DNA of 64,000 bases, taken from the NCBI GenBank assembly GCA_017305715.1, contig JAFKKG010000020.1, forward strand, positions 62,001 to 126,000, in the 5' to 3' direction. This DNA comes from Hyphomicrobiales bacterium (lineage in GTDB: Bacteria; Pseudomonadota; Alphaproteobacteria; Rhizobiales; Xanthobacteraceae). The translations under genes were made by a program, and so were the position numbers. Shown in pieces: positions 1-64,000 of this stretch (its first letter is position 1; each line of letters starts with the position of its first letter). The notes under the pieces were generated by a model. The model saw only the letters and a list, made by a program, of their open reading frames with translations. It was not told the origin of the DNA and did no database searches.

Positions 1-436
1 GACCGAAGCTTGCACCGCGCAGATGGACAGGCGCTATTTCTGCAATTAATGCATCCCGGGGCGCCCCGCGTATACCCTTTCCGATCCGATCGACGAACCG
101 CGCGGCGATCAACCAGTCCACGGTCTGAGCCAATGGAAAGATCGGTTTCGTGCACGCGGCAAGCCCGTAACCAAGAACGGCAAGCAGCTTGCGCTTGCCG
201 AGCCAGTCCGAAAGAGCGCCGGAAAAAATCTTCGTGATCGACGCGGTGGCTTCGGCAAGGCCCTCGATAAAACCAATGGTCGCCATCGAGGTGCCGAGCA
301 CGGTCACCATGTAAACAGGCAGCAGCGCGTGGATCATTTCCGACGAAATGTCCATCAGCATCGAGACGGCGCCCAGCGCCCAAATGCCTTTTGGTATCTG
401 TGCCAACGAGTAGCGCGGATGAATCGGTACTGTCAT
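1..436 (-). CDS. MFS transporter, N-terminal part (cut by window edge)
   Basis: Reading the - strand from an ATG at 436 gives about 145 codons open to the left edge, so only the N-terminal third is present. The start reads MTVPIHPRYSLAQIPKGIWA and continues with hydrophobic segments (around residues 18-40, 43-60 and 80-98). The loop after the second segment contains GALSDWLGKRK, matching the MFS loop 2-3 signature GxLaDrxGrk, and a later DRIGKGIRGAPRDA resembles the drug/sugar-type MFS motif. It is an inner-membrane transporter with unknown substrate. It lies outside the dense + strand run that begins near 0.9 kb, so it may be chromosomal DNA left of the island or an island gene; the sequence does not decide this. 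Confidence 0.8.
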   Translation of the reverse strand, partial: MTVPIHPRYSLAQIPKGIWALGAVSMLMDISSEMIHALLPVYMVTVLGTSMATIGFIEGLAEATASITKIFSGALSDWLGKRKLLAVLGYGLAACTKPIFPLAQTVDWLIAARFVDRIGKGIRGAPRDALIAEIAPVHLRGASFG

Positions 437-553
437 CGCGTTGCCGCTCCGGTGAGGCCGCGCGGACGCGACTGAAAACAAAAACCGCGCGCGACAGAAT
501 CCTATCTCGCGCTGCATCCTTGCTGTGATCGAACACGCAAGAGGAACCCACCT

Positions 554-841
554 TCAATCTCTCGGCGGACGCCTCTTCCTCACACCCTCGCCGGTCTGCC
601 CATCTGGAAAGATGAACTCGATGGAATAATGATCCTCCAGTGCTTTCCGGATGGCGTCGTGCACGGCGCGGCGACGGGCGTCGAGACGTCCTTCGGAAGC
701 GGCTTCGATCTTGATCAACGTCCGCGTGCTGACGTTCACAAGCTCTCCGAGTTGTGCCTGCGAAATATTCAGGAGGCCGCGCGCCGCCCTGATCATCGCC
801 GCGCTTATCGGGGGTTCTTCGCTGGATTTTGTTTTCGCCAA
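554..841 (-). CDS. XRE-family helix-turn-helix regulator
   Basis: A 95-residue protein. Residues about 12-50 (ISAAMIRAARGLLNISQAQL, then GELVNVSTRTLIKIEAA) fit an XRE/Cro-type helix-turn-helix: the helix, the Q-x-x-L-A/G turn and the S-x-x-T recognition helix are all visible. The C-terminal tail is basic (RKRRPP). It diverges from the + strand genes starting at 962. The 120-bp gap between them holds a perfect 9-bp inverted repeat (881-907), a natural place for this protein to repress both promoters. That link is inference from position only. It is the outermost gene of the accessory region on the left. Confidence 0.8.
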   Translation of the reverse strand: MAKTKSSEEPPISAAMIRAARGLLNISQAQLGELVNVSTRTLIKIEAASEGRLDARRRAVHDAIRKALEDHYSIEFIFPDGQTGEGVRKRRPPRD

Positions 842-880
842 TGGAAGTGCCTCGTTAACCGGGAATTAACCTTAACAAAT

Positions 881-907
881 TTTTCCTTCACATAATACGA
901 AGGAAAA
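881..907. promoter_or_regulatory. 9-bp perfect inverted repeat, candidate operator
   Basis: TTTTCCTTC (881-889), a 9-nt AT-rich spacer, then GAAGGAAAA (899-907). It lies between the divergent XRE regulator and the HNH gene. A weaker repeat, GTTAA/TTAAC (854-858/866-870), is adjacent. The 9-9-9 geometry is shared with the palindrome at 19114-19140, although the arm sequence differs. Confidence 0.5.
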
Positions 908-961
908 CTTGCTTCTCCGCTTCTGCTGCGGCATGATGATCCCAACGCAAAAGGAGCAGTC

Positions 962-1291
962 ATGTACTACCAAGAATATATCGGAAGCGCGGCTTGGCGG
1001 ACCAACCCGGTCCGCTTGCGCGAATTCGAAGCCGCGCGCTTCGAATGCCGCCTGTGTCCAGCCGCCGCATCCGACGGCACGCCGCTGGAGGCGCACCACC
1101 GCACCTACGAACGGTTCGGATGCGAGGCGGACGGCGACCTCACCGCACTTTGCAGGAACTGCCATCATCAGGTGACGTCGTTTCAGCGCGCAAGCCGTTA
1201 TGCGCTCATCGCCCCGCTGCGCGCCGATGTCCGGCGTCTGACGGTCAGCGTGCCGCTGTTCGACCCGACGCGCATGGAGCCGGTCCGATGA
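962..1291 (+). CDS. HNH-type zinc protein (putative endonuclease)
   Basis: A 109-residue protein with a good ribosome site (AAGGAG, 7 nt before the ATG). It shows a C-x2-C pair (FECRLC), then EAHHRTYERF, then CRNCHH. This is the zinc-ribbon plus His arrangement of small HNH endonucleases: HH supplies the catalytic His region and two CxxC pairs bind structural zinc. The length fits stand-alone HNH proteins of phages and islands. It is the first gene of the + strand run and its stop overlaps the next start (ATGA at 1288-1291), so the two are probably translated together. Substrate unknown; nuclease activity is inferred from motifs only. Confidence 0.7.
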   Translation: MYYQEYIGSAAWRTNPVRLREFEAARFECRLCPAAASDGTPLEAHHRTYERFGCEADGDLTALCRNCHHQVTSFQRASRYALIAPLRADVRRLTVSVPLFDPTRMEPVR

Positions 1292-1860
1292 CGGCGGAAA
1301 AGGTCCGGCTGCGCCTCACCGGCACGCGTCCGCTGCTGATGCACAGTTCGCGGTTGTCGGATCCGCTCGACCCGGTCACGAAGAGGCTCGCCAAGCTCAC
1401 GGGAAAGCGGCCGAAGACCGAAGCCGACCACATCGAGATCGGACGGATCGAGTGGCACGGCGGACTCTGGCTTCACAACGGATTGCCGTGCATCCCGGCC
1501 GAGGCCTTGCAATCGACGTTCAAGTCGGTCGCCAAGACCGAGCGGCGCGGCCAGCAGGCAAAGGCCGGGATCCTCGTCGAGGCGCCGGCGCTGCTCGAGT
1601 ACGGCGGTCCGGCAGACATGGATGAGTTGTGGCGCGACGAGCGCTTCAGTCTGCGGGTGCCGGCGAAGGTCGGCAAGGCGAGGACGATCAGGACGCGTGC
1701 TCGGTTTCCGGAGTGGAGCGTGGAATTCGAAGTTTGGTTCCTGCCCTCGCTCGTCAACCGGGCGGACGTGGTTACCACTTATTCGACTGCCGGATTTCTG
1801 TTCGGATTGGGAGATTGGCGGCCCAACTACGGAACGTTCCTGGTGGAGGAAATCAAATAG
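1288..1860 (+). CDS. Conserved hypothetical protein, phage/island type
   Basis: A 190-residue protein beginning MTAEKVRLRLTGTRPLLMHS, with the start chosen from the ATGA overlap with the HNH gene. Internal stretches such as DPLDPVTKRLAKLTGKR, GLPCIPAEALQS, RRGQQAKAGIL and a terminal GLGDWRPNYGTFLVEEI look like a well-conserved soluble beta-rich protein. I associate this pattern with hypothetical proteins of temperate phages and integrative elements, but cannot name a function. No membrane segment or nucleotide-binding motif is seen. The perfect hairpin at 1914-1939 follows directly. Confidence 0.65.
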   Translation: MTAEKVRLRLTGTRPLLMHSSRLSDPLDPVTKRLAKLTGKRPKTEADHIEIGRIEWHGGLWLHNGLPCIPAEALQSTFKSVAKTERRGQQAKAGILVEAPALLEYGGPADMDELWRDERFSLRVPAKVGKARTIRTRARFPEWSVEFEVWFLPSLVNRADVVTTYSTAGFLFGLGDWRPNYGTFLVEEIK

Positions 1861-1913
1861 CAGCTTGGGGGGCGTGGCCCGGCGAGGCATGGCGTCGTCC
1901 GGCGTGGCAACCA

Positions 1914-1939
1914 GGGAGAGCCCGTAACAGGGCTCTCCC
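1914..1939 (+). terminator. 10-bp perfect hairpin, terminator-like
   Basis: GGGAGAGCCC, a six-base loop GTAACA, then GGGCTCTCCC. It lies 54 bp after the stop of the preceding gene and 66 bp before the next start. There is no U-run after the stem, so it could be an attenuator, mRNA stabiliser or factor-dependent terminator rather than a classical terminator. Confidence 0.5.
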
Positions 1940-2005
1940 ATCCAAAGCAATCGAGAACGGCGAGGATCGTCAACGTGCCCTTCGGCGCGGACGGGAGAGG
2001 CTTGC

Positions 2006-2545
2006 GTGATGAGTATGGGAAACAAGTTGAAGAACCAGTCGAGCCACGGCCATCGTGGCCGCGAAGGCGGCATGGACGTCGCTGCGGACAGCGGTTGCAG
2101 CGAGTGGCCGGGCGCGCTCCTTCTCTGGCGAACGGTGCCGGCGCACGGCTTCGATTTCATGCGCCGCGCCGCCGTGACCGAATGCATGCGCCGCACCTCG
2201 TCCACCATCGACGTCTGGCGCAAGGCCGTCGGTGGCGACGCCGCGAGCGCGATGGGACTGGCGCTCCGCATGGAGATCCCGTCCGCGGTCACCGCCCGGA
2301 CCGACTTGGTGATGACCGTGCTGCTGCACAGCGCGTTGCGCGGCAGCGCCGGCGCCGCGCTGGTGCTGTCATATCTCCTGCGGCGGATGCCGATCGACGA
2401 TGTGCTCCGGCGCCGCCTCGCGACGTCCTGGCTGGCGCACAACGTGCGCCTCGCCCTGCCGGAGCTCGAGCGCGTAAGCGCGCGCCGGCGTGCCGGTCTC
2501 GGCGACGGCCGCACGATCCGCGACAGCCGGGAGGACCCGAAGTGA
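2006..2545 (+). CDS. Hypothetical protein
   Basis: A 179-residue protein with adjacent GTG (2006) and ATG (2009) starts behind GGGAGAGG. The middle and C-terminal parts are alpha-helical and Arg-rich (for example MTVLLHSALRGSAGAALVLS, then RRMPIDDVLRRRLATSW), but with charged residues interrupting, so no convincing membrane span. I do not recognise the family. Its stop overlaps the GTG start of the metallophosphoesterase by 4 bp (GTGA), which supports both genes being real and co-translated. Confidence 0.55.
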   Translation: MMSMGNKLKNQSSHGHRGREGGMDVAADSGCSEWPGALLLWRTVPAHGFDFMRRAAVTECMRRTSSTIDVWRKAVGGDAASAMGLALRMEIPSAVTARTDLVMTVLLHSALRGSAGAALVLSYLLRRMPIDDVLRRRLATSWLAHNVRLALPELERVSARRRAGLGDGRTIRDSREDPK

Positions 2546-3315
2546 AGATCCAGATTCTCTCCGACCTGCACGTGGAATTCTACGGCACCACCTCCATTCC
2601 GCCGCGCATCAAGGGCACCGATCTCGTCATCGTCGCCGGCGACACATGCCAAGGACTCGTCAAGGCGATCGAACTGCTGCGACGCGCGTTTCCCGACGTC
2701 GAGGTCGCGACCGTCGCCGGCAACCACGAATATTACGGCTACGAACTGCCTTCCGAACTCGAAGCGGGCCGCGTCCGCGCCAAAGAACTTGGCGTGCATT
2801 TGCTTGAGAACGACGTCGTCAAGATCGGACGCGCGCGCGTCGTCGGGTGCACGTTGTGGACCGACTACTGCCTCTTCGGCGCCGGCTTGCGCGAGGCTGC
2901 GATGCGCACCGCCGCCGACGGGCTGCTGGACCATAAGAGGATCAAGTGGCGCAAGGATCCGTGGGCGCGGTTTCGGCCGCAGGAAGCGGCCCTGCTGCAC
3001 GCGCGGTCCAGGCAGTTCTTGGAGACGGCACTTTCGCAGCATCATGACGGGCCGACGATCGCCGTCGCGCACCACGCCGTCACGCTCGATGCCGTGGCGC
3101 CGCAGTTTCAACGCTCGTTGTTGACCGCGGCCTACGCCTCCGAACTTCTGCCGCTGGTCGACCGCCATCAACCAGCGATTTTCGTGACGGGCCACACGCA
3201 TTTTTCGATGAACCTGCGCCGGGGCCGCACCAGGCTGGTCAGCAATCCCCGCGGCTACCCGGGCGAAAACCGCTCGTTCGACCCCGCCTTCACCATGGAG
3301 ATCTCCGATGCATGA
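2542..3315 (+). CDS. Calcineurin-like metallophosphoesterase
   Basis: A 257-residue protein starting GTG at 2542 inside the previous gene's stop. The metallophosphoesterase motifs are in order: SDLHVEF near residues 6-12 (D-x-H), AGDTCQG around 36 (GD), AGNHEYYG around 60 (GNHE), HHAVTLD around 177 and GHTHFS around 218 (GHxH). All dinuclear-metal ligands expected of the family are visible. These enzymes hydrolyse phosphodiesters or phosphomonoesters; the substrate here is unknown. It is cytoplasmic, with no signal peptide. The C-terminal end of this gene overlaps the first copy of a tandem repeat (3288-3476) that encodes a small repeated peptide. Confidence 0.8.
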   Translation: MKIQILSDLHVEFYGTTSIPPRIKGTDLVIVAGDTCQGLVKAIELLRRAFPDVEVATVAGNHEYYGYELPSELEAGRVRAKELGVHLLENDVVKIGRARVVGCTLWTDYCLFGAGLREAAMRTAADGLLDHKRIKWRKDPWARFRPQEAALLHARSRQFLETALSQHHDGPTIAVAHHAVTLDAVAPQFQRSLLTAAYASELLPLVDRHQPAIFVTGHTHFSMNLRRGRTRLVSNPRGYPGENRSFDPAFTMEISDA

Positions 3316-3367
3316 GCTGCTGCGCCTCTTCGCCATACTCTGCATGCCGCAGGTGCATCCGCCCTAG
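3308..3367 (+). CDS. Small ORF, 19-residue peptide (repeat copy 1)
   Basis: Encodes MHELLRLFAILCMPQVHPP. Its start lies 8 bp before the stop codon of the metallophosphoesterase, in another frame. The last half (FAI-x3-PQVHPP) is shared with the second copy at 3415-3474. No function known; it could be a leader peptide or a by-product of the repeat. Confidence 0.3.
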   Translation: MHELLRLFAILCMPQVHPP

Positions 3368-3414
3368 CGATGTCCGGCGCCGACGATGAAGCCGACTTCA
3401 CCATGGAGACCACG

Positions 3415-3474
3415 ATGCCCGAACCCCGAAGCCGTTTCGCCATAGTCCACACGCCGCAGGTGCATCCGCCCTAG
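3415..3474 (+). CDS. Small ORF, 19-residue peptide (repeat copy 2)
   Basis: Encodes MPEPRSRFAIVHTPQVHPP. Length, stop position and the FAI-x3-PQVHPP end match the first copy while the N-terminal half differs. It lies 37 bp before the FtsH-like gene. Conservation of reading frame and stop in both copies is the only support for translation. Confidence 0.3.
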   Translation: MPEPRSRFAIVHTPQVHPP

Positions 3475-3511
3475 CGGACGAGTTCGACAACCATCAATCA
3501 GGAAGACCACA

Positions 3512-5914
3512 GTGACCAGCAAGCGAGATACCAAGAGCAAATCGAAGAAGGCCGCCGGCCGCAGCCGTGCTGTGACGCCGGCGGAGATGCAGGCCGGCGG
3601 CGCGGCATCGTCCGCTGCCCTCGGTCCATTGGAGTCCGCCGTCTACCGCAGCGACTGGCGCGCGTCGCTGAAATATCGCGACCACGTCGCCGTCATGTCG
3701 GCCCGGCGCGAACACGAACTGATGGTCCGGCAGCTTCAGGAGCAGGCGATGGCGGCGGTCGCGAAGTCCTCCGCGGCCGGCAAGACGCACGCGCGCAGTT
3801 CGTTCGCCGCCCTGCGCCGGCGCGCGGCCCAGGACATCGAAGACGAGGATGTCGACACCGGCCGGTCGGCGAAGACGGCCCCCGAGGCGGTCACCGCCGG
3901 TCGCGTCGCGGCGCGGCTCCTGTTCGCAAGGCAGATCGATGCACAGCCGGGGCTCGCCGACGCAATCCGAAGCGGCTCCCCGGTGGTGGTCGTCGACGTT
4001 CCGCACGCCGAACTATTCAACAGACTGATCCGCAACTGGAAGGACGTAGTCCTGCCGCCGTCGACGCGTTTTCTGCAGGCGGCAGCCGGCGGTGCCGGCG
4101 GCGACCGCGAACAGTACGACGCGGTGTACGTCATCGCCAAGGAAGCCATCAAACCGCGGGAGCGCGACGGCATGCAGGACATGGCGCTCGCGGTGGTGTC
4201 GCTGGCGTTGCCGGTGTTCGCCTTCTCGCCGCTCGGAGCGACGCATCTCCCGGAAGCGTTCCTACGCGCCTCACGGCACCGGATCGAAATTCCGCGCCTC
4301 GACCCCGACACCATCGCGCGCACCGTCAGGATCGTGACCGGCCGGCCCTGCCGCGACCTGCTCGATGCGGCCACCGCAGCCATGCTGGGTCCGGACGAAC
4401 TCGTCATCGCGGTGCGTTTCGACCGTTCGCCGGCGGAATGCATGGCGGAGTTGCGCCGCCTTGCCGCGGACAAGACCGCCACGCCGAGCGCGAGCGACCT
4501 TACGCTGGACCAGCTGCACGGGATGGACGAGGCCGTCGCGTGGGCTCGCTCGACCATCGTCGATCTCGCGGCCTGGAAAAGGGGCGAGATCGGTTGGGAC
4601 GCTGTCGACTACGCCGCCGTTTTGAACGGGCCGCCGGGCACGGGCAAGACCACCTTCTGCCGTCTGTTTGCGGAGGCCGCAGGGATCCCGATGGTGAGCG
4701 CGACGCTCGCCCGATGGCAATCTTCAGGCGAGGCGCACTTAGGCCATTTGTTGCGCGCGATGAGACAGGATTTCGAAAAGGCGCGCTCGCAAATTCCCTG
4801 CGTGATGTTCATCGACGAGGTGGATTCCTTTCCCAATCGCGCGAAGCTGACACATTCCTACAAGGAGTATCAAATTGAAGTGGTGAACGCGATTCTTTCC
4901 GAGATTTACGCGCACCCCGGATTGATTTTTCTCGCTGCGTCGAACGACATCACGCGCTGCGACCCGGCACTGGTCCGCGCCGGCCGTCTGAACCGGATCA
5001 TCCAGGTCCCACTGCCGGACTTGGCCGACCTCGGGATGATGTTCAGGGTGAGGCTCGGACGGGACCTTGCCGGCGCGGACCTCGACGAAGTGTGCGAACT
5101 GGCCCTCGGCGGCGCCGGCGCCGATGTCGAGCGCATCGTCAAGGACGCGCGCCGATATGCCCGCCACCAGGGAAGGCCGCTCGTCGCCGCCGACCTCCGC
5201 AAGGCGGTGGTCGTCGAGGACGATCGTCCGGAAGAACTGAAGCGCCGTGCCGCCGTCCACGAAGCCGGGCATATCCTGATGGATGTACTTTTCTACGGTC
5301 CGGACAATGTGCACGCCAATATCACCGCAATGGGCGGCAACGGCGGCGCCGTCGTCAGGACCGACGGGCCGAGGCTCGTCGGCGATCACGAAGACTACTT
5401 TCTGCGGCTGCAGATGCTGCTGGCGGGGCGAACCGCGGAGGAAGTCGTGTTCGCGCGCGCCAGCCACGGCGCCGGCGGCTCGGCCGGATCGGACCTCGAA
5501 CGCGCAACCGGCGTCGCCGCTGCGATGGTCGCGTCTTTCGGCCTGGCCGGGCCGCGGCCCCTCCTCTACCTCGGCGCCCGCGACCAGCGAGAAGAATTGT
5601 TGGCCCACGCCGACGTGCGTCAGGCGGTCAACGAGGAGTTGACCAAGGCGGCAGCAGCCTGCCGGCGCCTGCTGGAAATCCACCGGCCGGCGCTGGAGGC
5701 GGTCGCCGACCGCCTAATGGCGGTGGGACGGATCGACGGCGCGGCGGTTGCCGACGCCATCCGGCGACACCCGGCGGTCATCGCCTCCGGGAGCGGCCCG
5801 GCCTCTACGCGCCAGGAACCGAATCTCACATCTAAAGCGCCGGCATTCGTCGAACTCCAACCCGCCGACGATGCGGCGTCGGGCGGTTCGTCACCGGTCG
5901 GGGGCGTCCGATGA
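3512..5914 (+). CDS. Soluble FtsH-like AAA+ ATPase with M41 zinc peptidase domain
   Basis: An 800-residue protein starting GTG at 3512 after CAGGAAGA. Residues 1-330 are unlike FtsH: no transmembrane segments, Lys/Arg/Ala-rich start. The AAA+ module has Walker A GPPGTGKT at 373-380, Walker B around CVMFIDEVDSFP, sensor LAASNDITR and an arginine-containing RAGRLNR. The C-terminal M41 peptidase has HEAGH at 583-587 and a third zinc ligand candidate Asp661 in GSDLERAT, as in FtsH (GASNDIERAT). It should therefore be an ATP-dependent zinc protease acting in the cytoplasm rather than at the membrane. It overlaps the exonuclease gene downstream by 4 bp (ATGA). Role in the island (regulator turnover or defence) is unknown. 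Confidence 0.85.
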   Translation: MTSKRDTKSKSKKAAGRSRAVTPAEMQAGGAASSAALGPLESAVYRSDWRASLKYRDHVAVMSARREHELMVRQLQEQAMAAVAKSSAAGKTHARSSFAALRRRAAQDIEDEDVDTGRSAKTAPEAVTAGRVAARLLFARQIDAQPGLADAIRSGSPVVVVDVPHAELFNRLIRNWKDVVLPPSTRFLQAAAGGAGGDREQYDAVYVIAKEAIKPRERDGMQDMALAVVSLALPVFAFSPLGATHLPEAFLRASRHRIEIPRLDPDTIARTVRIVTGRPCRDLLDAATAAMLGPDELVIAVRFDRSPAECMAELRRLAADKTATPSASDLTLDQLHGMDEAVAWARSTIVDLAAWKRGEIGWDAVDYAAVLNGPPGTGKTTFCRLFAEAAGIPMVSATLARWQSSGEAHLGHLLRAMRQDFEKARSQIPCVMFIDEVDSFPNRAKLTHSYKEYQIEVVNAILSEIYAHPGLIFLAASNDITRCDPALVRAGRLNRIIQVPLPDLADLGMMFRVRLGRDLAGADLDEVCELALGGAGADVERIVKDARRYARHQGRPLVAADLRKAVVVEDDRPEELKRRAAVHEAGHILMDVLFYGPDNVHANITAMGGNGGAVVRTDGPRLVGDHEDYFLRLQMLLAGRTAEEVVFARASHGAGGSAGSDLERATGVAAAMVASFGLAGPRPLLYLGARDQREELLAHADVRQAVNEELTKAAAACRRLLEIHRPALEAVADRLMAVGRIDGAAVADAIRRHPAVIASGSGPASTRQEPNLTSKAPAFVELQPADDAASGGSSPVGGVR

Positions 5915-6876
5915 TCTCAGCCAACCGCGCCGGGCCGATCCCGGAAAATGCACCGATGTTAGGCACTACCGAGATGCAGCATGTGGGGCGCGAATCCTTG
6001 GAACGCATGGCCGCGCGTCTGGAAGCGAGCGGGAGCTACCGAATCCTTCGGCGGCTGGAGCCGCGTGCGAACTACCACGTGCCCGACGGCACCCCGACGC
6101 AGCGGGGCGTTTTCGTCGACGTCGAGACCACCGGCCTGGATCCAGCCACGGACGAAATCGTGGAGCTCGCCATGGTGCCGTTCGACTTCAGCAGCGAGGG
6201 CAGGATCTTCGCGGTCCACGAATCCTTCAGCCGGTTTCGCGATCCGGGTCGGCCGATCCCCGCCGCCGTCACCGCGCTGACGGGGATCACTGACGCGATG
6301 GTCACCGGCGCATCGATTGACGTTGCCGAGATCGAGGCCTTTCTCGGACCGGCCGCGCTGGTGGTCGCCCACAATGCCGGCTTCGACCGCCGTTTCATGG
6401 AGAGGCTGTCCGGCGCGTTCGTGACGCTGCCGTGGGCGTGCTCATGGGCCGAAGTTCCGTGGGCGGACGAGGGCTTCGACAGCGCAAAACTGGGCCACCT
6501 GGCGGCGGCTCACGGTTTTTTCCACGATGGTCACCGCGCCGTGCACGATTGCCATGCCGGCATCGAGATCCTTTCCCGCACGTTGCCCCGTAGCGGCCGA
6601 ACCGCCCTGGACATCCTCCTCGAATCGGCCCGCCAGCCGCGCTGGCACATCCAAGCGGTGCGGGCGCCTTTCGAGCGCAAGGATTCCCTGAAGCGCCGCG
6701 GCTACCGCTGGTGCGACGGGAGCGACGGCCGGACGCGCGCCTGGAGCGTCGATGTTGCCGACCACGCCCTCGAATCCGAGCTGGCGTTCCTACGATCTGA
6801 GATCTACCGCCGCCACGACGTCGACATCGACCCGCGGCGCATCAGCGCCTTCGAGCGCTATTCCGGTCGCACCTGA
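5911..6876 (+). CDS. DnaQ-like 3'-5' exonuclease (DEDDh)
   Basis: A 321-residue protein whose ATG overlaps the stop of the AAA+ gene. Exo I is FVDVETTGLDP (Asp and Glu metal ligands), Exo II lies around HNAGFDRRFM and Exo III is HRAVHDCHAG (His then Asp), so the DEDDh set is complete. The spacing fits the epsilon-subunit superfamily. About 100 extra residues at the C-terminus, including KRRGYRWCDGSDG-RTRAWSVDV, resemble the small domain often attached to prophage and plasmid DnaQ-like proteins. Likely a single-strand or mismatch-trimming exonuclease. Its operon position next to a UvrD-like helicase and DNA polymerase IV suggests element DNA metabolism; this is inference. Confidence 0.85.
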   Translation: MISANRAGPIPENAPMLGTTEMQHVGRESLERMAARLEASGSYRILRRLEPRANYHVPDGTPTQRGVFVDVETTGLDPATDEIVELAMVPFDFSSEGRIFAVHESFSRFRDPGRPIPAAVTALTGITDAMVTGASIDVAEIEAFLGPAALVVAHNAGFDRRFMERLSGAFVTLPWACSWAEVPWADEGFDSAKLGHLAAAHGFFHDGHRAVHDCHAGIEILSRTLPRSGRTALDILLESARQPRWHIQAVRAPFERKDSLKRRGYRWCDGSDGRTRAWSVDVADHALESELAFLRSEIYRRHDVDIDPRRISAFERYSGRT

Positions 6877-6900
6877 CGGCCCCGAAGCTGGAGAATAGCG

Positions 6901-7227
6901 ATGCCGAGAATTGCAGCGAGCTCCCGGGTGACGACCCGGCCAGATCCCTCCCAGTGGCGGGACGACGAAATCATGACGCTCCGCGAAGCGGCCGCGCTGT
7001 TCTGGCCGGACGGTCCTTTTTCGGAGCGCACGCTGCGCACGGCCGTGCGCGACGGGCGGCTTCCGATCTCCCAGGTGGCGGGAAAATTCTTCGTCACCAA
7101 GGCCGCGCTGCGGGTTCTGTCGGTGTGCGTACCCCTCCGTCCGGTTCGCCCCGGCGCCGCCGCGCTCCACGGGGCCGGCGGCTTCGAGAAGGATCTGGCG
7201 GCAATCCGGCGCATGCGCGAAGGCTAG
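6901..7227 (+). CDS. Small excisionase/MerR-like helix-turn-helix protein
   Basis: A 108-residue protein, start preceded by GGAGAA. Residues about 24-65 (DEIMTLREAAALFWPDGPFS, then ERTLRTAVRDGRLP, then GKFFVTKAALR) follow the helix-turn-helix 17/excisionase pattern: 'tlrEAA..l....s..tLr.a...GrLp....g..f.tk..l'. This suggests a DNA-binding recombination directionality factor or regulator. It ends the first + strand cluster; about 0.9 kb without a clear gene follows. Excisionase function would fit an integrative element but the integrase lies 35 kb away. Confidence 0.65.
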   Translation: MPRIAASSRVTTRPDPSQWRDDEIMTLREAAALFWPDGPFSERTLRTAVRDGRLPISQVAGKFFVTKAALRVLSVCVPLRPVRPGAAALHGAGGFEKDLAAIRRMREG

Positions 7228-8038
7228 GTCGCGCGGCTCGGCCGGCAAGAAAAAATGCTCTTCATGCCGGCGCGAACGTCGGGTAACTGCGCCCGGCGTG
7301 AAGCACCGGCGGCGGGCCGGTCGCACCAACACATTTCCATTCTTGAATGCACCATACGGCCCTACTGAGGGACGTACCTCCACGCATTCGTCCGGGCGCC
7401 TAAGGGAAGATCCCGCCGCCGTCTTGGCCCGGTCGAGAACCCGCCTAGACCGCAAGGCCGCCCTTGCAGAGGCGGCGGGATCCCCCGCCCGCACGGGCAC
7501 CATCATCCTCGTTGACGCGCCGCATGCGGTGCTGGCCGATGCTTCCGGATGGCGTCCGCCGCGCCGAAAACGCCTCCACCATCGTACCGGCGAAAATCGA
7601 AGAAGTGCCTGCGCCGCAGCGAAAATCGCGGTTTTCCGCTGCCAATCCCGCAGACGGTCTTGGGCGCGGAAAGCCGCGATTTCACACACTCCGATACCGT
7701 TTTGAGCCCCTTCGACCCCCTCCGGACCCCGCTTGTTCGCTCCCGTGACGCCCCGTTTTCTCCACCACTCACCCCCGATTTTCGGGTTTTTCGGAAATAA
7801 GCGTTTAAACCGGGGGCCGCCGGGCGAGGCCGCGAGCGGTCGCCGGAACCCGGCCGCGGACCGCGCCACGGCACCTTCGGACCTGCTTGTTGAGCGCAGT
7901 CGGCCCACGCCGGCGGCGGCCGGCGCCGGGGGTCGCGCAGTGCCGACGCTTCCCGCCCGGTGCAACGCCTTCTCGCGGTCGGCACCTTTCAACCTCCGCG
8001 GACTCGACTTTTGTTCTTGTTGTGTTCTATTTGCGGGA
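7228..8038. other. Long stretch without a convincing gene
   Basis: All open frames across this 0.8 kb look like Arg/Pro/Ser-rich shadows. It contains an imperfect 17-bp inverted repeat (7623-7682), the nonamer CGAAAATCG twice (about 7590 and 7620) and its complement CGATTTTCG once near 7775, and a short AT-rich patch around 7775-7805. These make it the best candidate here for a cis-acting region (origin of replication or transfer, or strong regulatory zone). Confidence 0.45.
7623..7682. repeat. 17-bp imperfect inverted repeat
   Basis: Left arm 7623-7639 (AAATCGCGGTTTTCCGC) and right arm 7666-7682 (GCGGAAAGCCGCGATTT) pair at 16 of 17 positions around a 26-nt spacer. It lies in the gene-free stretch. 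No T-run follows, so it is not a typical terminator; an origin-of-transfer or regulator-binding role is possible. Confidence 0.6.
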
Positions 8039-8147
8039 ATGAACGACCGACCCGCGAGCTGGCGCATGCCGACCCCGAAACAGATGGAGAAGCTGGCCGC
8101 CGAAGCGGCCCGGAAGTCCGCGGGCGCGGCGCCGGCTGCGGCTCCGG

Positions 8148-8441
8148 ATGGAGCGCTGCCCGCCGAAATACTGGGAGTCGGTCCTGAAGGATCCCCGCGC
8201 CGGCGCCGACGGCATCCGGATGCGCAACCGAAGGCTTTCGGAGATCCCCCGGCACGTGCTCCGCGTCGCCTGCCGCCGCTGCGACCGGACCGTGGAGATC
8301 CAGACCGCGGACGCGGTCAGACTGTTCGGCGGGAACGCGGTCTGGAAGGACGTCGGACAGCGGCTCCTCGACGATACCTGCCGGCAAAGGACCGGCAGCC
8401 ATGAGGACGACGGGTGCTGGCCGGCGTTCGACGTGCCCTGA
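8148..8441 (+). CDS. Small zinc-ribbon-like hypothetical protein
   Basis: A 97-residue protein starting MERCPPKYWESVLKDP, with RVACRRCDRTVEIQ (CxxC) and later Cys residues near the C-terminus (DDTC, DDGC). The CxxC motif followed by a short helical DAVRLFGG segment is seen in several small island proteins. An upstream ATG at 8039 opens a different frame (MNDRPASWRMPTPKQMEKLA...) that also looks protein-like for about 40 codons before turning Arg-rich. A frameshift near 8140-8150, or an alternative N-terminus, is therefore possible. Function unknown. Confidence 0.5.
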   Translation: MERCPPKYWESVLKDPRAGADGIRMRNRRLSEIPRHVLRVACRRCDRTVEIQTADAVRLFGGNAVWKDVGQRLLDDTCRQRTGSHEDDGCWPAFDVP

Positions 8442-8476
8442 CCTCACACCGAACCGGTCCTCACCTGGATGTCCGG

Positions 8477-8926
8477 ATGGCGCCGAAGCACCACCCCACG
8501 CCCCTGTCGGGCGGCGACCGCAAGGCTCTGGCCAAGGAGCTCGGCAAGGCACGCGCCATGACCGGCATCCTGGCCGCACGATCGGCGGAAATGCGGACGA
8601 AGGGCGAGGCGATGATCCGGCAAGCCGACAGGCTTCTGTGCGAAAGCTGGAACGAGCGGATGTGGAGCGACGGCGAGCCGATCGACTCCTCGCCAACCAT
8701 CGACCAGGCCGTCAACGGCGGCTTTCCCTGGCTGGAAATCCGATGCTCGCGGTGCAAGACGCCGACCGACGTCGATCTCGCCGCCCTCGAACACCCGCCG
8801 ACAACCTTCGTGCACGACCTCGCAAGCCGCCTGCGCTGCCGCAAGTGCGCCAAGTCCGGGCGGCGCCCCTCCGCGACCTTGCTCCAACTTGGTTGGCAGC
8901 CGCGTCACCCTCAAGGGGAGGTCTAG
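8477..8926 (+). CDS. Hypothetical protein with paired CxxC motifs
   Basis: From the ATG at 8477 the protein has 149 residues. The N-terminal half is helical (KALAKELGKARAMTGILAAR). The C-terminal half has IRCSRCKTPTDVDLAALEHP then RLRCRKCAKSGRRP, so two CxxC knuckles about 40 residues apart could hold one zinc ion. I associate this arrangement with small unknown proteins common in rhizobial islands. Frames upstream of 8477 are open, so the start is a choice: 8477 gives a compact protein after the preceding gene. It may be a nucleic-acid-binding accessory factor (inference). Confidence 0.6.
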   Translation: MAPKHHPTPLSGGDRKALAKELGKARAMTGILAARSAEMRTKGEAMIRQADRLLCESWNERMWSDGEPIDSSPTIDQAVNGGFPWLEIRCSRCKTPTDVDLAALEHPPTTFVHDLASRLRCRKCAKSGRRPSATLLQLGWQPRHPQGEV

Positions 8927-8987
8927 GTTGCGGTCCAGGCAGGAATCATCGACCGTCGTTTATTCCAACCATGAACGGACGCCCAAG

Positions 8988-11051
8988 GTGCAGACGGCAA
9001 CCGCCTACCTCGAAGCCCTCAATCCCGAGCAGCGGCGTGCGGTCGAGCACGGGGCTGCGGGAGCATCGGCGGCGCCGCCTCTGCTGGTCATCGCAGGGGC
9101 CGGGTCCGGAAAGACCAACACCCTCGCCCACCGGGTCGCCCATCTGATCGTGCAGGGCACCGACCCGCGCCGGATCCTGCTGATGACGTTTTCGCGGCGC
9201 GCCGCGTCCGAGATGACCAAGCGCGTCGAACGCATCGCGCGCAAGGTGATGGGCGCCGGTGCCGGCGTGATGACGGACGCGCTGACCTGGGCCGGCACCT
9301 ACCACGGCATCGGCGCCCGGCTGCTGCGCGAGCACGCCGAACGGATCGGCCTGGATCCGGCCTTCACGATTCACGACCGTGAGGACTCCGCGGACCTCAT
9401 GAACCTGGTGAGACATGAGAAGGGCTTCTCCAGGACCGAAAGCCGCTTCCCGACCAAGGGCACCTGCCTTTCCATCTACTCGCGCTGCGTCAACGCCGAG
9501 ATGCCGGTCGAGCAGGTTATCGGCACGTCGTATCCATGGTGCGCCGGGTGGGCGGCTGAACTGAAGGAACTGTTCGCGGCCTACGTCGAAGCCAAGCAGA
9601 AGCAGAACGTTCTCGATTACGACGACCTCCTGCTCTATTGGGCACAGATGGTCGGCGACGCCACCCTGGCCGACGACATAGGCGGCCGCTTCGATCACGT
9701 CCTGGTCGACGAGTATCAGGACACGAACCGGCTGCAGTCCTCGATCCTGCTGGCGCTCAAACCCGGAGGCCGAGGCCTCACAGTCGTCGGCGACGACGCC
9801 CAATCGATCTACTCGTTCCGCGCCGCGACCGTGCGCAACATCCTCGACTTTCCCGAACAGTTCTCGCCGCCTGCAAGCATCATCACACTCGAACGCAATT
9901 ATCGGTCGACGCAAACGATTCTCGCCGCCGCCAACGGCGTTATCGGTCTTGCGAAGGAACGCTTCACCAAGAACCTTTGGACCGAGCGCTCCTCCGGAGC
10001 GAAGCCGCAACTCGTCACCGTCCGCGACGAGGCCGACCAGGCCCGCTTCATCGTCGAACGCATCCTGGAGAACCGTGAATCAGGCACTCTCCTGAAGGAA
10101 CAGGCCGTGCTGTTCCGGACATCCAGCCACAGCGGTCCGCTCGAAATCGAACTGACGCGCCGGAACATCCCGTTCGTGAAGTTCGGCGGACTGAAGTTTC
10201 TCGACGCCGCCCACATCAAGGACATGCTGGCGCTGCTGCGGTTCGTCGAAAATCCGCGCGACCGTGTCGCAGGCTTTCGCCTGATGCACCTTCTGCCCGG
10301 AATCGGACCGGCAACCGCGCAGCGCGTGCTCGACCGCATGGCGGAGGCCGCGGACCCCATCGCGGCGCTCGCGGACATACCGACGCCACCGCGCGCCGGC
10401 GACGACTGGAAGGGTTTTGTCGAGACCTTGGGCAATCTCCGATATTCGGAATGGCCCGTCGACCTGGAGCGTGCACGCCTCTGGTACGAACCACATCTCG
10501 ACCGCATCCACGAAGACGCCGAGACGCGACGGGCCGATTTGATCCAGCTCGAGCAGATCGCCTCCGGTTATCCTTCGCGCGAACGCTTCCTGACCGAGCT
10601 CACCCTGGATCCGCCCGACGCGACCAGCGACCAGGCCGGCGTGCCGCTGCTCGACGAGGACTACCTGATCCTGTCCACGATCCACTCCGCCAAGGGCCAG
10701 GAATGGAAGTCGGTCTATCTGCTCAACGTCGTCGACGGCTGCATGCCTTCCGACCTCGGCGCCGGCACCTCGGCAGAGATCGAGGAGGAACGTCGCCTGC
10801 TGTATGTCGCCATGACCCGCGCGAAGGACGAACTCCATCTGGTCGTGCCGCAGCGCTTCTTCGTCCACGGGCAGCACGCGCAGGGCGATCGTCACCTCTA
10901 TGCGTCCAGAACTCGCTTCATTCCGGAAAAGCTGCTCGGCCTGTTCGAACGTACGGCTTGGCCGCTTGTGCCGGCTGGTTCTGCCGCACGCGCCGCAAGC
11001 CAGGGATCCAAGCTGGATATCGGCGCGCGCATGCGCGGAATGTGGCGATGA
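8988..11051 (+). CDS. UvrD/PcrA-family superfamily 1 DNA helicase
   Basis: About 687 residues from the GTG at 8988 (TATAYLEALNPEQRRAVEHG matches the normal start of the family); upstream TTG codons back to 8889 are possible. SF1A motifs in order: Q-motif LNPEQRRAV, Walker A GAGSGKTN, TFSRRAASEM, Walker B DEYQDTN, GDDAQSIYSFR, NYRST, STIHSAKGQEW and VAMTRAKDELH. All catalytic residues appear intact, so it should be an active 3'-5' helicase translocase. The protein ends GARMRGMWR; the same ending occurs in a helicase remnant at about 35.2 kb. A 24-codon frame (11048-11122) overlaps its stop by ATGA but has no other support. Confidence 0.9.
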   Translation: MQTATAYLEALNPEQRRAVEHGAAGASAAPPLLVIAGAGSGKTNTLAHRVAHLIVQGTDPRRILLMTFSRRAASEMTKRVERIARKVMGAGAGVMTDALTWAGTYHGIGARLLREHAERIGLDPAFTIHDREDSADLMNLVRHEKGFSRTESRFPTKGTCLSIYSRCVNAEMPVEQVIGTSYPWCAGWAAELKELFAAYVEAKQKQNVLDYDDLLLYWAQMVGDATLADDIGGRFDHVLVDEYQDTNRLQSSILLALKPGGRGLTVVGDDAQSIYSFRAATVRNILDFPEQFSPPASIITLERNYRSTQTILAAANGVIGLAKERFTKNLWTERSSGAKPQLVTVRDEADQARFIVERILENRESGTLLKEQAVLFRTSSHSGPLEIELTRRNIPFVKFGGLKFLDAAHIKDMLALLRFVENPRDRVAGFRLMHLLPGIGPATAQRVLDRMAEAADPIAALADIPTPPRAGDDWKGFVETLGNLRYSEWPVDLERARLWYEPHLDRIHEDAETRRADLIQLEQIASGYPSRERFLTELTLDPPDATSDQAGVPLLDEDYLILSTIHSAKGQEWKSVYLLNVVDGCMPSDLGAGTSAEIEEERRLLYVAMTRAKDELHLVVPQRFFVHGQHAQGDRHLYASRTRFIPEKLLGLFERTAWPLVPAGSAARAASQGSKLDIGARMRGMWR

Positions 11052-11129
11052 CGGCAAGCGGCGCCGAAATGCCGTGCAAGGTCGTCGGCCTCATCCGGCC
11101 GACGGTCCAAACCAACGGATGAGCCGACA

Positions 11130-12197
11130 ATGACGACGATAAACACCATCCATTCCCTGATCAGGGAATTGGAAAAGGTCTCGCCCAAGCTGGCATCCCT
11201 CGACCTGTGCTCGACCATCCAGGATGGACAGATCGAAGCGGAGCGGTTCGAATTCGCCAACAACGGCGACGAAATCGCACTTGTCGGCAGGGCGCTCGAA
11301 CACCTTCCGGCCCCCGGGGCCGCCTTGCGAAAGATGATGACCGATCTGCTTTCGCAGCAAAACTTCTATGGCCAACTGTGCGAGTTCGCGGTCTACGATT
11401 GGCTGCGACGCAACGACGCCGGCTTTCAGGTGCAGGTTCCCCTGACCGGATCGGAAGTGCTGAATCCAAACGGGACCGACCTCGACGGACTTTTCGAGGG
11501 TCGCGACGTGTATTTCGACATCAAGGGTTTCGGATTCGAAGCCTACGTCCGTGAAAAATTCAGGGCCAAGCTTTCGAGCATGGTCAACGGAGGGCGCATC
11601 CTCATCGAGGGCGCACGCGACAATTCGGTAAAGGACATCGAGGGCGCATTCCGCAAGCTCAAGGGGTTGGCGGCCGAACTTCAGCAAAACGGCATCGCCA
11701 AGATTCCCGAATTGGATTGGACGCTTCGTGCTTCTACTTCCCCGCTCACCATGGAACTGGGCACGGCCAATCCTTATCGGACGGCCGAAGAGAACTGGTA
11801 CTACCCGTTCAAGACGTCCCGGCAGTTTCACCGCACTTCAGCATTCCTCCTGGTATTTGCATTTTCTCCGAGATTCAACGGACTGATGTCGGTCGACTTC
11901 GACGGCTCCACGGGAGTGTTCCTCAGATCGTTGGCGAGGCGGGCATTTCTTCAGACGAAAGGCGATGCAACGCCGATCTCTAACTTCGACGCTGCGGCGG
12001 ATCCGACCGTTACCCTGGATCAGGCGTCGCAATTGCTCTCCGGCCTGCTTTTTCTGAACTTCGCGAATGACAATGCATGGCTGTTCCTGAACCCGAGGGC
12101 GGTGCATCCCCTGAAGAAGGACCGTGTCCCCCAACTGTTCGATTTCATGCTGCCGCGCGAAATGTCGATCGATGACTTTTTTCACGACAACTACTAG
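11130..12197 (+). CDS. Unknown protein, possible PD-(D/E)XK nuclease
   Basis: A 355-residue protein, no recognised family. Residues about 110-135 read NPNGTDLDGLFEGRDVYFDI followed by KGFGF. An Asp in a 'GTDLDG' turn, about ten residues, then a beta strand ending D-x-K is the core pattern of the PD-(D/E)XK nuclease fold, and an earlier helix (NFYGQLCEFAVYDWL) carries a Glu at the expected place. The rest is alpha/beta without membrane segments. GC looks a little lower than in neighbouring genes. It sits between the UvrD-like helicase and the SRAP gene, so a DNA-processing or restriction role is plausible but unproven. Confidence 0.55.
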   Translation: MTTINTIHSLIRELEKVSPKLASLDLCSTIQDGQIEAERFEFANNGDEIALVGRALEHLPAPGAALRKMMTDLLSQQNFYGQLCEFAVYDWLRRNDAGFQVQVPLTGSEVLNPNGTDLDGLFEGRDVYFDIKGFGFEAYVREKFRAKLSSMVNGGRILIEGARDNSVKDIEGAFRKLKGLAAELQQNGIAKIPELDWTLRASTSPLTMELGTANPYRTAEENWYYPFKTSRQFHRTSAFLLVFAFSPRFNGLMSVDFDGSTGVFLRSLARRAFLQTKGDATPISNFDAAADPTVTLDQASQLLSGLLFLNFANDNAWLFLNPRAVHPLKKDRVPQLFDFMLPREMSIDDFFHDNY

Positions 12198-12218
12198 AGG
12201 GGGAGCCGAGCCGACCCA

Positions 12219-12944
12219 ATGTGCAACCTCTACTCGTTTACGACGAACCAGGCCGCCATCATCGCGCTCTTCCGCGTGGTCAACCGGTACGTCGGCAACC
12301 TCGCGCCGATGCCCGGCGTCTTTCCGGATTACCGGGCACCGATCGTCCGCAACCGCGCCGACGGCCGCGAGCTCGCCACGGCGAGATGGGGGATGCCATC
12401 GTCGTCGAAGGCGCTAATGGATGCCACCAAGAAGCGAGCCGAAAAGCTGCAGGCAAAGGGCAAGTCGGTCGACTTCACGGAATTGCTCCGGATGGAGCCG
12501 GACGGTGGCACGACCAACATCCGCAACGTGAGAAGCAAACCCTGGACGAGGTGGCTGGGTCCGGAGCACCGCTGCGTGGTGCCGTTCAACAGCTTCAGCG
12601 AGTTCAACAAGGCGGAAGGTGGCGACATCTGGTTCGCACTCGACGATGGCCGCCCCCTTGCCTGCTTCGCCGGCATCTGGACCAACTGGACGTCCGTCCG
12701 GAAGGTCAAGGAGGGCGAGACGACCAACAACCTCTACGCGTTCCTGACGACGGAGCCGAACGCCGAGGTCGGCGCGGTCCATCCGAAGGCGATGCCCGTG
12801 ATCCTGACGACGCCCGATGAAGTCGAGACCTGGATGACGGCGGCACCGGACGAGGCGCTGAAGCTCCAGCGGCCGCTGCCGGACGGGTCGCTCCGGATCG
12901 TCGCCCGCAGCGTCAAAGAAGACCCCGCCGAGCCGGCAGCGTGA
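12219..12944 (+). CDS. SOS response-associated peptidase (SRAP/YedK/HMCES family)
   Basis: A 241-residue protein. It starts MCNLYSF: after Met removal Cys2 becomes the N-terminal catalytic residue that in this family forms a thiazolidine link with abasic sites in single-stranded DNA. Other family marks: MPGVFPDYRAP, ATARWGMPS, TTNIRNVRSKPWTRW, RCVVPFNSFSEF and HPKAMPVILTTPDE, where the His belongs to the active site. Length is normal. The stop overlaps the GTG start of dinB by 4 bp, so DNA-damage shielding and translesion synthesis are coupled. A DNA-damage-inducible operon is likely, but I saw no clear LexA box. Confidence 0.92.
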   Translation: MCNLYSFTTNQAAIIALFRVVNRYVGNLAPMPGVFPDYRAPIVRNRADGRELATARWGMPSSSKALMDATKKRAEKLQAKGKSVDFTELLRMEPDGGTTNIRNVRSKPWTRWLGPEHRCVVPFNSFSEFNKAEGGDIWFALDDGRPLACFAGIWTNWTSVRKVKEGETTNNLYAFLTTEPNAEVGAVHPKAMPVILTTPDEVETWMTAAPDEALKLQRPLPDGSLRIVARSVKEDPAEPAA

Positions 12945-14044
12945 CCGACGAGGCCGACGACCAGGCGGGCCCGGTGGCGCGCCAGCGCAAGATCATCCAC
13001 GTCGACATGGACGCGTTCTACGCGTCAGTCGAGCAGCGGGACAATCCGGATCTCCGGGGCAAGCCGGTCGCGGTCGGCGGATCCCGCGAGCGCGGCGTCG
13101 TGGCGGCGGCGAGCTACGAAGCCCGCAAGTTCGGCGTCCGCTCGGCGATGCCGTCGGTGACGGCGAAGCGCCAGTGTCCGGACCTGATCTTCGTGAAGCC
13201 TCGCTTCGAGGTCTACAAAGCGGTCTCGCAGCAGATCCGCGACATCTTCGCCGAGCACACGCCGACCATCGAGCCGCTGTCGCTGGACGAGGCGTACCTC
13301 GACGTCACCGAAAACCTGCAGGCGATTGCGCTGGCACGCGACGTCGCGCTGGCCATCCGCGCCAGGATCAAGGAAGTGACCGGCCTGAACGCATCCGCCG
13401 GCATTTCCTACAACAAGTTTCTGGCGAAACTCGCCTCGGATCATCGCAAGCCGAACGGCCAGTACGTCATCTCTCCGGAGATGGGACCGGCGTTCGTCGA
13501 AGCCCTGCCCGTCGGCAAGTTTCATGGCATCGGTCCCGCCACCAGCGCCAAGATGAATTCTCTCGGGCTCCATACCGGACTCGACATGCGCAACCAGACG
13601 CTGGATTTCATGCAGGCCAAGTTCGGAAAGGCCGGCGCGTACTACTACTGGATCTCAAGAGGCATCGACGATCGGGAAGTCCGCGCGAACCGGATCCGGA
13701 AATCCGTCGGCGCCGAGAACACGTTTGCCGGCGACCTCACCGACTTCGACGCGATGGCCGCCGAACTGCTGCCGCTGGTCGACAAGGTCTGGCGCCATTG
13801 CGAGGACAAGGGTTCGAGGGGCCGGACGGTAACGCTGAAGGTCAAATTCAACGACTTCGAGATCATCACCCGCAGCAGGTCCGTTCCCGTCGCCGTCTCG
13901 AGCCGCAGCGAACTCGAGCGCCTGTCGGTCGCCCTGCTGCAGAACGAGATGCCCCTTTCCAGACCAGTGCGCCTCCTGGGAGTTTCGCTATCCTCGCTGC
14001 ACGAAGGCGAGCAGGACGAATCGCAACTCGGCCTGCCGATCTGA
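12941..14044 (+). CDS. dinB: DNA polymerase IV (Y family)
   Basis: A 367-residue protein starting at GTG 12941 within the SRAP stop. Y-family marks: IIHVDMDAFYASVEQ (first metal Asp), GVVAAASYEARKFGVRSAMP, EPLSLDEAYLDVT (second and third acidic residues), GISYNKFLAKLASDHRKPNG and GIGPATSAKMNSLGLHTG (helix-hairpin-helix). It performs low-fidelity lesion bypass at stalled forks. The C-terminus is slightly shorter than some chromosomal DinB proteins and ends in QLGLPI, which could act as a beta-clamp-binding tail (QL-x-L). It is an accessory copy on the island; the chromosome likely has another. Confidence 0.93.
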   Translation: MTDEADDQAGPVARQRKIIHVDMDAFYASVEQRDNPDLRGKPVAVGGSRERGVVAAASYEARKFGVRSAMPSVTAKRQCPDLIFVKPRFEVYKAVSQQIRDIFAEHTPTIEPLSLDEAYLDVTENLQAIALARDVALAIRARIKEVTGLNASAGISYNKFLAKLASDHRKPNGQYVISPEMGPAFVEALPVGKFHGIGPATSAKMNSLGLHTGLDMRNQTLDFMQAKFGKAGAYYYWISRGIDDREVRANRIRKSVGAENTFAGDLTDFDAMAAELLPLVDKVWRHCEDKGSRGRTVTLKVKFNDFEIITRSRSVPVAVSSRSELERLSVALLQNEMPLSRPVRLLGVSLSSLHEGEQDESQLGLPI

Positions 14045-14052
14045 AAACGTTC

Positions 14053-14451
14053 ATGATCAGCATTTCAACAGCAGGCAGCATGCGATCACCTGTCATCGTC
14101 GTCGGCCGGTTCGCGCTCAAGTTTGCGCGGAACGCGCGCGGACGCGCCAGCAATCTGTACGAAGCAACGCTCTATCGCAGCGTCAGCTCCACGCGGCGTG
14201 CCCTGCTCTGCCCAGTTCTCTGGGTGTCACAAAGGGGAACCGTGCAGATCATGAGGGCGGCGAAGCCGTTGAGCGACATGATGAGCCTGGACGAGTACAT
14301 GCATGTCACCGAGGTTTGGGACTACGTGCCGGGAGAGGACAGTTGTCCCTTCGAACCGAAGGCGTCCGACTGGGGATGGTTCGAAGGCCGGATGGTCGCT
14401 CTCGATTACTCAACCCCGGCGTGGGAGGCCGACGAACCTATTTCCGCTTGA
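14053..14451 (+). CDS. Hypothetical protein
   Basis: A 132-residue protein, ATG 8 bp after dinB. Central stretches (FALKFARNARGRASNLYEAT, then RRALLCPVLWVS and IMRAAKPLS) look like a conserved protein rather than a shadow, and the C-terminal part is acidic and Trp-rich (EVWDYVPGEDSCPFEPKASD, then WGWFEGRMVALDYS). I recall similar unnamed proteins from rhizobial islands but know no function. An alternative start is the GTG at about 14242 behind AAAGGGG. The 3' end overlaps the convergent ligase gene by 14 bp. Confidence 0.55.
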   Translation: MISISTAGSMRSPVIVVGRFALKFARNARGRASNLYEATLYRSVSSTRRALLCPVLWVSQRGTVQIMRAAKPLSDMMSLDEYMHVTEVWDYVPGEDSCPFEPKASDWGWFEGRMVALDYSTPAWEADEPISA

Positions 14452-15373
14452 GTCCCTTGAACGAACTCTGCCGTAGCAGACCCTCGGAAGTAATGTCGCG
14501 GTACTCGACGTCCGCGAAGAACATCGGCTCGACCCAGGTGGCCTTCGGCTTCTTGATCGGCTTCGTCAGCTTGGATTTCGGGCTCACCACGGTATCAAGC
14601 TGTTTTCTGATCTGGCTAGAGACGGTTCGAGACCAGCCGGTCCCAACCTTGCCCATGTAGACGAGATCCTTTCCCTCTCGCTTGCCGAGATACAGTGCAG
14701 CCACCCCGGTGGGGTCCTTGATGAAGCCGATGACCGGGAATTTTCCCTTCTGCACGGACTTCACCTTCAACCATCCTTCGTTCCTGTCGGAGCGGTAGGG
14801 AGCCTGCGCGTTCTTCGAAATGATACCCTCGAAGTTGAGCTTCGCGGCGTGTTCGAACATCTCCTGTCCGTCGCCGGTCAGGTGCTCGGAGTAGATGACG
14901 GGAAGCCCGATGTCGTTTTCGCCGAGCAGGTCCGACAGCATCCGCTTGCGCGCCACCTGGGGGAGTTTGCGGAGGTCACCGTCCCGCCAGAGGAGATCGA
15001 AGGCGTAGTAGACGAGGCGATCCTGTTTGCCCGCGGCGAGTTCGGCCTGGAGCTCGGAGAAATTGGTGCGGCCCTCATGGATGACCACGACTTCTCCGTC
15101 GAATATCGCCTGACCAGGGATATCCAACGTCCCGGCGATCCCGGAAAAACGTTTGGTCCAGTCCAGCCCGCTGCGGGTGAACACCCGCTTCTTCCCCTTG
15201 TCGAGGTGGACTTGCACCCGGTAGCCGTCGAACTTGATTTCATGGAGCCATTGGTCGCCGGACGGCGCCTTGGCCTTCAGCGTGGCGAGTTGCGGCTTGA
15301 TGAATCCCGGCATTGCCGCCTTAGCGGCCGCCGCAACAACTCTCCGCGCACGCTTCGTCATCACTCTACCCAA
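14438..15373 (-). CDS. ATP-dependent DNA ligase, LigD ligase-domain type
   Basis: A 311-residue protein, ATG at 15373 or, nearly as good, 15361. The adenylation motif I is EIKFDGYRVQV with Lys47 as the AMP acceptor, and motif III is IFDGEVVVIHEGRTNFSEL. Motif IV is FEGIISKNAQAPYRSDRNEGWLKVK and an OB-fold part reads KGKFPVIGFIKDPTGVAALYLG. This is the size of the isolated ligase domain of bacterial LigD; the polymerase and phosphoesterase domains of full LigD (about 850 residues) are absent and no Ku gene is seen in the window. It may seal nicks during element DNA metabolism. It is convergent with the preceding + strand cluster. Confidence 0.9.
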   Translation of the reverse strand: MGRVMTKRARRVVAAAAKAAMPGFIKPQLATLKAKAPSGDQWLHEIKFDGYRVQVHLDKGKKRVFTRSGLDWTKRFSGIAGTLDIPGQAIFDGEVVVIHEGRTNFSELQAELAAGKQDRLVYYAFDLLWRDGDLRKLPQVARKRMLSDLLGENDIGLPVIYSEHLTGDGQEMFEHAAKLNFEGIISKNAQAPYRSDRNEGWLKVKSVQKGKFPVIGFIKDPTGVAALYLGKREGKDLVYMGKVGTGWSRTVSSQIRKQLDTVVSPKSKLTKPIKKPKATWVEPMFFADVEYRDITSEGLLRQSSFKGLKRK

Positions 15374-15452
15374 AACGCCAGTTTACCGAGGAACCCTTAC
15401 CGATCTTCTCGTTGCGGACGAACGAGGCCGCGCCGTGGAAGCGCCAGCGCGC

Positions 15453-16661
15453 TCAGGGTGCGTTGAAAGAGGAAGAAGTCGCGGCCGTCTTCGGCTTGCG
15501 CGGTCGCGGACCGAGCACGCCGGCGCGGTGCAGCACGCCCGCGACCTTAATGCGCGGGAGGCTACCGGGCAACGGCGCATGCGGGCGGACACGCTTCCAG
15601 AAAACGTCGACCGTCTCGCCGCGCGGCCGGGCGAGGAAGCGAGCCGGCAGTCCTGCGATCCACCGGTCCATTTCCGATCGCTCGGACGAACTCGCCTTCG
15701 CGATCGTGGCGGCGGCCTGCCGGTACCTCACCCATCGCAAGCTGGCATGGAAGAGGAACTTCTGATCGGCGGTCGACAGTCGTCCTGCCCGCCGGAGAGC
15801 CTCGGTGTGCGCGAAGTGCCGGTCCGCAAGCGCGTTGCGCGTCGCGATCTGTCCCCCGCGTTCCCATCCAAGGTCCGCGAGCATGATGCAGATCGGATCG
15901 GAGCGCAGGGCCTGCGACGTGCCGACCCTGTCGCCCCGCGCCGACGTGAACAGTCTCATGGTCTTCTCCGCGGCGGCGACGCCGCGCGCGCCCAGCCATC
16001 GACCGGCCGGGCCCTCCAAAGGATGGCACCGCGTGAGGACGCGCAGTAGCAGTTCCTCGTCCAGCGCCGCTGCCTCGATCGCGGCCTGGGACAGGTCTCG
16101 CTCGCGGGCACGTGAATGCCGACGCCGCAGCGCGGCGACCGCGGCGCGTTCCTCCTCGACTTCGAAGAACGAGTCGAAGAACTCGAACAACCGCTCCGGG
16201 AGGCCGATGCCGCGGAATCCGTGACGGCGGCCGAGGCTCCGGAACAGCCGGTTGAAGGTCTGAGGATGAAGCTTCTTTCCCTTTGACGTCACGAACAGCC
16301 ATGGCCCCGCGTCGTCGGGACGGAGACCTTCGCAGCGCCGGATCAACTCCAGCACCACCGGGAGTAAAAGGACGGGCCGCTTGCGACCGCGGTTGGTTTT
16401 AAGCACCACCGTCCCGGTCAGCGCTTCGTCGAACAGCAGGCGGCCGGCGTCGGCGTGACCGATCCGCGCGCACGCGGCGAGCGCGGCGAACAGCGCGGCC
16501 TGCACGCACATCAGAAGTGCCGCGCGACCATGATGCGACCAGGTTTCCGGCTGCAGCATCGCAAGGACGTCGCCGAACGTCGGGGTCGGCGTCTTCCGGA
16601 GCGAGGGTGCAGCGCGCCGCCGGGCATTCCCTCGCGTCGCCTGCTTGGCACGTCTACCCAT
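15453..16661 (-). CDS. Tyrosine-recombinase-like protein, degenerate partner
   Basis: A 402-residue protein. The start is set at ATG 16661, which overlaps the stop of the upstream recombinase gene (ATGGGTAG). Residues about 60-150 (AALAACARIGHADAGRLLFD, VVLKTNRGRKRPVLLLPVVL, SKGKKLHPQTFNRLFRSLGR) resemble the catalytic half of phage-type integrases, but I see no clear Arg/His-x-x-Arg/Tyr set, and the C-terminal 250 residues are unfamiliar and helical. It probably works with, or derives from, the recombinase upstream, as in multi-recombinase transposons of the Tn554 or RIT kind. That reading is inference. Confidence 0.5.
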   Translation of the reverse strand: MGRRAKQATRGNARRRAAPSLRKTPTPTFGDVLAMLQPETWSHHGRAALLMCVQAALFAALAACARIGHADAGRLLFDEALTGTVVLKTNRGRKRPVLLLPVVLELIRRCEGLRPDDAGPWLFVTSKGKKLHPQTFNRLFRSLGRRHGFRGIGLPERLFEFFDSFFEVEEERAAVAALRRRHSRARERDLSQAAIEAAALDEELLLRVLTRCHPLEGPAGRWLGARGVAAAEKTMRLFTSARGDRVGTSQALRSDPICIMLADLGWERGGQIATRNALADRHFAHTEALRRAGRLSTADQKFLFHASLRWVRYRQAAATIAKASSSERSEMDRWIAGLPARFLARPRGETVDVFWKRVRPHAPLPGSLPRIKVAGVLHRAGVLGPRPRKPKTAATSSSFNAP

Positions 16662-18306
16662 GCAACACCTTCGAGATCGCGGCTTCGAGCTCGCCACGCA
16701 CCAGGCGGTCGGCGCCCTTCACGACGGCCCCCGCCGGCGGCGGCGGGTCGCTGCGCGGAATGGCAGGCAGCTTCTTCCCTGGATCGACGAGCCGTTCGAG
16801 CGTGATCGTCTCGGGATCCGCGCGCGGACGCTTCACCGCCTCCTCGCTGTTTTTCAGGCTGCGGTAGGCCCGGTCGATCGAGTCCTCGCGATTGCCGAAG
16901 TACAAGGCGATCTGGCCAAGACCGAAGCCGGCGTGCCAGTACGCCGTGACCCCGCCGCCCTTGAGATCGTGCAGCCGGGCGTCGACGCCGACGATGCCCA
17001 ACGCGCCGCGCGCCAGTTCGACGACGCCCTCGGCCGGGCCGCCGCGGCCGTTGTGGACGACATAGGCGCCTCCGTCCATGCGCAGCGGCCAACGCTCGTT
17101 CGCGGCCTCGCGTTCGTCCTCCAGGCTCCAGCGGGCGAACAGTTCGGCGACGCAGGGGAGCATGGGCGAGTTCTCGCGCGGCTTCTTGAAGTAGTTGGGG
17201 CTCTTGCGGCCGTTGCGGTGAATCCATTGCCTCGCGACGTCGATCCAGCCACGCCATGTCATCGGTCTCCACCCGAGCTTGAGGATGGTGTGCAGCCGGG
17301 TCCCTGTCAGCCAGTAGACAAGGAGCAGGCGGATGACGGCCGCGTGGGCGGCGACGTGTTGCGCCCAAAGGGCGGCGTCCCGCCCGCCGATGCGGACGAA
17401 CTCCAGACGCCACTCGCCGTCGTGCATCACCCAATGCGTGACAAATCCGATGCCGTCCCAGACGTAGCCGAGGCAGTGCAGGATCGCGCGCTGGACCTCC
17501 TCCCAGACGAGGTCCGCCGTCTCGCCCGGCGTCGCTTCGGGAGTTTCGAACTCCACCCTGAAAGGAGGCCTGAACTCCCGCCGAAACCAGTCGAAGACCA
17601 ACCGCATGAACGACAGCCGGAGCAGCACGGTGGTATCGCTCGGACCATCGACCTTTCCGCCGCCTTCGCGCGCACCGTGCTTCGGCTTGCTCTGCGCGAA
17701 TTTCTTGTAGTCGATCCCGAAGTTGGCGTTGAGCGACCCGAGCCTGTCGTCCGTGACGAATTTCAGGATCTCCACCGCGGTGTGGCAGTGATCCTTGTAG
17801 GAGCGCATCGGATCGCGCTCGCCATGGCTGCGCGCTTCGAGGCGGGCGAGTTCCTCGTTCCCCGGGATGACGTTGCCCGGACGGACCCGCTCAAGATACA
17901 TCCGGATCACGGTCGAAAAGCGGATGGTGGCGGGATCGAGCCGGGCGTGAAGCCGGAACAGGAGGTCGGCGCAATAGTTTTCGAAGAAGGCTACCGCCTC
18001 CGGACTGTCCAAGGGATTTTCAAGCCCTGCGGCGGCGACGCCCGTGCTCTTCTCGTCCTCGGTCCCACTATGCCGGACGATCACCATGGCCTGCCGCCCT
18101 TCCTCGGCCGGCCTGATCGCGAGGTACGGCGGCGGGCTTCCGATCTCGGCGCGTTCGTACAAATCCTCGAGGACCTCGAAGGCCCTCCTCCCGTCGCAGC
18201 TCGACAGGATCTTGCGGATGAGTTTCTGCCGCTTCGGGCCCAGGTCGTGGAGGTCGATGGGCGGCAGATGGTCGTCGCGTTTTTTCGCGCGATAATGCGA
18301 GGCCAA
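16654..18306 (-). CDS. Tyrosine recombinase-like protein (TTG start)
   Basis: A 550-residue protein. The start is TTG at 18306, supported by GGGAGG 8 nt upstream and by the immediately preceding stop of a small ORF (TGATTG). The C-terminal half shows box I as LLLVYWLTGTRLHTILKLGW (Arg in TGTR) and box II as DARLHDLKGGGVTAYWHAGF followed by GQIALYFGNREDSIDRAYRS. So R...HxxK...G(N/H)...Y is present, with Lys replacing the usual second Arg. It should be a DNA strand exchange enzyme or a descendant of one. It is coupled to the next gene by an 8-bp overlap. It may form a nested element inside the island. Confidence 0.65.
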   Translation of the reverse strand: MASHYRAKKRDDHLPPIDLHDLGPKRQKLIRKILSSCDGRRAFEVLEDLYERAEIGSPPPYLAIRPAEEGRQAMVIVRHSGTEDEKSTGVAAAGLENPLDSPEAVAFFENYCADLLFRLHARLDPATIRFSTVIRMYLERVRPGNVIPGNEELARLEARSHGERDPMRSYKDHCHTAVEILKFVTDDRLGSLNANFGIDYKKFAQSKPKHGAREGGGKVDGPSDTTVLLRLSFMRLVFDWFRREFRPPFRVEFETPEATPGETADLVWEEVQRAILHCLGYVWDGIGFVTHWVMHDGEWRLEFVRIGGRDAALWAQHVAAHAAVIRLLLVYWLTGTRLHTILKLGWRPMTWRGWIDVARQWIHRNGRKSPNYFKKPRENSPMLPCVAELFARWSLEDEREAANERWPLRMDGGAYVVHNGRGGPAEGVVELARGALGIVGVDARLHDLKGGGVTAYWHAGFGLGQIALYFGNREDSIDRAYRSLKNSEEAVKRPRADPETITLERLVDPGKKLPAIPRSDPPPPAGAVVKGADRLVRGELEAAISKVLHG

Positions 18307-18420
18307 TCACATGCCTCCCGTTGCGGAGGATTGCGGGGATTTCGACGAGCGACCGGCCGCGGCCCGGATCGCCAGCACGCGTCGGGTCGGTGCGCGTTGC
18401 CGGGAAGACTGAATGGCCAT
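18307..18420 (-). CDS. Small basic ORF leading into the recombinase
   Basis: 37 codons from ATG 18420, Arg/Ser-rich (MAIQSSRQRAPTRRVLAIRA...). Its stop directly abuts the TTG start of the recombinase gene and its end contains that gene's Shine-Dalgarno sequence, so it could couple translation. The protein itself is unrecognised. Confidence 0.3.
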   Translation of the reverse strand: MAIQSSRQRAPTRRVLAIRAAAGRSSKSPQSSATGGM

Positions 18421-18543
18421 CTCATCTCCATGGGACTGAACGCGAACTAAGCGGGCGAGCGAACAAATTCGCGGCCGGGTCGCGGGACTACGTTGAGCGT
18501 GCGATTCTTCGGGTTGCGTCGGTCGGGACATCGGCTCGTTTCC

Positions 18544-18996
18544 TCAACGCGTTCCGAAATCCGCGGCCGACGGTCCGGACGCGAGGCGGATGCCGTGCGC
18601 ATGCGACGGGTGCGCTCCCCCGGTCGGCCGCACACCGTCGACGATCTCCTCGGCATCGGCGGCGGAAACGCCGAACTCAGTGAGCCTCTCGACCTGCCAC
18701 CAGAAGCGGCGCTCGAAAGCCGCCTGGTCCACGTCCTCGTCGCTCGGAGAACGACGGAAGTTGCCGACGTGATCGTACAGGTCGTTCAAATTGCGGAAGC
18801 CGTACATCCGCGCCATGAGATCGTGGCACTTCGACAAGGAGACCCCGTAGCCGCGGGCGTCCAGCGCCTTCTTCAGGAGCTTGCCCTTCCTCTTGGGGCG
18901 CTCTCGGCTCTCGCAGTGGAAGCGCAGGTCGTCACCGCGGGCGAGCTTCGGCGGGGTCGTCTCGGTGCCGTGGTGTTCGGTCCTGAATGAATTCAT
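18544..18996 (-). CDS. Hypothetical protein, glyoxalase-superfamily-associated helical domain
   Basis: 150 residues from ATG 18996, chosen for its GGGAG site; a further ATG at 19077 is in frame. The core LLKKALDARGYGVSLSKCHD-LMARMYGFRNLNDLYDHVG has the look of the small helical region (gh.lsh...le.lArmyGf..wn.L) found in 'glyoxalase superfamily' hypothetical proteins of plasmids. A second part (FERRFWWQVERLTEFGVSAA-DAEEIVDGVRPTGG) is helical. No catalytic motif. It is divergent from the + gene at 19161, and the 9-bp palindrome 19114-19140 lies between them. Confidence 0.55.
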   Translation of the reverse strand: MNSFRTEHHGTETTPPKLARGDDLRFHCESRERPKRKGKLLKKALDARGYGVSLSKCHDLMARMYGFRNLNDLYDHVGNFRRSPSDEDVDQAAFERRFWWQVERLTEFGVSAADAEEIVDGVRPTGGAHPSHAHGIRLASGPSAADFGTR

Positions 18997-19113
18997 CGGG
19001 TTGCTCCCATGGGTTTCGGTTTGTTCGGTTCGGAGGCTCGTCATTTCGTTTGACCTATGCTGCTTGCGGTGATTCACTCTCTTTGGCTGCTGATTTAGCT
19101 GCCTATATAGATG

Positions 19114-19140
19114 AAATTAGCATACGGTACGTGCTAATTT
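19114..19140. promoter_or_regulatory. 9-bp perfect inverted repeat, candidate operator
   Basis: AAATTAGCA (19114-19122), a 9-nt spacer, TGCTAATTT (19132-19140), in an AT-rich patch unlike the surrounding sequence. It ends 20 bp before the ATG at 19161, so a bound protein would cover the promoter or start region of that gene and probably affect the divergent gene too. Confidence 0.6.
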
Positions 19141-19160
19141 AGTCAAGGGATACAACTGAA

Positions 19161-20168
19161 ATGGCCGTGGCAGGGTTAACGGATGTTGAATCGGTGCAGA
19201 CTGCCCATCGCGCGCTGGCTGCGGCGAAGGACGGCGGGCAGCCGTGGTTCGTCATCGGCTCGATCTTCTCGGAGGCACTTCGAAACGCGCGGGAACAAGA
19301 CCATCGGGAGCTCCGAGAAGCCGCCGCCAAGGCGACGCGCCTTTCGCCGGGGGTGCTGCGCCGCTACGTCCTGCTGCTGGATCGATTGCGGAGCATCGCG
19401 GCCATCGAAGGTCTGGAAAGGGATGCGCTCCTGTCGCCGGTCTTCAACGCGGCGGAGGTCGCGGTTAGGATCTACGATCGCAACGCGACCGCCGGGATGT
19501 CGTCGCTTCGCGAACTCAAGGCCGGCGAAGTGACGCTCGTTCAACTGAGGGACCGGCTCACCAAGGTGCCGGTCGAGTTGACCGAACCTTCCGACGCGCC
19601 CGACGCCGTCGAAGGCGAAACGCGTATGCAGCGCAACGAGCGGATCGGCGGGGCCGTTATTCAGGAGCGGTCCGTGAAGGTCGCCTTCATGCTCCAGGCG
19701 TTGCGAGAATTTCTTCCATCGCTGTGGCCGGAAGCGGAGAAGATCCAGCGCCGCCCCCAATCGCCCTTCTTCACCGGGCATCAAGGATTCGAGGTCGTGG
19801 GAAAGGATCCCGAGAAGGCCGTCGTCGCCGGAATAGAGATGCTCATTCTCGACCGCGACCGCATCGACTATCTCGAGCGCGCATTGCCTTCGTACCTGAC
19901 GCTCGCCACGTTCTACGATCGCTTCTACTTCGCGTTCTCGCCCGGTACTCCTGCCGGTTACGTATCGCATGCCGCGGAGTTGCTCGAAGCTTTCGACGCG
20001 GGGTCGATCGGCATCCTCGTCGTATCCTCGGAGGGTGCGGTAAACGCGATGACCGGGCTGCGCGCTGGTCCGGTTCCGAGCCGCGTCGGAAACTACGCGC
20101 TGCTGCGACGCGACCGGGCCGCGAACGCTCGAGTTTCGCCCGGCGAACCGGAAGATCCTGGAGAATGA
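19161..20168 (+). CDS. Hypothetical protein, possible DNA-binding N-terminus
   Basis: A 335-residue protein starting MAVAGLTDVESVQTAHRALA after AAGGGA. Residues about 50-75 (AAAKATRLSPGVLRRYVLLL-DRL) look like a helix-turn-helix of the kind found in plasmid partition or replication regulators (a helix, then LSPGVLRRY). The C-terminal 180 residues (GIEMLILDRDRIDYLERALP, then LATFYDRFYFAF) are alpha/beta and unfamiliar. The palindrome just upstream would be a natural autoregulatory site. No homologue recognised. Confidence 0.55.
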   Translation: MAVAGLTDVESVQTAHRALAAAKDGGQPWFVIGSIFSEALRNAREQDHRELREAAAKATRLSPGVLRRYVLLLDRLRSIAAIEGLERDALLSPVFNAAEVAVRIYDRNATAGMSSLRELKAGEVTLVQLRDRLTKVPVELTEPSDAPDAVEGETRMQRNERIGGAVIQERSVKVAFMLQALREFLPSLWPEAEKIQRRPQSPFFTGHQGFEVVGKDPEKAVVAGIEMLILDRDRIDYLERALPSYLTLATFYDRFYFAFSPGTPAGYVSHAAELLEAFDAGSIGILVVSSEGAVNAMTGLRAGPVPSRVGNYALLRRDRAANARVSPGEPEDPGE

Positions 20169-20332
20169 ATCCGGGCGCGTTTCCATCGCAGATGGCGGCA
20201 GTTTGCCTCGCCTCGGCATAGGGGCATCCGGATCCGCGTTCGACCGGCTGGATCCTGGCGCGGCGATCCCTTCGGACGACAGGTCCCTGCCGGCGGCACC
20301 CCCGGAAAGCGACCAGGTCGGGAACCCCGGCG

Positions 20333-20980
20333 TTAGAGAGTGTCGGCGATGTCCTTGAGCGCCCGCGCCGTGACGACGGCCGAGCGCAGCAGGCCGCCCC
20401 TTGGATAGCGCCGGGCCAGGCGCGATTCGGTGACCAACGGAAACGGCATCGGCTCCGAGGCGAACGCGGCCGCATCAGATTTCCCGTCGGTCCGAAACCA
20501 ACGCACCACCGCGGCGCGCGGCAGCGAGACCCTGGAAGACCGTCCCGCGAACCAGATCAGCTTCAGCGCTTCCTCCGCCGCGAGATCATAGACCCGGTAG
20601 GGGACATTGCCGCTGTGGCTTGGAGGGACGACCCCCTTCGCGAGGTCGTCGATGTGCCCGGAGAGGAAGTGCTCAAGCGTCAGGCCGCGCCCCTTGGGTC
20701 CAAGCGGCTTCAAATCCCTGAACGCGGCGAGTGCTTCGGCCGCATGCTTCGCCGCGAGCGAGCCGGCGACCGCGATGACGAGACGCGAGGCGTCGTCGGC
20801 CGTCATCTCCGCGGCACCCCTGCCGTAACCAGTGAATGTGATGCCTCCCACCGCGCGGATCGTCTTGAGCTGCAACCGCACGCGGTCCGGCTCTTCGTCG
20901 AGCGCCGCGGCGACCGCGTCGGCCAACCGCATCGACGTGATCTTTTGCGCTTGAGGCGCGCTCCCAGCGAGATTCGTCAT
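20333..20980 (-). CDS. Hypothetical protein
   Basis: 215 residues from ATG 20980; an in-frame TTG at 21001 would add seven residues. The sequence (SMRLADAVAAALDEEPDRVR, then IRAVGGITFTGYGRGAAEMT, ADDASRLVIAVAGSLAAKHA) is well formed and Ala-rich but not recognised. The repeated use of helices and the GITFTGYGRG loop resemble small regulators found beside phage-like genes. It is divergent from 21089; an inverted repeat at 21008-21031 lies between. 164 bp separate its end from the preceding + gene, in which nothing else is seen. Confidence 0.5.
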   Translation of the reverse strand: MTNLAGSAPQAQKITSMRLADAVAAALDEEPDRVRLQLKTIRAVGGITFTGYGRGAAEMTADDASRLVIAVAGSLAAKHAAEALAAFRDLKPLGPKGRGLTLEHFLSGHIDDLAKGVVPPSHSGNVPYRVYDLAAEEALKLIWFAGRSSRVSLPRAAVVRWFRTDGKSDAAAFASEPMPFPLVTESRLARRYPRGGLLRSAVVTARALKDIADTL

Positions 20981-21007
20981 TTCCGTTAACCGTACACGCA
21001 AGTCCGT

Positions 21008-21031
21008 TCAGCGTCACTATTGTCACGCTGA
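21008..21031. promoter_or_regulatory. 7-bp inverted repeat, candidate operator
   Basis: TCAGCGT (21008-21014), a 10-nt spacer, ACGCTGA (21025-21031), in the intergenic region of two divergent unknown genes. GTCAC/GTCAC-type half sites overlap it. A regulator site is likely from position; the binding protein is unknown. Confidence 0.4.
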
Positions 21032-21088
21032 CATTTCAGCGCCACATTTGTTCCACTAAATAAATGAGGCCGACGGCAGGAGAAGGCA

Positions 21089-21427
21089 ATGGGAAAACGA
21101 GTGAACAAAGCGTGCGGGCAGGTGATCGGCACTCCGTCGATTTTTCCGGAACGGGTCAGGCAGGCGGCCTCCCGTCTGACGGACTTCTTCGGCGATCGCA
21201 GGTTCGGCTCGATCGGGCGCGACGATTTTTGCGCTTATGTCGAGAAGAGCGCCGAGTGGCCTCCCGGGACGGACAATCGACCGATCGGCAGTCCTGCCGA
21301 ACGCGCCCGCTACGACATCCACATCTTGGGGACAATTGCCGGCTTCGCCGGCGAAATCGCGCTGTGGGAACTGATCCAGACGTGGCTCGAAGAGAGCCCT
21401 GCCGCGAAGGCGGAGGAACGGGCATGA
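21089..21427 (+). CDS. Hypothetical protein (three-gene operon, first gene)
   Basis: A 112-residue protein, start preceded by AGGAGAAGG. It reads as a small alpha-helical soluble protein (PSIFPERVRQAASRLTDFFG, then DFCAYVEKSAEWPPGTDNRP, then ILGTIAGFAGEIALWELIQT-WL). No recognised domain. ATGA overlap at 21424-21427 couples it to the next gene. The three genes 21089-22877 form one tightly coupled unit of unknown role. Confidence 0.6.
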   Translation: MGKRVNKACGQVIGTPSIFPERVRQAASRLTDFFGDRRFGSIGRDDFCAYVEKSAEWPPGTDNRPIGSPAERARYDIHILGTIAGFAGEIALWELIQTWLEESPAAKAEERA

Positions 21428-22101
21428 TCCAATTCCTCGAAACGTCGTCGCGCGCCAAGGCGTACCGCTCCGACGAATTCCAGCGCGAAGTCGGGCAGAT
21501 CCTGCAACGCGGCCGCCGCGACATCCGGCTCTTCGTCGACGCCCTGCTGAAGGCAGACCGCGTGCCGGTCGTTGCGCCGGGTCCGCAGCAGGATGCCGCG
21601 GTCGCAACCGAGGCGGCGCGTATCCTTTCGGCAGTGGCCTCCAGGCAGATCAAGGCCGCCTCGGTCGTACGGGTCACCACCCGCATTTTGGAGATGCCCC
21701 ATCGGTGCGACGTCGTCGACCGTCAGCGCGAAGCGCCCGCGGCACCCGCCCCGAAACGCCGCGGCTCGTTCGAAGACGATCTCGCGGAGGCGCTCCGCAC
21801 CACGTGGGAGGCCAGCGAAGGAATGGGTGCCGGCCTTCCCTACCCGCCCAACGTCACGGTCACGTGGAATGACGGCGGCACCGTGCTCTACGGGCGGATA
21901 CAGGACATCAGGAGCAAAACAACGGCGCTGTATTCCAACGCCGCCATCCCCGCGGGACTCGACGGCACCTGGGACTACGTGCGCACCGACGCCGTGGGCG
22001 GCACCGTTTTCAGCGCACTCTCGCTGCTGGGATTTGCCGAATGCGTCCGCGACGCCGTGCGCGCGGATGGGGACGACGACGACGGGGGAAATCTTGCATG
22101 A
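21424..22101 (+). CDS. Hypothetical protein (three-gene operon, second gene)
   Basis: 225 residues from the ATG at 21424, chosen because of the ATGA overlap with the previous stop. An N-terminal helical region (SDEFQREVGQILQRGRRDIR) and a C-terminal beta-rich region (YPPNVTVTWNDGGTVLYGRI, then KTTALYSNAAIPAGLDGTWD) are seen, ending in an acidic tail DGDDDDGG. No catalytic motif recognised. It overlaps the third gene by ATGA. Confidence 0.6.
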   Translation: MIQFLETSSRAKAYRSDEFQREVGQILQRGRRDIRLFVDALLKADRVPVVAPGPQQDAAVATEAARILSAVASRQIKAASVVRVTTRILEMPHRCDVVDRQREAPAAPAPKRRGSFEDDLAEALRTTWEASEGMGAGLPYPPNVTVTWNDGGTVLYGRIQDIRSKTTALYSNAAIPAGLDGTWDYVRTDAVGGTVFSALSLLGFAECVRDAVRADGDDDDGGNLA

Positions 22102-22877
22102 AAAACGGCGGACCCCAGGCGGCACACACGCAGCCGTCCCGGCCGCATACCGAGCGCGTGTCAGTGAACGAGATCACGCCGCCTGAGATCACAGGCCAAA
22201 TCCTCGCGCTATGCGACGATCTCGGCGCCATGGCGCCGCTTTATCTCAACGTGTCTCCTGCGCCGGAGGCGAGAATGGGATGGTGCTCGACCAACGTTCT
22301 CGATCAATGTCGCAAGGAAGGCGGCAGACCGCTCTACGGATGGCTGCTATGGGAAGCATCCGGACTGTATCTCAACGCGGAATTCCACTGCGTCTGGCGG
22401 GACGGGCAAGACCTTCACGACATCACACCGACGCAGGAAGGCGAAACATGCGTGCTGTTCGCGCCCGATCCGCGATACGCCGCGGATTTCGATTTCAAGA
22501 GGCGGCCCAACAACCGCCGCTTCCGTTCATACGGATGGGCCGAACGGGAGCCGCTCGTCCGGGCGAAGCTTGGCGAGGCGAGCGGCTCGGCGCTCGAATA
22601 CAGAAGGCGAAGGGCGGAGAAGAAGAGCGTTACGCTTCGCCAGATGATCCTGTCGTCGCTTCCGCGCGATCGGCTGGAGATGCTGATCGACGAATTCCTC
22701 TTCGCCGCGGGGCGGACGGATGGGATGTTGACCGTAACCGAGCGCGGTACGGAGTGCTTGGCTCCGAATTCGGTCGCGGAGTATCGCCGCCGCGTGTTCG
22801 AGATCAACCTCATGAGGAAGAATATCTTCAAGATGGCGGACCGGGCCGTTCGCGGGACGACCGGGTTTTCGCTGTGA
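22098..22877 (+). CDS. Hypothetical protein (three-gene operon, third gene)
   Basis: 259 residues from ATG 22098 (ATGA overlap). Residues about 55-125 (MGWCSTNVLDQCRKEGGRPL, YGWLLWEASGLYLNAEFHCV, WRDGQDLHDITPTQEGETCV) form a Cys/His-containing alpha/beta region reminiscent of NlpC/P60- or transglutaminase-like folds: a Cys helix, then H in a strand, then D/T. That is a weak resemblance. The C-terminus is charged and helical with coiled-coil character (EYRRRRAEKKSVTLRQMILS). Function unknown. Confidence 0.55.
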   Translation: MKNGGPQAAHTQPSRPHTERVSVNEITPPEITGQILALCDDLGAMAPLYLNVSPAPEARMGWCSTNVLDQCRKEGGRPLYGWLLWEASGLYLNAEFHCVWRDGQDLHDITPTQEGETCVLFAPDPRYAADFDFKRRPNNRRFRSYGWAEREPLVRAKLGEASGSALEYRRRRAEKKSVTLRQMILSSLPRDRLEMLIDEFLFAAGRTDGMLTVTERGTECLAPNSVAEYRRRVFEINLMRKNIFKMADRAVRGTTGFSL

Positions 22878-23257
22878 GGAAGTCGCCCGCTTGGCTCCTC
22901 TGCCGATCACGGGGTGCAATACATTCCTAGGCCGGCCGGTTGCGGCATGTGCCCGGCTAAGAGATGCAGTATCGCGGCGCGCGACGTCAGACCATAGCAC
23001 TCGATTATGATAGGGATTCGAGATGCCCTGTTTGCGCTTGCCCTGGAGACACAAGCTGACTGATCTCGACGAAGCGTGACTCGCGCGGTCACGGGGCGTG
23101 TCTCTCTGCAAAACGAAGGGAAGCCGTCGCGGAAAACCTGCGCCATCGAGATGCCGCCGTCAATCCGGCTTGGCCGCTACTGGCCCCGCGGAAGCTCCGG
23201 TCCCGGCAAGACCGCGCGGCGACGACGGATAGGTCTGCTCCCGGCCTTCAGCCCACG
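22878..23257. other. Intergenic stretch, nothing recognised
   Basis: About 380 bp between two convergent genes. Short open frames here lack ribosome sites and look like shadows. I see no strong hairpin, tRNA or repeat. Confidence 0.4.
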
Positions 23258-23683
23258 TCACTTCGCTGCGGTTGTGGGCACCGCGGTGAAGATGCAGCTA
23301 TACCGGTACGTCGCGTGCCCCTTCCAATCCTTGTCGTTTTCCTCGGAGGCCGTGTAGTCGATGACGAAGTCCGGATATTGCGTCTGATAGGCCTGCTTCC
23401 GGGGTTCGCAATACTCGGCCCTGTTGTGGCCGCCGCCGACCCAGCCGGTAGTGTAGGGATCGAGCTTCGGCGGTGCCTTCGACACAGCCGGCGGACACCA
23501 GGAAAGCTGCGGCAGCAGTGCGCATGGCGCCTGCACCGCATCGCCGAATTTTCCGAGCGCGGACAGGAACGCCGCCGACGCCAAAATCACCGCGGTCGCC
23601 ACGCCGAGGCCCCTGACGAGGGTCTTGGCCCAATTTGGCAGATGGTTACGCCTAACAGTCCCGCCCTCCAGGGTCTCAGACAT
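23258..23683 (-). CDS. Small single-pass membrane protein, unknown
   Basis: 141 residues from ATG 23683, which has GGGAGAA 6 nt upstream; longer upstream starts have no site. The N-terminus is basic (RRNHLPNWAKTLVR), followed by one hydrophobic span (about 26-45, LGVATAVILASAAFLSALGK). A Cys-containing exported-looking domain follows (CALLPQLSWCPP, EYCEPRKQAYQTQYPDFVID, YRYSCIFTAVP). Four Cys suggest disulphides in the periplasm. No family recognised. It lies alone, divergent from the Fic antitoxin gene. Confidence 0.55.
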   Translation of the reverse strand: MSETLEGGTVRRNHLPNWAKTLVRGLGVATAVILASAAFLSALGKFGDAVQAPCALLPQLSWCPPAVSKAPPKLDPYTTGWVGGGHNRAEYCEPRKQAYQTQYPDFVIDYTASEENDKDWKGHATYRYSCIFTAVPTTAAK

Positions 23684-23799
23684 CGTATTTCTCCCGCGCA
23701 CGGCCCCTGCCGGTAGACGTAGGGAGTCTGACGCCGGTTTCAATTCGACCCGCGGAGGTACCACTCGCATGGGCGGCTCTGTTGTGGTATGATTCACGC

Positions 23800-24006
23800 A
23801 TGAAACGCGGTTCCCCCAAATCCCCCTCCTCGCGGCAGTCCCATGTCCTGGGCGTGCGAAAATTTGCGGCGATTACCGCCGTCGAGGGACTGAGATTGTC
23901 GCCCGAGGGCAAGAAACGATTGGCTGCGACGAAAGCGGACAAGCTGACCCCGGACCAGCGGCGGGCCGAAGTGATCCGGGCCTATTCCGGCCGCAAAGGG
24001 CGCTAG
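23800..24006 (+). CDS. Fic-associated antitoxin-like protein (VbhA type)
   Basis: A 68-residue protein. The pattern ITAVEGLRLSPEGKKRLAA then KLTPDQRRAEVIRAYSG matches small antitoxins next to Fic toxins: an EGL-x-(P/S)SPE segment followed by a helix ending in R-x-Y-G. The strict inhibitory motif (S/T)xxxE(G/N) is not exact here, because the residue four before Glu is Ile. The stop codon overlaps the GTG start of the fic gene by one base (TAGTG), so the pair is co-translated. A TATGAT box lies at 23788-23793. Expected role: block ATP binding by the Fic toxin. Confidence 0.7.
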   Translation: MKRGSPKSPSSRQSHVLGVRKFAAITAVEGLRLSPEGKKRLAATKADKLTPDQRRAEVIRAYSGRKGR

Positions 24007-24590
24007 TGGCTTTCGAGGGCTATGACGCCTTCGACGATCCGTATCTCTACAAAAATACTCCGGTATTGAAGAATCGCCTCGGGATCCGCGATCCAGGGAC
24101 GCTTGAGGCCTTCGAAGTCGAAATGTCGAGCCTCAGGGCGGATGAGCCGCTTCCGTCTGGGCGTTTCGACGCAGTCCACTACCGCAAGATTCACCGACAC
24201 CTTTTCCAGGACGTCTACCGTTGGGCAGGCAGACACCGAACTGTCCGAATTACGAAGGGAGGCAATCCCTTCTGTTTTCCGGAGCATATAGATTGGCAGA
24301 TGAAGCAGCTATTCGCCCGTCTTGCTCACGGAGAACTGCTGCGCACCCAGGCGTTCGAGGCATTCGCGGCGCGCGCGGCGGAGTTCTTGTCCGAGCTGAA
24401 CGCGATCCATCCCTTTCGTGAGGGAAATGGACGCACCCAATTGGCCTTCCTAGACCACGTTGCGGCCTACGCCGACCATCCGTTGCGCCTGGACCAAGTC
24501 AAGCGCGGCACGTTCCTACCTGCGATGATTGCAAGCTTCGCGGGAGATCTAGGTCCGTTGACCGTCGAACTGACGAAGCTGCAGGCCTGA
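24006..24590 (+). CDS. Fic domain AMPylase toxin
   Basis: A 194-residue protein starting GTG 24006. The Fic core HPFREGNGRTQ matches HPFx(D/E)GNGR, with the catalytic His and the anion-binding GNGR loop. The flap region upstream (VRITKGGNPFCFPEHID) and the N-terminal DAFDDPYLYKNTPVLKNRLG are typical of VbhT/Fic-2-like class I toxins. Such enzymes transfer AMP from ATP to a target such as gyrase. No secretion signal or BID domain, so an intracellular toxin-antitoxin module is the best reading. Confidence 0.9.
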   Translation: MAFEGYDAFDDPYLYKNTPVLKNRLGIRDPGTLEAFEVEMSSLRADEPLPSGRFDAVHYRKIHRHLFQDVYRWAGRHRTVRITKGGNPFCFPEHIDWQMKQLFARLAHGELLRTQAFEAFAARAAEFLSELNAIHPFREGNGRTQLAFLDHVAAYADHPLRLDQVKRGTFLPAMIASFAGDLGPLTVELTKLQA

Positions 24591-24595
24591 ATCGC

Positions 24596-24802
24596 TTATC
24601 GATCGAGAAGCCTCTTGGCCCGTTCGATCCGGTTCTTAAGCCCGTCCTGAAAGCTAGGGTCACGCCGGCGGTTTTCGATGTGCTCGGAGATCGCGGCCCG
24701 AATCACGTCGGAAACGGGGCGATCCTCGACCGTAGCCACGGTTTCGAGCGCCTCGGCCTGATCGGCCGAGAGACGAATAGTCATCGCTTTTGCTGGTTTC
24801 AT
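24596..24802 (-). CDS. Ribbon-helix-helix (CopG-like) antitoxin/regulator
   Basis: A 68-residue protein starting MKPAKAMTIRLSADQAEALE. A beta strand (AMTIRLS) followed by two helices (DQAEALETVATVEDRPVSDV-IRAAI) is the ribbon-helix-helix pattern of MetJ/Arc/CopG proteins. The C-terminal part (RDPSFQDGLKNRIERAKRLL) could bind a partner toxin, but no RelE-like toxin gene is next to it. It is divergent from the ubiquitin-like operon (24885 onward) with only 82 bp between starts, so it may regulate that operon; that is inference. Confidence 0.75.
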   Translation of the reverse strand: MKPAKAMTIRLSADQAEALETVATVEDRPVSDVIRAAISEHIENRRRDPSFQDGLKNRIERAKRLLDR

Positions 24803-24831
24803 GCCCTGATCTTGACACCATTACACCCCTC

Positions 24832-24861
24832 TTGTCAACCAGATTGGTTTCATGGTATCTT
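24832..24861 (+). promoter_or_regulatory. Possible promoter of the ubiquitin-like operon
   Basis: TTGTCA (24832-24837), 18 bp, TATCTT (24856-24861). The octamer TGGTATCT/TGGTATCT is directly repeated across the -10 region, a possible binding site for the divergent RHH protein. It is the only AT-rich promoter-like patch before the seven-gene run. Match to the consensus is moderate. Confidence 0.35.
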
Positions 24862-24884
24862 GGTATCTAACCATGGAGGTAGCT

Positions 24885-25202
24885 ATGACAGACGAACATC
24901 AAGGCGGCGGTGCAGGCGGCGAAAAGCGCGTCGAGATCGAGGAAACCAAGGACCGCGAGGAACACGAAAAGAAGGTCTTCCACCTCAAGATCGATCGCAC
25001 CGCGTACAAGGTTCACCAGCCGACGCTGACCGGCATCCAGCTCCGCAGCCTCGCGACGCCTCCGATCGGAGCGGATCGCGACCTGTTCGAGGTCGTTCCG
25101 GGCGGTTCGGACCGCAAGATTGCGGATACCGAGGTAGTCAAGATGCGCGACGGCCTGCGCTTCTTCACTGCGCCCGCGCAGATCAATCCCGGCCGCGACT
25201 GA
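24885..25202 (+). CDS. Ubiquitin-like modifier (multiubiquitin-family domain, single copy)
   Basis: 105 residues from ATG 24885 behind GGAGG. After a charged, Lys/Glu-rich leader (residues 1-30) comes one ubiquitin-like domain: VFHLKIDRTAYKVHQPTLTG, then IQLRSLATPPIGADRDLFEV, and DTEVVKMRDGLRFFTAPAQI. The order beta strand, strand, helix 'tg.qLr.la', 'dLfev', 'l.dg..ff' fits the prokaryotic multiubiquitin family, usually encoded beside E1/E2/JAB genes. It ends INPGRD, so Gly103 could be exposed after removal of two residues by the JAB domain of the downstream protein. It is the first gene of the operon and the likely conjugated modifier. Confidence 0.8.
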   Translation: MTDEHQGGGAGGEKRVEIEETKDREEHEKKVFHLKIDRTAYKVHQPTLTGIQLRSLATPPIGADRDLFEVVPGGSDRKIADTEVVKMRDGLRFFTAPAQINPGRD

Positions 25203-25214
25203 CAGGCGACGAAA

Positions 25215-25604
25215 ATGCTGCCCCCGATCGACGTCGAATATCTGCAGGCAACCTGCCCGGGCCATTCCTTCTCGAGCGAGGCGGGAATGATGTGCGTGCT
25301 GATGCCCAACTTTCCGCTTCCGCCTGGATTCGACCAGGCCGGGTCGGACCTGCTGCTGCGGCTTTCGCCGGGCTATCCGGATGTCCCGCCGGACATGTGG
25401 TGGTTCGCTCCGGCCGTGCGTCGAACCGACGGCGCCGTCATCGCGGCGACCGAAGTGCGGGAGATGCATTTCGGGAGGGAATGGCAGCGGTGGTCACGCC
25501 ATTTCAGCGCCGGCCAATGGAAATCGGGTATCGATTCGATCGAGAGCTATCTTGCTCTCGTCCGGATGGAACTTCTGGCCGCCGCAGCGCGGAGGGCCGC
25601 ATGA
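25215..25604 (+). CDS. E2/UBC-like protein, prokaryotic E2 family E type
   Basis: A 129-residue protein. Strands 1-4 of a UBC fold read MMCVLMPNFPLPPGFDQAGS, then DLLLRLSPGYPDVPPDMWWF (the YP..PP turn of E2 enzymes, residues about 54-60), then GREWQRWSRHFSAGQWKSGI followed by a C-terminal helix. The pattern 'gyPd..PDm.w....W..rSRH....W..G.D.l..yl' agrees with prokaryotic E2-like proteins next to multiubiquitin genes. Only two Cys occur (14 and 27), both N-terminal to the region where a canonical E2 catalytic Cys sits. Its stop overlaps the JAB-E1 start (ATGA). Confidence 0.8.
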   Translation: MLPPIDVEYLQATCPGHSFSSEAGMMCVLMPNFPLPPGFDQAGSDLLLRLSPGYPDVPPDMWWFAPAVRRTDGAVIAATEVREMHFGREWQRWSRHFSAGQWKSGIDSIESYLALVRMELLAAAARRAA

Positions 25605-26989
25605 CCACGACATTGGTGTTGCCCGGCCAGATAGCCGACGACATCGACCGCGCTGCGCGCGGAAGCGATGAAACCGCCGGCGTCCTGATCGCCCGTGTCG
25701 TGGAAGCGCCGAACGGCGATGTCCGTCTTCTCGCACGCAAAATGATGTGGGTGACGTCCGACGCCTACGTGGTCCGCGAGAGCGATCGGCTGTCGATCGC
25801 CTCGCACGGATACGTGCCGGCCTTGGGCGAGGCCGAACGGCTGCAGGCCGCGGCCTTGTGGTTTCATACCCATCCGGGTCTCGACGGCATACCGCTTCCA
25901 AGCCGATGCGACCTTCGCGTAGACCGCGAAATCGCCGACCTGTTCCGACTTCGGACCGAAAATCCCTATTACGGGACGCTCATCGCCTCTCCGCGCGGTG
26001 GCGACATCGCCTTCTCCGGTACGCTGCAGCCCGAAGACAAACCGCCGATCCCGATCGAGCGGCTATGGCGGGTCGGCGATGCGCTCCGCCTTTCCCGCGG
26101 CTTCGATTCCTCGTCCGCGGCCATATCGCCGATCTTCGACCGCAACGTCCGCGCATTCGGATCGGCCATCCAGGGTGCCTTGGGCGATCTGAAGATCGGC
26201 ATCGTGGGGAGCGGCGGGACCGGTTCGTCGGTCGCCGAACAACTGGTCCGGCTCGGCGTCCGGCACCTCACCCTGATCGACGTCGATACGCTGACGGAAT
26301 CCAACGTCACCCGAGTCTACGGATCGACGCCCGGCGACGTCGGGCGAGCGAAGGTCGACGTCCTGCGCGAACACTTGTCCGGCATCGCCCCCGACCTGGA
26401 ATGCAGGGCGATCGCGGCGATGGTGACGTTGGAAAGAACCGCCCGCGAACTGATCGGCTGCGACGTGATCTTCGGCTGCACCGACGACAACGCCGGGCGG
26501 CTGGTATTGTCGCGATTCGCAACCTACCTGATCGCGCCGGTGATCGATCTGGGCGTCCTCCTAAGTAGCGACGACGGCGGCCGCCTCGTCGGGATCGACG
26601 GGCGGGTAACGGTGCTGACGCCGGGTGCGGCGTGCCTCGTCTGCCGCGATCGAATCGACCTCGCGCGTGCGGCTTCGGAACTGATGACCCCGGAGGAGCG
26701 GAATCGGCTGGCGAACGAAGGTTATGCACCGGCCCTCGGCGGTGTCGAGCCGGCGGTGGTGGCATTCACCACCGCAATCGCGGCGGCCGCCGTCAACGAG
26801 TTGCTCGAGCGCCTCATCGGATACGGTCCGCAGCCCCGGCCGAACGAGGTGCTGCTGCGCTGGCATGAGCGGGAAATCTCCACGAACGTCATGTCTCCGC
26901 GACCGGGTCACTACTGTCATCCGGCGAACGAAAAGCTCGGCCGCGGCGCCGGTGCGCCGTTCCTCGATCAAGTGTGGCCGACACCATGA
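25601..26989 (+). CDS. JAB/JAMM peptidase-E1 (ThiF) fusion
   Basis: 462 residues from ATG 25601. The N-terminal JAMM metalloprotease has Glu in SDETAGVL and the metal motif H89-x-H91-P-x7-P-S101-x2-D104 (FHTHPGLDGIPLPSRCD). The C-terminal E1-like adenylation domain has GSGGTG at 203-208, DVDTLTESNVTRVYG (Asp and Arg), GCTDDNAGR and CLVCRD with Cys345/Cys348 as candidates for the catalytic or zinc Cys. One polypeptide can thus trim the modifier's tail, adenylate its C-terminal Gly and hand it on, and may also remove it. The order JAB-E1 is opposite to E2-E1 fusions of classic CBASS Cap2. It overlaps the DUF6527-type gene by ATGA. Confidence 0.88.
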   Translation: MTTTLVLPGQIADDIDRAARGSDETAGVLIARVVEAPNGDVRLLARKMMWVTSDAYVVRESDRLSIASHGYVPALGEAERLQAAALWFHTHPGLDGIPLPSRCDLRVDREIADLFRLRTENPYYGTLIASPRGGDIAFSGTLQPEDKPPIPIERLWRVGDALRLSRGFDSSSAAISPIFDRNVRAFGSAIQGALGDLKIGIVGSGGTGSSVAEQLVRLGVRHLTLIDVDTLTESNVTRVYGSTPGDVGRAKVDVLREHLSGIAPDLECRAIAAMVTLERTARELIGCDVIFGCTDDNAGRLVLSRFATYLIAPVIDLGVLLSSDDGGRLVGIDGRVTVLTPGAACLVCRDRIDLARAASELMTPEERNRLANEGYAPALGGVEPAVVAFTTAIAAAAVNELLERLIGYGPQPRPNEVLLRWHEREISTNVMSPRPGHYCHPANEKLGRGAGAPFLDQVWPTP

Positions 26990-27327
26990 AGATTTCCTGG
27001 TGGCAATGGTGGCCGTTTCAAAAATGGCGCATCATCGGCAAGGTCGAATCGGCCGACGAAATCCCCGATGCGCTTCCCCGCAACAGCGCCGTGTTGGTAG
27101 GCTCGGCTGCGACGCCCAAGTGGATCGCATTCGACTGTCCATGCAGAACCGGGCATCGCATCATGCTGAATACCGATCGAATCAGGCTGCCTCACTGGCG
27201 GGTGGATCTGTCCGAACCATCCCGCCTGACCCTGTCGCCCAGCGTCGATTTCCGCGGCGACCGGCGACGTTGCCACTATTTCGTGCGTGCCGGAAAAATC
27301 GTTTGGGCGGGAGACAGAGACAGATGA
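26986..27327 (+). CDS. DUF6527-type small zinc protein
   Basis: A 113-residue protein with a Trp-rich start (MKISWWQWWPFQKWR), a metal-site-like FDCPCRTGHRIMLNTD (C51, C53, H57), SRLTLSPSVDF, and RCHYFVRAGKIVWAG (C96, H97). The 'CPC...H..lLN...W.l.....lTLsPS.....C.yfvr.G.i.W' pattern matches the small unnamed partner usually encoded with bacterial ubiquitin-like genes (DUF6527 as I recall). It may be a substrate adaptor or E3-like factor; that is inference. Overlaps both neighbours by ATGA. Confidence 0.7.
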   Translation: MKISWWQWWPFQKWRIIGKVESADEIPDALPRNSAVLVGSAATPKWIAFDCPCRTGHRIMLNTDRIRLPHWRVDLSEPSRLTLSPSVDFRGDRRRCHYFVRAGKIVWAGDRDR

Positions 27328-28244
27328 GCAACGACACGGGCGATGAGCCAATGCCTGCGGCGGTCGCACCGGGGAACGAACCGCCGGCGTCCCCTCCGAG
27401 CAAGACACCGATGTTCACCGCCATGCATGCGCAGCGGTATCAGCGGCAATTGCTCATAAAGCAGTTGGAAGGCGAGACGAAACGCAAGCTCCTCTGCTTC
27501 GTCAGCGGTCACGCCGGACAAGTGAGCCGCGACGACACCGCCGGCTTCGTGGACATGCTGCACAACGTCGCTTCGGGCGAGCCGCTCGACCTGTTGCTTC
27601 ATACGCCCGGCGGCGACATCGATGCGGCGGAAAAGCTGATAACGTTGCTGCGGACGACGGTCGGCGAAGACGGCTCCCTTCGCGTCATCGTCCCCGACTT
27701 CGCCAAGAGCGCCGGAACGCTGATGGCCTTGGGCGCCAATTCCATCGTCATGAGCGACTCCTCGGAATTGGGCACGATCGATCCGCAGATATGGCTCAAG
27801 GACGGCAAGGGCAACGACATCTGCCACTCGGTGCTGAACTACATCGACGCCTACGACGAGCTGGCGGCGGCGCTCCGCAGCAATCCGAACGATCCCGTCG
27901 CCCGCGCGATGTTCGACAAATTCGACCCCACGACGCTGCGCAAGTTCAAGGCGGTTCGCGACCGGGCGCGGACCTTCGCGGAGAACCAGTTGAAGCGGCG
28001 CGGAGCCAACTTCTCGAAGATCGCGAGCGAACTGATGGATACCAGGCAGTTTCCGTCGCACGGTCAAATGATCGGCTGGGAGGCGGCGGAGCGAATCGGC
28101 CTCACCATCGAATACATGCAGCGGACGGACCCGGTGTGGCGGCGCTATTGGGAATTGTACTGCCATCTGAGGCTCGCCGTTTCGAGCTCGGACGATCAGA
28201 AGATATTCGAGTCCTCCTACGTTTCATTGGTCTTCGATAGCTGA
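27324..28244 (+). CDS. ClpP/SppA-fold serine protease (SDH/sah family)
   Basis: 306 residues from ATG 27324, overlapping the DUF6527-type gene. After a Pro-rich, possibly disordered start (1-28), the crotonase/ClpP-like core has LLLHTPGGDIDAAEKL (oxyanion Gly-Gly) and VPDFAKSAGTLMALGANSIV with nucleophile Ser129 in K-S-A-G-T, followed by SDSSELGTIDPQI. This is the SDH-type proteinase pattern related to SppA, without its signal or membrane anchor. No ATPase partner such as ClpX is encoded nearby. Being inside the ubiquitin-like operon, it could cleave conjugates or modified targets; this is inference from context. Confidence 0.85.
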   Translation: MSNDTGDEPMPAAVAPGNEPPASPPSKTPMFTAMHAQRYQRQLLIKQLEGETKRKLLCFVSGHAGQVSRDDTAGFVDMLHNVASGEPLDLLLHTPGGDIDAAEKLITLLRTTVGEDGSLRVIVPDFAKSAGTLMALGANSIVMSDSSELGTIDPQIWLKDGKGNDICHSVLNYIDAYDELAAALRSNPNDPVARAMFDKFDPTTLRKFKAVRDRARTFAENQLKRRGANFSKIASELMDTRQFPSHGQMIGWEAAERIGLTIEYMQRTDPVWRRYWELYCHLRLAVSSSDDQKIFESSYVSLVFDS

Positions 28245-28295
28245 CGGGCGCGGAAAAGCGCCCGCCGCGCAATCGATCCGAAAGGTAGGAGGATC

Positions 28296-30944
28296 ATGGA
28301 ACGACGCGTCATTGTTGTGGAGGGTCCGCTCGCGTTCGGCATTCGGCGGTTCCAAGCTGCGCGCGCGAACGACGTCGGATTGGAGATCCTTACGCTGCCG
28401 CTGCTTGCCGCCCGCCTGGCCGGCGGCTTTCGCCGTTTGGCGGACCGGGAGACGCTCTCGTCTGCTGTCGCAACAGCCCTGCGGGACGGCGGGTTTCAGC
28501 AACTGGACGGCGTCAGGAACCTGCCGGGCATGGTCCGGGCCGCGTTGCGGACGTTGGATCGCGCATGGAGCGCGGACCTGGATCTGGACGCTCTGGCGTC
28601 GGGATCTGCGCGCATTGCCGATCTTGCCTTGCTGCAGCGGAGGGTGACCGAATCCCTGCCGGATGGCGCGATGCTACCCCGCGAGTTGCGTGATGCGGCG
28701 CTGGGGCGCGTTCGCCTCGCTCCCAAGCTGTTCGCTTCCTTGAGACTCGAGAACCTCGTCGATGTCGAGCCGTTGTGGCGGCCTCTTCTAACCACGCTGG
28801 CGGCGCAGTTGGAAGTCTCCTGGGCGGCAGTCGGCGATTCGGACAGACGCTGGTTTCGGGGACGCCTTCTGCTTGCCGAACCGGCTTCACCCCGCGTCGT
28901 GCGCGGCGAGCTATGCGCCGATCCCCGGGCCGAAGTCGTGGAGGCTCTCCGATGGGCGCGCGAGCTGCTCAGTCGCGGCAGCTTGACCGCCTCGGATGTC
29001 GCGATCACCGCGGCCTCCCCATCGGCCTGGGACGAACACATGCTGGTGCTGGCGTCGCAAGCCGGCATTCCGGTTCATTTCTCGCACGGCATTCCCGCGC
29101 TCAGTACCTGGGAAGGGCAGTCGTGCGCGGCCTTGGCGGACGTGCTGGGCAATGGTTTGAGCCAGGAGCGCATCAGACGACTGCTCAGGCATGCGTCGCC
29201 GAGCGCGACGGGCCCGGTTCGCGACGATTGGGCGGCCGGCCTTCCATCGCAGGCGGGACTTTTCACCGTCGACCAATGGCGGCGGGCGCTGCGATCCGCG
29301 CGGGACCACCGCTCCGATCCGGACGCCGCCGAGCGGACGTTGATCCCGATGCTGGAATTGCTGGCCCACGGCCTTCCGAGTGCGGACGACGCCGGCAAGA
29401 TGTTCCTCGGCGGCGCGAGCCTTGGTCTTTGGAAGGATGCGCTTCGGAACGCGCCGCCGGCCGCGGTCGCGCTTTCGCTCGAAAGTCTTCGCATCCGGGA
29501 CGATCGGGATCCGGCGAACAGCGTCGTTTGGTGTCCCGCATCTCATCTCGTCGGTGCGCCCCGTCCGTGGACGCGGTTGCTCGGCGTCGCCGGCAGGACC
29601 TGGCCCCGATCGGACAGCGAGGATCCCCTGCTGCCCGATCACATCCTTTCGCGTCGCAGGCTCATTCCCGTCTCGGTCGCGCAGCGTGACCGGCGGGCCT
29701 TCGAGATCCTGCTTCGACAGCAGTCGGAGGAGATCGTCCTGTCCCGCGGCCAGCGCTCGACGGACGGGCGGCTGCAGGCCAACAGCGCACTCTGGCCGGC
29801 AACGGCCCCGGTCCGCACGAACGCCCGCACGCGAATTCCCGAGCACGCCTTCAGCGAGGCCGACCGGTTGCTTGCGAGGGCGGCGGAAGCGGGAAAGTCC
29901 GCCCGCATCAAGGCGACGTTAACGTGCTGGCGCAATTGGGGCCGGGCTGAGGCCACCCCTCACGACGGCGCGCTGCGCGCACGGCATCCCGCCGTCGACC
30001 GCGCGTTGGCGCGCCTGCATTCCGCGACCTCGTTGAAGCTGATGGTCCGCGATCCGCTAGGGTTCTTGTGGCGGTACGCCCTGGGAATGAGATCCGTCGC
30101 GCTGGCGGAACTGCCGTTGGCGTTGGACGCCCTCACCTTCGGCGAACTGGTCCACGAATTGCTCGGGCGGACGATCGACGCGCTCGAACCCGTTCCCGGA
30201 TTCGTCCGAGCGTCGCGCGACGAGATCGAGCGTGCATTGGCCGGCGCGGTCGATCATGTAGCCGGGCAATGGCCGCTCGAGCGTCCCGTGCCGCCCGCCC
30301 TGTTGTGGAAACATTCACTGGACGAGGCCGCGCGGCGGGCATTGAGAGGACTGACGATCGACGAGAGCTTCGAACCGGACACGACGAGCTGGAGCGAGGT
30401 CGGATTCGGCCTCCCCGTCGCTCCGCAAAGCGCGCGTTCTCCGTGGCCCCTGGAGGGCGAGATCTTCATCGGAACGGAGAAATTGAGGTTGAGCGGACGG
30501 ATCGATCGCGTCGACTTCGCCGCCGGCGGGCGTGCCGTCCGGATCTCCGACTACAAGACCGGCGCCGTCCCACGGCGTCCCGACAAAATCGTGGTGGACC
30601 GGGGAAGGGAGCTGCAACGCGTGCTTTACGCGGCGGCTGTCAGCCAACTCCTTCCGGACGCCGTCAGGATGATCTCCCGCCTGGTCTACCTCGACGGCGT
30701 GTCGCAGCCGTTTGCGCTGAAGCAGGACACGCTTGCCTCCGCCGCCGCCGATGTCGCCGGCTTTCTGGACACGGCCTGCAAGCTGCTCCGTACAGGAAAT
30801 TCATGTCCCGGACCGGACGCCCGAGACCCCTACAACGACCTGCGTCTCGCGCTTCCCGCCGATCTCGATGCCTATCTCGCGCTGAAGGCGAAGGCTTTCG
30901 GCGTCCTGACCCGCGAACTCGATCCGCTGTGGAGCGCACCATGA
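28296..30944 (+). CDS. RecB-family nuclease protein, AddB-like
   Basis: An 882-residue protein with a strong site (TAGGAGG) before ATG 28296. The C-terminal 250 residues hold the RecB-type PD-(D/E)XK nuclease: an early His-containing helix GELVHELLGRTIDAL, then LSGRIDRVDF-x5-RAVRISDYKTG (Asp, Asp-x-Lys) and QRVLYAAAV (Gln-x3-Tyr). The N-terminal 600 residues resemble inactivated helicase lobes of AddB (for example LLGVAGRTWPRSDSEDPLLP, where an SF1 motif would be), without Walker A. No Cys cluster for the AddB iron-sulphur site is evident. It overlaps the helicase gene by ATGA, so the two should form an AddAB-like complex. Confidence 0.8.
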   Translation: MERRVIVVEGPLAFGIRRFQAARANDVGLEILTLPLLAARLAGGFRRLADRETLSSAVATALRDGGFQQLDGVRNLPGMVRAALRTLDRAWSADLDLDALASGSARIADLALLQRRVTESLPDGAMLPRELRDAALGRVRLAPKLFASLRLENLVDVEPLWRPLLTTLAAQLEVSWAAVGDSDRRWFRGRLLLAEPASPRVVRGELCADPRAEVVEALRWARELLSRGSLTASDVAITAASPSAWDEHMLVLASQAGIPVHFSHGIPALSTWEGQSCAALADVLGNGLSQERIRRLLRHASPSATGPVRDDWAAGLPSQAGLFTVDQWRRALRSARDHRSDPDAAERTLIPMLELLAHGLPSADDAGKMFLGGASLGLWKDALRNAPPAAVALSLESLRIRDDRDPANSVVWCPASHLVGAPRPWTRLLGVAGRTWPRSDSEDPLLPDHILSRRRLIPVSVAQRDRRAFEILLRQQSEEIVLSRGQRSTDGRLQANSALWPATAPVRTNARTRIPEHAFSEADRLLARAAEAGKSARIKATLTCWRNWGRAEATPHDGALRARHPAVDRALARLHSATSLKLMVRDPLGFLWRYALGMRSVALAELPLALDALTFGELVHELLGRTIDALEPVPGFVRASRDEIERALAGAVDHVAGQWPLERPVPPALLWKHSLDEAARRALRGLTIDESFEPDTTSWSEVGFGLPVAPQSARSPWPLEGEIFIGTEKLRLSGRIDRVDFAAGGRAVRISDYKTGAVPRRPDKIVVDRGRELQRVLYAAAVSQLLPDAVRMISRLVYLDGVSQPFALKQDTLASAAADVAGFLDTACKLLRTGNSCPGPDARDPYNDLRLALPADLDAYLALKAKAFGVLTRELDPLWSAP

Positions 30945-33900
30945 AGCTGGCGGACGCCGACCAGCGTCGACGGGTGTTGACGGATTTCGACACGACGCTT
31001 CTCGTCGAGGCGGCGGCCGGGACGGGAAAAACCTCCCTGATCGCCGGCCGGGTGGCGATGCTTCTGGCAGGCGGCGCCGCCCCGTCGGAAATCGCGGCCA
31101 TCACGTTCACGGAACTGGCGGCGGGCGAGTTGGCGCTCCGCATCCGTTGGTACGTCGCGAGCCTGCTCGCGGGCGTCGTTCCGGATGTCCTCAAGGCCGC
31201 ACTGCCGGAAGGCTTGAACGCGCAACAGGGAGCAAACCTGGCATCCGCCGCCGAACATCTGGATGAAATCAGCACGTCGACGATCCATGGCTTCTGTCAG
31301 GAGATCATCCGGAGCTACGCGATCGAGACCGCGCTGGATCCCGGATCGCGCGTGATGGACGCGGCGGGCTCCGACGCGATGTTCGAGGCTATTTTCCGGG
31401 CCTGGCTGGTCGACCGCCTGTCCGGCAAGGTCGGAGCCGACGATCCGGTGGTCGTGCTCTCCGAGCACGATCCTCTCAAGGTCGTCGGGCTGGTCAAGAG
31501 CCTCGCGGAGTTGAAGCGGCGTCATCCGAAGGCCGGGACCAGCCGGGCCGATTTCAAGCGCCGCACCGATCTCGACCTGATCGAGGCGGTCGATAGGTTC
31601 GTTCGCTGGTTCGCCGGAAATCCCGACGAACCGCAGACGGCCCGGCTGCTCGACGACCTCGCAACCCTGTCGGCGTTCTACGGCGATTGCTTCAAGACCG
31701 CGCCGACATTCAGGGACTTGTGGAGGCTCGGGCAGCCGCCGCGGGTCAATTCGATGGAAGCGCGAAGCTTCAATCTCGGCTCCTACCGCCGCAAGACGGC
31801 TTGGGTGAAAAAGTACGGGGCCGGCCGCGGCGAGGCGCTCAACCGCGAGGCCGAAAGCCATTTTGCGAACGTGGAGCGGACCTACCGCGAACTGCTCGGT
31901 CACATCGCCGACGGACTTGTCAGCGCGCTCGCGAGCGTGCTTGACGACGTCGTCGCCGCCTACGCCCGGCGGAAGCAGGAAGCCGCCGTGCTGGATTTCG
32001 ACGATCTTCTCGTCATGGCCCACGATCTGGTCTGCAAGCACGAACCGGTCAGAGCCGCACTCGGCCGTCGATTCCTGCACATGTTTGTGGACGAATTCCA
32101 GGACACCGACCGGGTTCAGGCCGCGATCATCTTTTCGATCGCCGCGGAGGCGGCGCCCCGCCGCTGGCAGGAAGCGCGGCTTCGACGCGGTTCGCTCTTC
32201 CTGGTGGGAGATCCGAAGCAAGCCATCTATCGCTTCCGCGGCGCGGACATCCAGGCCTACAACGAGGCGCGCGCGACCATCGCCGCACAAACGGACGGCG
32301 CCGTGGTGGAGATCACCGCCAACTTCCGCTCGCAGGCGCAGATCATCGACCACGTCAATCAATGCTTCGAACCGGTCCTGCAGTCGGAGGGGCAGCCCGG
32401 TTACGTTCGTCTGACGGCGACGCTCGATCGCGCCGAGCACGGCCTTCCATGCGCCGCAAAGGTAACGGTTGCACTCCCCAAAGACCCGTCCGCCGATAGC
32501 CAGCGCGACGAAGAGGCAGTTATCGTCGCGAGGATCTGCCGCAATCTCATCGGCTCGATCGCGGTGAAGCGTACGGACGGATCGGTCACTCCCCTCGTCG
32601 CGGGCGACATCGGATTGCTGGCGCCGACGGGCAAGGACCTGTGGCGGTTTGAAAGGGCGCTTGAGGCCGAGGGCCTGTCCGTTGCCTCGCAGGCGGGAAA
32701 GACGCTGTTCCTCCAGCAGGAAACGCAGGATGTCCTGGCATTGCTGCGCGTGCTCGCCGATGCGCGCGACACCCTCGCCTTCGGAGCGTTGATGAGGGGA
32801 CCGATAGTGGGGCTCACGGACGAGGAACTGCTCGACATCGCAGAACGCATCCACGAAGCCTCCGGGGAGGAACGGCCAGCAACCTTCAACGTTCGAACGC
32901 CGCTAGACCAGATATCCCACCCCGTCGCCAAACCGGTACTTGCGGCCCTGCAGGATCTTCGGCGCCGCGCCGCAAGAACCACGCCGCGCATGCTCCTGTC
33001 GGAAGCGATAGAGCGCCTGCATTTGCGCGTCGTTCTCGCCGCCAGGCACGGCAGCCGCAGTTCACGGGCGCTCGCAAACCTCGATGCCCTGATCGAGATG
33101 GCACGACCTTACAACGTGTCCGGTCTCCGCGCTTTCGTCAGGAATCTGCAATCCGATTGGGAGTCCCGTTCCCAGCGCCCCGAAGGCCGGATCGACGCTT
33201 CGGACGAAGCCGTGGAGATCGTCACGATTCACAGTTCTAAGGGACTGGAATGGCCGGTCGTCATCCCGATCAATACCTCCACCGAATTTCCGCCGCCGCC
33301 GCAATTCATCCATCGTCGATCCGACGACACGCTGCACTGGGTGCTCGGCGGCGTCATGCCGCCCGAGCTTTCGGCGGCCCGCGACGAGGAAAAACGTGAG
33401 CAGACGCTCGAGCGTCAACGCATGTGGTACGTGGCCTGCACCCGCGCCCGCGATCTGCTCGTCATCCCCCACCTGCCCGAGGCTTCGTCGCAATCGTGGT
33501 CGAAGATCCTGAACTTGGGGCATGCATCGCTGCCCGAACTGGACCTTACGGGGCTGCCTGCGTCGACCGCGGTGCGCGCGGCTCAACCGGTCAACGGGCA
33601 GACCGCCGCTGTGTTTGCGGAGGAAGCGCAGAGAATGTCGGCTGCGGCGCCCCCGCTGGATTGGCGACGTCCGAGCTCTCACGACCGGGACCGCACCGAA
33701 ATTCTCGAACCGAGCGCGCGCAGCATCGACGACGCTTTCGAATTCGTGCAGCCGATCGGAGGGGGGCGCATGAGGGGCATCGTGCTGCACAAGCTCATGG
33801 AGGAGTTTCTCACCGGAGAACTGGACGACAGCGTTCCGGATCTGGTCGAGACGCGTGCCGCAACCCTGTTGCGCGAGTTGAAAGGCCTGGAAGGAGTAAC

Positions 33901-34261
33901 CTCGCTACCCGATCCGGATCCTGCGGAGATGGCCCGGACGGCGGCAGGTGCGCTGAAATTCACCGACGTCGCCGCCCTCAGGGAGCATCTCATTCCGGAG
34001 GTGCCTGTCTGGTCGAGTTTGGATGGTGGCAGGTTGATGGCGGGCCGCGCCGACGCGGTGGCTGTGCGGGGGGAAACACTTCTCGCCGTTCTGGATTGGA
34101 AGAGCGACGTATCGCCCAGCCGGGAGGATCGATCCGGCCATATCGCGCAATTGACCGACTACGTTTCAACGATCGGCGCCCCGAAGGGCGCCATCGTCTA
34201 CATGAGCCTCGGCGAAGTGGTTTGGATCGAGCCTGGCCGGGCTAAGCCTCTGCGCGGCTGA
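30941..34261 (+). CDS. AddA/RecB-like UvrD helicase-nuclease
   Basis: 1106 residues from the ATGA-coupled ATG at 30941. SF1 motifs: EAAAGTGKTSLIAGRVAMLL (Walker A), ITFTELAAGELALRIR, STIHGFCQEIIR, VDEFQDTDRVQA, VGDPKQAIYRFRGADI, ANFRSQ, VTIHSSKGLEWPVV and YVACTRARDLL. The C-terminus carries a second RecB-like nuclease: GIVLHKLMEEFL, LMAGRADAVAVRGETLLAVL, DWKSDVSPS (Asp, then D-W-K) and QLTDYVS. It is close to AddA (about 1150-1250 residues). With the previous gene it could make a two-nuclease helicase that degrades DNA ends. It ends the seven-gene operon that begins with the ubiquitin-like modifier. Confidence 0.88.
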   Translation: MKLADADQRRRVLTDFDTTLLVEAAAGTGKTSLIAGRVAMLLAGGAAPSEIAAITFTELAAGELALRIRWYVASLLAGVVPDVLKAALPEGLNAQQGANLASAAEHLDEISTSTIHGFCQEIIRSYAIETALDPGSRVMDAAGSDAMFEAIFRAWLVDRLSGKVGADDPVVVLSEHDPLKVVGLVKSLAELKRRHPKAGTSRADFKRRTDLDLIEAVDRFVRWFAGNPDEPQTARLLDDLATLSAFYGDCFKTAPTFRDLWRLGQPPRVNSMEARSFNLGSYRRKTAWVKKYGAGRGEALNREAESHFANVERTYRELLGHIADGLVSALASVLDDVVAAYARRKQEAAVLDFDDLLVMAHDLVCKHEPVRAALGRRFLHMFVDEFQDTDRVQAAIIFSIAAEAAPRRWQEARLRRGSLFLVGDPKQAIYRFRGADIQAYNEARATIAAQTDGAVVEITANFRSQAQIIDHVNQCFEPVLQSEGQPGYVRLTATLDRAEHGLPCAAKVTVALPKDPSADSQRDEEAVIVARICRNLIGSIAVKRTDGSVTPLVAGDIGLLAPTGKDLWRFERALEAEGLSVASQAGKTLFLQQETQDVLALLRVLADARDTLAFGALMRGPIVGLTDEELLDIAERIHEASGEERPATFNVRTPLDQISHPVAKPVLAALQDLRRRAARTTPRMLLSEAIERLHLRVVLAARHGSRSSRALANLDALIEMARPYNVSGLRAFVRNLQSDWESRSQRPEGRIDASDEAVEIVTIHSSKGLEWPVVIPINTSTEFPPPPQFIHRRSDDTLHWVLGGVMPPELSAARDEEKREQTLERQRMWYVACTRARDLLVIPHLPEASSQSWSKILNLGHASLPELDLTGLPASTAVRAAQPVNGQTAAVFAEEAQRMSAAAPPLDWRRPSSHDRDRTEILEPSARSIDDAFEFVQPIGGGRMRGIVLHKLMEEFLTGELDDSVPDLVETRAATLLRELKGLEGVTSLPDPDPAEMARTAAGALKFTDVAALREHLIPEVPVWSSLDGGRLMAGRADAVAVRGETLLAVLDWKSDVSPSREDRSGHIAQLTDYVSTIGAPKGAIVYMSLGEVVWIEPGRAKPLRG

Positions 34262-34300
34262 CCGCGCCAGGCATCCGCGGATCGGATCAGTGCGTGCCCA

Positions 34301-34570
34301 TTACTGTTTCGGCGCACGGGACATCGTCGAGGAGTAGAGAACCCTGGGCGACGGCCCCCGCCAGACGAGTTCGCCATCTTCGAGGAAGAACTGGGTGGTT
34401 CCGGCGAAGACCTCTTCCGGCAGCAGCACTGCGGCGTTGGGGTTATGATAGATTTCGATCTCGTCGGGCCAATGCTCTACGTAGTCCGGATCCTCGATGT
34501 TGAGTTCGAAGGTAACCGGCTCGAACGCGCCCGGCGTGGGGTCGTTCAGGCCGCCGCCCCGGACCAGGGT
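34301..34570 (-). pseudogene. C-terminal fragment of an unknown protein
   Basis: The - strand frame ending TAA at 34301 gives GGLNDPTPGAFEPVTFELNI then DYVEHWPDEIEIYHNPNAAV and FLEDGELVWRGPSPRVLYSS, which looks like a real acidic beta-rich protein end. Going upstream the frame stays open to an ATG at 34882, but that part looks like the shadow of a + strand gene at 34589. I treat it as the 3' remnant of a gene cut by rearrangement. The alternative is an intact 193-residue gene 34301-34882. Confidence 0.4.
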
Positions 34571-34588
34571 GACGTCGGACGCTTGGGC

Positions 34589-34867
34589 ATGAAGGATTCC
34601 GAGGTCGCCAAGCTTCTCATCCTTCGCGAGCGCAATCTTCAACGCCTGAAGGCCGCGGTCGAGGAATTGGACGTGCCGAAACGACAGAAACGGGGCAAAG
34701 CCAAGATACTGCCGACCATCACCGCCCATATGACGGCCGACGAACATGTGAAGGATTTTCATAATCACGCCGTAGCGTGCCGACTTAGCAGATCGGCTGC
34801 GGCAGCGATTCTTATCAACAAGGAGATCGAAGAACGCTGGCTTGAACGCTCGATCGCAAAGCCCTGA
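34589..34867 (+). CDS. Small protein, possible ribbon-helix-helix mobilisation-type
   Basis: 92 residues from ATG 34589: a charged helix (VAKLLILRERNLQRLKAAVE-ELDVPKRQKRGK) then ILPTITAHMTADEHVKDFHN and ACRLSRSAAAAILINKEIEE. The strand-helix-turn-helix order (ITAHMTADEH, then LSRSAAAAILI) resembles RHH proteins such as MobC. It has no good ribosome site and overlaps an open frame on the other strand, so it may be a remnant. Confidence 0.4.
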   Translation: MKDSEVAKLLILRERNLQRLKAAVEELDVPKRQKRGKAKILPTITAHMTADEHVKDFHNHAVACRLSRSAAAAILINKEIEERWLERSIAKP

Positions 34868-34878
34868 CCTTTCCGCGT

Positions 34879-35062
34879 TCATCGGAAATCCCTCGTTTTC
34901 ACCTTGATGCTGTCGATGTGCAGGTCCGGAACGTAAATGTCCCGCGGCTTCGGCCCCTTCGGCGGCAGGCTGCGCGGGTCGATGCCCGGGCTGCCGTGAT
35001 GGAATTCGTCGCCGCGTCCGTGCGGCAGCGGAAATCCGATAACGCACGGTTTGCACTCCCCG
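34879..35062 (-). pseudogene. C-terminal gene fragment
   Basis: The - strand frame ending TGA at 34879-34881 encodes WKEPGGECKPCVIGFPLPHG, GRGDEFHHGSPGIDPRSLPP and KGPKPRDIYVPDLHIDSIKV. It looks genuinely coding but meets a stop upstream at about 35060, with no start. It is a decayed 3' end of an unrecognised gene. Confidence 0.5.
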
Positions 35063-35066
35063 CCTG

Positions 35067-35251
35067 GCTCTTTCCAAGAAAGCTACACGGAGAAAGCATT
35101 CGGAAGCGGCGCGTTCTGGTTGCCTAACGAATTTGCGGCCGCGAAATCTGCCGCACATCCTCTGCAGAAGGTGGCCGGCGCCGTGCGAGCCGCAACCCAA
35201 GGCCCACGCATCGACGTCGGTGCCCGCATGCGTGGCATGTGGCGATCGTAG
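35067..35251 (+). pseudogene. C-terminal remnant of a UvrD-like helicase
   Basis: The frame ending TAG at 35249-35251 reads ...HPLQKVAGAVRAATQGPRID then VGARMRGMWRS. The helicase at 8988-11051 ends SAARAASQGSKLDIGARMRG-MWR, so the two tails are clearly related (QG-x-(R/K)-(I/L)D-(V/I)GARMRGMWR). The helicase core is absent. It marks a rearranged or replaced copy of that gene. Confidence 0.65.
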
Positions 35252-35341
35252 TCAAAAGTGCGACGACCGAAAGTTTCGGGCGTCGTTCGGTTTCGGGATG
35301 CTTATCGGTCGCGATTTGCCGCGACAGCTCGGAGTAGCGAA

Positions 35342-35484
35342 GTGTCGATCGCCGGCAACAAGTTCTGCGTGTTCTGCGGAGGACCGCCCGCTTCCAAGAC
35401 CCGGGAGCACGTCGTCCCATACTGGCTGCTCGAGATGACATGCGATCCTCTTCAGGTCGTTCCATTTGGCATAAACTCATCGAC
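35342..35484 (+). pseudogene. N-terminal fragment of an HNH/zinc-type protein
   Basis: GTG 35342 after CGGAG. It encodes MSIAGNKFCVFCGGPPASKT, REHVVPYWLLEMTCDPLQVV and PFGINSSTG, then the sequence changes character. CxxC followed by 'kt.EHv.P.Wl' is the usual N-terminus of HNH-type proteins; the rest of the gene is missing. The junction at about 35475-35490 leads into a DUF3800-like C-terminal part in another frame, which looks like a deletion fusion. Confidence 0.55.
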
Positions 35485-35496
35485 AGGAGTTTGTTC

Positions 35497-36255
35497 ATGC
35501 ACTTCCAGGCGCTGGACACCATGTATTGGTCCGTCGTCGATATCGTCGATACGATCGTTGCCGAGGCGGGCTCCGCCCAACTGATGACTATCGCATCCTT
35601 CCTCAAAGATGATCTTTACACAGTCCTGCGGTATAATCTCGACCATACCGTCGATCTGTTCCGGCGCTATTCCTATCCCAACGTCGGCAAGATCAGGCGC
35701 CGGGCTTTCGTCCGCGAATTGCAGGACTTGCTAGAGGCCCGTCGCGACCTTCTTCCGCGGTTCAATTTCCAGATGCTGAAGGGCCTTCTGCAGACCGCCG
35801 AGGGAGTGGACTCGCTCCCCTTCCTGGAAGACGAAGCACCCAACGTACTGATCGACGAATTCGGCGCGTTCTACATCAAGAGGCTCGGCCTGTTTAAGAA
35901 CTCGACGCACATTCTCGACATCGAAGAGGCGCTAGAGGCCCGCTTGGCCGCGGAAACATTTGTGGACAACGGACGCATGTTGCGGAACTACCGGTTTGTC
36001 GATTCCAAGCAGGAAGCCGGTATCCAGATTGCCGACGCCGTCGTCGGACTGCTCGGAAAATGCTTCACGTTCATGAACCGGACCCCGTTGGCCGAGTTGC
36101 GCGATGCAAGATCGCGCTTCACGCCGCTCCAATCGCGCAATCTCGTTTTGCTGGCCAACATCGTCGACCGCTCGACCGCCGAGAATGCGACGTTCGCGAG
36201 CTATGTGCTCAGCACTGAAGACCCGCGCAGGTGCATCTTCCTTCTTGAGTGCTAG
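35497..36255 (+). CDS. DUF3800-like protein, N-terminally truncated
   Basis: 252 residues from ATG 35497, with CAGGAG 7 nt upstream. It reads MHFQALDTMYWSVVDIVDTI, LKDDLYTVLRYNLDHTVDLF, DEFGAFYIKRLGLFKNSTHI and ending IQIADAVVGLLGKCF with GIQIAD, the terminal D-x-x-D/QxAD part of DUF3800 (RNase H-like) proteins. The first strands with the opening DES motif are missing, so it is probably the C-terminal two thirds left after a deletion. Function of DUF3800 proteins is unknown, though many occur in defence islands. It may be inactive. Confidence 0.5.
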   Translation: MHFQALDTMYWSVVDIVDTIVAEAGSAQLMTIASFLKDDLYTVLRYNLDHTVDLFRRYSYPNVGKIRRRAFVRELQDLLEARRDLLPRFNFQMLKGLLQTAEGVDSLPFLEDEAPNVLIDEFGAFYIKRLGLFKNSTHILDIEEALEARLAAETFVDNGRMLRNYRFVDSKQEAGIQIADAVVGLLGKCFTFMNRTPLAELRDARSRFTPLQSRNLVLLANIVDRSTAENATFASYVLSTEDPRRCIFLLEC

Positions 36256-36352
36256 GTCTGCGAGAGAGCCTGGCCGGCAGTTACAATGAAGCGGCGCCGC
36301 GGCGCAGTTCATGACCGGTTGACCACGAACGACAGGAAGTGCGCTGCGCGCG

Positions 36353-37879
36353 TCACCCTCCGCCGATGTAAAGGGCTTTGAACTTTTCGTGGTCGCGAAG
36401 CGCGGCCGGTCGATAGGGACCGCCGCCGGCGCATTGAGCGACAGACGGATACGTAAATCTCTGATCCACCGTCGGATGCACCCGCGCCTTATCGTCGATG
36501 GTCCGGATCTTCACTTCCCAATTCCGGCCGGCCAGAAGTTTCCTGAGGAAGGCGGGCAGCTTTTCGGCGTAAGAATCCAGCGTGTCCTGCGTTCCGGCGA
36601 TTTCGCAGTGCTGCACCCCATCCGCCCGCGGATAGAGATACAGCGGCTGTCCGACATCGGCGGTGTTCGGCATCTTGTCCCCGTTGACGAAGATCGGACC
36701 GGTCTTCAGGCCATCCGGCACCTCGGTCGCCTTCTCGGCCATCCAGGCGAGCGCGGCATCCGAAAGCCTGGATTCAGCCTCCGGATAGCTGCCGCCCACG
36801 TCGGAGTGGTTGCCGGCGAACCAAAGCTGCACCAGGTCGGTGCGATCTTCGCTCGCCTCCCGTCCTTGCTTCACGAGCTGTCCCCAGGGCACCCGGTCGA
36901 AATCCTTCCGCGTTTCGTCGATCGCGTTCGCGGACCGGGCGTATCCGACGTGCTTGCTCAAAAGGCGGTCGAAGTTCGCGCCTTTCCATTCGGCAGAGTG
37001 GGTGCTCACGTCGCCCTTGTTGGGGAAGTCACGGATCGTCTTGATGTTTGCCGCCTTCTGCCTTGGCCAGAATACCAGGTTCGCGACGATGCCGGCCCCG
37101 ACGACCAGCAGCCAGAAAGGCCACCAAAATCCGAGCCCCGTCGCCCGATCCACGACGCCGGCTATCGCCAGGGCGGGAATGATCGCGCCGAGCACGGCGG
37201 CTATCGCGACGCCAGCGCCGAGTCCCAGATGGATCAATTGCCGACGCATGCCGGTCGCACCGAGTGCCGCGACCGTGTCGAACACGCCGATGAAGTACGG
37301 TGCCGCGTTGGAGTCGGAGCCATTTCCCGATCCGTACGCGACCTGGAAGCGACGTGCGAGTTCGATGCGCTCCGCTTCGAATTCGGCACGCGGGTGTCCG
37401 GCACCGTGCTCCAGCACCGTGTCGACCGCCTCCCACGCGATGTCCCGCACGGTTTTGCGGAAGCGGATGAGACGGCCCGTCCGCCCTTTCGTCGGAATTC
37501 CGCATAGCATCAGCAGATTTGCAACGCATCGAGCGGTGTATGCGCCCCTGCTGAACCCGAACAGAAATATGCGGTCGCCGGGCTCATAGTGATTGATGAT
37601 GAATTCGTAACAGTCGGCGATGTTTCGCTTGATGCCTTCGCCGGTCACCGATCCGAGCATCTTCTGCGCGAACCGAACGGGCGCGGTCATCGCGGTGGAG
37701 CCGATGTCGGTCCCCAAGCCGGCATCGTAGAAGCTCACTTGCCCATGGGGGTCCATCGCGTTGCCCGGGTGATTCCGCGACGTCCAGTATAGCTTGTAGA
37801 TGTTGCTGATGCGCTGCTCGGGCCTGACGCCGCCGTCCTGGCCGGTGCCGTCGGAGAAGACCACGATATTCTTGGACAT
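36353..37879 (-). CDS. DUF2235 (Tle1-like) alpha/beta hydrolase with two membrane segments
   Basis: 508 residues from ATG 37879 behind GGAGGG. It starts KNIVVFSDGTGQDGG, the usual DUF2235 opening, and has the nucleophile elbow FLFGFSRGAYTAR (Ser110 in G-F-S-R-G). FIGVFDTVAALG and LVQLWFAGNHSDVGGSYPE supply candidate Asp and His. Two hydrophobic segments lie around residues 222-245 and 252-275, inside the protein. DUF2235 enzymes include T6SS phospholipase A1-type effectors. As the last gene after the patatin effector it would be a second membrane-lipid hydrolase of the CBASS locus, or a separately acting gene. 20 bp separate it from the patatin stop. Confidence 0.8.
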   Translation of the reverse strand: MSKNIVVFSDGTGQDGGVRPEQRISNIYKLYWTSRNHPGNAMDPHGQVSFYDAGLGTDIGSTAMTAPVRFAQKMLGSVTGEGIKRNIADCYEFIINHYEPGDRIFLFGFSRGAYTARCVANLLMLCGIPTKGRTGRLIRFRKTVRDIAWEAVDTVLEHGAGHPRAEFEAERIELARRFQVAYGSGNGSDSNAAPYFIGVFDTVAALGATGMRRQLIHLGLGAGVAIAAVLGAIIPALAIAGVVDRATGLGFWWPFWLLVVGAGIVANLVFWPRQKAANIKTIRDFPNKGDVSTHSAEWKGANFDRLLSKHVGYARSANAIDETRKDFDRVPWGQLVKQGREASEDRTDLVQLWFAGNHSDVGGSYPEAESRLSDAALAWMAEKATEVPDGLKTGPIFVNGDKMPNTADVGQPLYLYPRADGVQHCEIAGTQDTLDSYAEKLPAFLRKLLAGRNWEVKIRTIDDKARVHPTVDQRFTYPSVAQCAGGGPYRPAALRDHEKFKALYIGGG

Positions 37880-37899
37880 ATTGCCCTCCGGAAGGCGGT

Positions 37900-38892
37900 T
37901 CAAAGAGTATGGACTGGAGTGAAGGCAGGCGCCGGTCTGTCGAAAAAATGACGTCGTAATTCGGGTAACTGCTCCCGCGCCTCGGCGACTGCGCGGCTCT
38001 TCATTTCGGCGATGCGCGAGGCGTTGTCGAGCGTGTAACGTCCCTCGGGAGCGGTCTGATCGATCCGCCAGATCGCCTTGTGGTCGTGCCCATCGCCCGT
38101 GAGAATCTTCGCGGTGCCGATCGCACTGTGGGATTGGCCGGCCATGAACAGGCGCGTCAGGGAAGTCGCCATCGGCAACTTGCCCCTCCATTTCGGGGGT
38201 GCCTTCACGTCGTTGATGGTGCCGATGCTCAATATCTTCAGGCGGTTGGCAGGCCATCCCAGCATCCCGATCGCCTCGACGGTCGCCGCGCCGATCGGGT
38301 TGTTGGCCCACACCCCGCCATCGACGAGTTCGACGAAGTCGCCGGTCGTATGGGGCTTCAGGAATGTCGGCGCGGCTGCGGTCGCCATCGCCGCATCGAC
38401 CGCGAGCTGCTTGTAGTCGCTCTCGAGTCTGGGATGGTGCGCGGTCTTGTAGATGTAGACGCGCTCGAGCATCGGATTCCATGCCGGGATCAGCAATCGG
38501 TTCCTGCTTTCGCCCATGCGGCGGTCCTTGAGAACGCCGACGAGGGCGGCATGCAGGTTGTCGGACGAGTATTTGGAGCCGACCAGGTGCAGGGCGCCGC
38601 GCCACCGCTGATGAAACCAGGTCCGGACGCGACCATGCTGCTGGTCGAATATCGCCGGGCCCTGCTCTTCATAAAGCTTGAGGATGTCCTGCGCCGAAAC
38701 GCCCATTCCCAGACCGATGGCGATGATGCCGCCGGTCGAGGTGCCGGTGATGAGGTCGAAGTAGGAGCCGATCGGATGATCGAGGTGTTCCTGGAGCCTT
38801 GCGAGAAACGCCGCCGGAAACACGCCGCGGATTCCGCCGCCGTCGAGCGACAGAATTCTGTACGTGGGCGGATCGTGCGAAACCTGGGTCAT
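37900..38892 (-). CDS. capV: Patatin-like phospholipase, CBASS effector (CapV type)
   Basis: 330 residues from ATG 38892. Patatin motifs: DGGGIRG (oxyanion, 17-23), GTSTGG with nucleophile Ser52, and DGGVWANNP with catalytic Asp191. No signal peptide. In CBASS, CapV is activated by the cyclic nucleotide made by the CD-NTase and hydrolyses inner-membrane phospholipids, killing the infected cell. Position directly after the E2 gene (1-bp gap) and in the CD-NTase operon supports this role. Length matches CapV (about 330-360). The nucleotide sensed cannot be read from the sequence. Confidence 0.88.
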   Translation of the reverse strand: MTQVSHDPPTYRILSLDGGGIRGVFPAAFLARLQEHLDHPIGSYFDLITGTSTGGIIAIGLGMGVSAQDILKLYEEQGPAIFDQQHGRVRTWFHQRWRGALHLVGSKYSSDNLHAALVGVLKDRRMGESRNRLLIPAWNPMLERVYIYKTAHHPRLESDYKQLAVDAAMATAAAPTFLKPHTTGDFVELVDGGVWANNPIGAATVEAIGMLGWPANRLKILSIGTINDVKAPPKWRGKLPMATSLTRLFMAGQSHSAIGTAKILTGDGHDHKAIWRIDQTAPEGRYTLDNASRIAEMKSRAVAEAREQLPELRRHFFDRPAPAFTPVHTL

Positions 38893-38893
38893 G

Positions 38894-39406
38894 TCAGACG
38901 ATCCAATCGACTTCCCGCAGACCGTCGGAGCTGGGCGATCCTTCTCTGGCCCTTCGTCGTTTCGACGTGCGCGTCTCGACTTCGGGCGCATCCGGATGCT
39001 CGCCGCCGCCTTTCCACTCGTCTGACGCCAACCATTCTTCGTAGTAGAAGAGCCAGAGAATCGCCCATGGCACGATGGTGGCGTCGATCCGCATCCACGG
39101 CTGCCATTCATACGTCCGCGGCAGATAGAGGCATAGGCGTGGCGGATCCTGTCGATAGACATGAGGCAGGCGCCGCCCCTCGGCGAGCAGCCTAAGGTCG
39201 GGACTTTCGACGAAAACCTCGGGCGTCTCGCCCTCCCGGAATTCGATCCGCAAGCGATAGAACCTGCTCAGCGGAGACGGCGTCACTTCGCAACGCCACA
39301 CGAAAGCTCCGGCATGGAGTTCGCCGAAGCCGGCGCTCAACGGATGCGACTGCAGATTCAGGAACTGCTGGCTGGCCGTAAGTGCCCGGCGGCGACCGAG
39401 GATCAT
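38894..39406 (-). CDS. Stand-alone CBASS E2-like enzyme (type II-short)
   Basis: 170 residues from ATG 39406, which overlaps the CD-NTase stop (TGATG). Key region: LPHVYRQDPPRLCLYLPRTY then EWQPWMRIDATIVPWAILWL and FYYEEWLASDEWKGGGEHP. Cys92 in 'RLCLY' is the expected catalytic Cys, with His82 just before, and the 'tilPWa.eWL..YE.Wl.t..W.GGG.HP' ending is the hallmark of the E2 half of Cap2. There is no E1 domain and no Cap3, which defines type II-short CBASS. There the E2 alone links the CD-NTase C-terminal Gly to targets and raises cyclic nucleotide output. Confidence 0.85.
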   Translation of the reverse strand: MILGRRRALTASQQFLNLQSHPLSAGFGELHAGAFVWRCEVTPSPLSRFYRLRIEFREGETPEVFVESPDLRLLAEGRRLPHVYRQDPPRLCLYLPRTYEWQPWMRIDATIVPWAILWLFYYEEWLASDEWKGGGEHPDAPEVETRTSKRRRAREGSPSSDGLREVDWIV

Positions 39407-40599
39407 CAGCCGTCGCTCCCGAAGAAGGTGTTCCCGCGAACCGCGGTCGATGCGGGAAAAGCGGACACGCCGAGGCCCAACGCCGGCGTGGCCAGGAGCC
39501 GACCGGTGCGCCTGGCAGTCGTAACCGATTTAGTCATTCCAACCAGCGCCCGGGCCGCCGGCGTCTCGCCGAAAGCGCCGCCGAGGCGCTTGGAGAGGGC
39601 GTCGAGCCCTTCGACGTGCGCCAGATTCTCCAGATCGGCGAGAAGCCGGCCCTGCCAAGAATAGAAGGCATGGGCGCGGCGCGCGTCGGCATTCCATTTT
39701 TCCGCGAAGTTCTCGTTGTCGGTTGTCTCGTTCCAGATGAACCACTGCCGTCGCCCGCCGGAGTCGTCGATCTGGACGAAGACGGGCATGTTGCGGATCA
39801 CGTCGCACAGGAGATCTAGCTCGCTGTCGTACACGCGGTTGCGCACGCAGAATTCGTAGCTCCTCGACGCGAGCGTGGTGATGATGACGGAGATCGGCGC
39901 GAGGCAGGGGTCCAACTCCAGGAAGTGGATGTCGCGGTGGCGTTTCGCGAGCTGCACGGTCCGGGGCAGAATTCCCTTGAAGCCGACCTGCTCGGGGTAG
40001 GGTTCGATCTGGGACCGCGCGCTGTCGGCCGCGATGGCGCCCTTCATCAGCCGCATCTGCGGCATGAGCTTCGAGCGCTCCAGAAACAGCGCCTTGTAGC
40101 CCTTCGGATTCGACGCGGACCAGGCGCGCAGCGCCTTGTCGGGCACCAGCTCGCCGCCACGGTGGCAGGCCGGATTCAGAATTGACGGCGTGATGTCGAG
40201 GTGGAATTCGTTGGCGTAGTTCAGGCGCCAGCACCGCCCCATCTCCTCGAGGATGCGGGCATAGTGCCCATTGGCGCGCAACCGGTCGCCGATGGCGGCC
40301 TTGAGCGATGCCGGAGAGACGATGTGATCCGGCTCGGGCACGTGAGCGACCAGATCGACGTCGTGCTCATAGCTGCCGATGGGCTTCACGGTGGTACCGA
40401 TGGCCGTCGATCCCTGAAGGTAGATCGCGATCATGCTGATCAGCGGATCTTCGGCTTCCGCCAGCCAACGCCCGACGCCTTCGTAGCGGCTCTTGGCAAG
40501 CTCGAACTGGCTGTCGGTCAGTTCGAGCGCTTGGCACATCCTTTCGAGGACGCCGACAAGCTGCACATTCTTCATAACGGTCCGCTGGTCGGCGTACAT
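39406..40599 (-). CDS. CD-NTase (cGAS/DncV-like nucleotidyltransferase)
   Basis: 397 residues from ATG 40599 behind AGGAG. The nucleotidyltransferase core has LQGSTAIGT (GS at 63-64), then KPIGSYEHDVDLVAHV with Asp80 and Asp82, and EFHLDITPS with Asp135 as third metal ligand. The middle is helical as in SMODS enzymes. The chain ends NTFFGSDG: a C-terminal Gly is required where an E2-type partner conjugates the CD-NTase. It is the first gene of the - strand operon CD-NTase, E2, CapV, DUF2235. It should make a cyclic di- or trinucleotide on phage infection. Confidence 0.9.
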   Translation of the reverse strand: MYADQRTVMKNVQLVGVLERMCQALELTDSQFELAKSRYEGVGRWLAEAEDPLISMIAIYLQGSTAIGTTVKPIGSYEHDVDLVAHVPEPDHIVSPASLKAAIGDRLRANGHYARILEEMGRCWRLNYANEFHLDITPSILNPACHRGGELVPDKALRAWSASNPKGYKALFLERSKLMPQMRLMKGAIAADSARSQIEPYPEQVGFKGILPRTVQLAKRHRDIHFLELDPCLAPISVIITTLASRSYEFCVRNRVYDSELDLLCDVIRNMPVFVQIDDSGGRRQWFIWNETTDNENFAEKWNADARRAHAFYSWQGRLLADLENLAHVEGLDALSKRLGGAFGETPAARALVGMTKSVTTARRTGRLLATPALGLGVSAFPASTAVRGNTFFGSDG

Positions 40600-40698
40600 C
40601 CGATTCTCCTAGTTCACGCGCGAATTCCCCGATCCGAGCCGCCCGACACTGCAATTACCCGCAAGCTTCAATTCCGCCTTAGGGTAATAGTAAGTATC

Positions 40699-40763
40699 GC
40701 TACTCCGAACATCACAGACGCCTTGCCGGGAGTCAAGAACGAGATATATTGCTACTCCGAACA
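40699..40763. promoter_or_regulatory. 13-bp direct repeat, candidate CapH operator sites
   Basis: GCTACTCCGAACA occurs at 40699-40711 and again at 40751-40763 (52 bp apart) in the 174-bp space between the divergent CBASS operon and the CapH-like gene. The second copy lies directly after the -10 box of the capH promoter. A related GTA-x-TAC half-site sits near 40690. Repressor binding here would silence both directions. Confidence 0.55.
40723..40750 (+). promoter_or_regulatory. Sigma70-type promoter of the capH-capP pair
   Basis: TTGCCG (40723-40728), 16 bp, TATATT (40745-40750), 24 bp before the capH ATG. One of the two 13-bp direct repeats follows the -10 box immediately, as expected for an autoregulated promoter. 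Confidence 0.55.
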
Positions 40764-40773
40764 GGGAGACTGC

Positions 40774-41106
40774 ATGCCAAAGACGATGTCGCGGAAAGTC
40801 GGCGAGCAAATCCGAAAACTGCGTACCGACAAGAAGTTGACGCTCGACAAGCTCGCGGAAGAAGCCGGGCTATCGAAGTCCTATCTATGGGAGCTCGAAA
40901 ACAAGAACCCGCCGCGGCCGTCCGCCGAAAAACTGGCAGGACTGGCCAAGGCGCTCGGTGTCACCGTCGACTTTCTCATGGGAACCGATTCGGACCAGGA
41001 CCTAGTGACGGCGCAGGACCGCGCGTTCTTTCGCGAGTACCAGCAGATGAGCGCGCCGATGAAGGAAAAGCTTCGCCGGATGAAAAAGCTGTTGGACGAA
41101 AAATGA
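40774..41106 (+). CDS. capH: XRE-family repressor of the CBASS locus (CapH type)
   Basis: A 110-residue protein. Residues 8-70 form an XRE helix-turn-helix: VGEQIRKLRTDKKLTLDKLA, EEAGLSKSYLWELENKNPPR, KLAGLAKALGVTVDFLMG. The C-terminal helix (MSAPMKEKLRRMKKLLDEK) could dimerise or hold the protease site. The pair CapH (repressor) and CapP (ImmA-like protease) is an established CBASS control module: CapP, triggered by DNA damage signals, cleaves CapH to release transcription. Divergent orientation and ATGA coupling to the next gene fit. Confidence 0.85.
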   Translation: MPKTMSRKVGEQIRKLRTDKKLTLDKLAEEAGLSKSYLWELENKNPPRPSAEKLAGLAKALGVTVDFLMGTDSDQDLVTAQDRAFFREYQQMSAPMKEKLRRMKKLLDEK

Positions 41107-41984
41107 TCGATACGGCGGGCTGGGGAGTCGAGCGATGGGCGTTCCATCTGACCCATCTGCTCAACGCGGCGAACCCGCCCGACCGTCACCGGTTCGACGT
41201 CGGAGAACTGGCGAAGGAAGTATCGCGGAATTTCTTTCCCGAGGATCCGATATCGGAAGTCGTCGAGGACGACTTGGACGGATTCCTAGGCGCGCTAGTA
41301 CCGTCCGAGAGCGGCAAGAGGTGGGGAATCCTGGTCGACGGCAACGCGTCCCCGCAGCGACAGCGGTTCACGATTGGTCACGAACTCGGACACTATCTGC
41401 TTCACCGCAAGAAGTATCCCAACGGCATTCATTGCGACGAAGCCGCCGTCGACGGCCGGGACGGAGTCCTGGTCGAACAGGAGGCGAACGCCTTCTCCGC
41501 AACGCTGCTGATGCCGCTCGACGACTTCAAGCGGCGGATTTCGGCCAAGGACGTCCCTTCGTTCGACGACCTCGGCGCCTGCGCCGAGCGCTACGACGTC
41601 TCGCTCACTGCGGCAATGCTGCGTTGGCTGCGCTATACCGACCGGCGGTCCATCATGATCGTGTCGACCGACGGTTTCGCGAACTGGGCCTGGTCCAGCG
41701 AACCGGCCTTCAAGTCCGGACGCTACATCCGGACGCGAAGCGGGCCGCCCTACGAACTTCCCGTCGGATCGGGAGCCGCCGCGGGCAAGTTTTCGGACGA
41801 ATTGCGGGCGGGCATCGAGCACGCCGCCGGCGTCTGGTTCAACGAGCCTGTGCGCGAACTGTCGTTTCACGCCACCAATCTGAACGCGATCTACACGCTG
41901 CTCCACTTCAGGAATGCGGACGGCGGCGTGTGGCATGCGGAACCTGAAACCGAGGACAGCTACGACCGGTTCAACCGAACGTAG
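41103..41984 (+). CDS. capP: ImmA/IrrE-family metallopeptidase (CapP type)
   Basis: 293 residues from the ATG overlapping the capH stop. The zinc site is FTIGHELGHYLLH (His93, Glu94, His97), with third ligand candidate Glu127 in EQEANAFSATLLMP, the standard ImmA/IrrE set. The C-terminal half (RRSIMIVSTDGFANWAWSSE, then FHATNLNAIYTLLHF) resembles the sensory domain of such proteases. In CBASS, CapP cleaves the CapH repressor after sensing single-stranded DNA. An alternative is a generic stress-protease pair, but the divergent CBASS operon argues for CapP. Confidence 0.85.
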   Translation: MIDTAGWGVERWAFHLTHLLNAANPPDRHRFDVGELAKEVSRNFFPEDPISEVVEDDLDGFLGALVPSESGKRWGILVDGNASPQRQRFTIGHELGHYLLHRKKYPNGIHCDEAAVDGRDGVLVEQEANAFSATLLMPLDDFKRRISAKDVPSFDDLGACAERYDVSLTAAMLRWLRYTDRRSIMIVSTDGFANWAWSSEPAFKSGRYIRTRSGPPYELPVGSGAAAGKFSDELRAGIEHAAGVWFNEPVRELSFHATNLNAIYTLLHFRNADGGVWHAEPETEDSYDRFNRT

Positions 41985-41995
41985 GCTTGCTCGCA

Positions 41996-43609
41996 CTATT
42001 GGTCCGGACCCGCCTTTCCCGGGCGGGCGGGACGGCGGGCACCAGCCTTTGTCTTGGAACGGCATCGACGGTCTTGCATCGGCGCCGCCACGACTTCGTA
42101 TCTCGGATGCTTCGCTATCTCGGGATACATGACATCCGGCGTCACCTCGCCATATCCTTCGCCCTCGGTGCGCGGCGCATGCCCCTGGATGCAATCGAGA
42201 ATCAACCAGTCCATTCGCGATTTCCTGCCCACGGTCTTGAAGCGGTGGCGCCAGCCATGATTCGGCTTGACCAGCGGGTCCTTGATGCCGAGGCCGCGCA
42301 CCCATTCGGCAAGCTTGTTGCCGACGCTCGCATAGGTCGGATTTTTTCTGTCGGGATTCCGTTGCCTGGCGATGGAATAGAACAGGGGGGCAGTGCCCCG
42401 CTTGGCGCGGGCGAATTCGACGAACCCCTGTTCCAACAGATGCGGGTGCAGCGGCACGTTCCGCTCCCGCGAGGTCTTCACGGTGCCGGCCTCGGGAGTG
42501 ATGTGGATGCACCAGATTCCGTCGATTTCCTTGACGTCCTTCGCGCGGAGTTGGGTAATCTCGTTGACCCGCGCGCCGGTGTACGCGCAGATCCACGGCA
42601 CCCACCGCCGCGCCGCGGCGTTCTCCTTGCTCATCAGCTTGTTGAGCGGTGCCAAGGCGGCCGATAGAATCCTGTCGGCCTCGTCGTCGCGGAAGCCCCG
42701 CATCTTGGTTTCGTGCTTGTCGCTGACTTCGACGTGGACTTCCGCGCTGGGATCGGCCGGCAACTTCTTCATCCGCTTCGCCCAGCCGAAGAACGCCTTC
42801 ATGGCGGCGATATATCCGTCACGCACCGTGACCTTCGAAAGCTTGGACCCCATCAACGCGTCGCGCCAATCCAGCAGGTGCTTTTCGGTCACCTTGCTCA
42901 TGTCGTTGCTGCCGGTACGGCGAATCAGTGCGCAGAAATAGGGCTCCCACTTTTTCTTGGTGGACGCTGCGATCATCTTGGCTTCGCAGAATTCCTGCCA
43001 GAGGCCGTCGAACACTTGCTTGGCGTCGGGCGGCACGAATTTGGGAAAGCGGTCGGCGTCGGGGTCCGGGCGGTAGTCCCCCCGGGCGTTCTTCAGAAGT
43101 TGCTTCGAGGCCTGCTCCTTCGCGTCGACGTAGGCGTGAATGAAGCCGAACAGCTGGTCGCCGACGAGATTGAGCCCGCGCTTCTGCAGAAACGAACGGA
43201 CCTCGCCGCCGAAGGAGCTTAAGAGATGCAATCCCGAAGGCACGCCTCCGACGATCGGCCTTTTGCGGTTGGTGTGCTTGGTAAGGGCCTCCTCCCAGTC
43301 CCGCGGCGGACCGGGATTGGCGCGGTGGGTCGCCACCATCTCGTCGTAGAACTCGCCGGCAAGGGCCGTGATCTGTTCGTGCGACAGGTCGGACGGCGGC
43401 GTGCCGTGCAGATTCTCGCGCCAGGCGCGCTCGAGCCTCAGGTTCTCCTCCTGGCACAGAAGCACGGCCTCGTCCCAGTCGGTGGTGTTGAGCGACTTCT
43501 TGATTTCGCCGTGCATTCCGAACTTGGCGAACTTCGCCGGCACGCGCCGGCGGAACCAGTAGAAACGGCTACGCGGATTTTCCCAAGGCAAGATCATTCG
43601 AAGACCCAT
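41996..43609 (-). CDS. Tyrosine integrase of the tRNA-Ser island
   Basis: 537 residues from ATG 43609 (43597 possible). It opens MILPWENPRSRFYWFRRRVP, a usual start of integrases of this type. A SAM-like core-binding region (KWEPYFCALIRRTGSNDMSK, KHLLDWRDALMG) precedes the catalytic domain: ICAYTGARVNEITQLRAKDV (box I Arg), PNHGWRHRFKTVGRKSRM (His-x-x-Arg), CIQGHAPRTEGEGYG and PDVMYPEIAKHPRY with a candidate Tyr. The extra 170 N-terminal residues are common in integrases of rhizobial islands. It lies 89 bp from the 3' end of tRNA-Ser, the likely attachment site. Confidence 0.92.
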   Translation of the reverse strand: MGLRMILPWENPRSRFYWFRRRVPAKFAKFGMHGEIKKSLNTTDWDEAVLLCQEENLRLERAWRENLHGTPPSDLSHEQITALAGEFYDEMVATHRANPGPPRDWEEALTKHTNRKRPIVGGVPSGLHLLSSFGGEVRSFLQKRGLNLVGDQLFGFIHAYVDAKEQASKQLLKNARGDYRPDPDADRFPKFVPPDAKQVFDGLWQEFCEAKMIAASTKKKWEPYFCALIRRTGSNDMSKVTEKHLLDWRDALMGSKLSKVTVRDGYIAAMKAFFGWAKRMKKLPADPSAEVHVEVSDKHETKMRGFRDDEADRILSAALAPLNKLMSKENAAARRWVPWICAYTGARVNEITQLRAKDVKEIDGIWCIHITPEAGTVKTSRERNVPLHPHLLEQGFVEFARAKRGTAPLFYSIARQRNPDRKNPTYASVGNKLAEWVRGLGIKDPLVKPNHGWRHRFKTVGRKSRMDWLILDCIQGHAPRTEGEGYGEVTPDVMYPEIAKHPRYEVVAAPMQDRRCRSKTKAGARRPARPGKAGPDQ

Positions 43610-43697
43610 GGTGGACCACTCCTGTGTACCACCGGCCGTTTTCGAAAAGCCTTAGTTCATCGATACAATTTGAATTTCTTGAGTTTCCGGCGCTTTT

Positions 43698-43787
43698 TGG
43701 CGGAGAGGGAGGGATTCGAACCCCCGATAGGCTTGCACCTATGCCGCATTTCGAGTGCGGTGCATTCGACCACTCTGCCACCTCTCC
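43698..43787 (-). tRNA. tRNA-Ser (anticodon CGA)
   Basis: The - strand reads GGAGAGG (43787-43781) at the 5' end and CCTCTCC-G-CCA at 43708-43698, so the CCA is encoded. The anticodon stem CCGCA/TGCGG surrounds loop CTCGAAA, giving anticodon CGA at 43751-43753. A long variable arm and the T-loop GGTTCGAATCC are present, as in class II tRNA-Ser. The 3' end points to the integrase gene, typical of an integration site. Confidence 0.97.
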
Positions 43788-43922
43788 AGGCGCCAATTCG
43801 GGTGATTCCTCACCCGCGGTCGGGGCGAGTTCTAGGCGAGGACGGCGGGCCAGACAAGGCGCGGGGCCAAGATTTCGCCATCGACCCGAGCGGACCCGGG
43901 ACACCAAAAAAAGGAGCCAAAA

Positions 43923-44786
43923 ATGCAGCATTTGACGGTTCGGGCCAATGGCGCGGCGTTCCATGTCGCCTGCACGGGCCATGGTCCGCCGCTGCTGTTG
44001 CTGCATGGCTGGCCGGAATTCTGGCTGACCTGGGAGCCGGTCATGGCACGGCTGGCCGATCGCTTCACCTTATATGCGCCGGACCTGCGCGGCTTCGGCG
44101 ACAGCGACAAGCCGGAAGGGCTGTTCGGTCCCGACCAGCAGGCGGCCGACATGTTGGCATTGATGGACGCGCTTGGGCTCAACCAGGCCGGCATCGTCGG
44201 CCATGATGTCGGCGGCGCCCTGATGCAGCCCCTGGCGCGCCAGGCCCCCGCGCGCATCTCGGGACTGTTCTTCTTCGACTTCGTCTATCCCGGAATCGGC
44301 CCGCGGATGGCGGAGCCGGAGCGGCTCAACAACATCTGGTATCAATCGTTCCACCAGATGGAGATGGCCCCTGCGCTGGTCGGCGCCAGCCGTGAAAGCT
44401 GCGGCCTCTATATCGGCCACTTCCTGAAAACCTGGTCGCACCGCAAGCACGCGTTCGACGATGTGCTCGGGGCCTTCACCGACAATTTCCTCAAGGCCGG
44501 CAATCTGGCCGGCGGCTTCGCGCATTATCGCGCCGCTCATGCCGGCCGGGTCAGGATGATGAAAGGCGAAGCGCCGGCGCTCGCGCCGATCGATGCGCCA
44601 ACCTGCGTTCGCTGGGCCGAACACGACCCGCTATTTCCCTATGCATGGACCGATCGGCTCGGCGAGACTTTTTCGAATCTCGATCTCGCCATGTTCGAAG
44701 GCGTCGGTCATTTCGCGCATCGCGAAGATCCCGATCGCGCGGCAGCGGAGATCGCGGCGTTCTTTAAACGCATCGGCTGGAGTTGA
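43923..44786 (+). CDS. Alpha/beta hydrolase, epoxide hydrolase/haloacetate dehalogenase type
   Basis: A 287-residue protein. HGWPEFWLTWEPVMARLADR gives the HGxP oxyanion motif and DLRGFGDSDKPEG is typical. The nucleophile elbow is GHDVGG with Asp instead of Ser, which places it with epoxide hydrolases and halo(fluoro)acetate dehalogenases. The C-terminal acid/base pair is near AEHDPLFPYA and GVGHFAHREDPD (His). A cap domain lies between (residues about 130-210). Length is normal. It is the first chromosomal gene outside the tRNA-linked island; substrate unknown. Confidence 0.88.
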   Translation: MQHLTVRANGAAFHVACTGHGPPLLLLHGWPEFWLTWEPVMARLADRFTLYAPDLRGFGDSDKPEGLFGPDQQAADMLALMDALGLNQAGIVGHDVGGALMQPLARQAPARISGLFFFDFVYPGIGPRMAEPERLNNIWYQSFHQMEMAPALVGASRESCGLYIGHFLKTWSHRKHAFDDVLGAFTDNFLKAGNLAGGFAHYRAAHAGRVRMMKGEAPALAPIDAPTCVRWAEHDPLFPYAWTDRLGETFSNLDLAMFEGVGHFAHREDPDRAAAEIAAFFKRIGWS

Positions 44787-44813
44787 AGAGAACTGGAATA
44801 TCCCGTGAAAGGT

Positions 44814-44848
44814 GGGGCCGCCAGACGCGACAAAACACTGGCGGCCCC
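44814..44848 (+). terminator. 11-bp perfect hairpin after the hydrolase gene
   Basis: GGGGCCGCCAG (44814-44824), 13-nt loop, CTGGCGGCCCC (44838-44848), 28 bp after the stop codon. No U-run follows. The rest of the 320-bp gap to 45106 shows no gene; its - strand is the 3' side of the ROK gene. Confidence 0.6.
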
Positions 44849-45105
44849 GTGCCGCTTCTTCAAATTCTGGCCGGGAAGTGCGGCTTCGCCGGTCAGCGGG
44901 AGCGACGATTTGACGGTAGCAACGCGCGCGGAAAGGGCAACGCGATCCCGCTCTTAACCTAACCGATCAACCTTACCTCGCGCGGTAAAACCCCATCACG
45001 CGCACCGGGAAAATACGGGGCCGTCGTTCCGTTCGCTTGCCGACCCCTTGTTTTATAGCGCTTTCCGCGACGTTAACCGCGTTACAGATCGATCGAACGC
45101 GGACG

Positions 45106-46251
45106 CTAATCTTTCGCCTTCTTCGCTTTCCTGTCGTCCTTGTCGGCACCGTCCCTGGCCTTCTTGTCGCTCTTGCCGTTTTCCTTGCCGTTTTCCCTGG
45201 CGCGATTGGTGAAGCGCGCATTGCCGAGGCCGGTACCGATGGTCAGCACGCCCCATCGTTCGACATCCTGCATGTAGGGGATTTCGGAAAGCCCCTGCAC
45301 CACGCCGTCATTGTGCATCAATATAGCGGTGTCGTGATCGCCGATCACCGGAATGGCTTCGACCAGGCTCGCCGGCAGATTGAACTTGCTGCTCTCCCAA
45401 TTGCCCGGCAGGTTCTGCGCGCCTTTCTCGATCGAACCGTCCTCCTTGATCACGCCGGGACAGGCGATGCCGATGAAAGGCGCAAGCTTGTGGCCCTCGG
45501 CTTCAGCCTCGCCGATCAGATCCTTCAGCATCTTGACCAGCCGCTTCACCGCGCCTTCGCGCGTCGGCTCATCGTCGGCATGCCGCCACAGTTCGGACTT
45601 CCACACCTCGGCCTTGGAAAGATCGGGCGCCTTCTTCCAGCGCGTTTCGACCACGCCGCAGCGGATGTTGGTGCCGCCGATATCGACGGCGAGGATGCTG
45701 TCATAAGCCTCGAAGATCCATGACGGCGCCAGATGCAGCGTACCGATCAAGCCGGCGTCATCGGGGTGAAAGCGGATCGGCACCAGATCGACCTCAAAAT
45801 CTTCGGCCTTGAGCAGAAGGTCGGTGCGGGCGATGGCGAGTTCGCCGACCCGGCTTTGGCGGAAGCCGCCGCCGACCACGATGCGTTCGGTGTCGGCCCA
45901 GGCCTTGGTCTTGAGGAACCGCCGCGTGACATAGGCCAATTCCTGGGCGAATTCCTCGATTGCGCCATGCACCAGCGCCGCGGCGGCGACGTCGTCGCCC
46001 AGCAGCGCCTCGTCGAGCTCGCTTTTCGCGATAGCGGCGGTCGACTTCTTTCCCAAGGGATCGTCGCCGTTCTTCTTCAGCGGCTTGCGCAGCCCCTCCA
46101 GGATCTTGCGAAAGGCCCCCTTGCTGGCACGGTCGCCGAGGAACCCGTCATCGTCCTTGAGCTCGATGTTGAAACTGTCGACCTCCACGGACGGCAGGCG
46201 GGTGGCGCCATGACGGGCGATGCCCGTGGTGGTGATCGTGTCTTCTGCCAT
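45106..46251 (-). CDS. ROK/hexokinase-family protein
   Basis: 381 residues from ATG 46251 (AAGGGG upstream); longer starts lack a site. The ASKHA phosphate-binding motif is ILAVDIGGTNIRCGVVETRW around residue 190, with FIGIACPGVIKEDGSIEKGA, VIGDHDTAILMHNDG (catalytic Asp region) and VLTIGTGLGNARFTNRA as second phosphate motif. About 180 extra N-terminal residues include VVGGGFRQSRVGELAIARTD, another GGG element. The C-terminus is a Lys/Asp-rich tail (KARDGADKDDRKAKKAKD). Sugar kinase or kinase-like regulator; substrate unknown. The zinc signature of classical ROK proteins is not evident. Confidence 0.75.
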   Translation of the reverse strand: MAEDTITTTGIARHGATRLPSVEVDSFNIELKDDDGFLGDRASKGAFRKILEGLRKPLKKNGDDPLGKKSTAAIAKSELDEALLGDDVAAAALVHGAIEEFAQELAYVTRRFLKTKAWADTERIVVGGGFRQSRVGELAIARTDLLLKAEDFEVDLVPIRFHPDDAGLIGTLHLAPSWIFEAYDSILAVDIGGTNIRCGVVETRWKKAPDLSKAEVWKSELWRHADDEPTREGAVKRLVKMLKDLIGEAEAEGHKLAPFIGIACPGVIKEDGSIEKGAQNLPGNWESSKFNLPASLVEAIPVIGDHDTAILMHNDGVVQGLSEIPYMQDVERWGVLTIGTGLGNARFTNRARENGKENGKSDKKARDGADKDDRKAKKAKD

Positions 46252-46407
46252 TTTTGCCCCTTGCGCCCTGCCGGATTCGTTGGACACAACGGATGGGGAA
46301 CCCATTGGTTTCATGGGAGGGAACACTTCTGACCGCAGGTCCGCGGCCAAGCCTTCCAAAAATGCGCCAAATCCCTCATTTTGGTGCAGTTTTCAGGCTC
46401 CTTTGCC

Positions 46408-46435
46408 TTGACTCATCGCGCTTTGCGGCTATAAG
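46408..46435 (+). promoter_or_regulatory. Promoter of the rplU-rpmA operon
   Basis: TTGACT (46408-46413), 16 bp, TATAAG (46430-46435). It would give an approximately 165-nt leader before rplU, long enough to contain an L21-type autoregulatory structure. This is the best sigma70-like match in the core region. Confidence 0.6.
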
Positions 46436-46606
46436 TCCCGGCATCCGGCGCGGGATTTCTCGCGCCGCTTGTTTTTGTGCGAATTTGAGGGTTTACGCCC
46501 CGGCCGCGCGAAAATCGTACCCATAACGACTGACCAAAAAGCCGACCCGGACGTGCCCTATCGGGACCAGGTCCGAGGCCGGGATCGAACACGAAGGAAT
46601 AAAACG

Positions 46607-47080
46607 ATGTTCGCAGTCATCAAAACCGGCGGCCGGCAATACCGCGTCGTTCCGAATGATGTACTCGAGATAGGCAAGATCGCCGGCGAAGTCGGCACGA
46701 TCGTGCAATTGGGCGAAGTTCTGGTGCTGGGCGGTGACACGCCGGTGCTGGGTGTGCCCACGGTGGCGGGCGCGTCGGTTGCGGCAGAAGTGCTGGACCA
46801 CAAGCGCGGCCCCAAGGTGATCGCGTTCAAGAAGCGCCGCCGCAAGAATTCACGCCGCAAGCGCGGCTATCGCGACGAGATCACGGTGCTTCGCATCACC
46901 GAGATCCTGGCCGATAACGCCAAGCCTTCGATCGGCCCGCGGCCGAAGAAGGAAAAGGTTGCAGCGGCGCCCGCCGAGGGCGACGAGGCACCGGCCAAGA
47001 AGAAGGCGCCTGCCAAGAAGGCTGCGGCAAAGCCCGCCGCAAAGAAGGCACCGGCCAAGAAGGCCGCTGCCAAGAAGTGA
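46607..47080 (+). CDS. rplU: 50S ribosomal protein L21
   Basis: A 157-residue protein starting MFAVIKTGGRQYRVVPNDVL, the standard L21 opening, with HKRGPKVIAFKKRRRKNSRR and GYRDEITVLRITEI as the rRNA-binding part. Normal L21 has about 103 residues; the extra 50 residues are a Lys/Ala/Pro-rich tail (KKKAPAKKAAAKPAAKKAPA) usual for this group of alphaproteobacteria. It is co-transcribed with rpmA 93 bp downstream. Confidence 0.98.
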   Translation: MFAVIKTGGRQYRVVPNDVLEIGKIAGEVGTIVQLGEVLVLGGDTPVLGVPTVAGASVAAEVLDHKRGPKVIAFKKRRRKNSRRKRGYRDEITVLRITEILADNAKPSIGPRPKKEKVAAAPAEGDEAPAKKKAPAKKAAAKPAAKKAPAKKAAAKK

Positions 47081-47172
47081 TATCGGCGCATCAAGATTTG
47101 ATGCGTGACAAAAAGTGAAATGATTCCGTCAAGGAATTGATCTAGAGATTACGGCGAAGTTGGAGACGGGCC

Positions 47173-47442
47173 ATGGCTCACAAAAAAGCAGGCGGTTCAT
47201 CGCGAAACGGACGCGACTCAGCGGGCAAGCGCCTTGGCATCAAGGCGTTTGGCGGCGAGCGGGTGATTCCCGGCAACATTATCGCGCGTCAGCGCGGCAC
47301 CACCTGGCATCCCGGCCTTAATGTCGGCATGGGCACCGACCATACTCTCTTCGCCAAGGTCGAGGGTCATGTCGAGTTCCGTGCAAAAGCCAATGGCCGC
47401 ACTTTCGTATCGGTTGTTCCGATGGCGGAGGCAGCCGAATAG
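47173..47442 (+). CDS. rpmA: 50S ribosomal protein L27
   Basis: An 89-residue protein: [20 protein letters not shown] then [20 protein letters not shown] and [20 protein letters not shown]. The N-terminus reaches the peptidyl-transferase centre in ribosomes. It begins directly AHKKAGGSS, so there is no N-terminal extension needing cleavage as in Firmicutes. Follows rplU; a strong terminator lies 62 bp after the stop. Confidence 0.98.
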
Positions 47443-47503
47443 ACGGTGGACAATATGAGTCCGCCGGGTCCTGTTGAACCGGCGGAGTCAAGAAGGGCTC
47501 CAG

Positions 47504-47531
47504 GGGAGGCGGGAAACCGGCCTCCCTTTTT
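47504..47531 (+). terminator. Rho-independent terminator after rpmA
   Basis: GGGAGGC (47504-47510), short loop, GCCTCCC (47520-47526), then five T. A second hairpin TCCGCCGG/CCGGCGGA (47460-47467/47479-47486) lies just upstream. It ends the rplU-rpmA operon. Confidence 0.85.
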
Positions 47532-47578
47532 GTTTGCGCAAGTTGTTTTAGCAAATTTCGCATTTCAGGAGCCCGACA

Positions 47579-48175
47579 ATGTTGCAGGACATCCCGACCC
47601 CGACGCTGCGTGAAGCCAGTCCCTGCGTCCTCGAGACCGAACGGCTGACCTTGCGGCGGCCGACGCTCGCGGACGTAAAGGCAATTGCGCGCCTCGCCAA
47701 CGACCGCCGGATTGCGGAAAACACCCGCCGGCTGCCGCACCCCTATTTGCAGGATCACGCCGTCGAATTCGTGCGCGCATTGGCCGGCGCCGGCCGCGCG
47801 ACCGTGTTCCTGATCGAGAACAATCATTCGCCGCTCGGCATGGTCGGCATCGACTGGCGTGAACAGGACGCGCCGGAACTCGGCTATTGGCTCGGCGTCG
47901 AACATTGGGGCCAGGGCTTTGGTACCGAAGCGGCGCGCGCCGTGATCGATTTCTTCTTCGAGGAATTCGATGCCGACCACCTGATATCCGGCGCCCGCGT
48001 TGCCAATCCGTCGTCGCGCAACATCCTGGAGAAATGCGGCTTCCAGTGGAGCGGCGTCGAACTGCACCGCTTCGAGGCACTGGGATCGTCCACCCCGGTC
48101 GACTGTTTTCGTCTTTCGCGCGGCGTCTGGTCGTCGCTGAAGAATTGGGCCAGTTCGACCAGAAGAGAGCGGTAG
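47579..48175 (+). CDS. GNAT-family N-acetyltransferase (RimJ/RimL-like)
   Basis: A 198-residue protein. LETERLTLRRPTLADVKAIA is the typical opening of the RimJ/RimL acetyltransferase subfamily. GYWLGVEHWGQGFGTEAARA holds the acetyl-CoA binding motif (Q/R-x-x-G-x-G/A), and ISGARVANPSSRNILEKCGF completes motif B. Probably acetylates N-termini or small amines. In alphaproteobacteria a GNAT gene often lies between rpmA and obgE. Convergent with the EamA transporter gene. Confidence 0.9.
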   Translation: MLQDIPTPTLREASPCVLETERLTLRRPTLADVKAIARLANDRRIAENTRRLPHPYLQDHAVEFVRALAGAGRATVFLIENNHSPLGMVGIDWREQDAPELGYWLGVEHWGQGFGTEAARAVIDFFFEEFDADHLISGARVANPSSRNILEKCGFQWSGVELHRFEALGSSTPVDCFRLSRGVWSSLKNWASSTRRER

Positions 48176-48183
48176 GCGTTCCC

Positions 48184-48214
48184 CTTCCCTTCGCCCACAA
48201 GGGGAGAAGGGAAG
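48184..48214. terminator. Bidirectional terminator-like hairpin between convergent genes
   Basis: CTTCCCTT (48184-48191) and AAGGGAAG (48207-48214), followed by AAAA on the + strand, that is, a T-run for the - strand transcript. It lies between the GNAT and EamA gene ends. Confidence 0.6.
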
Positions 48215-48220
48215 AAAACG

Positions 48221-49135
48221 TTACACCGGCGGATTGACCATCGTCTCCTCGCGCCCCAGCTTCTGTTCGCGCAGGAAGATGTAGAGCCCGGCGCCGATGA
48301 TGATGGCGGCGCCGACGATGGTCGCCAACTGCGGCACGTCGCCCCACACCACAAATCCGAAAATCACCGCCCAGACGATCATCGAATATTGGTAGGGCAC
48401 CACCACGCTGGCGGGCGCCAACTTCAGCGAGCGGTTGACGCATAGCAATGCGCAGACCGAAATAATTCCCGCCGCCGCAAACAGGCCCAAGCTGCCGACG
48501 CTCGGCGTCACCCAGCCAAACGGCGACATCAGCGCGCCGAGCAGGAAGGTGCCGGCGAATTGTGACGACGCCAGGACGATATCCGGCGTTGCCCGCAGCG
48601 AACGCGTGATCAGCATCAGCAAGGCGAACGAAAGACTGCCGCCGAGTGCGATCATCGCGGGCCAGCTTACGGTTTGCGCCGAAGGACGCAGCGCGATCAA
48701 TACGCCGACGAAGCCGACCAGGATCGCGGTCCAGCGCCGCCAGCCGACGCGCTCGCCGAGCACGAGTCCCGACAGCGCCGTGACGAAGATCGGCGCCGCC
48801 AGGTAATAGGTGATGACATCGGCCAGTGGCAGATACACGGTCGCGATAAAGAAGGCGGCGACTTCGAGCGTGGACAGCGTCACCCGGAGCAGTTGCAGCC
48901 AGGGCCGTTCGAGGCGGGTGAATGCGGCGCGCTGCCGCCAGATCATCGGCAACAGCAGCAGCAGCGCCGCGCAGGCACGCAACCACAGCAATTGCCCGAC
49001 CGAATAGGTAGCGACCATGAACTTGCCGAGCGCGTCGCCGAACGAGAACATGAAGATCGACAGCAGCATCAACCCGATGCCGGCCAGCCGCGCCGAACGC
49101 TCGTCATAGGTGGAAAGCTTTGCGAAGAGAGACAT
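48221..49135 (-). CDS. EamA/DMT-family transporter
   Basis: 304 residues from ATG 49135. Ten hydrophobic segments can be followed in two EamA repeats (GIGLMLLSIFMFSFGDALGK and LLWLRACAALLLLLPMIW in the first half; MIALGGSLSFALLMLITRSL, FAAAGIISVCALLCVNRSLK and AIIIGAGLYIFLREQKLG in the second). The motif LPLADVITYYLAAPIFVTAL-SGLVLGERVGWRRW is the typical end of repeat one. It is an inner-membrane drug/metabolite exporter of unknown substrate. Confidence 0.92.
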   Translation of the reverse strand: MSLFAKLSTYDERSARLAGIGLMLLSIFMFSFGDALGKFMVATYSVGQLLWLRACAALLLLLPMIWRQRAAFTRLERPWLQLLRVTLSTLEVAAFFIATVYLPLADVITYYLAAPIFVTALSGLVLGERVGWRRWTAILVGFVGVLIALRPSAQTVSWPAMIALGGSLSFALLMLITRSLRATPDIVLASSQFAGTFLLGALMSPFGWVTPSVGSLGLFAAAGIISVCALLCVNRSLKLAPASVVVPYQYSMIVWAVIFGFVVWGDVPQLATIVGAAIIIGAGLYIFLREQKLGREETMVNPPV

Positions 49136-49153
49136 TGATGGCTTCGGCGTTTT

Positions 49154-49244
49154 CCCGTCATGGCCGGGTTTGTCCCGGCCATCCACATCTTGTTGCCGCA
49201 ATGTTTTAAAGACGTGGGTGCCCGGGACAAGCCCGGGCATGACG
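49154..49244. repeat. Rhizobial REP-type palindromic element
   Basis: Outer ends GTCATGGCCGGG and CCCGGGCATGAC are inverted with one mismatch. Each half also forms its own hairpin (TGGCCGGG/CCCGGCCA and GCCCGGG/CCCGGGC). Such 'cgtcatggccgggcttgtcccggccat' elements are abundant between genes in Bradyrhizobium. It lies between the EamA and MaoC genes. Confidence 0.8.
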
Positions 49245-49326
49245 AATCATGGGAACCGATTGCCGCATCAGCACTGCTGCGATACCGATGGTACTGCCAT
49301 CTCGTCAAATCCTGCAGGAACCCGCC

Positions 49327-49806
49327 ATGACCGACTTCGATCCCGCATCGCACCGCATGGTGCCCGAGCAACGCTGGTTCGAGGATTTCGTGCTCGGCGA
49401 GCGTTTCGTGATCCCGAGCCGGACCCAGACGTCAGCGGTATTCGCCGCATTCCAGACCGCGAGCGGCGACACCCACCCGATCCATTACGACGTCGAATAT
49501 TGCCGCAGCCGCAGCATGCCGGACCTGCTCGCGCATGGTTTCCAGACCCTGGTCCACACCGCACCGGGCGCCGGGCTGTTTCCCTACATCGTCGAGCAAT
49601 CGCTGGTCGGATTCCTCGAACAGTCGAGCCGGTTCTTAAAGCCGGTCTATGCCGGCGACACCATCTATCCCGCGCTCGAAGTAACCGAGCTCGTGCCGGG
49701 CCGCACCACGGGCGCAGTGACGCTGCGCTCGACCGTGTTCAACCAGCGCAAGGAACTGGTGCTGGAAGGGACGCAGAAATTCTTGATTCGGAAACGGGCG
49801 GCCTGA
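49327..49806 (+). CDS. MaoC-like (R)-hydratase / dehydratase
   Basis: A 159-residue protein. WFEDFVLGERFVIPSRTQTS, then FAAFQTASGDTHPIHYDVEY contains the hydratase-2 motif D-x4-H (catalytic Asp and His in GDTHPIHYD), and LLAHGFQTLVHTAPGAG the following helix. It has a single hot-dog domain, as in stand-alone MaoC proteins. It would hydrate enoyl-CoA or related thioesters. The following small ORF begins in its stop (TGATG), at the left edge of an inserted lower-GC segment. Confidence 0.88.
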   Translation: MTDFDPASHRMVPEQRWFEDFVLGERFVIPSRTQTSAVFAAFQTASGDTHPIHYDVEYCRSRSMPDLLAHGFQTLVHTAPGAGLFPYIVEQSLVGFLEQSSRFLKPVYAGDTIYPALEVTELVPGRTTGAVTLRSTVFNQRKELVLEGTQKFLIRKRAA

Positions 49807-50054
49807 TGGCTTCAATTGATCGCGTCGTCGGCGGTCACGAGCGCCGAGCACCCACGTCTTGCGATGATAAACTCGAGTTTGGTCACCTGCTGCACGGGGG
49901 TTGGCGGGTGGTGACGGACGCTCTATCCAGCAAGCCCAAGTTAGTCGTACTCCGGTTCGATAAGTCCAAACAGCGCTGGATCGATGATCGGGCCGGCCAG
50001 ATCGTGAGCCCCGGCATTAGCCGCGTAGAAGCAACGATTGTTTCACTCAGATAA
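49806..50054 (+). CDS. Hypothetical small protein at insertion edge
   Basis: 82 residues starting at the TGATG overlap with the MaoC stop: MASIDRVVGGHERRAPTSCD, KLEFGHLLHGGWRVVTDALS, SKPKLVVLRFDKSKQRWIDD. It is well formed but unrecognised. Base composition starts to fall here, so it may be the first gene of the inserted segment or a fusion made at the junction. Confidence 0.45.
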   Translation: MASIDRVVGGHERRAPTSCDDKLEFGHLLHGGWRVVTDALSSKPKLVVLRFDKSKQRWIDDRAGQIVSPGISRVEATIVSLR

Positions 50055-50177
50055 CCGGTAAATTCGTGACTGTTCGCGGGCCCGGGGCTTGAAAGATGTA
50101 GGGCCCGCAGGGCACACTATTAGGTTGAGACACCAAAGAACCCGGGGGCCATTAGCCCTCGCTTCGGGGGGAGCAGA

Positions 50178-51902
50178 ATGAGTTACAAGCCAAGTTCTCT
50201 ATTTAGGTTGATCGAAGAACTTAATCGCAGCATTTTTCTGCCGCACATCCAGCGGCCTTTCGTCTGGGAAGAGGACCAGATGCTCCGGTTGTTCGACAGC
50301 CTGATGCGCAATTACCCGATCCAGACATTTCTATTTTGGCGCACCAAGGACGAGATCAAAGCACGCAAATTCATGGAACGTGTCGAGTGGGACGCCGACC
50401 TCAGCGACTTCTACGACCCCGGCAAGAGCAAGAAGGATGTCGAAAAGGTCTTTGTCCTGGACGGGCAGCAGCGGCTGCAAACGCTTTACGCGCTGTTTTG
50501 CGGCGCAATAACCTCGGTCGATAATCGAAGGGCGGAAGCCTACTTCGACATTACGAGCGGCATGGTCCCGGACGACCGTGGCCTGCTGCACCGCGTCCAG
50601 TTCTCGGCCGAACCGCTTCAACTCCCTTGGTATCGAGTTGCCGATGCAATCGCTAGAGACGGACAAAGGAATTCAGAGGAAGTCGCTGACCGCATCAACA
50701 CGTCCATGGACAACCTGAACGCCACGGCTCCGGCGGATAAGCGGGAAACGCCTCCGCTAGCGAAAGAGCGGGAGAAGCGTGTACGGCGGAATTCCGGGCA
50801 GTTGCTTTCGCTGCTCCGGGAAGAGAAGTACTTCTGGATCCAGGAACTCGACGGCGTCGCGAATGAGTATCCCTACGACAGGATTCTCGACATCTTTGTT
50901 CGGGTAAACTCGGGCGGAACGAAGCTCGATGCCTCCGATCTTATGTTCGCGGCCATGAAGGAGGCATGGTCTGATATCGAAGAGGTCATCGAGCAGACGA
51001 CCGAGATGCTGAACGGGACCAATCTGCAATTCGACAAGACTTTCCCGTTAAAATGCCTTCTGGTGGCACATGGGCGCGGCGCGGAAGCATCGCCCGAAAA
51101 ATTTACCGGCCCCGATGGCGATGCGTTGATGACCGCCATAAACACGAACTGGGCGAGGGCGGAGCAGGCATTTCAGGAATTGCGCGATTTCCTGAAGAAC
51201 GACCTCAAGATTTATGCCGACAAGGTCATTCGAAGCTACAATAGCTTTATTCCGCTTTTTGACTTCCTCTACAACAACCCGAAGCCGAATGAAGCGACCC
51301 GCACGCTGTTGAAGGCCTACCATTATAAAGCGCAGCTATTCGGTTGGTACTCGCAAGGCACCGACACAGTCGTGAATGCGCTTCACACGATTGTCGGGAA
51401 GCCGAGCCCGGCCGGATTCCCGATGACCGAAGTTAAAGAGTATTTCCGCAAGCGAGGCTCTGCGACGGAGCTAACACGCGCGCACATGAACGAGACTCGC
51501 TTGCGATTCATTCTCCTAAATCAGGTTTACGTGGATCAAATGGGATCCTCTCCCTTTGACGTGAAATTCAAGGGCAACGATCCTCACGTCGATCACATTT
51601 ACCCGCAGAGCATGCTGCGATCGAAGATGGGGCTATTGAGCGCGGACATTAATCACCTTGGCAATCTTCGTTTCATGGGCGCGACTGACAACATCCGAAA
51701 GCGCGCCGAATTGCCGGCCGAGTATTTCACACGCATGAAGTCGGGAGGGATGGATATCACCAAGCACCTTCTCTTGCCGAACTATGCCGGCGATCCGAAG
51801 AAGCTCGCGTTCGATGTCGCGTCGTATAAGGAATTCAGGGATCACCGTTTCGAGCGCATGTGGGATATTCTATCGACGACGACAAACCCGGAAGTCACGT
51901 GA
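50178..51902 (+). CDS. DUF262 (ParB/GmrS-like) protein with HNH-type C-terminus
   Basis: A 574-residue protein behind GGGGGGAG. DUF262 part: LIEELNRSIFLPHIQRPFVW, LRLFDSLMRNYPIQTFLFW and KVFVLDGQQRLQTLYALFCG, with the DGQQR nucleotide-binding motif of the ParB/sulfiredoxin-like fold. The C-terminal part has GNDPHVDHIYPQSML and LGNLRFMGATDNIRKRAELP, a H-x-D-H HNH-type site with a downstream Asn (DUF1524-like). The architecture is that of GmrSD-type enzymes, NTP-dependent nucleases against modified phage DNA. GC is lower than in neighbouring core genes. It is followed by the NERD-NACHT gene 142 bp on. Confidence 0.85.
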   Translation: MSYKPSSLFRLIEELNRSIFLPHIQRPFVWEEDQMLRLFDSLMRNYPIQTFLFWRTKDEIKARKFMERVEWDADLSDFYDPGKSKKDVEKVFVLDGQQRLQTLYALFCGAITSVDNRRAEAYFDITSGMVPDDRGLLHRVQFSAEPLQLPWYRVADAIARDGQRNSEEVADRINTSMDNLNATAPADKRETPPLAKEREKRVRRNSGQLLSLLREEKYFWIQELDGVANEYPYDRILDIFVRVNSGGTKLDASDLMFAAMKEAWSDIEEVIEQTTEMLNGTNLQFDKTFPLKCLLVAHGRGAEASPEKFTGPDGDALMTAINTNWARAEQAFQELRDFLKNDLKIYADKVIRSYNSFIPLFDFLYNNPKPNEATRTLLKAYHYKAQLFGWYSQGTDTVVNALHTIVGKPSPAGFPMTEVKEYFRKRGSATELTRAHMNETRLRFILLNQVYVDQMGSSPFDVKFKGNDPHVDHIYPQSMLRSKMGLLSADINHLGNLRFMGATDNIRKRAELPAEYFTRMKSGGMDITKHLLLPNYAGDPKKLAFDVASYKEFRDHRFERMWDILSTTTNPEVT

Positions 51903-52044
51903 TGGACGAGGCCTCTTGACCAGAACGCCTCGGCCTGCCGTTGAACGGGCGGCGTTACGGGCCTAAATCTCTGATGGGTGCAGTTCTGGCTTCGGTTCAT
52001 AATCGCAGCACCCATCCAGCGTACCCTGCATTGCGGAGCTCCCT

Positions 52045-55000
52045 TTGGCCTCAATAGAGATTTTCATTGGCGCATCGATTGAGCACGCTTCCGAACGAGC
52101 CACCTTGCAGAGCGCCTATGATTTTTTTTCGGCACGAGGCATTCCGGCAGTGATCCTCGCAAATGTGAACTTCGGCGGGCGGCAGATCGATCTCGTGATT
52201 GCGATCGACGGGGCCGCGCTGGTCACGGAATCAAAGGGATTCACTTCGATCGTGCGTGGGAGGCACAACGGCGATTGGGAAGCCCGCCTTACCTCGGGAG
52301 CCTGGAAGAAAATCGGAAACCCGTATCTTCAGGCCATCGGAGAGAAACTGGCCTTGCGCGATGCAATGCGAGACTTCTCGGGGGACCAAGTCCCTTATCC
52401 GAACGCGGCCCTGATCTTTGTTCCAGCCATTCCCCCGGGGGCGGAGATCCCGCAGAGTGATTTCAAGGTTTCGATTGGCGGCCTCGATGAACTTCCGGGG
52501 CTTATCACGTCGATGAAGCATGACGGATGGTCATTAGATCAATGGCATGGTTTCGCGACCCATCATCGGTTGCTCGCGGTACCATCCATCGAGGCAGCCT
52601 TAAGCCCGGAACTGCTCGAAGCTGAGCGATTGCTGAAGGCCTATAGTGAAGAATTTATCCGAACCTACGGCGGACCTGCGTCTGAGATGGTTCCCATGTC
52701 TTGCGTATGCGAAAGCGAAGCGCTTTCGTCGGCGGATGTGCTGAAACGGTCCGCGCAGGACGATAACATCTTGCTGACGGGGCCTTCAGGGTGCGGCAAG
52801 AGTCTGCTCGGCTACAATATTGGGCTCGCGGGCTTAGCACGTGGCGACGTGCCGATCATCGTCCCCGCGAAGGACTTCGAGGGGAACCTGCGCGATGTAG
52901 TGAACCGTGAGGCGGCTCTACTCGATGCGAGGTCTGCGGCGGCGGTGATCTCTGCTGCACGGAAGCTGAACCGACGATTGATGCTCGTCGTTGATGGTTA
53001 CAACGAATGCACGCCGGCCGAACGGCAACGCCTGACACGAAGTATCGCCGCGGCCGTAAAGCGGTATGATGCGCGGGCTGTTATGTCGAGCCGCGTTTCG
53101 CTTGAGCGGGGCGACCTCTTGCCTGTGCGCGGCTATGCGGTGCAGATCCCGGACGGCAAAATCAAGCAGGCCATCGCGCAACAGGCTGCTGGTGGCGTAT
53201 CTGTCCAGCCCTTTGCGGAGTTGCTCGGCACCGTTGGAAGCGGTCTCGAAGCGAAGATGATCGGGCAGCTAGGCCAACAGCTCGCGCCTGACACGAGCAA
53301 GTACGGCCTGTTCGATGCCTATGCGCGCGAGCGGCTGGGCTCGGTCGCCTCCGACGGCATTCGCGCCCTGTCGCGCATCGCAGGGATGATGACACAGCGG
53401 ATAAGCTTCGGTCTTTCCGTACGAGAACTGGACCGCCTATCAGACCGCGAGGGTGTCTCGGGCGCTTTACTGCGAGCGCTTCAGGATGCGAACATTCTGA
53501 ACAGGCGTGGCGACCGGGTGAGTTTCAGCCACGAAATGTTCCTGAACGTATTCGCCGCTGAATCTATTGTTCGGCGGGCCCGTGACGATCCCGAAGCAGT
53601 GGTGGCCGCCCTGCGATTGCCACAACATCTGGAGATGACGCCTTTCGTGCTTGGCGCCATCGACGACGACAGCTTCCGGCGCCAAGTACTACCCCACGTA
53701 TCCGATGCGCGGGTTATTCGCGCCTGCCTCGCAGGGCAATGCGGGCCGGACGCGCAGCGTTGGGCAAACGAACGCTGCGATGAGGTGCTTGCGCGTGTCC
53801 GCGCGGAAATCGAAACCGTGCGGTTTGAGGTTTCGGATGAGTTCATGTGGCATGTCCAGGCGAAGCCCGACACGGTTCAGGCGTGGTCTCCGCAGGATCG
53901 TGCCATCCTTGCAGCCATTCCCCAAGAGCTAGTGGCAGACCGCCGTCTCGATGAACTGCTCGACCTTGTCGGGAAAATGGATATTCGGTTGGCGGAAGAG
54001 CACCGTCGACTGTTTGATCAAGCTAAGGAGAAGAAGCTCCGCTTGCGAACGGGCCTCTATGCGGTGTGCTATGGGGGTGTGGGAATGCGCGAAACAGGGC
54101 TGTCGCGGATTTGTGGTCCCATTTCGAGTGGCGGCCTCTACGACGGACCAAAGGTTGCGGCTAGTGTGAACTTTCCTGAGCGGTTGAAGTCCGACACGAT
54201 AACGCCGGGACAAGTGGGCCTGCTGATCGAGCTGGACAAGTATTCCGATCGCGACGCTCCCTCTATCGGAACCATCCTCCCTGGGCTCATCACGCGGTTC
54301 TGGCCGAGAGCCGCCCATCATCTGAGGCTTGGACTCATGCATGCAGCAATGATGAGCGCCCACGCGCTGAATGACGAAGAGCGTCTGGCATTGATTGCCG
54401 CCATCGAGACCACCTGTTTAACTAACGGCGGCTTCGATGCCTGGGGTATCATCGATGCACTCAAATCACTCGGCGCGCTGGATGATGATCAGGAGAATTA
54501 TGTCGCGACCGCCAAAACCGAAATCCAAACGGTGCTGGCGGACCGTGACAACCCCTTGATGTGGCAGGCTGCCAACGGGACATGGAACGCACAGTTCGAC
54601 CACCCCTATGACGGCGCGTATTGGCAAGCATGGAACGATTTGCCGGATGAAGAGCGCAAAGCGCTCCTTTTCATGGCCGCGCGAGGAGCGGACGGCCATT
54701 CCATGTTCACGCCCTCGCTGATCGCTGAAGTCGCATCGTTTGCCGACGCGGCCGCGGCTCCCATTCTCGTGCCATGGACGGCTTTGCCTCCGAAGAAGGA
54801 GGTGATGATGCAGGATGCCATTCGCACCTTCGAAATGGCTCACGCGGCGCTTGCCCGTCTGCGCTGCCCCTTGCCTGACCGCTCGGCCGAAGCCGTATCT
54901 GCGGCTGACCACGCGCTGCTGGCTTGCGGGCACGTTCTTTACTGGCTTAATCGCGACGATCTCCCGATTTCGGAGCGAAAGTCGAATTGCGCGGCCTCGC

Positions 55001-55392
55001 TCGCCACCCTGTCTTGCCATGAAGCGGGCGTCGCCGCTGCCGTCGTCGGAGAATTCTTCCGATCAGACCACATGTTTGCCGAAAGCGCGCGGCGGCTCCC
55101 GGGTTCGGAGCCGGTGGTGACGTCTTTCGGTCAATTTTTCCCTGAAGAAATCGCGGCGATCTACCGGGCCGCGCTCGAAAGGCCGATCATTCAATCCGGG
55201 TATTTTGAGTTCTTCCGCGCGGAAGACGTGACCGAGAAGGCCTTGGTGAATCTGGGCCGGTTTGGCAGCGCACGCGATATTCCGCTGCTTCGCGTCTGGA
55301 CAGTCCATCCTGATCTGGGGCGCTTTGCAGTACAGGCGATCAAAGAGATCGAGGAAGCCCCGGAGCACATGAAGTCCCGCGCCAAGGGCTAA
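52045..55392 (+). CDS. NERD nuclease-NACHT-like STAND NTPase, 1115 residues
   Basis: TTG start at 52045 (GGAG 8 nt upstream). Residues about 10-110 form a NERD-type PD-(D/E)XK nuclease: GIPAVILANVNFGGRQIDLV (Asp49) and AALVTESKGFTS (Glu62-x-Lys64). An NTPase follows: Walker A GPSGCGKS at 246-253 and Walker B MLVVDGYNEC at 313-322; the D-G-x-N-E form is typical of NACHT/STAND proteins. A winged-helix-like region then follows (RISFGLSVRELDRLSDREGV, NRRGDRVSFSHEMFLNVF). The last 500 residues are helical, repeat-like and probably sense a ligand. The layout effector-STAND-sensor is that of Avs/bNACHT defence proteins. Confidence 0.8.
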   Translation: MASIEIFIGASIEHASERATLQSAYDFFSARGIPAVILANVNFGGRQIDLVIAIDGAALVTESKGFTSIVRGRHNGDWEARLTSGAWKKIGNPYLQAIGEKLALRDAMRDFSGDQVPYPNAALIFVPAIPPGAEIPQSDFKVSIGGLDELPGLITSMKHDGWSLDQWHGFATHHRLLAVPSIEAALSPELLEAERLLKAYSEEFIRTYGGPASEMVPMSCVCESEALSSADVLKRSAQDDNILLTGPSGCGKSLLGYNIGLAGLARGDVPIIVPAKDFEGNLRDVVNREAALLDARSAAAVISAARKLNRRLMLVVDGYNECTPAERQRLTRSIAAAVKRYDARAVMSSRVSLERGDLLPVRGYAVQIPDGKIKQAIAQQAAGGVSVQPFAELLGTVGSGLEAKMIGQLGQQLAPDTSKYGLFDAYARERLGSVASDGIRALSRIAGMMTQRISFGLSVRELDRLSDREGVSGALLRALQDANILNRRGDRVSFSHEMFLNVFAAESIVRRARDDPEAVVAALRLPQHLEMTPFVLGAIDDDSFRRQVLPHVSDARVIRACLAGQCGPDAQRWANERCDEVLARVRAEIETVRFEVSDEFMWHVQAKPDTVQAWSPQDRAILAAIPQELVADRRLDELLDLVGKMDIRLAEEHRRLFDQAKEKKLRLRTGLYAVCYGGVGMRETGLSRICGPISSGGLYDGPKVAASVNFPERLKSDTITPGQVGLLIELDKYSDRDAPSIGTILPGLITRFWPRAAHHLRLGLMHAAMMSAHALNDEERLALIAAIETTCLTNGGFDAWGIIDALKSLGALDDDQENYVATAKTEIQTVLADRDNPLMWQAANGTWNAQFDHPYDGAYWQAWNDLPDEERKALLFMAARGADGHSMFTPSLIAEVASFADAAAAPILVPWTALPPKKEVMMQDAIRTFEMAHAALARLRCPLPDRSAEAVSAADHALLACGHVLYWLNRDDLPISERKSNCAASLATLSCHEAGVAAAVVGEFFRSDHMFAESARRLPGSEPVVTSFGQFFPEEIAAIYRAALERPIIQSGYFEFFRAEDVTEKALVNLGRFGSARDIPLLRVWTVHPDLGRFAVQAIKEIEEAPEHMKSRAKG

Positions 55393-56812
<1,420 letters not shown>

Positions 56813-56892
56813 AGTTTGCGGCGCAACGCGGTTTGCAATCGGCCGTTTGATATTGCAGCATCGGACGATTGAACTCGTACGACGTGTGACGC

Positions 56893-58518
56893 ATGCCGCA
56901 GCCGAAAAACGTTCTCTGGATCATGTGCGATCAATTGCGCCATGATTACCTCGGCTGTACCGGCCACCCGACGCTGACGACGCCGAACATCGATGCGATG
57001 GCCAAACGCGGCGTGCGCTTTTCAAAGGCGTATGTGCAGTCGCCGATCTGCGGACCGTCGCGGATGTCGTTCTATACCGGCCGCTACATGCGCTCACACG
57101 GCTCGCACTGGAACGGCTGGCCGCTGCGCGTCGGCGAGCCCACGCTCGGCGATCACCTTGGCAAGATCGGCGTGCGCAACGTGCTGGTCGGCAAGACCCA
57201 TATGGCGCCCGATATCGAAGGGCTGAAGGCACTCGGCATCGCGCCTGATTCCATCATCGGCGTGCATGTGTCGGAATGCGGGTTTGAGCCTTATGAACGC
57301 GACGACGGCCTGCATCCCGACAACCGGCCGCGCCCGCGCTACGACGAATATCTGCGCGAGCAGGGTTTCGAGGCCCCCAATCCCTGGGAGCATTGGGCCA
57401 ATTCCGGCGCTGGCGATGACGGCGCGCTGCAGAACGGCTGGCTGTTGGTGCATGCCGACAAGGCGGCCCGCGTGCCGGAAGAGCATTCCGAGACGCCCTA
57501 CATGACGCGCCGCGCGATGGACTTTATCACCGAGGCGGAAGCGGACGGGCGGCCCTGGTGCCTGCATCTGTCCTACATCAAGCCGCACTGGCCTTATATC
57601 GCGCCGGAACCCTATGCCAGCATGTACGGCACCGCCGACATCATGCCCGCCGTGCGTTCGGAGAAGGAGCGCCAGGAAGCCCATCCGGTGTTCGCCGCCT
57701 ATATGGACATGCGCTACTCCCGCAACATGGCGCGCGACGAGGCGCGGGAGAAAGTCATCCCGACCTATATGGGCCTGATCAAGCAGATCGACGACCAGAT
57801 GGGCGTCCTGATGCAATTCCTGGAAGCGCGCGGCCTGCTCGACACCACGATGATCGTGTTCACCTCCGACCACGGCGACTATCTCGGCGACCACTGGATG
57901 GGCGAGAAGGATCTGTTCCACGATCAATCCGCCAAAATCCCGCTGATCATCATCGATCCCTCGCGCGAGGCAGATAGCACGCGCGGCACCGTCAGCGACG
58001 CGCTGGTCGAGGCGATTGATCTGGCGCCGACCTTCATCGAATATCTCGGCGGCAAGCCACCGGATCATATCCTCGAAGGCCGCTCCCTGATGCCGCTGCT
58101 GCGCGGCGCAACATCGGCCGATTGGCGCAAGGTGGTCTTTTCGGAATATGATTATTGCATGCAGGACGTTCGGTTGAAGCTGAACCAGCCGATCGAGCAA
58201 TGCCGCCTGTTCATGGTGTTCGACGGCCGCTGGAAATATATCCAGGCCTCAGGCTTCCGTCCGATGCTCTACGACCTCGAAACCGATCCCCTGGAATTCG
58301 CCGATCGCGGCGAAGATCCGACATGCGCTGAGGTTATCGCGCGGCTGCAAGCGGCTTTGTTCGACTGGGCGCTGCATCCGAAGATGCACATCACCACGCC
58401 GAACGCGAAGATCGCGGCCTACGCGGACAAGCAGCTTCAGGTCAAAAACGGTATCCTGATCGGAATCTGGGACGAAGCTGAATTGGCTGCGATCCGCGCG
58501 CGGATTGCCGAGCAGTAG
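56893..58518 (+). CDS. Sulfatase/alkaline-phosphatase superfamily enzyme
   Basis: A 541-residue protein. NVLWIMCDQLRHDYLGCTGH holds the first metal Asp; YVQSPICGPSRMSFYTGRYM is the sulfatase signature C-x-P-S-R, Cys53 being the residue converted to formylglycine. MIVFTSDHGDYLGDHWMGEK supplies Asp/His ligands. No signal peptide, so cytoplasmic. The substrate could be a sulfate or phosphonate ester; the motif is also used by phosphonate monoester hydrolases of rhizobia, whose size (about 515-545) fits. A formylglycine-generating enzyme gene is not in view. Confidence 0.88.
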   Translation: MPQPKNVLWIMCDQLRHDYLGCTGHPTLTTPNIDAMAKRGVRFSKAYVQSPICGPSRMSFYTGRYMRSHGSHWNGWPLRVGEPTLGDHLGKIGVRNVLVGKTHMAPDIEGLKALGIAPDSIIGVHVSECGFEPYERDDGLHPDNRPRPRYDEYLREQGFEAPNPWEHWANSGAGDDGALQNGWLLVHADKAARVPEEHSETPYMTRRAMDFITEAEADGRPWCLHLSYIKPHWPYIAPEPYASMYGTADIMPAVRSEKERQEAHPVFAAYMDMRYSRNMARDEAREKVIPTYMGLIKQIDDQMGVLMQFLEARGLLDTTMIVFTSDHGDYLGDHWMGEKDLFHDQSAKIPLIIIDPSREADSTRGTVSDALVEAIDLAPTFIEYLGGKPPDHILEGRSLMPLLRGATSADWRKVVFSEYDYCMQDVRLKLNQPIEQCRLFMVFDGRWKYIQASGFRPMLYDLETDPLEFADRGEDPTCAEVIARLQAALFDWALHPKMHITTPNAKIAAYADKQLQVKNGILIGIWDEAELAAIRARIAEQ

Positions 58519-58536
58519 CGGCCGGCGCGTATCCCG

Positions 58537-58818
58537 ATGTATTTCCTCGCCGCCCTGCTTCTCGCCTTCATGGCCGCCCTCCCCGCCCCTGCACAGATCG
58601 CCCCGACCGACGCGGAATGGCGCGCCTATAGCGACCTGCATGCCGCCGCCGCACGCGGCGACGTCGCGGATATCGAAAGACGCATTGCGTCACCACGTCA
58701 ACAATCTGAAATGGACGCGAACATTCCCGATGGCAGCGGGGCAACACCACTCAAGCTCGCGCGCGATCGCGGCTATCGCGAGATGGCGGCGATCCTTGAG
58801 AAGGCCGGTGCGAAGTAA
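58537..58818 (+). CDS. Small exported ankyrin-repeat-like protein
   Basis: A 93-residue protein with an N-terminal signal peptide (MYFLAALLLAFMAALPAPAQ, cleavage expected after PAPAQ). Then AYSDLHAAAARGDVADIERR and GATPLKLARDRGYREMAAIL, two degenerate ankyrin repeats (LH.AA..GD...v..li / G.TPL.lA...G...ia..L). It starts 18 bp after the sulfatase stop. Probably a periplasmic binding or scaffold protein. Confidence 0.75.
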   Translation: MYFLAALLLAFMAALPAPAQIAPTDAEWRAYSDLHAAAARGDVADIERRIASPRQQSEMDANIPDGSGATPLKLARDRGYREMAAILEKAGAK

Positions 58819-58860
58819 GGGCGAGTTCTCAAAACCGGCATCGGGACACGCAACCCGACC

Positions 58861-59829
58861 CTAATTCGTGATCTTGTAACCCGTCGCCTTCACGATCGGC
58901 TGCCAGAACGCGGTGTCGGTGGCGAGCGCCTTGGTCAGATCCTCCGGGGTCGAGCCCACCGGAATCAGCGTGACGGCGTTCAGCTTCTCCTTCACGTCGG
59001 GCCTTGCCAGAATCTCGGCGACGGCGGCACTCAGCTTCTTCGCAAAATCCGGCGAACTGCCGGCCGGCAGCCACATGCCGTACCAGCCATCCGCCACCAG
59101 ATCGACGCCTGACTCCTTCAGATTGGGTACGTCGGGCAGGAAGGGCGAGCGCGTCGGGCCGCTCACCACCACGATGCGGATGCCGCCGGCGCGGTGCTGC
59201 GTGATGGTGTCCGAAAGCGTCGTGACGCAGATCGGCAGATGCCCGCCGATCAGATCGGTGATGATCGGCGCAGAACCGCGATACGACACGCGCGTCATCG
59301 AAACGCCCAGCGCCCTCTCAAGCTGGAAGCCGGTGAAATGCGGAATGGTGCCGCTCGACGGCACGCCATAGCTGGCCTTGTCGGGATTGGCCTTGATCCA
59401 GGCCACCAATTGCTTGAAGTCCGTCACGCCGATCGAGGGGCTCACCGCAACCACGAATTCGAAGCGGGCAAGTTGCGAGACCGGGATGAAGTCCTTTGCC
59501 GAATCGTAGCTCGGCTGGTTCTCCACCATCGGCAGCAGGTACATGGTCGGACCGGTGGTCACCAGCACGGTGGTGGTGTCGGGGGCTGAGCCCTTCACCG
59601 CCCGTATGCCGATCAGCCCGTCGCCGCCGGTGCGGTTTTCGACGATGACGCTGCGGTCGATCAGCGGGGGAAGATATTGCGCCAGTTGGCGGCACAGCAT
59701 ATCGCCGCTGCCACCCGCCGCGAACGGGAAGATGATCCGGGTCAATGGACCGGATTGCGCACCCCCCTCGACGGTGCGCATGGCCAATGACAGTCCAGCA
59801 CATCCCGCCAAAAACGACCGACGATCCAT
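58861..59829 (-). CDS. Bug-family (TctC-like) periplasmic substrate-binding protein
   Basis: A 322-residue protein. It has a Tat-like signal with [20 protein letters not shown]. The Bug hallmark follows: [20 protein letters not shown] (P-F..GG..D) and [20 protein letters not shown], then [20 protein letters not shown] and [20 protein letters not shown]. These proteins bind carboxylates in the periplasm and often lack a cognate transporter nearby, as here. Divergent from proB. Confidence 0.92.
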
Positions 59830-59982
59830 TCGGCTTCCTCCCGCAAGAATTGGCCCCCATTACAGCAGACCGCCGCCAGCAATGAAACCTGCGTCAAAAT
59901 GGCGATCGATCGCTTGCACCAGCCCCCATCCTGCTGCAAAACAGCCCCCTTCCAGAGCCTTCGAAGACCCAAGATCTGCAAA

Positions 59983-61125
59983 ATGAAACGCCCCGCGCTC
60001 AAGAATTTTCGCCGCATCGTCGTCAAGGTCGGCTCCTCGCTCTTGATCGATTCCGATGCGGGCGAGGTGCGCGCGTCGTGGCTCGCGGCGCTGGCTGCCG
60101 ATATCGCCAGGCTGCATCGCGAGGGCCGCGACGTGCTGGTGGTATCGTCGGGCTCGATTGCGCTCGGGCGCAGCCGCTTAAAACTGCCGCGCGGGCCGCT
60201 GAAGCTGGAAGAGAGTCAGGGCGCGGCCGCCGTCGGCCAGATCGCGCTGGCGCGGATCTGGTCGGAAGTGCTCGGCGATCACGGCATCGGCGCCGGACAA
60301 ATTCTGGTGACGCTGCAGGACACCGAGGAGCGCCGCCGTTATCTCAACGCCCGCTCGACCATCGCCAAATTGCTGGAATGGCGCGCGGTACCCGTGATCA
60401 ACGAGAACGACACCGTCGCCACCAACGAAATCCGCTACGGCGACAATGACCGCCTCGCCGCGCGTGTCGCCACCATGGCGAGCGCCGATTTGCTGATCCT
60501 GTTGTCCGATATCGACGGCCTCTATGACGCGCCGCCCGGCGCCAATCCGAATGCGAAGCTGGTACCGGTCGTGGAATCCGTCAGCTCCGAGATCGAGGCG
60601 ATGGCGGGGGCGGCCGAGTCCGAACTGTCGCGCGGCGGCATGTACACCAAGATCGAAGCCGCCAAGATCGCGACCACGTCAGGCACGCATATGCTGATCG
60701 CCTCCGGCAAGATCGAGCATCCGCTCCAGGCCATCGCTGACGGCGGGCGCTGCACCTGGTTCCTCACCCCGGCCAATCCCGTGACCGCGCGAAAGCGCTG
60801 GATCGCGGGGTCGCTCGAGCCCAAGGGCACGCTGACCATCGACGCCGGCGCAGTCACGGCGCTGCGCGCCGGCAAGAGCCTGCTGCCGGCCGGCGTGATC
60901 CGGATCGACGGCCAGTTCGCCCGCGGCGACGCGGTGGTCGTGCGCGGCCCGGACACCCATGAGATCGGCCGCGGCCTCGTCGCCTATGACGCCGAGGACG
61001 CCGAAAAGATCAAAGGCCGCTCTTCGCCCGACGTGATGGTCATTCTGGGCATCAGCGGCCGCGCCGAGATGATCCACCGGGATGATCTGGTGGTGGGGCC
61101 GGCGGGGACCGTTCCGGCGAAATAG
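59983..61125 (+). CDS. proB: Glutamate 5-kinase
   Basis: 380 residues from ATG 59983 ([20 protein letters not shown]). The amino-acid kinase domain shows [70 protein letters not shown] and [16 protein letters not shown]-terminal PUA domain follows ([20 protein letters not shown]). It catalyses the first step of proline synthesis from glutamate. proA lies 1.1 kb downstream rather than directly adjacent, with a small gene and a possible RNA between. Confidence 0.97.
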
Positions 61126-61261
61126 AGCGGCATTAAGCCGACGCGAAACAATCTAACGGCAATGAAAGCTGCACTGGAGGGCGGCGACGGTATCGCATTC
61201 GTTGACGATGATCAGTGCCTCGGTGTTGTGGTAGCGCGCAAGCTGTGATTCAATAGGCACT

Positions 61262-61483
61262 ATGGACCGCGCCGCTAAGGTTTGGACCCTCAGCGGCGCG
61301 GGGATTCTCGAGAAGTCGCCCGGCCCTTATGGAAGGGGTCGGACGTGGCCCTTGTGGAAGGGGCCGAACGGTGGAGATGGAGGGTAACGCTCCCTCGGGG
61401 CACCAGATGCAAAGCCGGACCCGGGCACTTGCCCACATCCCCAAATCATAGGAGCGCGTCCGATTTCATCGGCGCGCTCTTTT
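61262..61483 (+). ncRNA. Candidate structured small RNA with terminator
   Basis: A chain of hairpins with no protein-like frame: CCGCGCCGCT/AGCGGCGCGG (61267-61276/61292-61301, 10 bp perfect), GGCCCTT/AAGGGGCC (about 61351-61371), GGAGGG/GCTCCC (about 61379-61395). It ends with GAGCGCG/CGCGCTC (61452-61458/61473-61479) plus an inner CCGAT/ATCGG stem and TTTT at 61480-61483. The final hairpin is a good rho-independent terminator on the + strand although no + gene ends here. It overlaps the 3' end of the - strand gene by 38 bp. RNA family not recognised. Confidence 0.4.
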
Positions 61484-61898
61484 GGTTTTCAGAGCCGTCT
61501 CCAAGGCTCCAAACGATTCCCTCGCGATCAATCTTCCCGTCTGCCTTCAATCTCGAAAGCTGCGGACTGAGGCTTGTTCGCGGATAGTCGGTAGAAAATT
61601 TCAGATTGATCGCCGCCAGGATCTCTAAGGCCGTCATTCCTGCTCCCTTGGCCTTTAGGACATCAAGGACTGCATCCTTGATGGTCTTTTCCGGGATTGA
61701 ACGGCGTGTTGTGCGGAATTGCTCAGAGGTTTCGGCAAGTTCTGGTTCGAGTGCGCCCAAATCGATGCCGGCGGCGGCAGCGGCGCGCCGCAGCTGGTCG
61801 CGCTCATCGGAAAAAGCTTTGAGCTTTTCCCGGAGCGGCGCTTCGGCTTCGTCGAGTTCCTTGAACCGACCTAAGATGAATTGGGCGAGACTCTGCAT
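61446..61898 (-). CDS. Hypothetical coiled-coil/winged-helix protein
   Basis: 150 residues from ATG 61898 (61946 also in frame). The N-terminal 65 residues form a coiled coil (FKELDEAEAPLREKLKAFSD, ERDQLRRAAAAAGI). The C-terminal half reads SIPEKTIKDAVLDVLKAKGA, MTALEILAAINLKFSTDYPR and TSLSPQLSRLKADGKIDREG followed by IVWSLG, a clear winged helix-turn-helix. Probably a small DNA-binding protein, function unknown. It lies between proB and proA on the opposite strand. Confidence 0.65.
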   Translation of the reverse strand: MQSLAQFILGRFKELDEAEAPLREKLKAFSDERDQLRRAAAAAGIDLGALEPELAETSEQFRTTRRSIPEKTIKDAVLDVLKAKGAGMTALEILAAINLKFSTDYPRTSLSPQLSRLKADGKIDREGIVWSLGDGSENQKSAPMKSDALL

Positions 61899-62060
61899 GG
61901 TAAGAGTCGGATACCACTCGCTTGGGTTCCGCAAGCCTCCAACCAAGCCTTACCCCGCATTTGTTCACAGGGCACGGATTCTATGGTTAACAGAATCCCA
62001 ACAAGGCTTGGTTACGGCAGTCTTGCTGACCAATCCCGCAAGGATCAGTTAGGCTGAGGG

Positions 62061-62110
62061 TGCGCCAATTGGCGCAGGCTCAAAAGCGGTTCCGATTGTG
62101 AACCGCTTTT
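62061..62110. terminator. Palindrome plus strong hairpin upstream of proA
   Basis: TGCGCCAATTGGCGCA (62061-62076) is a perfect 16-bp palindrome. AAAAGCGGTTC (62082-62092), loop CGATTGT, GAACCGCTTTT (62100-62110) is an 11-bp perfect hairpin with A- and T-runs on its two sides, able to terminate in both directions. The remaining 950 bp between proB and proA contain the small gene and possible RNA listed separately; about 61950-62055 shows nothing else. Confidence 0.7.
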
Positions 62111-62244
62111 CTCTCAACGGGCTCCTAGGCATTGGCCGAGCTACCTCGGCCCCTACCGCCAACCACCCATGCCGGTTCCGCACCTCGCAAATGCGGGATT
62201 TCCGTGCTAGGACATGGCCTTAACCTGATACCCCCGGGACCACC

Positions 62245-63537
62245 ATGACCGCGCCCCTCAAGGCAATCGACGGCAACGCCGATTTGCCCGCTTTGATGAC
62301 CGAACTCGCCGCCCGCGCCCGCGCCGCGGCCCGGGTGTTGGCGCTCGCCTCGCCGGAGCAGAAGAATCGGGCGCTCGACGCCATCGCGTCCGCCATCCGC
62401 GCCAACGCGCCGGCGATCCTGGCCGCCAATGCCGAGGATGTCGCTGAAGTGCGCGCCGGTGGCGCGACCTCGGCCTTCATCGATCGCCTGACGCTGACAC
62501 CGGCCCGCATCGAGGCGATGGCCGACGGTGTCGCCACCGTGCGCGCGATTGCCGATCCGATCGGCGCCGTCACCGAAAGCTGGCAGCGCCCCAACGGCAT
62601 GACCATCGAGCGCGTGCGGGTGCCACTCGGCGTGATCGCCGTGATCTTCGAAAGCCGTCCCAATGTCGCCGCCGACGCCGGCGTGCTGTGCCTGAAATCC
62701 GGCAATGCCGTGATCCTGCGCGGCGGCTCCGACAGTTTCCGTTCCTGCCGCGCCATCCATGACTGCCTGGCGCAGGGTCTCCGCGAGGCCGGCCTGCCCG
62801 AGGCCGCCATCACCCTGGTGCCGACGCGGGATCGCGCCGCGGTCGGCCTGCTGCTGACCGGATTGAACGGCGGCGTCGATGTGATCGTGCCACGCGGCGG
62901 CAAGAGCCTGGTCGCGCGCGTCGAAGCCGAGGCGCGCGTGCCGGTGTTCGCGCATCTGGAAGGCGTCAACCACGTCTATGTCGACGCCACCGCCAATCTC
63001 GAAATGGCAAAGTCGATCGTGCTCAATGCCAAGATGCGCCGCCCCGGCGTCTGCGGCGCAGCGGAAACCTTGCTGGTCGATCGCGCCGGCGCGCCTGTCA
63101 GCCTGAAGCCGCTGGTCGAAATGTTGCTCGATGCCGGCTGCGAAGTGCGCGGCGACGCGGCCGTGCAACGCGTCGATGGCAGGGTGAAAGCAGCCTCCGA
63201 CGAGGACTGGGACACCGAATATGAAGACGCGATCATCTCGGCGAAGATCGTCGATGGCCTCGACGAGGCAATCGCGCATATCCAGCACCACGGCTCGCAT
63301 CACACCGATGCGATCGTGACCGAAGACGCCAAAGCCGCGGCGAAATTCCTGAGCGAGGTCGACTCGGCGATCGTGCTGCATAACGCCTCGACGCAATTCG
63401 CCGATGGCGGCGAATTCGGCTTCGGCGCCGAGATCGGCATTGCCACCGGCAAATTCCACGCCCGCGGACCTGTTGGCGCCGAGCAACTCACCAGTTTCAA
63501 ATATCGCGTCCACGGCACCGGGCAGACGCGGCCGTGA
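62245..63537 (+). CDS. proA: Gamma-glutamyl phosphate reductase
   Basis: A 430-residue protein. It has the aldehyde-dehydrogenase fold: [57 protein letters not shown], and [20 protein letters not shown] with the catalytic Cys in [29 protein letters not shown] completes the C-terminal signature. It reduces glutamyl-5-phosphate with NADPH in proline synthesis. It is followed 37 bp later by nadD, an order common in Rhizobiales. Confidence 0.98.
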
Positions 63538-63574
63538 ACAGGGCAGCGGTTTCGTGCGAACGGCCGCGCACGCG

Positions 63575-64000
63575 ATGGCGCCATTGATGGCACCGCAATC
63601 TGCAGCACAAGCGATTCCGTTTCACACCAGCGGCATGCGCATCGGCCTGCTCGGCGGCTCGTTCAACCCGCCGCACGCGGCGCATCGCGCCATCAGCCTG
63701 TTTGCGCTCAAGCGTCTCAAGCTCGATCGCGTCTGGTGGCTGCTGACGCCGGGCAATCCGCTGAAGGATAACGGCGGCCTGCATGATTTGTCCGAACGCG
63801 CCGATGCGGCGCGGAAAATCGCAGACGACCCCCGCATCGATATCAGCTGTCTCGAAGCTGTCATCGGCACCCGCTACACTGTCGATACGATCATCCATCT
63901 GCGGCGCCGCGTGCGTGGCGTGCATTTTGTCTGGATCATGGGCGCTGACAATCTTGCGCAGTTCCATCGCTGGAAGGACTGGCGGCGCATCGCATCCGAG
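63575..64000 (+). CDS. nadD: Nicotinate-nucleotide adenylyltransferase (3' end outside window)
   Basis: 142 codons to the right edge, from ATG 63575 (GTG 63554 is also possible). [20 protein letters not shown] contains the nucleotidyltransferase G-G-S-F-x-P-x-H-x-x-H motif, and [28 protein letters not shown] and [20 protein letters not shown] are family blocks. It converts nicotinate mononucleotide to its adenine dinucleotide in NAD synthesis. The C-terminal ISTRIR part lies beyond the window. Confidence 0.96.

Follow-up and report, generated by a model that had tools for sequence, protein, structure and literature searches.

An operon of seven plus-strand genes in the window, the 64,000-nucleotide stretch of DNA analyzed here, is best read as a co-transcribed composite of two mobile defense modules. 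Homology suggests a Bub-type operon for ubiquitin-like (Ubl) conjugation (genes 1–5) with an accessory AddAB-like helicase-nuclease pair (genes 6 and 7) joined at its 3′ end, and we consider it somewhat probable that the whole is one polycistron and forms a composite defense unit. Functional coupling of the two modules is plausible. The targets of bacterial ubiquitin-like conjugation are largely open, and a joined helicase-nuclease is a candidate target or effector with a predictable activity. The window offers a compact seven-gene form in which the spacer is short and a likely repressor and putative operator are present; loss of single genes in this form could separate co-defense from control by conjugation.

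Gene content and layout of the operon

The features of the operon and of the DNA directly upstream are listed below, with match values in parentheses.

23800–24006, plus strand: small protein P0011, 68 aa, encoded directly ahead of the Fic gene; only this position makes it antitoxin-like
24006–24590, plus strand: Fic-domain protein P0008 (Pfam Fic 6e-17; PADLOC candidate family PDC-S04 7.3e-66)
24596–24802, minus strand: ribbon-helix-helix (RHH; CopG/DUF6290) protein P0009 (RHH_1 1.3e-5, DUF6290 2.3e-7)
24803–24884, plus strand: putative promoter and operator (TTGTCA at 24832, TATCTT ending at 24861)
24885–25202, plus strand: gene 1, ubiquitin-like modifier, BubA-like (Multi_ubiq 4.5e-10)
25215–25604, plus strand: gene 2, E2-like, BubB-like (Prok-E2_E 3.6e-32; PDB Citrobacter BubB 2.5e-9)
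25601–26989, plus strand: gene 3, JAB peptidase-E1 fusion, BubCD-like (ThiF 4.7e-36; PDB Citrobacter BubCD 5.4e-26)
26986–27327, plus strand: gene 4, DUF6527 protein (DUF6527 3.6e-18)
27324–28244, plus strand: gene 5, SDH-type ClpP-fold serine protease (SDH_protease 2.7e-14)
28245–28295, plus strand: 51-bp spacer with no promoter-like or terminator-like match
28296–30944, plus strand: gene 6, AddB-like, with a C-terminal RecB-family nuclease (PDDEXK_1 3.9e-22)
30941–34261, plus strand: gene 7, AddA-like UvrD helicase with a C-terminal nuclease (UvrD-helicase 1.9e-48, PDDEXK_1 1.3e-6)

All seven reading frames (24852/24885–34261) are open where the initial annotation placed them, and Pfam matches bear out its gene-by-gene anatomy. 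The genes form an unbroken plus-strand run, the ATGA overlaps at 25601, 26986, 27324, and 30941 are exact in all four cases, and the 51 bp between genes 5 and 6 is indeed the sole larger gap, genes 1 and 2 being spaced by 12 bp. Gene 1 likely starts at 24885, with GGAGG upstream; 24852 gives the longest reading.

A sequence scan placed one promoter-like match directly ahead of gene 1 (24832–24861) and a second on the plus strand at the end of gene 4 (27270–27299). Plus-strand terminator-like matches fall within genes 3–6, and a scan of 28245–28295 for either kind of match found none. No single match is evidence alone, because the counts are near the level of shuffled sequence (3 promoter-like matches vs 1.4 and 6 terminator-like matches vs 8.4). 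The gene order and orientation of the window operon recur in Mesorhizobium (L015/L016) and at L191, each with a spacer of ~0.2 kb between cassette and AddB.

The ubiquitin-like cassette

By sequence, genes 1–5 are a Bub or Iyer “6e” ubiquitin-like cassette, a known kind of operon; we take the Bub (bacterial ubiquitination-like) operons to be those of Ye et al. 2026 and Gong et al. 2025. The initial annotation had put forward the joint arrangement as a candidate undescribed system, which no longer holds for these five genes, as the E2-like and JAB-E1 proteins match BubB and BubCD in the PDB. We agree with it that the combination with a helicase-nuclease pair deserved a second look.

Gene 1 encodes a Multi_ubiq-family Ubl that ends in ...INPG-RD, so that trimming could expose a C-terminal Gly. 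Across 29 aligned rows, I-N-P-G is followed by a short tail and its conservation is at least 93%. The gene 2 alignment (30 rows) conserves W93-S94-R95-H96 and has no conserved Cys column, the best one holding Cys in 21 of 30 rows. The alignment of the gene 3 product with PDB BubCD spans residues 23–412, and its JAB motif, spotted by eye (H89-T-H91-P-G...S101..D104), is conserved in 30 rows. Conserved positions are also clear in gene 4 (C-P-C...H, P-S, and C-H in 30 rows) and gene 5 (A-K-S-A-G-T-L in 29 rows). A PDB sequence search matched the gene 5 product weakly to PH1510 proteases and gave no match for genes 1, 4, and 6.

The grouping of these genes exceeds chance: each of the 24 close JAB-E1 loci has genes 1–4 together, and 23 have gene 5 with them; in L019, gene 5 lies on the other side. 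In viral contigs, four pattern matches included no relative of the gene 3 JAB-E1, and the phages searched gave one weak partial match only.

The upstream region

The RHH protein P0009, encoded divergently from the operon, is likely its repressor, and the 8-bp repeats over the promoter are likely the operator. Copies of TGGT[AT]TC at 24845, 24853, and 24861 keep an 8-bp period and overlap the promoter-like match, and a divergent RHH homolog is present at 26 of 29 close cassettes. We compared 27 RHH-Ubl spacers, out of 30 cassettes. GGTATC occurs in 23 of the 27, with at least two copies in 18; two GGT[AG] motifs 8 bp apart are found in 24, as is TTGTCA. The Fic module is less constant, with a P0008 homolog in either orientation at 17/29 close cassettes and a P0011 homolog at 14/29; a Pfam search with P0011 gave no match.

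The helicase-nuclease pair

AddAB, which resects DNA ends under Chi regulation, is an adjacent two-gene pair in which A is a UvrD helicase with a RecB nuclease and B is a RecB nuclease, and the window pair is built alike. Unlike the canonical type, it appears mobile, its gene 6 is without the conserved Cys set, and we regard it as accessory because a canonical AddB is encoded at another place in the host genome. AddB carries an iron-sulfur cysteine tetrad around its nuclease. Across 82 rows of gene 6, no AddB-type Fe-S Cys set was found, C544 being the only Cys in at least 90% of rows; H620, D737, D752-Y-K754, Q774, and Y778 are conserved at that level. Both proteins score below threshold against the alphaproteobacterial models (gene 6 with addB_alphas, 23.5 bits, cut-off 486.5; gene 7 with addA_alphas, 244.6 bits, cut-off 860.75), and gene 6 has no PADLOC match. 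The predicted structure of gene 6 (P0006 with its Mesorhizobium homolog P0013) reached a mean pLDDT of 34 and was useless. The pairing of the two genes also exceeds chance: 34 of 35 AddB loci have an AddA ORF as well, and at the 35th (L119) the contig ends.

Mobile elements might instead carry such a pair as an extra enzyme for recombination and repair, serving conjugation or element repair, for example, and unrelated to defense or Ubl. In favor of this explanation, the UvrD and two nuclease domains are like those of AddAB, and 40 of the 61 AddB-bearing plasmid records are predicted to be conjugative. However, the pair is patchy (46 of 195 own-genus genomes), defense genes are often nearby, and a host that already has canonical AddB would be carrying a pair without the AddB-type Fe-S cysteines. 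We regard it as the least probable of the explanations considered here and highly improbable in itself.

Linkage of cassettes and AddAB-like pairs

We examined the linkage from both sides. The 92 AddAB loci are a subset of those found and include the best 26 of 36 and the best 34 of 56 matches listed in two of the sources (the higher-scoring or longer ones); L119 is outside this set. Dropping 8 near-identical loci left 84 non-redundant ones, and the partial L205 and L241 are not in the AddB tree. Cassette members were checked by Pfam at L196, L207, L220, L225, L229, and L231, and those of L203, L216, L221, L242, L245, L246, and others were assigned by similarity to the checked members.

Starting from the cassette, we examined 29 close cassettes besides that of the window and found an AddAB-like pair at 2 of them. 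AddB is absent from 22 of 24 close cassettes in genome contigs, from all five plasmid cassettes examined of seven close ones (H43 and H46 were left out), and from 18 of 18 distant cassettes. We therefore rejected the idea that a helicase-nuclease is the fixed last gene of the cassette, given its presence in only 2/29. An RNase H-like/SF1-helicase protein was seen at two of the 29 (L004 and L093) and a CoiA-like protein at one (L002).

Starting from the pair, a Ubl cassette is found at 19 of 84 loci. At 18 of them it lies 5′ of AddB, no more than 8.3 kb away, and at the other one it lies 3′; 10 of the 18 5′ cassettes are on AddB’s strand. L219 is counted on weak JAB, weak ThiF, and DUF7665 matches, and the 5′ count is 17 without it; L105, with a weak ThiF match only, is not counted as a cassette. 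Against the sequence actually available on each side, the 5′ bias has a one-sided p of 0.0013 (a two-sided p of 3e-4 rested on nominal flank lengths), and by lineage it is weak (8 vs 1, p 0.08). The linked cassettes have at least four architectures and their AddB proteins sit on distant branches of the AddB tree, in which the linkage state needs 8 changes with L215 (contig end) left out. At L220, for instance, an E1 gene preceded by a JAB-like gene ends ~65 bp before AddB, with a divergent WYL gene further upstream. L215 is the nearest relative of the window AddB (66% identity in the tree alignment) and has no cassette within the 2.1 kb available; L192–L194, of the same AddB clade, have none in about 8 kb. 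Trees of 35 and 34 rows had suggested that Ubl-linked AddB is one clade, and this was rejected when the larger tree put the unlinked L192–L194 and L215 inside.

Plasmids carry a second cassette type, the DUF6791-ThiF cassette (Multi_ubiq x3, DUF6791-ThiF, DUF6527), whose linkage to AddB is seen on two far branches of the tree. Of the 60 plasmid AddB records listed, 11 have this cassette 5′ of AddB on the same strand, against 0 of the 60 listed plasmid Gabija records, only 25 of which are alphaproteobacterial. This comparison covers listed rows only (60 of 62 AddB, 40 of 116 E1, and 60 of 1307 GajA records) and 16 of the 40 listed E1 records, with 24 Acinetobacter rows left out; CP033363 and CP051294 are one strain. 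A Fisher value of 5e-20 treats the records as independent and takes no account of taxonomy or near-copies, and we do not rely on it. No Ubl cassette was found beside Gabija GajA in six control loci, two of them weak matches, in an imperfectly matched sample.

These counts bear on whether the two modules share any function. They could be independent mobile defense modules, adjacent since islands collect such genes, with incidental co-transcription. The window is itself an island, with CBASS-like genes at 36353–40599 and an integrase (41996–43609) that adjoins tRNA-Ser; no second copy of the tRNA-Ser end was found elsewhere in the window. AddAB-like pairs also lie beside Gabija, AbiE, restriction-modification, and transposon genes. 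They are promiscuous, because Gabija genes (13 of 84) and WYL-domain genes (5′ of 23 of 84) also adjoin them. Most close cassettes are without the pair, and 65 of the 84 pairs showed no cassette, a count that varies from 64 to 66 with how the weak cases L105 and L219 are treated. The initial annotation would have concluded from such a majority that the genes are merely neighbors. The majority is real, but that conclusion does not follow, because the pair is 5′-linked to at least four kinds of cassette on distant AddB branches; the preference for the 5′ side, the same-strand junctions (10/18), and the absence of cassettes beside Gabija in the small controls also speak against independence. We consider independent modules possible, though on balance rather doubtful. 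Because the pairing recurs with several different tagging operons, it may be a two-armed defense system rather than a chance neighborhood. The operon is carried by a genomic island of a soil bacterium.

Another explanation, which the WYL genes also favor, makes the pair a sensor or amplifier rather than an effector: end resection would yield ssDNA or fragments that trigger the regulator of the Ubl operon. Excerpts of PMC13373217 report that ssDNA activates CapK, that the capK/capS pair studied came from a Bub operon, and that recB deletion lowers a CapK/CapS-controlled reporter in E. coli treated with mitomycin or levofloxacin. However, the window unit has an RHH gene and no CapW, CapH/CapP, or CapK/CapS, and most Bub-SDH cassettes examined have RHH but no AddAB. 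We think this explanation very unlikely.

Proposed mode of action

For the preferred composite defense unit, we suggest the following working. P0009 would keep the unit off by occupying the 8-bp repeats that overlap the promoter, until some cue, such as phage or DNA stress, releases it. The modifier would shed its two-residue tail through one of the three operon proteases, exposing ...INPG, and the E1 half of gene 3 would adenylate it and pass it to gene 2. Because gene 2 is without a conserved cysteine, it probably accepts the modifier through Ser94 as an oxyester; Ye et al. 2026 reportedly found Bub transfer to run via an oxyester, not a thioester. The modifier would then be attached to target proteins, and JAB, DUF6527, or SDH would remove or destroy the conjugates. 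Motifs suggest that genes 6 and 7 unwind and degrade linear duplex DNA from its ends in AddAB fashion, with the AddB-like gene 6 acting without an Fe-S clamp.

In the version to which we commit, the two arms would simply act together. In a bolder version, the timing of DNA cutting would be set by conjugation, either to AddAB or to a protein that shields DNA ends; the initial annotation, too, suggested that modification may gate proteolysis or DNA degradation. A wider form of the bolder version, which we put forward tentatively and hold to be unlikely, makes AddAB-like pairs a family of mobile defense effectors with an exchangeable 5′ control module (a WYL regulator, an Xre-RES toxin-antitoxin pair, a head-to-head Gabija, or a Ubl cassette), with Ubl conjugation directly licensing or restraining DNA degradation. 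If true, this would be ubiquitin-controlled DNA destruction in bacteria, and the window operon would be its seven-gene Bub form.

Comparison with known systems

Bil (BilABCD) and CBASS type II bring bacterial Ubl or E1/E2/JAB conjugation into defense islands, and to our knowledge, SDH and AddAB are absent from both. The E1-E2 fusion and the CD-NTase of CBASS type II are not part of the window operon; a CD-NTase-like gene lies ~5 kb away. Among the literature listings, no pairing of a Ubl cassette with AddAB was found; the operons listed by Ye 2026 and Gong 2025 lie outside that scope.

Excerpts of PMC1779556 describe Iyer operon type 6e as a polyUbl or solo Ub, an E2-/RWD-like protein, a metal-binding protein Y, and a JAB fused to E1, or domain X instead. 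The Ubl, E2-like, JAB-E1, and protein Y genes are thus common to 6e and window genes 1–4, protein Y being probably DUF6527. A word search of the PMC1779556 main text found no “helicase,” “nuclease,” “RecB,” “serine protease,” “SDH,” or “ClpP.”

The closest comparison is with Bub operons, for which, according to excerpts of PMC13373217, phage protection has yet to be demonstrated. They share the Ubl, the separate E2, and the JAB-E1 fusion with the window cassette. Their regulation differs: CapW or CapH/CapP adjoin the promoter in 219 of 544 Bub operons and CapK/CapS in 59 of 544, neither being universal, whereas the window unit has none of these, and their place is taken by the divergent RHH gene, with 8-bp repeats over the promoter. 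Relative to the Bub operons of those excerpts, the window unit is further distinguished by its SDH protease and its 3′-terminal AddAB-like pair.

Probable seven-gene operon and its Bub-type cassette

Seven plus-strand open reading frames follow one another in the window: a ubiquitin-like (Ubl) modifier, an E2, a JAB-E1 fusion, a DUF6527 protein, an SDH protease, and AddB-like and AddA-like proteins. We confirmed this layout as first annotated, including four ATGA overlaps, a gap of 12 bp after gene 1, and 51 bp separating gene 5 from gene 6. The most likely start of gene 1 is 24885, downstream of a GGAGG. Pfam matches for genes 1–7 are, in order, Multi_ubiq, Prok-E2_E, ThiF, DUF6527, SDH_protease, PDDEXK_1, and UvrD with PDDEXK_1. 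On layout alone, the seven genes are likely transcribed together.

The initial annotation put all seven genes forward as a candidate for an undescribed system. This did not hold for genes 1–5, which are an already known kind of operon, matching the bacterial ubiquitination-like (Bub) and Iyer type 6e operons. Gene 2 matched PDB chains named Citrobacter BubB (2.5e-9), and gene 3 matched PDB Citrobacter BubCD (5.4e-26). Type 6e, in the excerpted text of Iyer et al. 2006 (PMC1779556), has either Ub-like repeats or one solo Ub, together with an E2/RWD-like protein, a JAB-E1 fusion (or domain X instead), and a metal-binding protein. The excerpted text of PMC13373217 counts 544 Bub operons and states that phage protection has so far been demonstrated for none.

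Using a best segment of at least 52% identity, 24 of 42 JAB-E1 loci were close relatives. Genes 1–4 were present in all 24 and gene 5 in 23. Alignments show a conserved I-N-P-G and short tail at the modifier C-terminus, C-P-C, P-S, and C-H in DUF6527, and A-K-S-A-G-T-L in the SDH protease. A conserved cysteine was sought in the E2 alignment and not found; W-S-R-H is conserved instead.

Candidate regulator and probable surrounding island

Features 5′ of gene 1
24006–24590: Fic protein, PADLOC candidate PDC-S04, adjoining the ribbon-helix-helix gene
24596–24802: ribbon-helix-helix (RHH) gene, divergent from the operon
24845, 24853, and 24861: TGGTATC-like repeats

Together with five cassettes from plasmids, the close relatives give 29 close cassettes. 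A divergent RHH homolog is found in 26 of these, ranging from alphaproteobacteria to actinobacteria. A Fic homolog is found in 17/29 and a small companion protein in 14/29, in varying orientation. Between the RHH gene and gene 1, the spacer carries TTGTCA, and its TGGTATC-like repeats overlie the promoter. We compared the spacers of the 27 cassettes (of 30) with an RHH match. GGTATC occurs in 23 (at least two copies in 18). TTGTCA occurs in 24, and 24 have two GGT[AG] at a spacing of exactly 8 bp. From their sequence, the repeats look like a candidate RHH operator.

The operon probably sits in an integrated island, because an integrase-like gene adjoins tRNA-Ser(cga) (41996–43787, minus strand). 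A second copy of the tRNA-Ser end was not found within the window. Other genes in the window are listed below.

Other genes in the window
3512–11051, plus: AAA and peptidase M41 protein, RNase_T exonuclease, UvrD helicase
36353–40599, minus: CBASS-like genes (SMODS/DncV-like nucleotidyltransferase, patatin-like phospholipase, Tle1-like phospholipase)
50178–55392, plus: GmrSD N-terminal domain protein adjoining an ORF of 1115 aa that has a NERD domain

Genes 6 and 7 are an accessory AddAB-like pair

The canonical full-length AddB of this host lies on another contig (1231.8 bits, versus 23.5 bits for gene 6), and genes 6 and 7 are an accessory pair. Gene 6 keeps its nuclease residues, with only one Cys column at ≥90% of 82 aligned rows. 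Counting the window's own genome, relatives were found in 16/397 genomes of the order (three weak), 8/385 of the class, and 46/195 of the genus; a Mesorhizobium homolog as query found them in 31/146 genomes of a second genus. AddA is next to AddB in 34 of 35 loci, and the contig ends at the remaining one. Relatives also occur in 61 plasmid records, 40 of which are predicted to be conjugative.

The cassette and the pair are mostly apart, but their link recurs

The idea of one joint seven-gene unit was borne out only in part: cassette and pair mostly occur separately, but the association recurs. In the JAB-E1 search, AddAB lies 3′ of only two of the 29 close cassettes, the near-identical L015 and L016 (L-numbers denote other loci with a pair and/or a cassette). 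The AddAB position is occupied in L004 and L093 by another nuclease-helicase-like protein (RNase_H_2 with AAA_11/12) and in L002 by a CoiA-like protein. Among 18 distant cassettes there was no AddB match; a UvrD-like helicase lies 5′ of two (L032 and L035).

From the AddAB side, 92 loci were reduced to 84 by removing eight near-identical ones, and cassettes were sought with a set of Ub-like queries plus Pfam on representatives. None was detected by these means at 65/84 loci. A cassette lies ≤8.3 kb 5′ of AddB at 18/84 and ≤6.5 kb 3′ of AddA at one (L123).

Cassettes accompanying AddAB-like pairs
Bub-SDH, as in the window: window, L188 (L016's locus), L191; same strand as AddB
Multi_ubiq x3, DUF6791-ThiF, DUF6527: L207, L231, L242, L245, L246; AddB's strand
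E1 and JAB-like gene: L220, on AddB's strand and about 65 bp from it; L219, with weaker matches
ThiF/Mov34/multiubiquitin: L091, L190; divergent, Xre-RES pair between
Multi_ubiq/JAB-like/E1-like: L196, L203, L216, L221; divergent, Xre-RES pair between
Prok-E2_C-ThiF and JAB: L225; divergent
JAB-E1: L229; divergent

The last gene of the five DUF6791-ThiF cassettes is within about 0.2 kb of AddB, and a UvrD-type gene precedes them (domains M78, UvrD, and PDDEXK in L231). For the 5′ side, the one-sided p was 0.0013 when loci were counted and 0.08 in a rough count of lineages. On a quick AddB tree (82 rows, L215 outside the state count), "with cassette" required eight changes and "same strand, 5′" six. 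The DUF6791 type and the divergent JAB/E1-RES type each fall on two far branches. Because the link recurs in these comparisons, functional coupling of cassette and pair is plausible.

Separately, one genome (G375; L110 and L111) has both modules: its AddAB pair and its window-type cassette lie on a single contig, far from each other, and the genes of both look broken. The UvrD-type helicase/triple multiubiquitin/DUF6791-ThiF/DUF6527 operon, with or without AddAB, was seen in L207, L231, L242, L245, L246, L264, L265, and L266, and annotated records show a response regulator with it.

Plasmid records and Gabija controls

The DUF6791-ThiF E1 occurs in 116 plasmid records, 40 among the matches listed, of which 16 were compared; 60 of 62 AddB records were among the matches listed. 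Eleven of these 60, several being near-copies, were among the 16 E1 records, with E1 5′ of AddB on AddB's strand. The matches are 0.63–0.66 kb apart in 10 of the 11 (2.1 kb in CP104146), an interval where DUF6527 lies in the records inspected. One record reads response regulator, hypothetical, UvrD, multiubiquitin, ThiF, DUF6527, AddB, AddA, DUF6361, PLD. At ≥82% E1 identity, AddB is present in 11/14 records. Of the other three (Cereibacter, A. pusense CP097634, and NC_022536), the first two were inspected, and in both the cassette stands without AddB. An Acinetobacter plasmid also has the cassette without AddAB, and cassette relatives were seen on Acinetobacter and Klebsiella plasmids.

The Gabija gene GajA served as control. 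None of the 60 GajA records listed (of 1307) was among the 16 E1 records, and none of six own-genus Gabija loci had a cassette or AddAB; both controls are small and not lineage-matched. By our own count, 25 of the 60 GajA records are alphaproteobacterial, and six carry AddB.

Other partners of AddAB pairs

A WYL gene lies 5′ of 23/84 AddAB pairs, two (L220, L229) also having a cassette. GajA lies near 13/84, 5′ in seven and 3′ in six, one (L225) with a cassette. This company suggests to us that the 5′ side of AddB may be a slot into which control or partner modules fit, Ubl cassettes being one kind.

Gabija (GajA/GajB) stands head to head with an AddAB-like pair in L092, L133, and L134 (about 0.1 kb away in these annotated records), and by cluster in L198, L201, and L202. 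Downstream of the pair, L138 and L266 have genes for DUF6361 and a phospholipase D family protein; similar 3′ clusters occur in L100 and others, and a WYL gene is often 5′ (L138, L266, and the L100–L108 group). This AddAB-DUF6361-phospholipase D group is possibly a larger undescribed system.

The unit in the window is a variant of a known operon kind: a Bub-type operon with a likely RHH repressor above it and an AddAB-like pair joined on.
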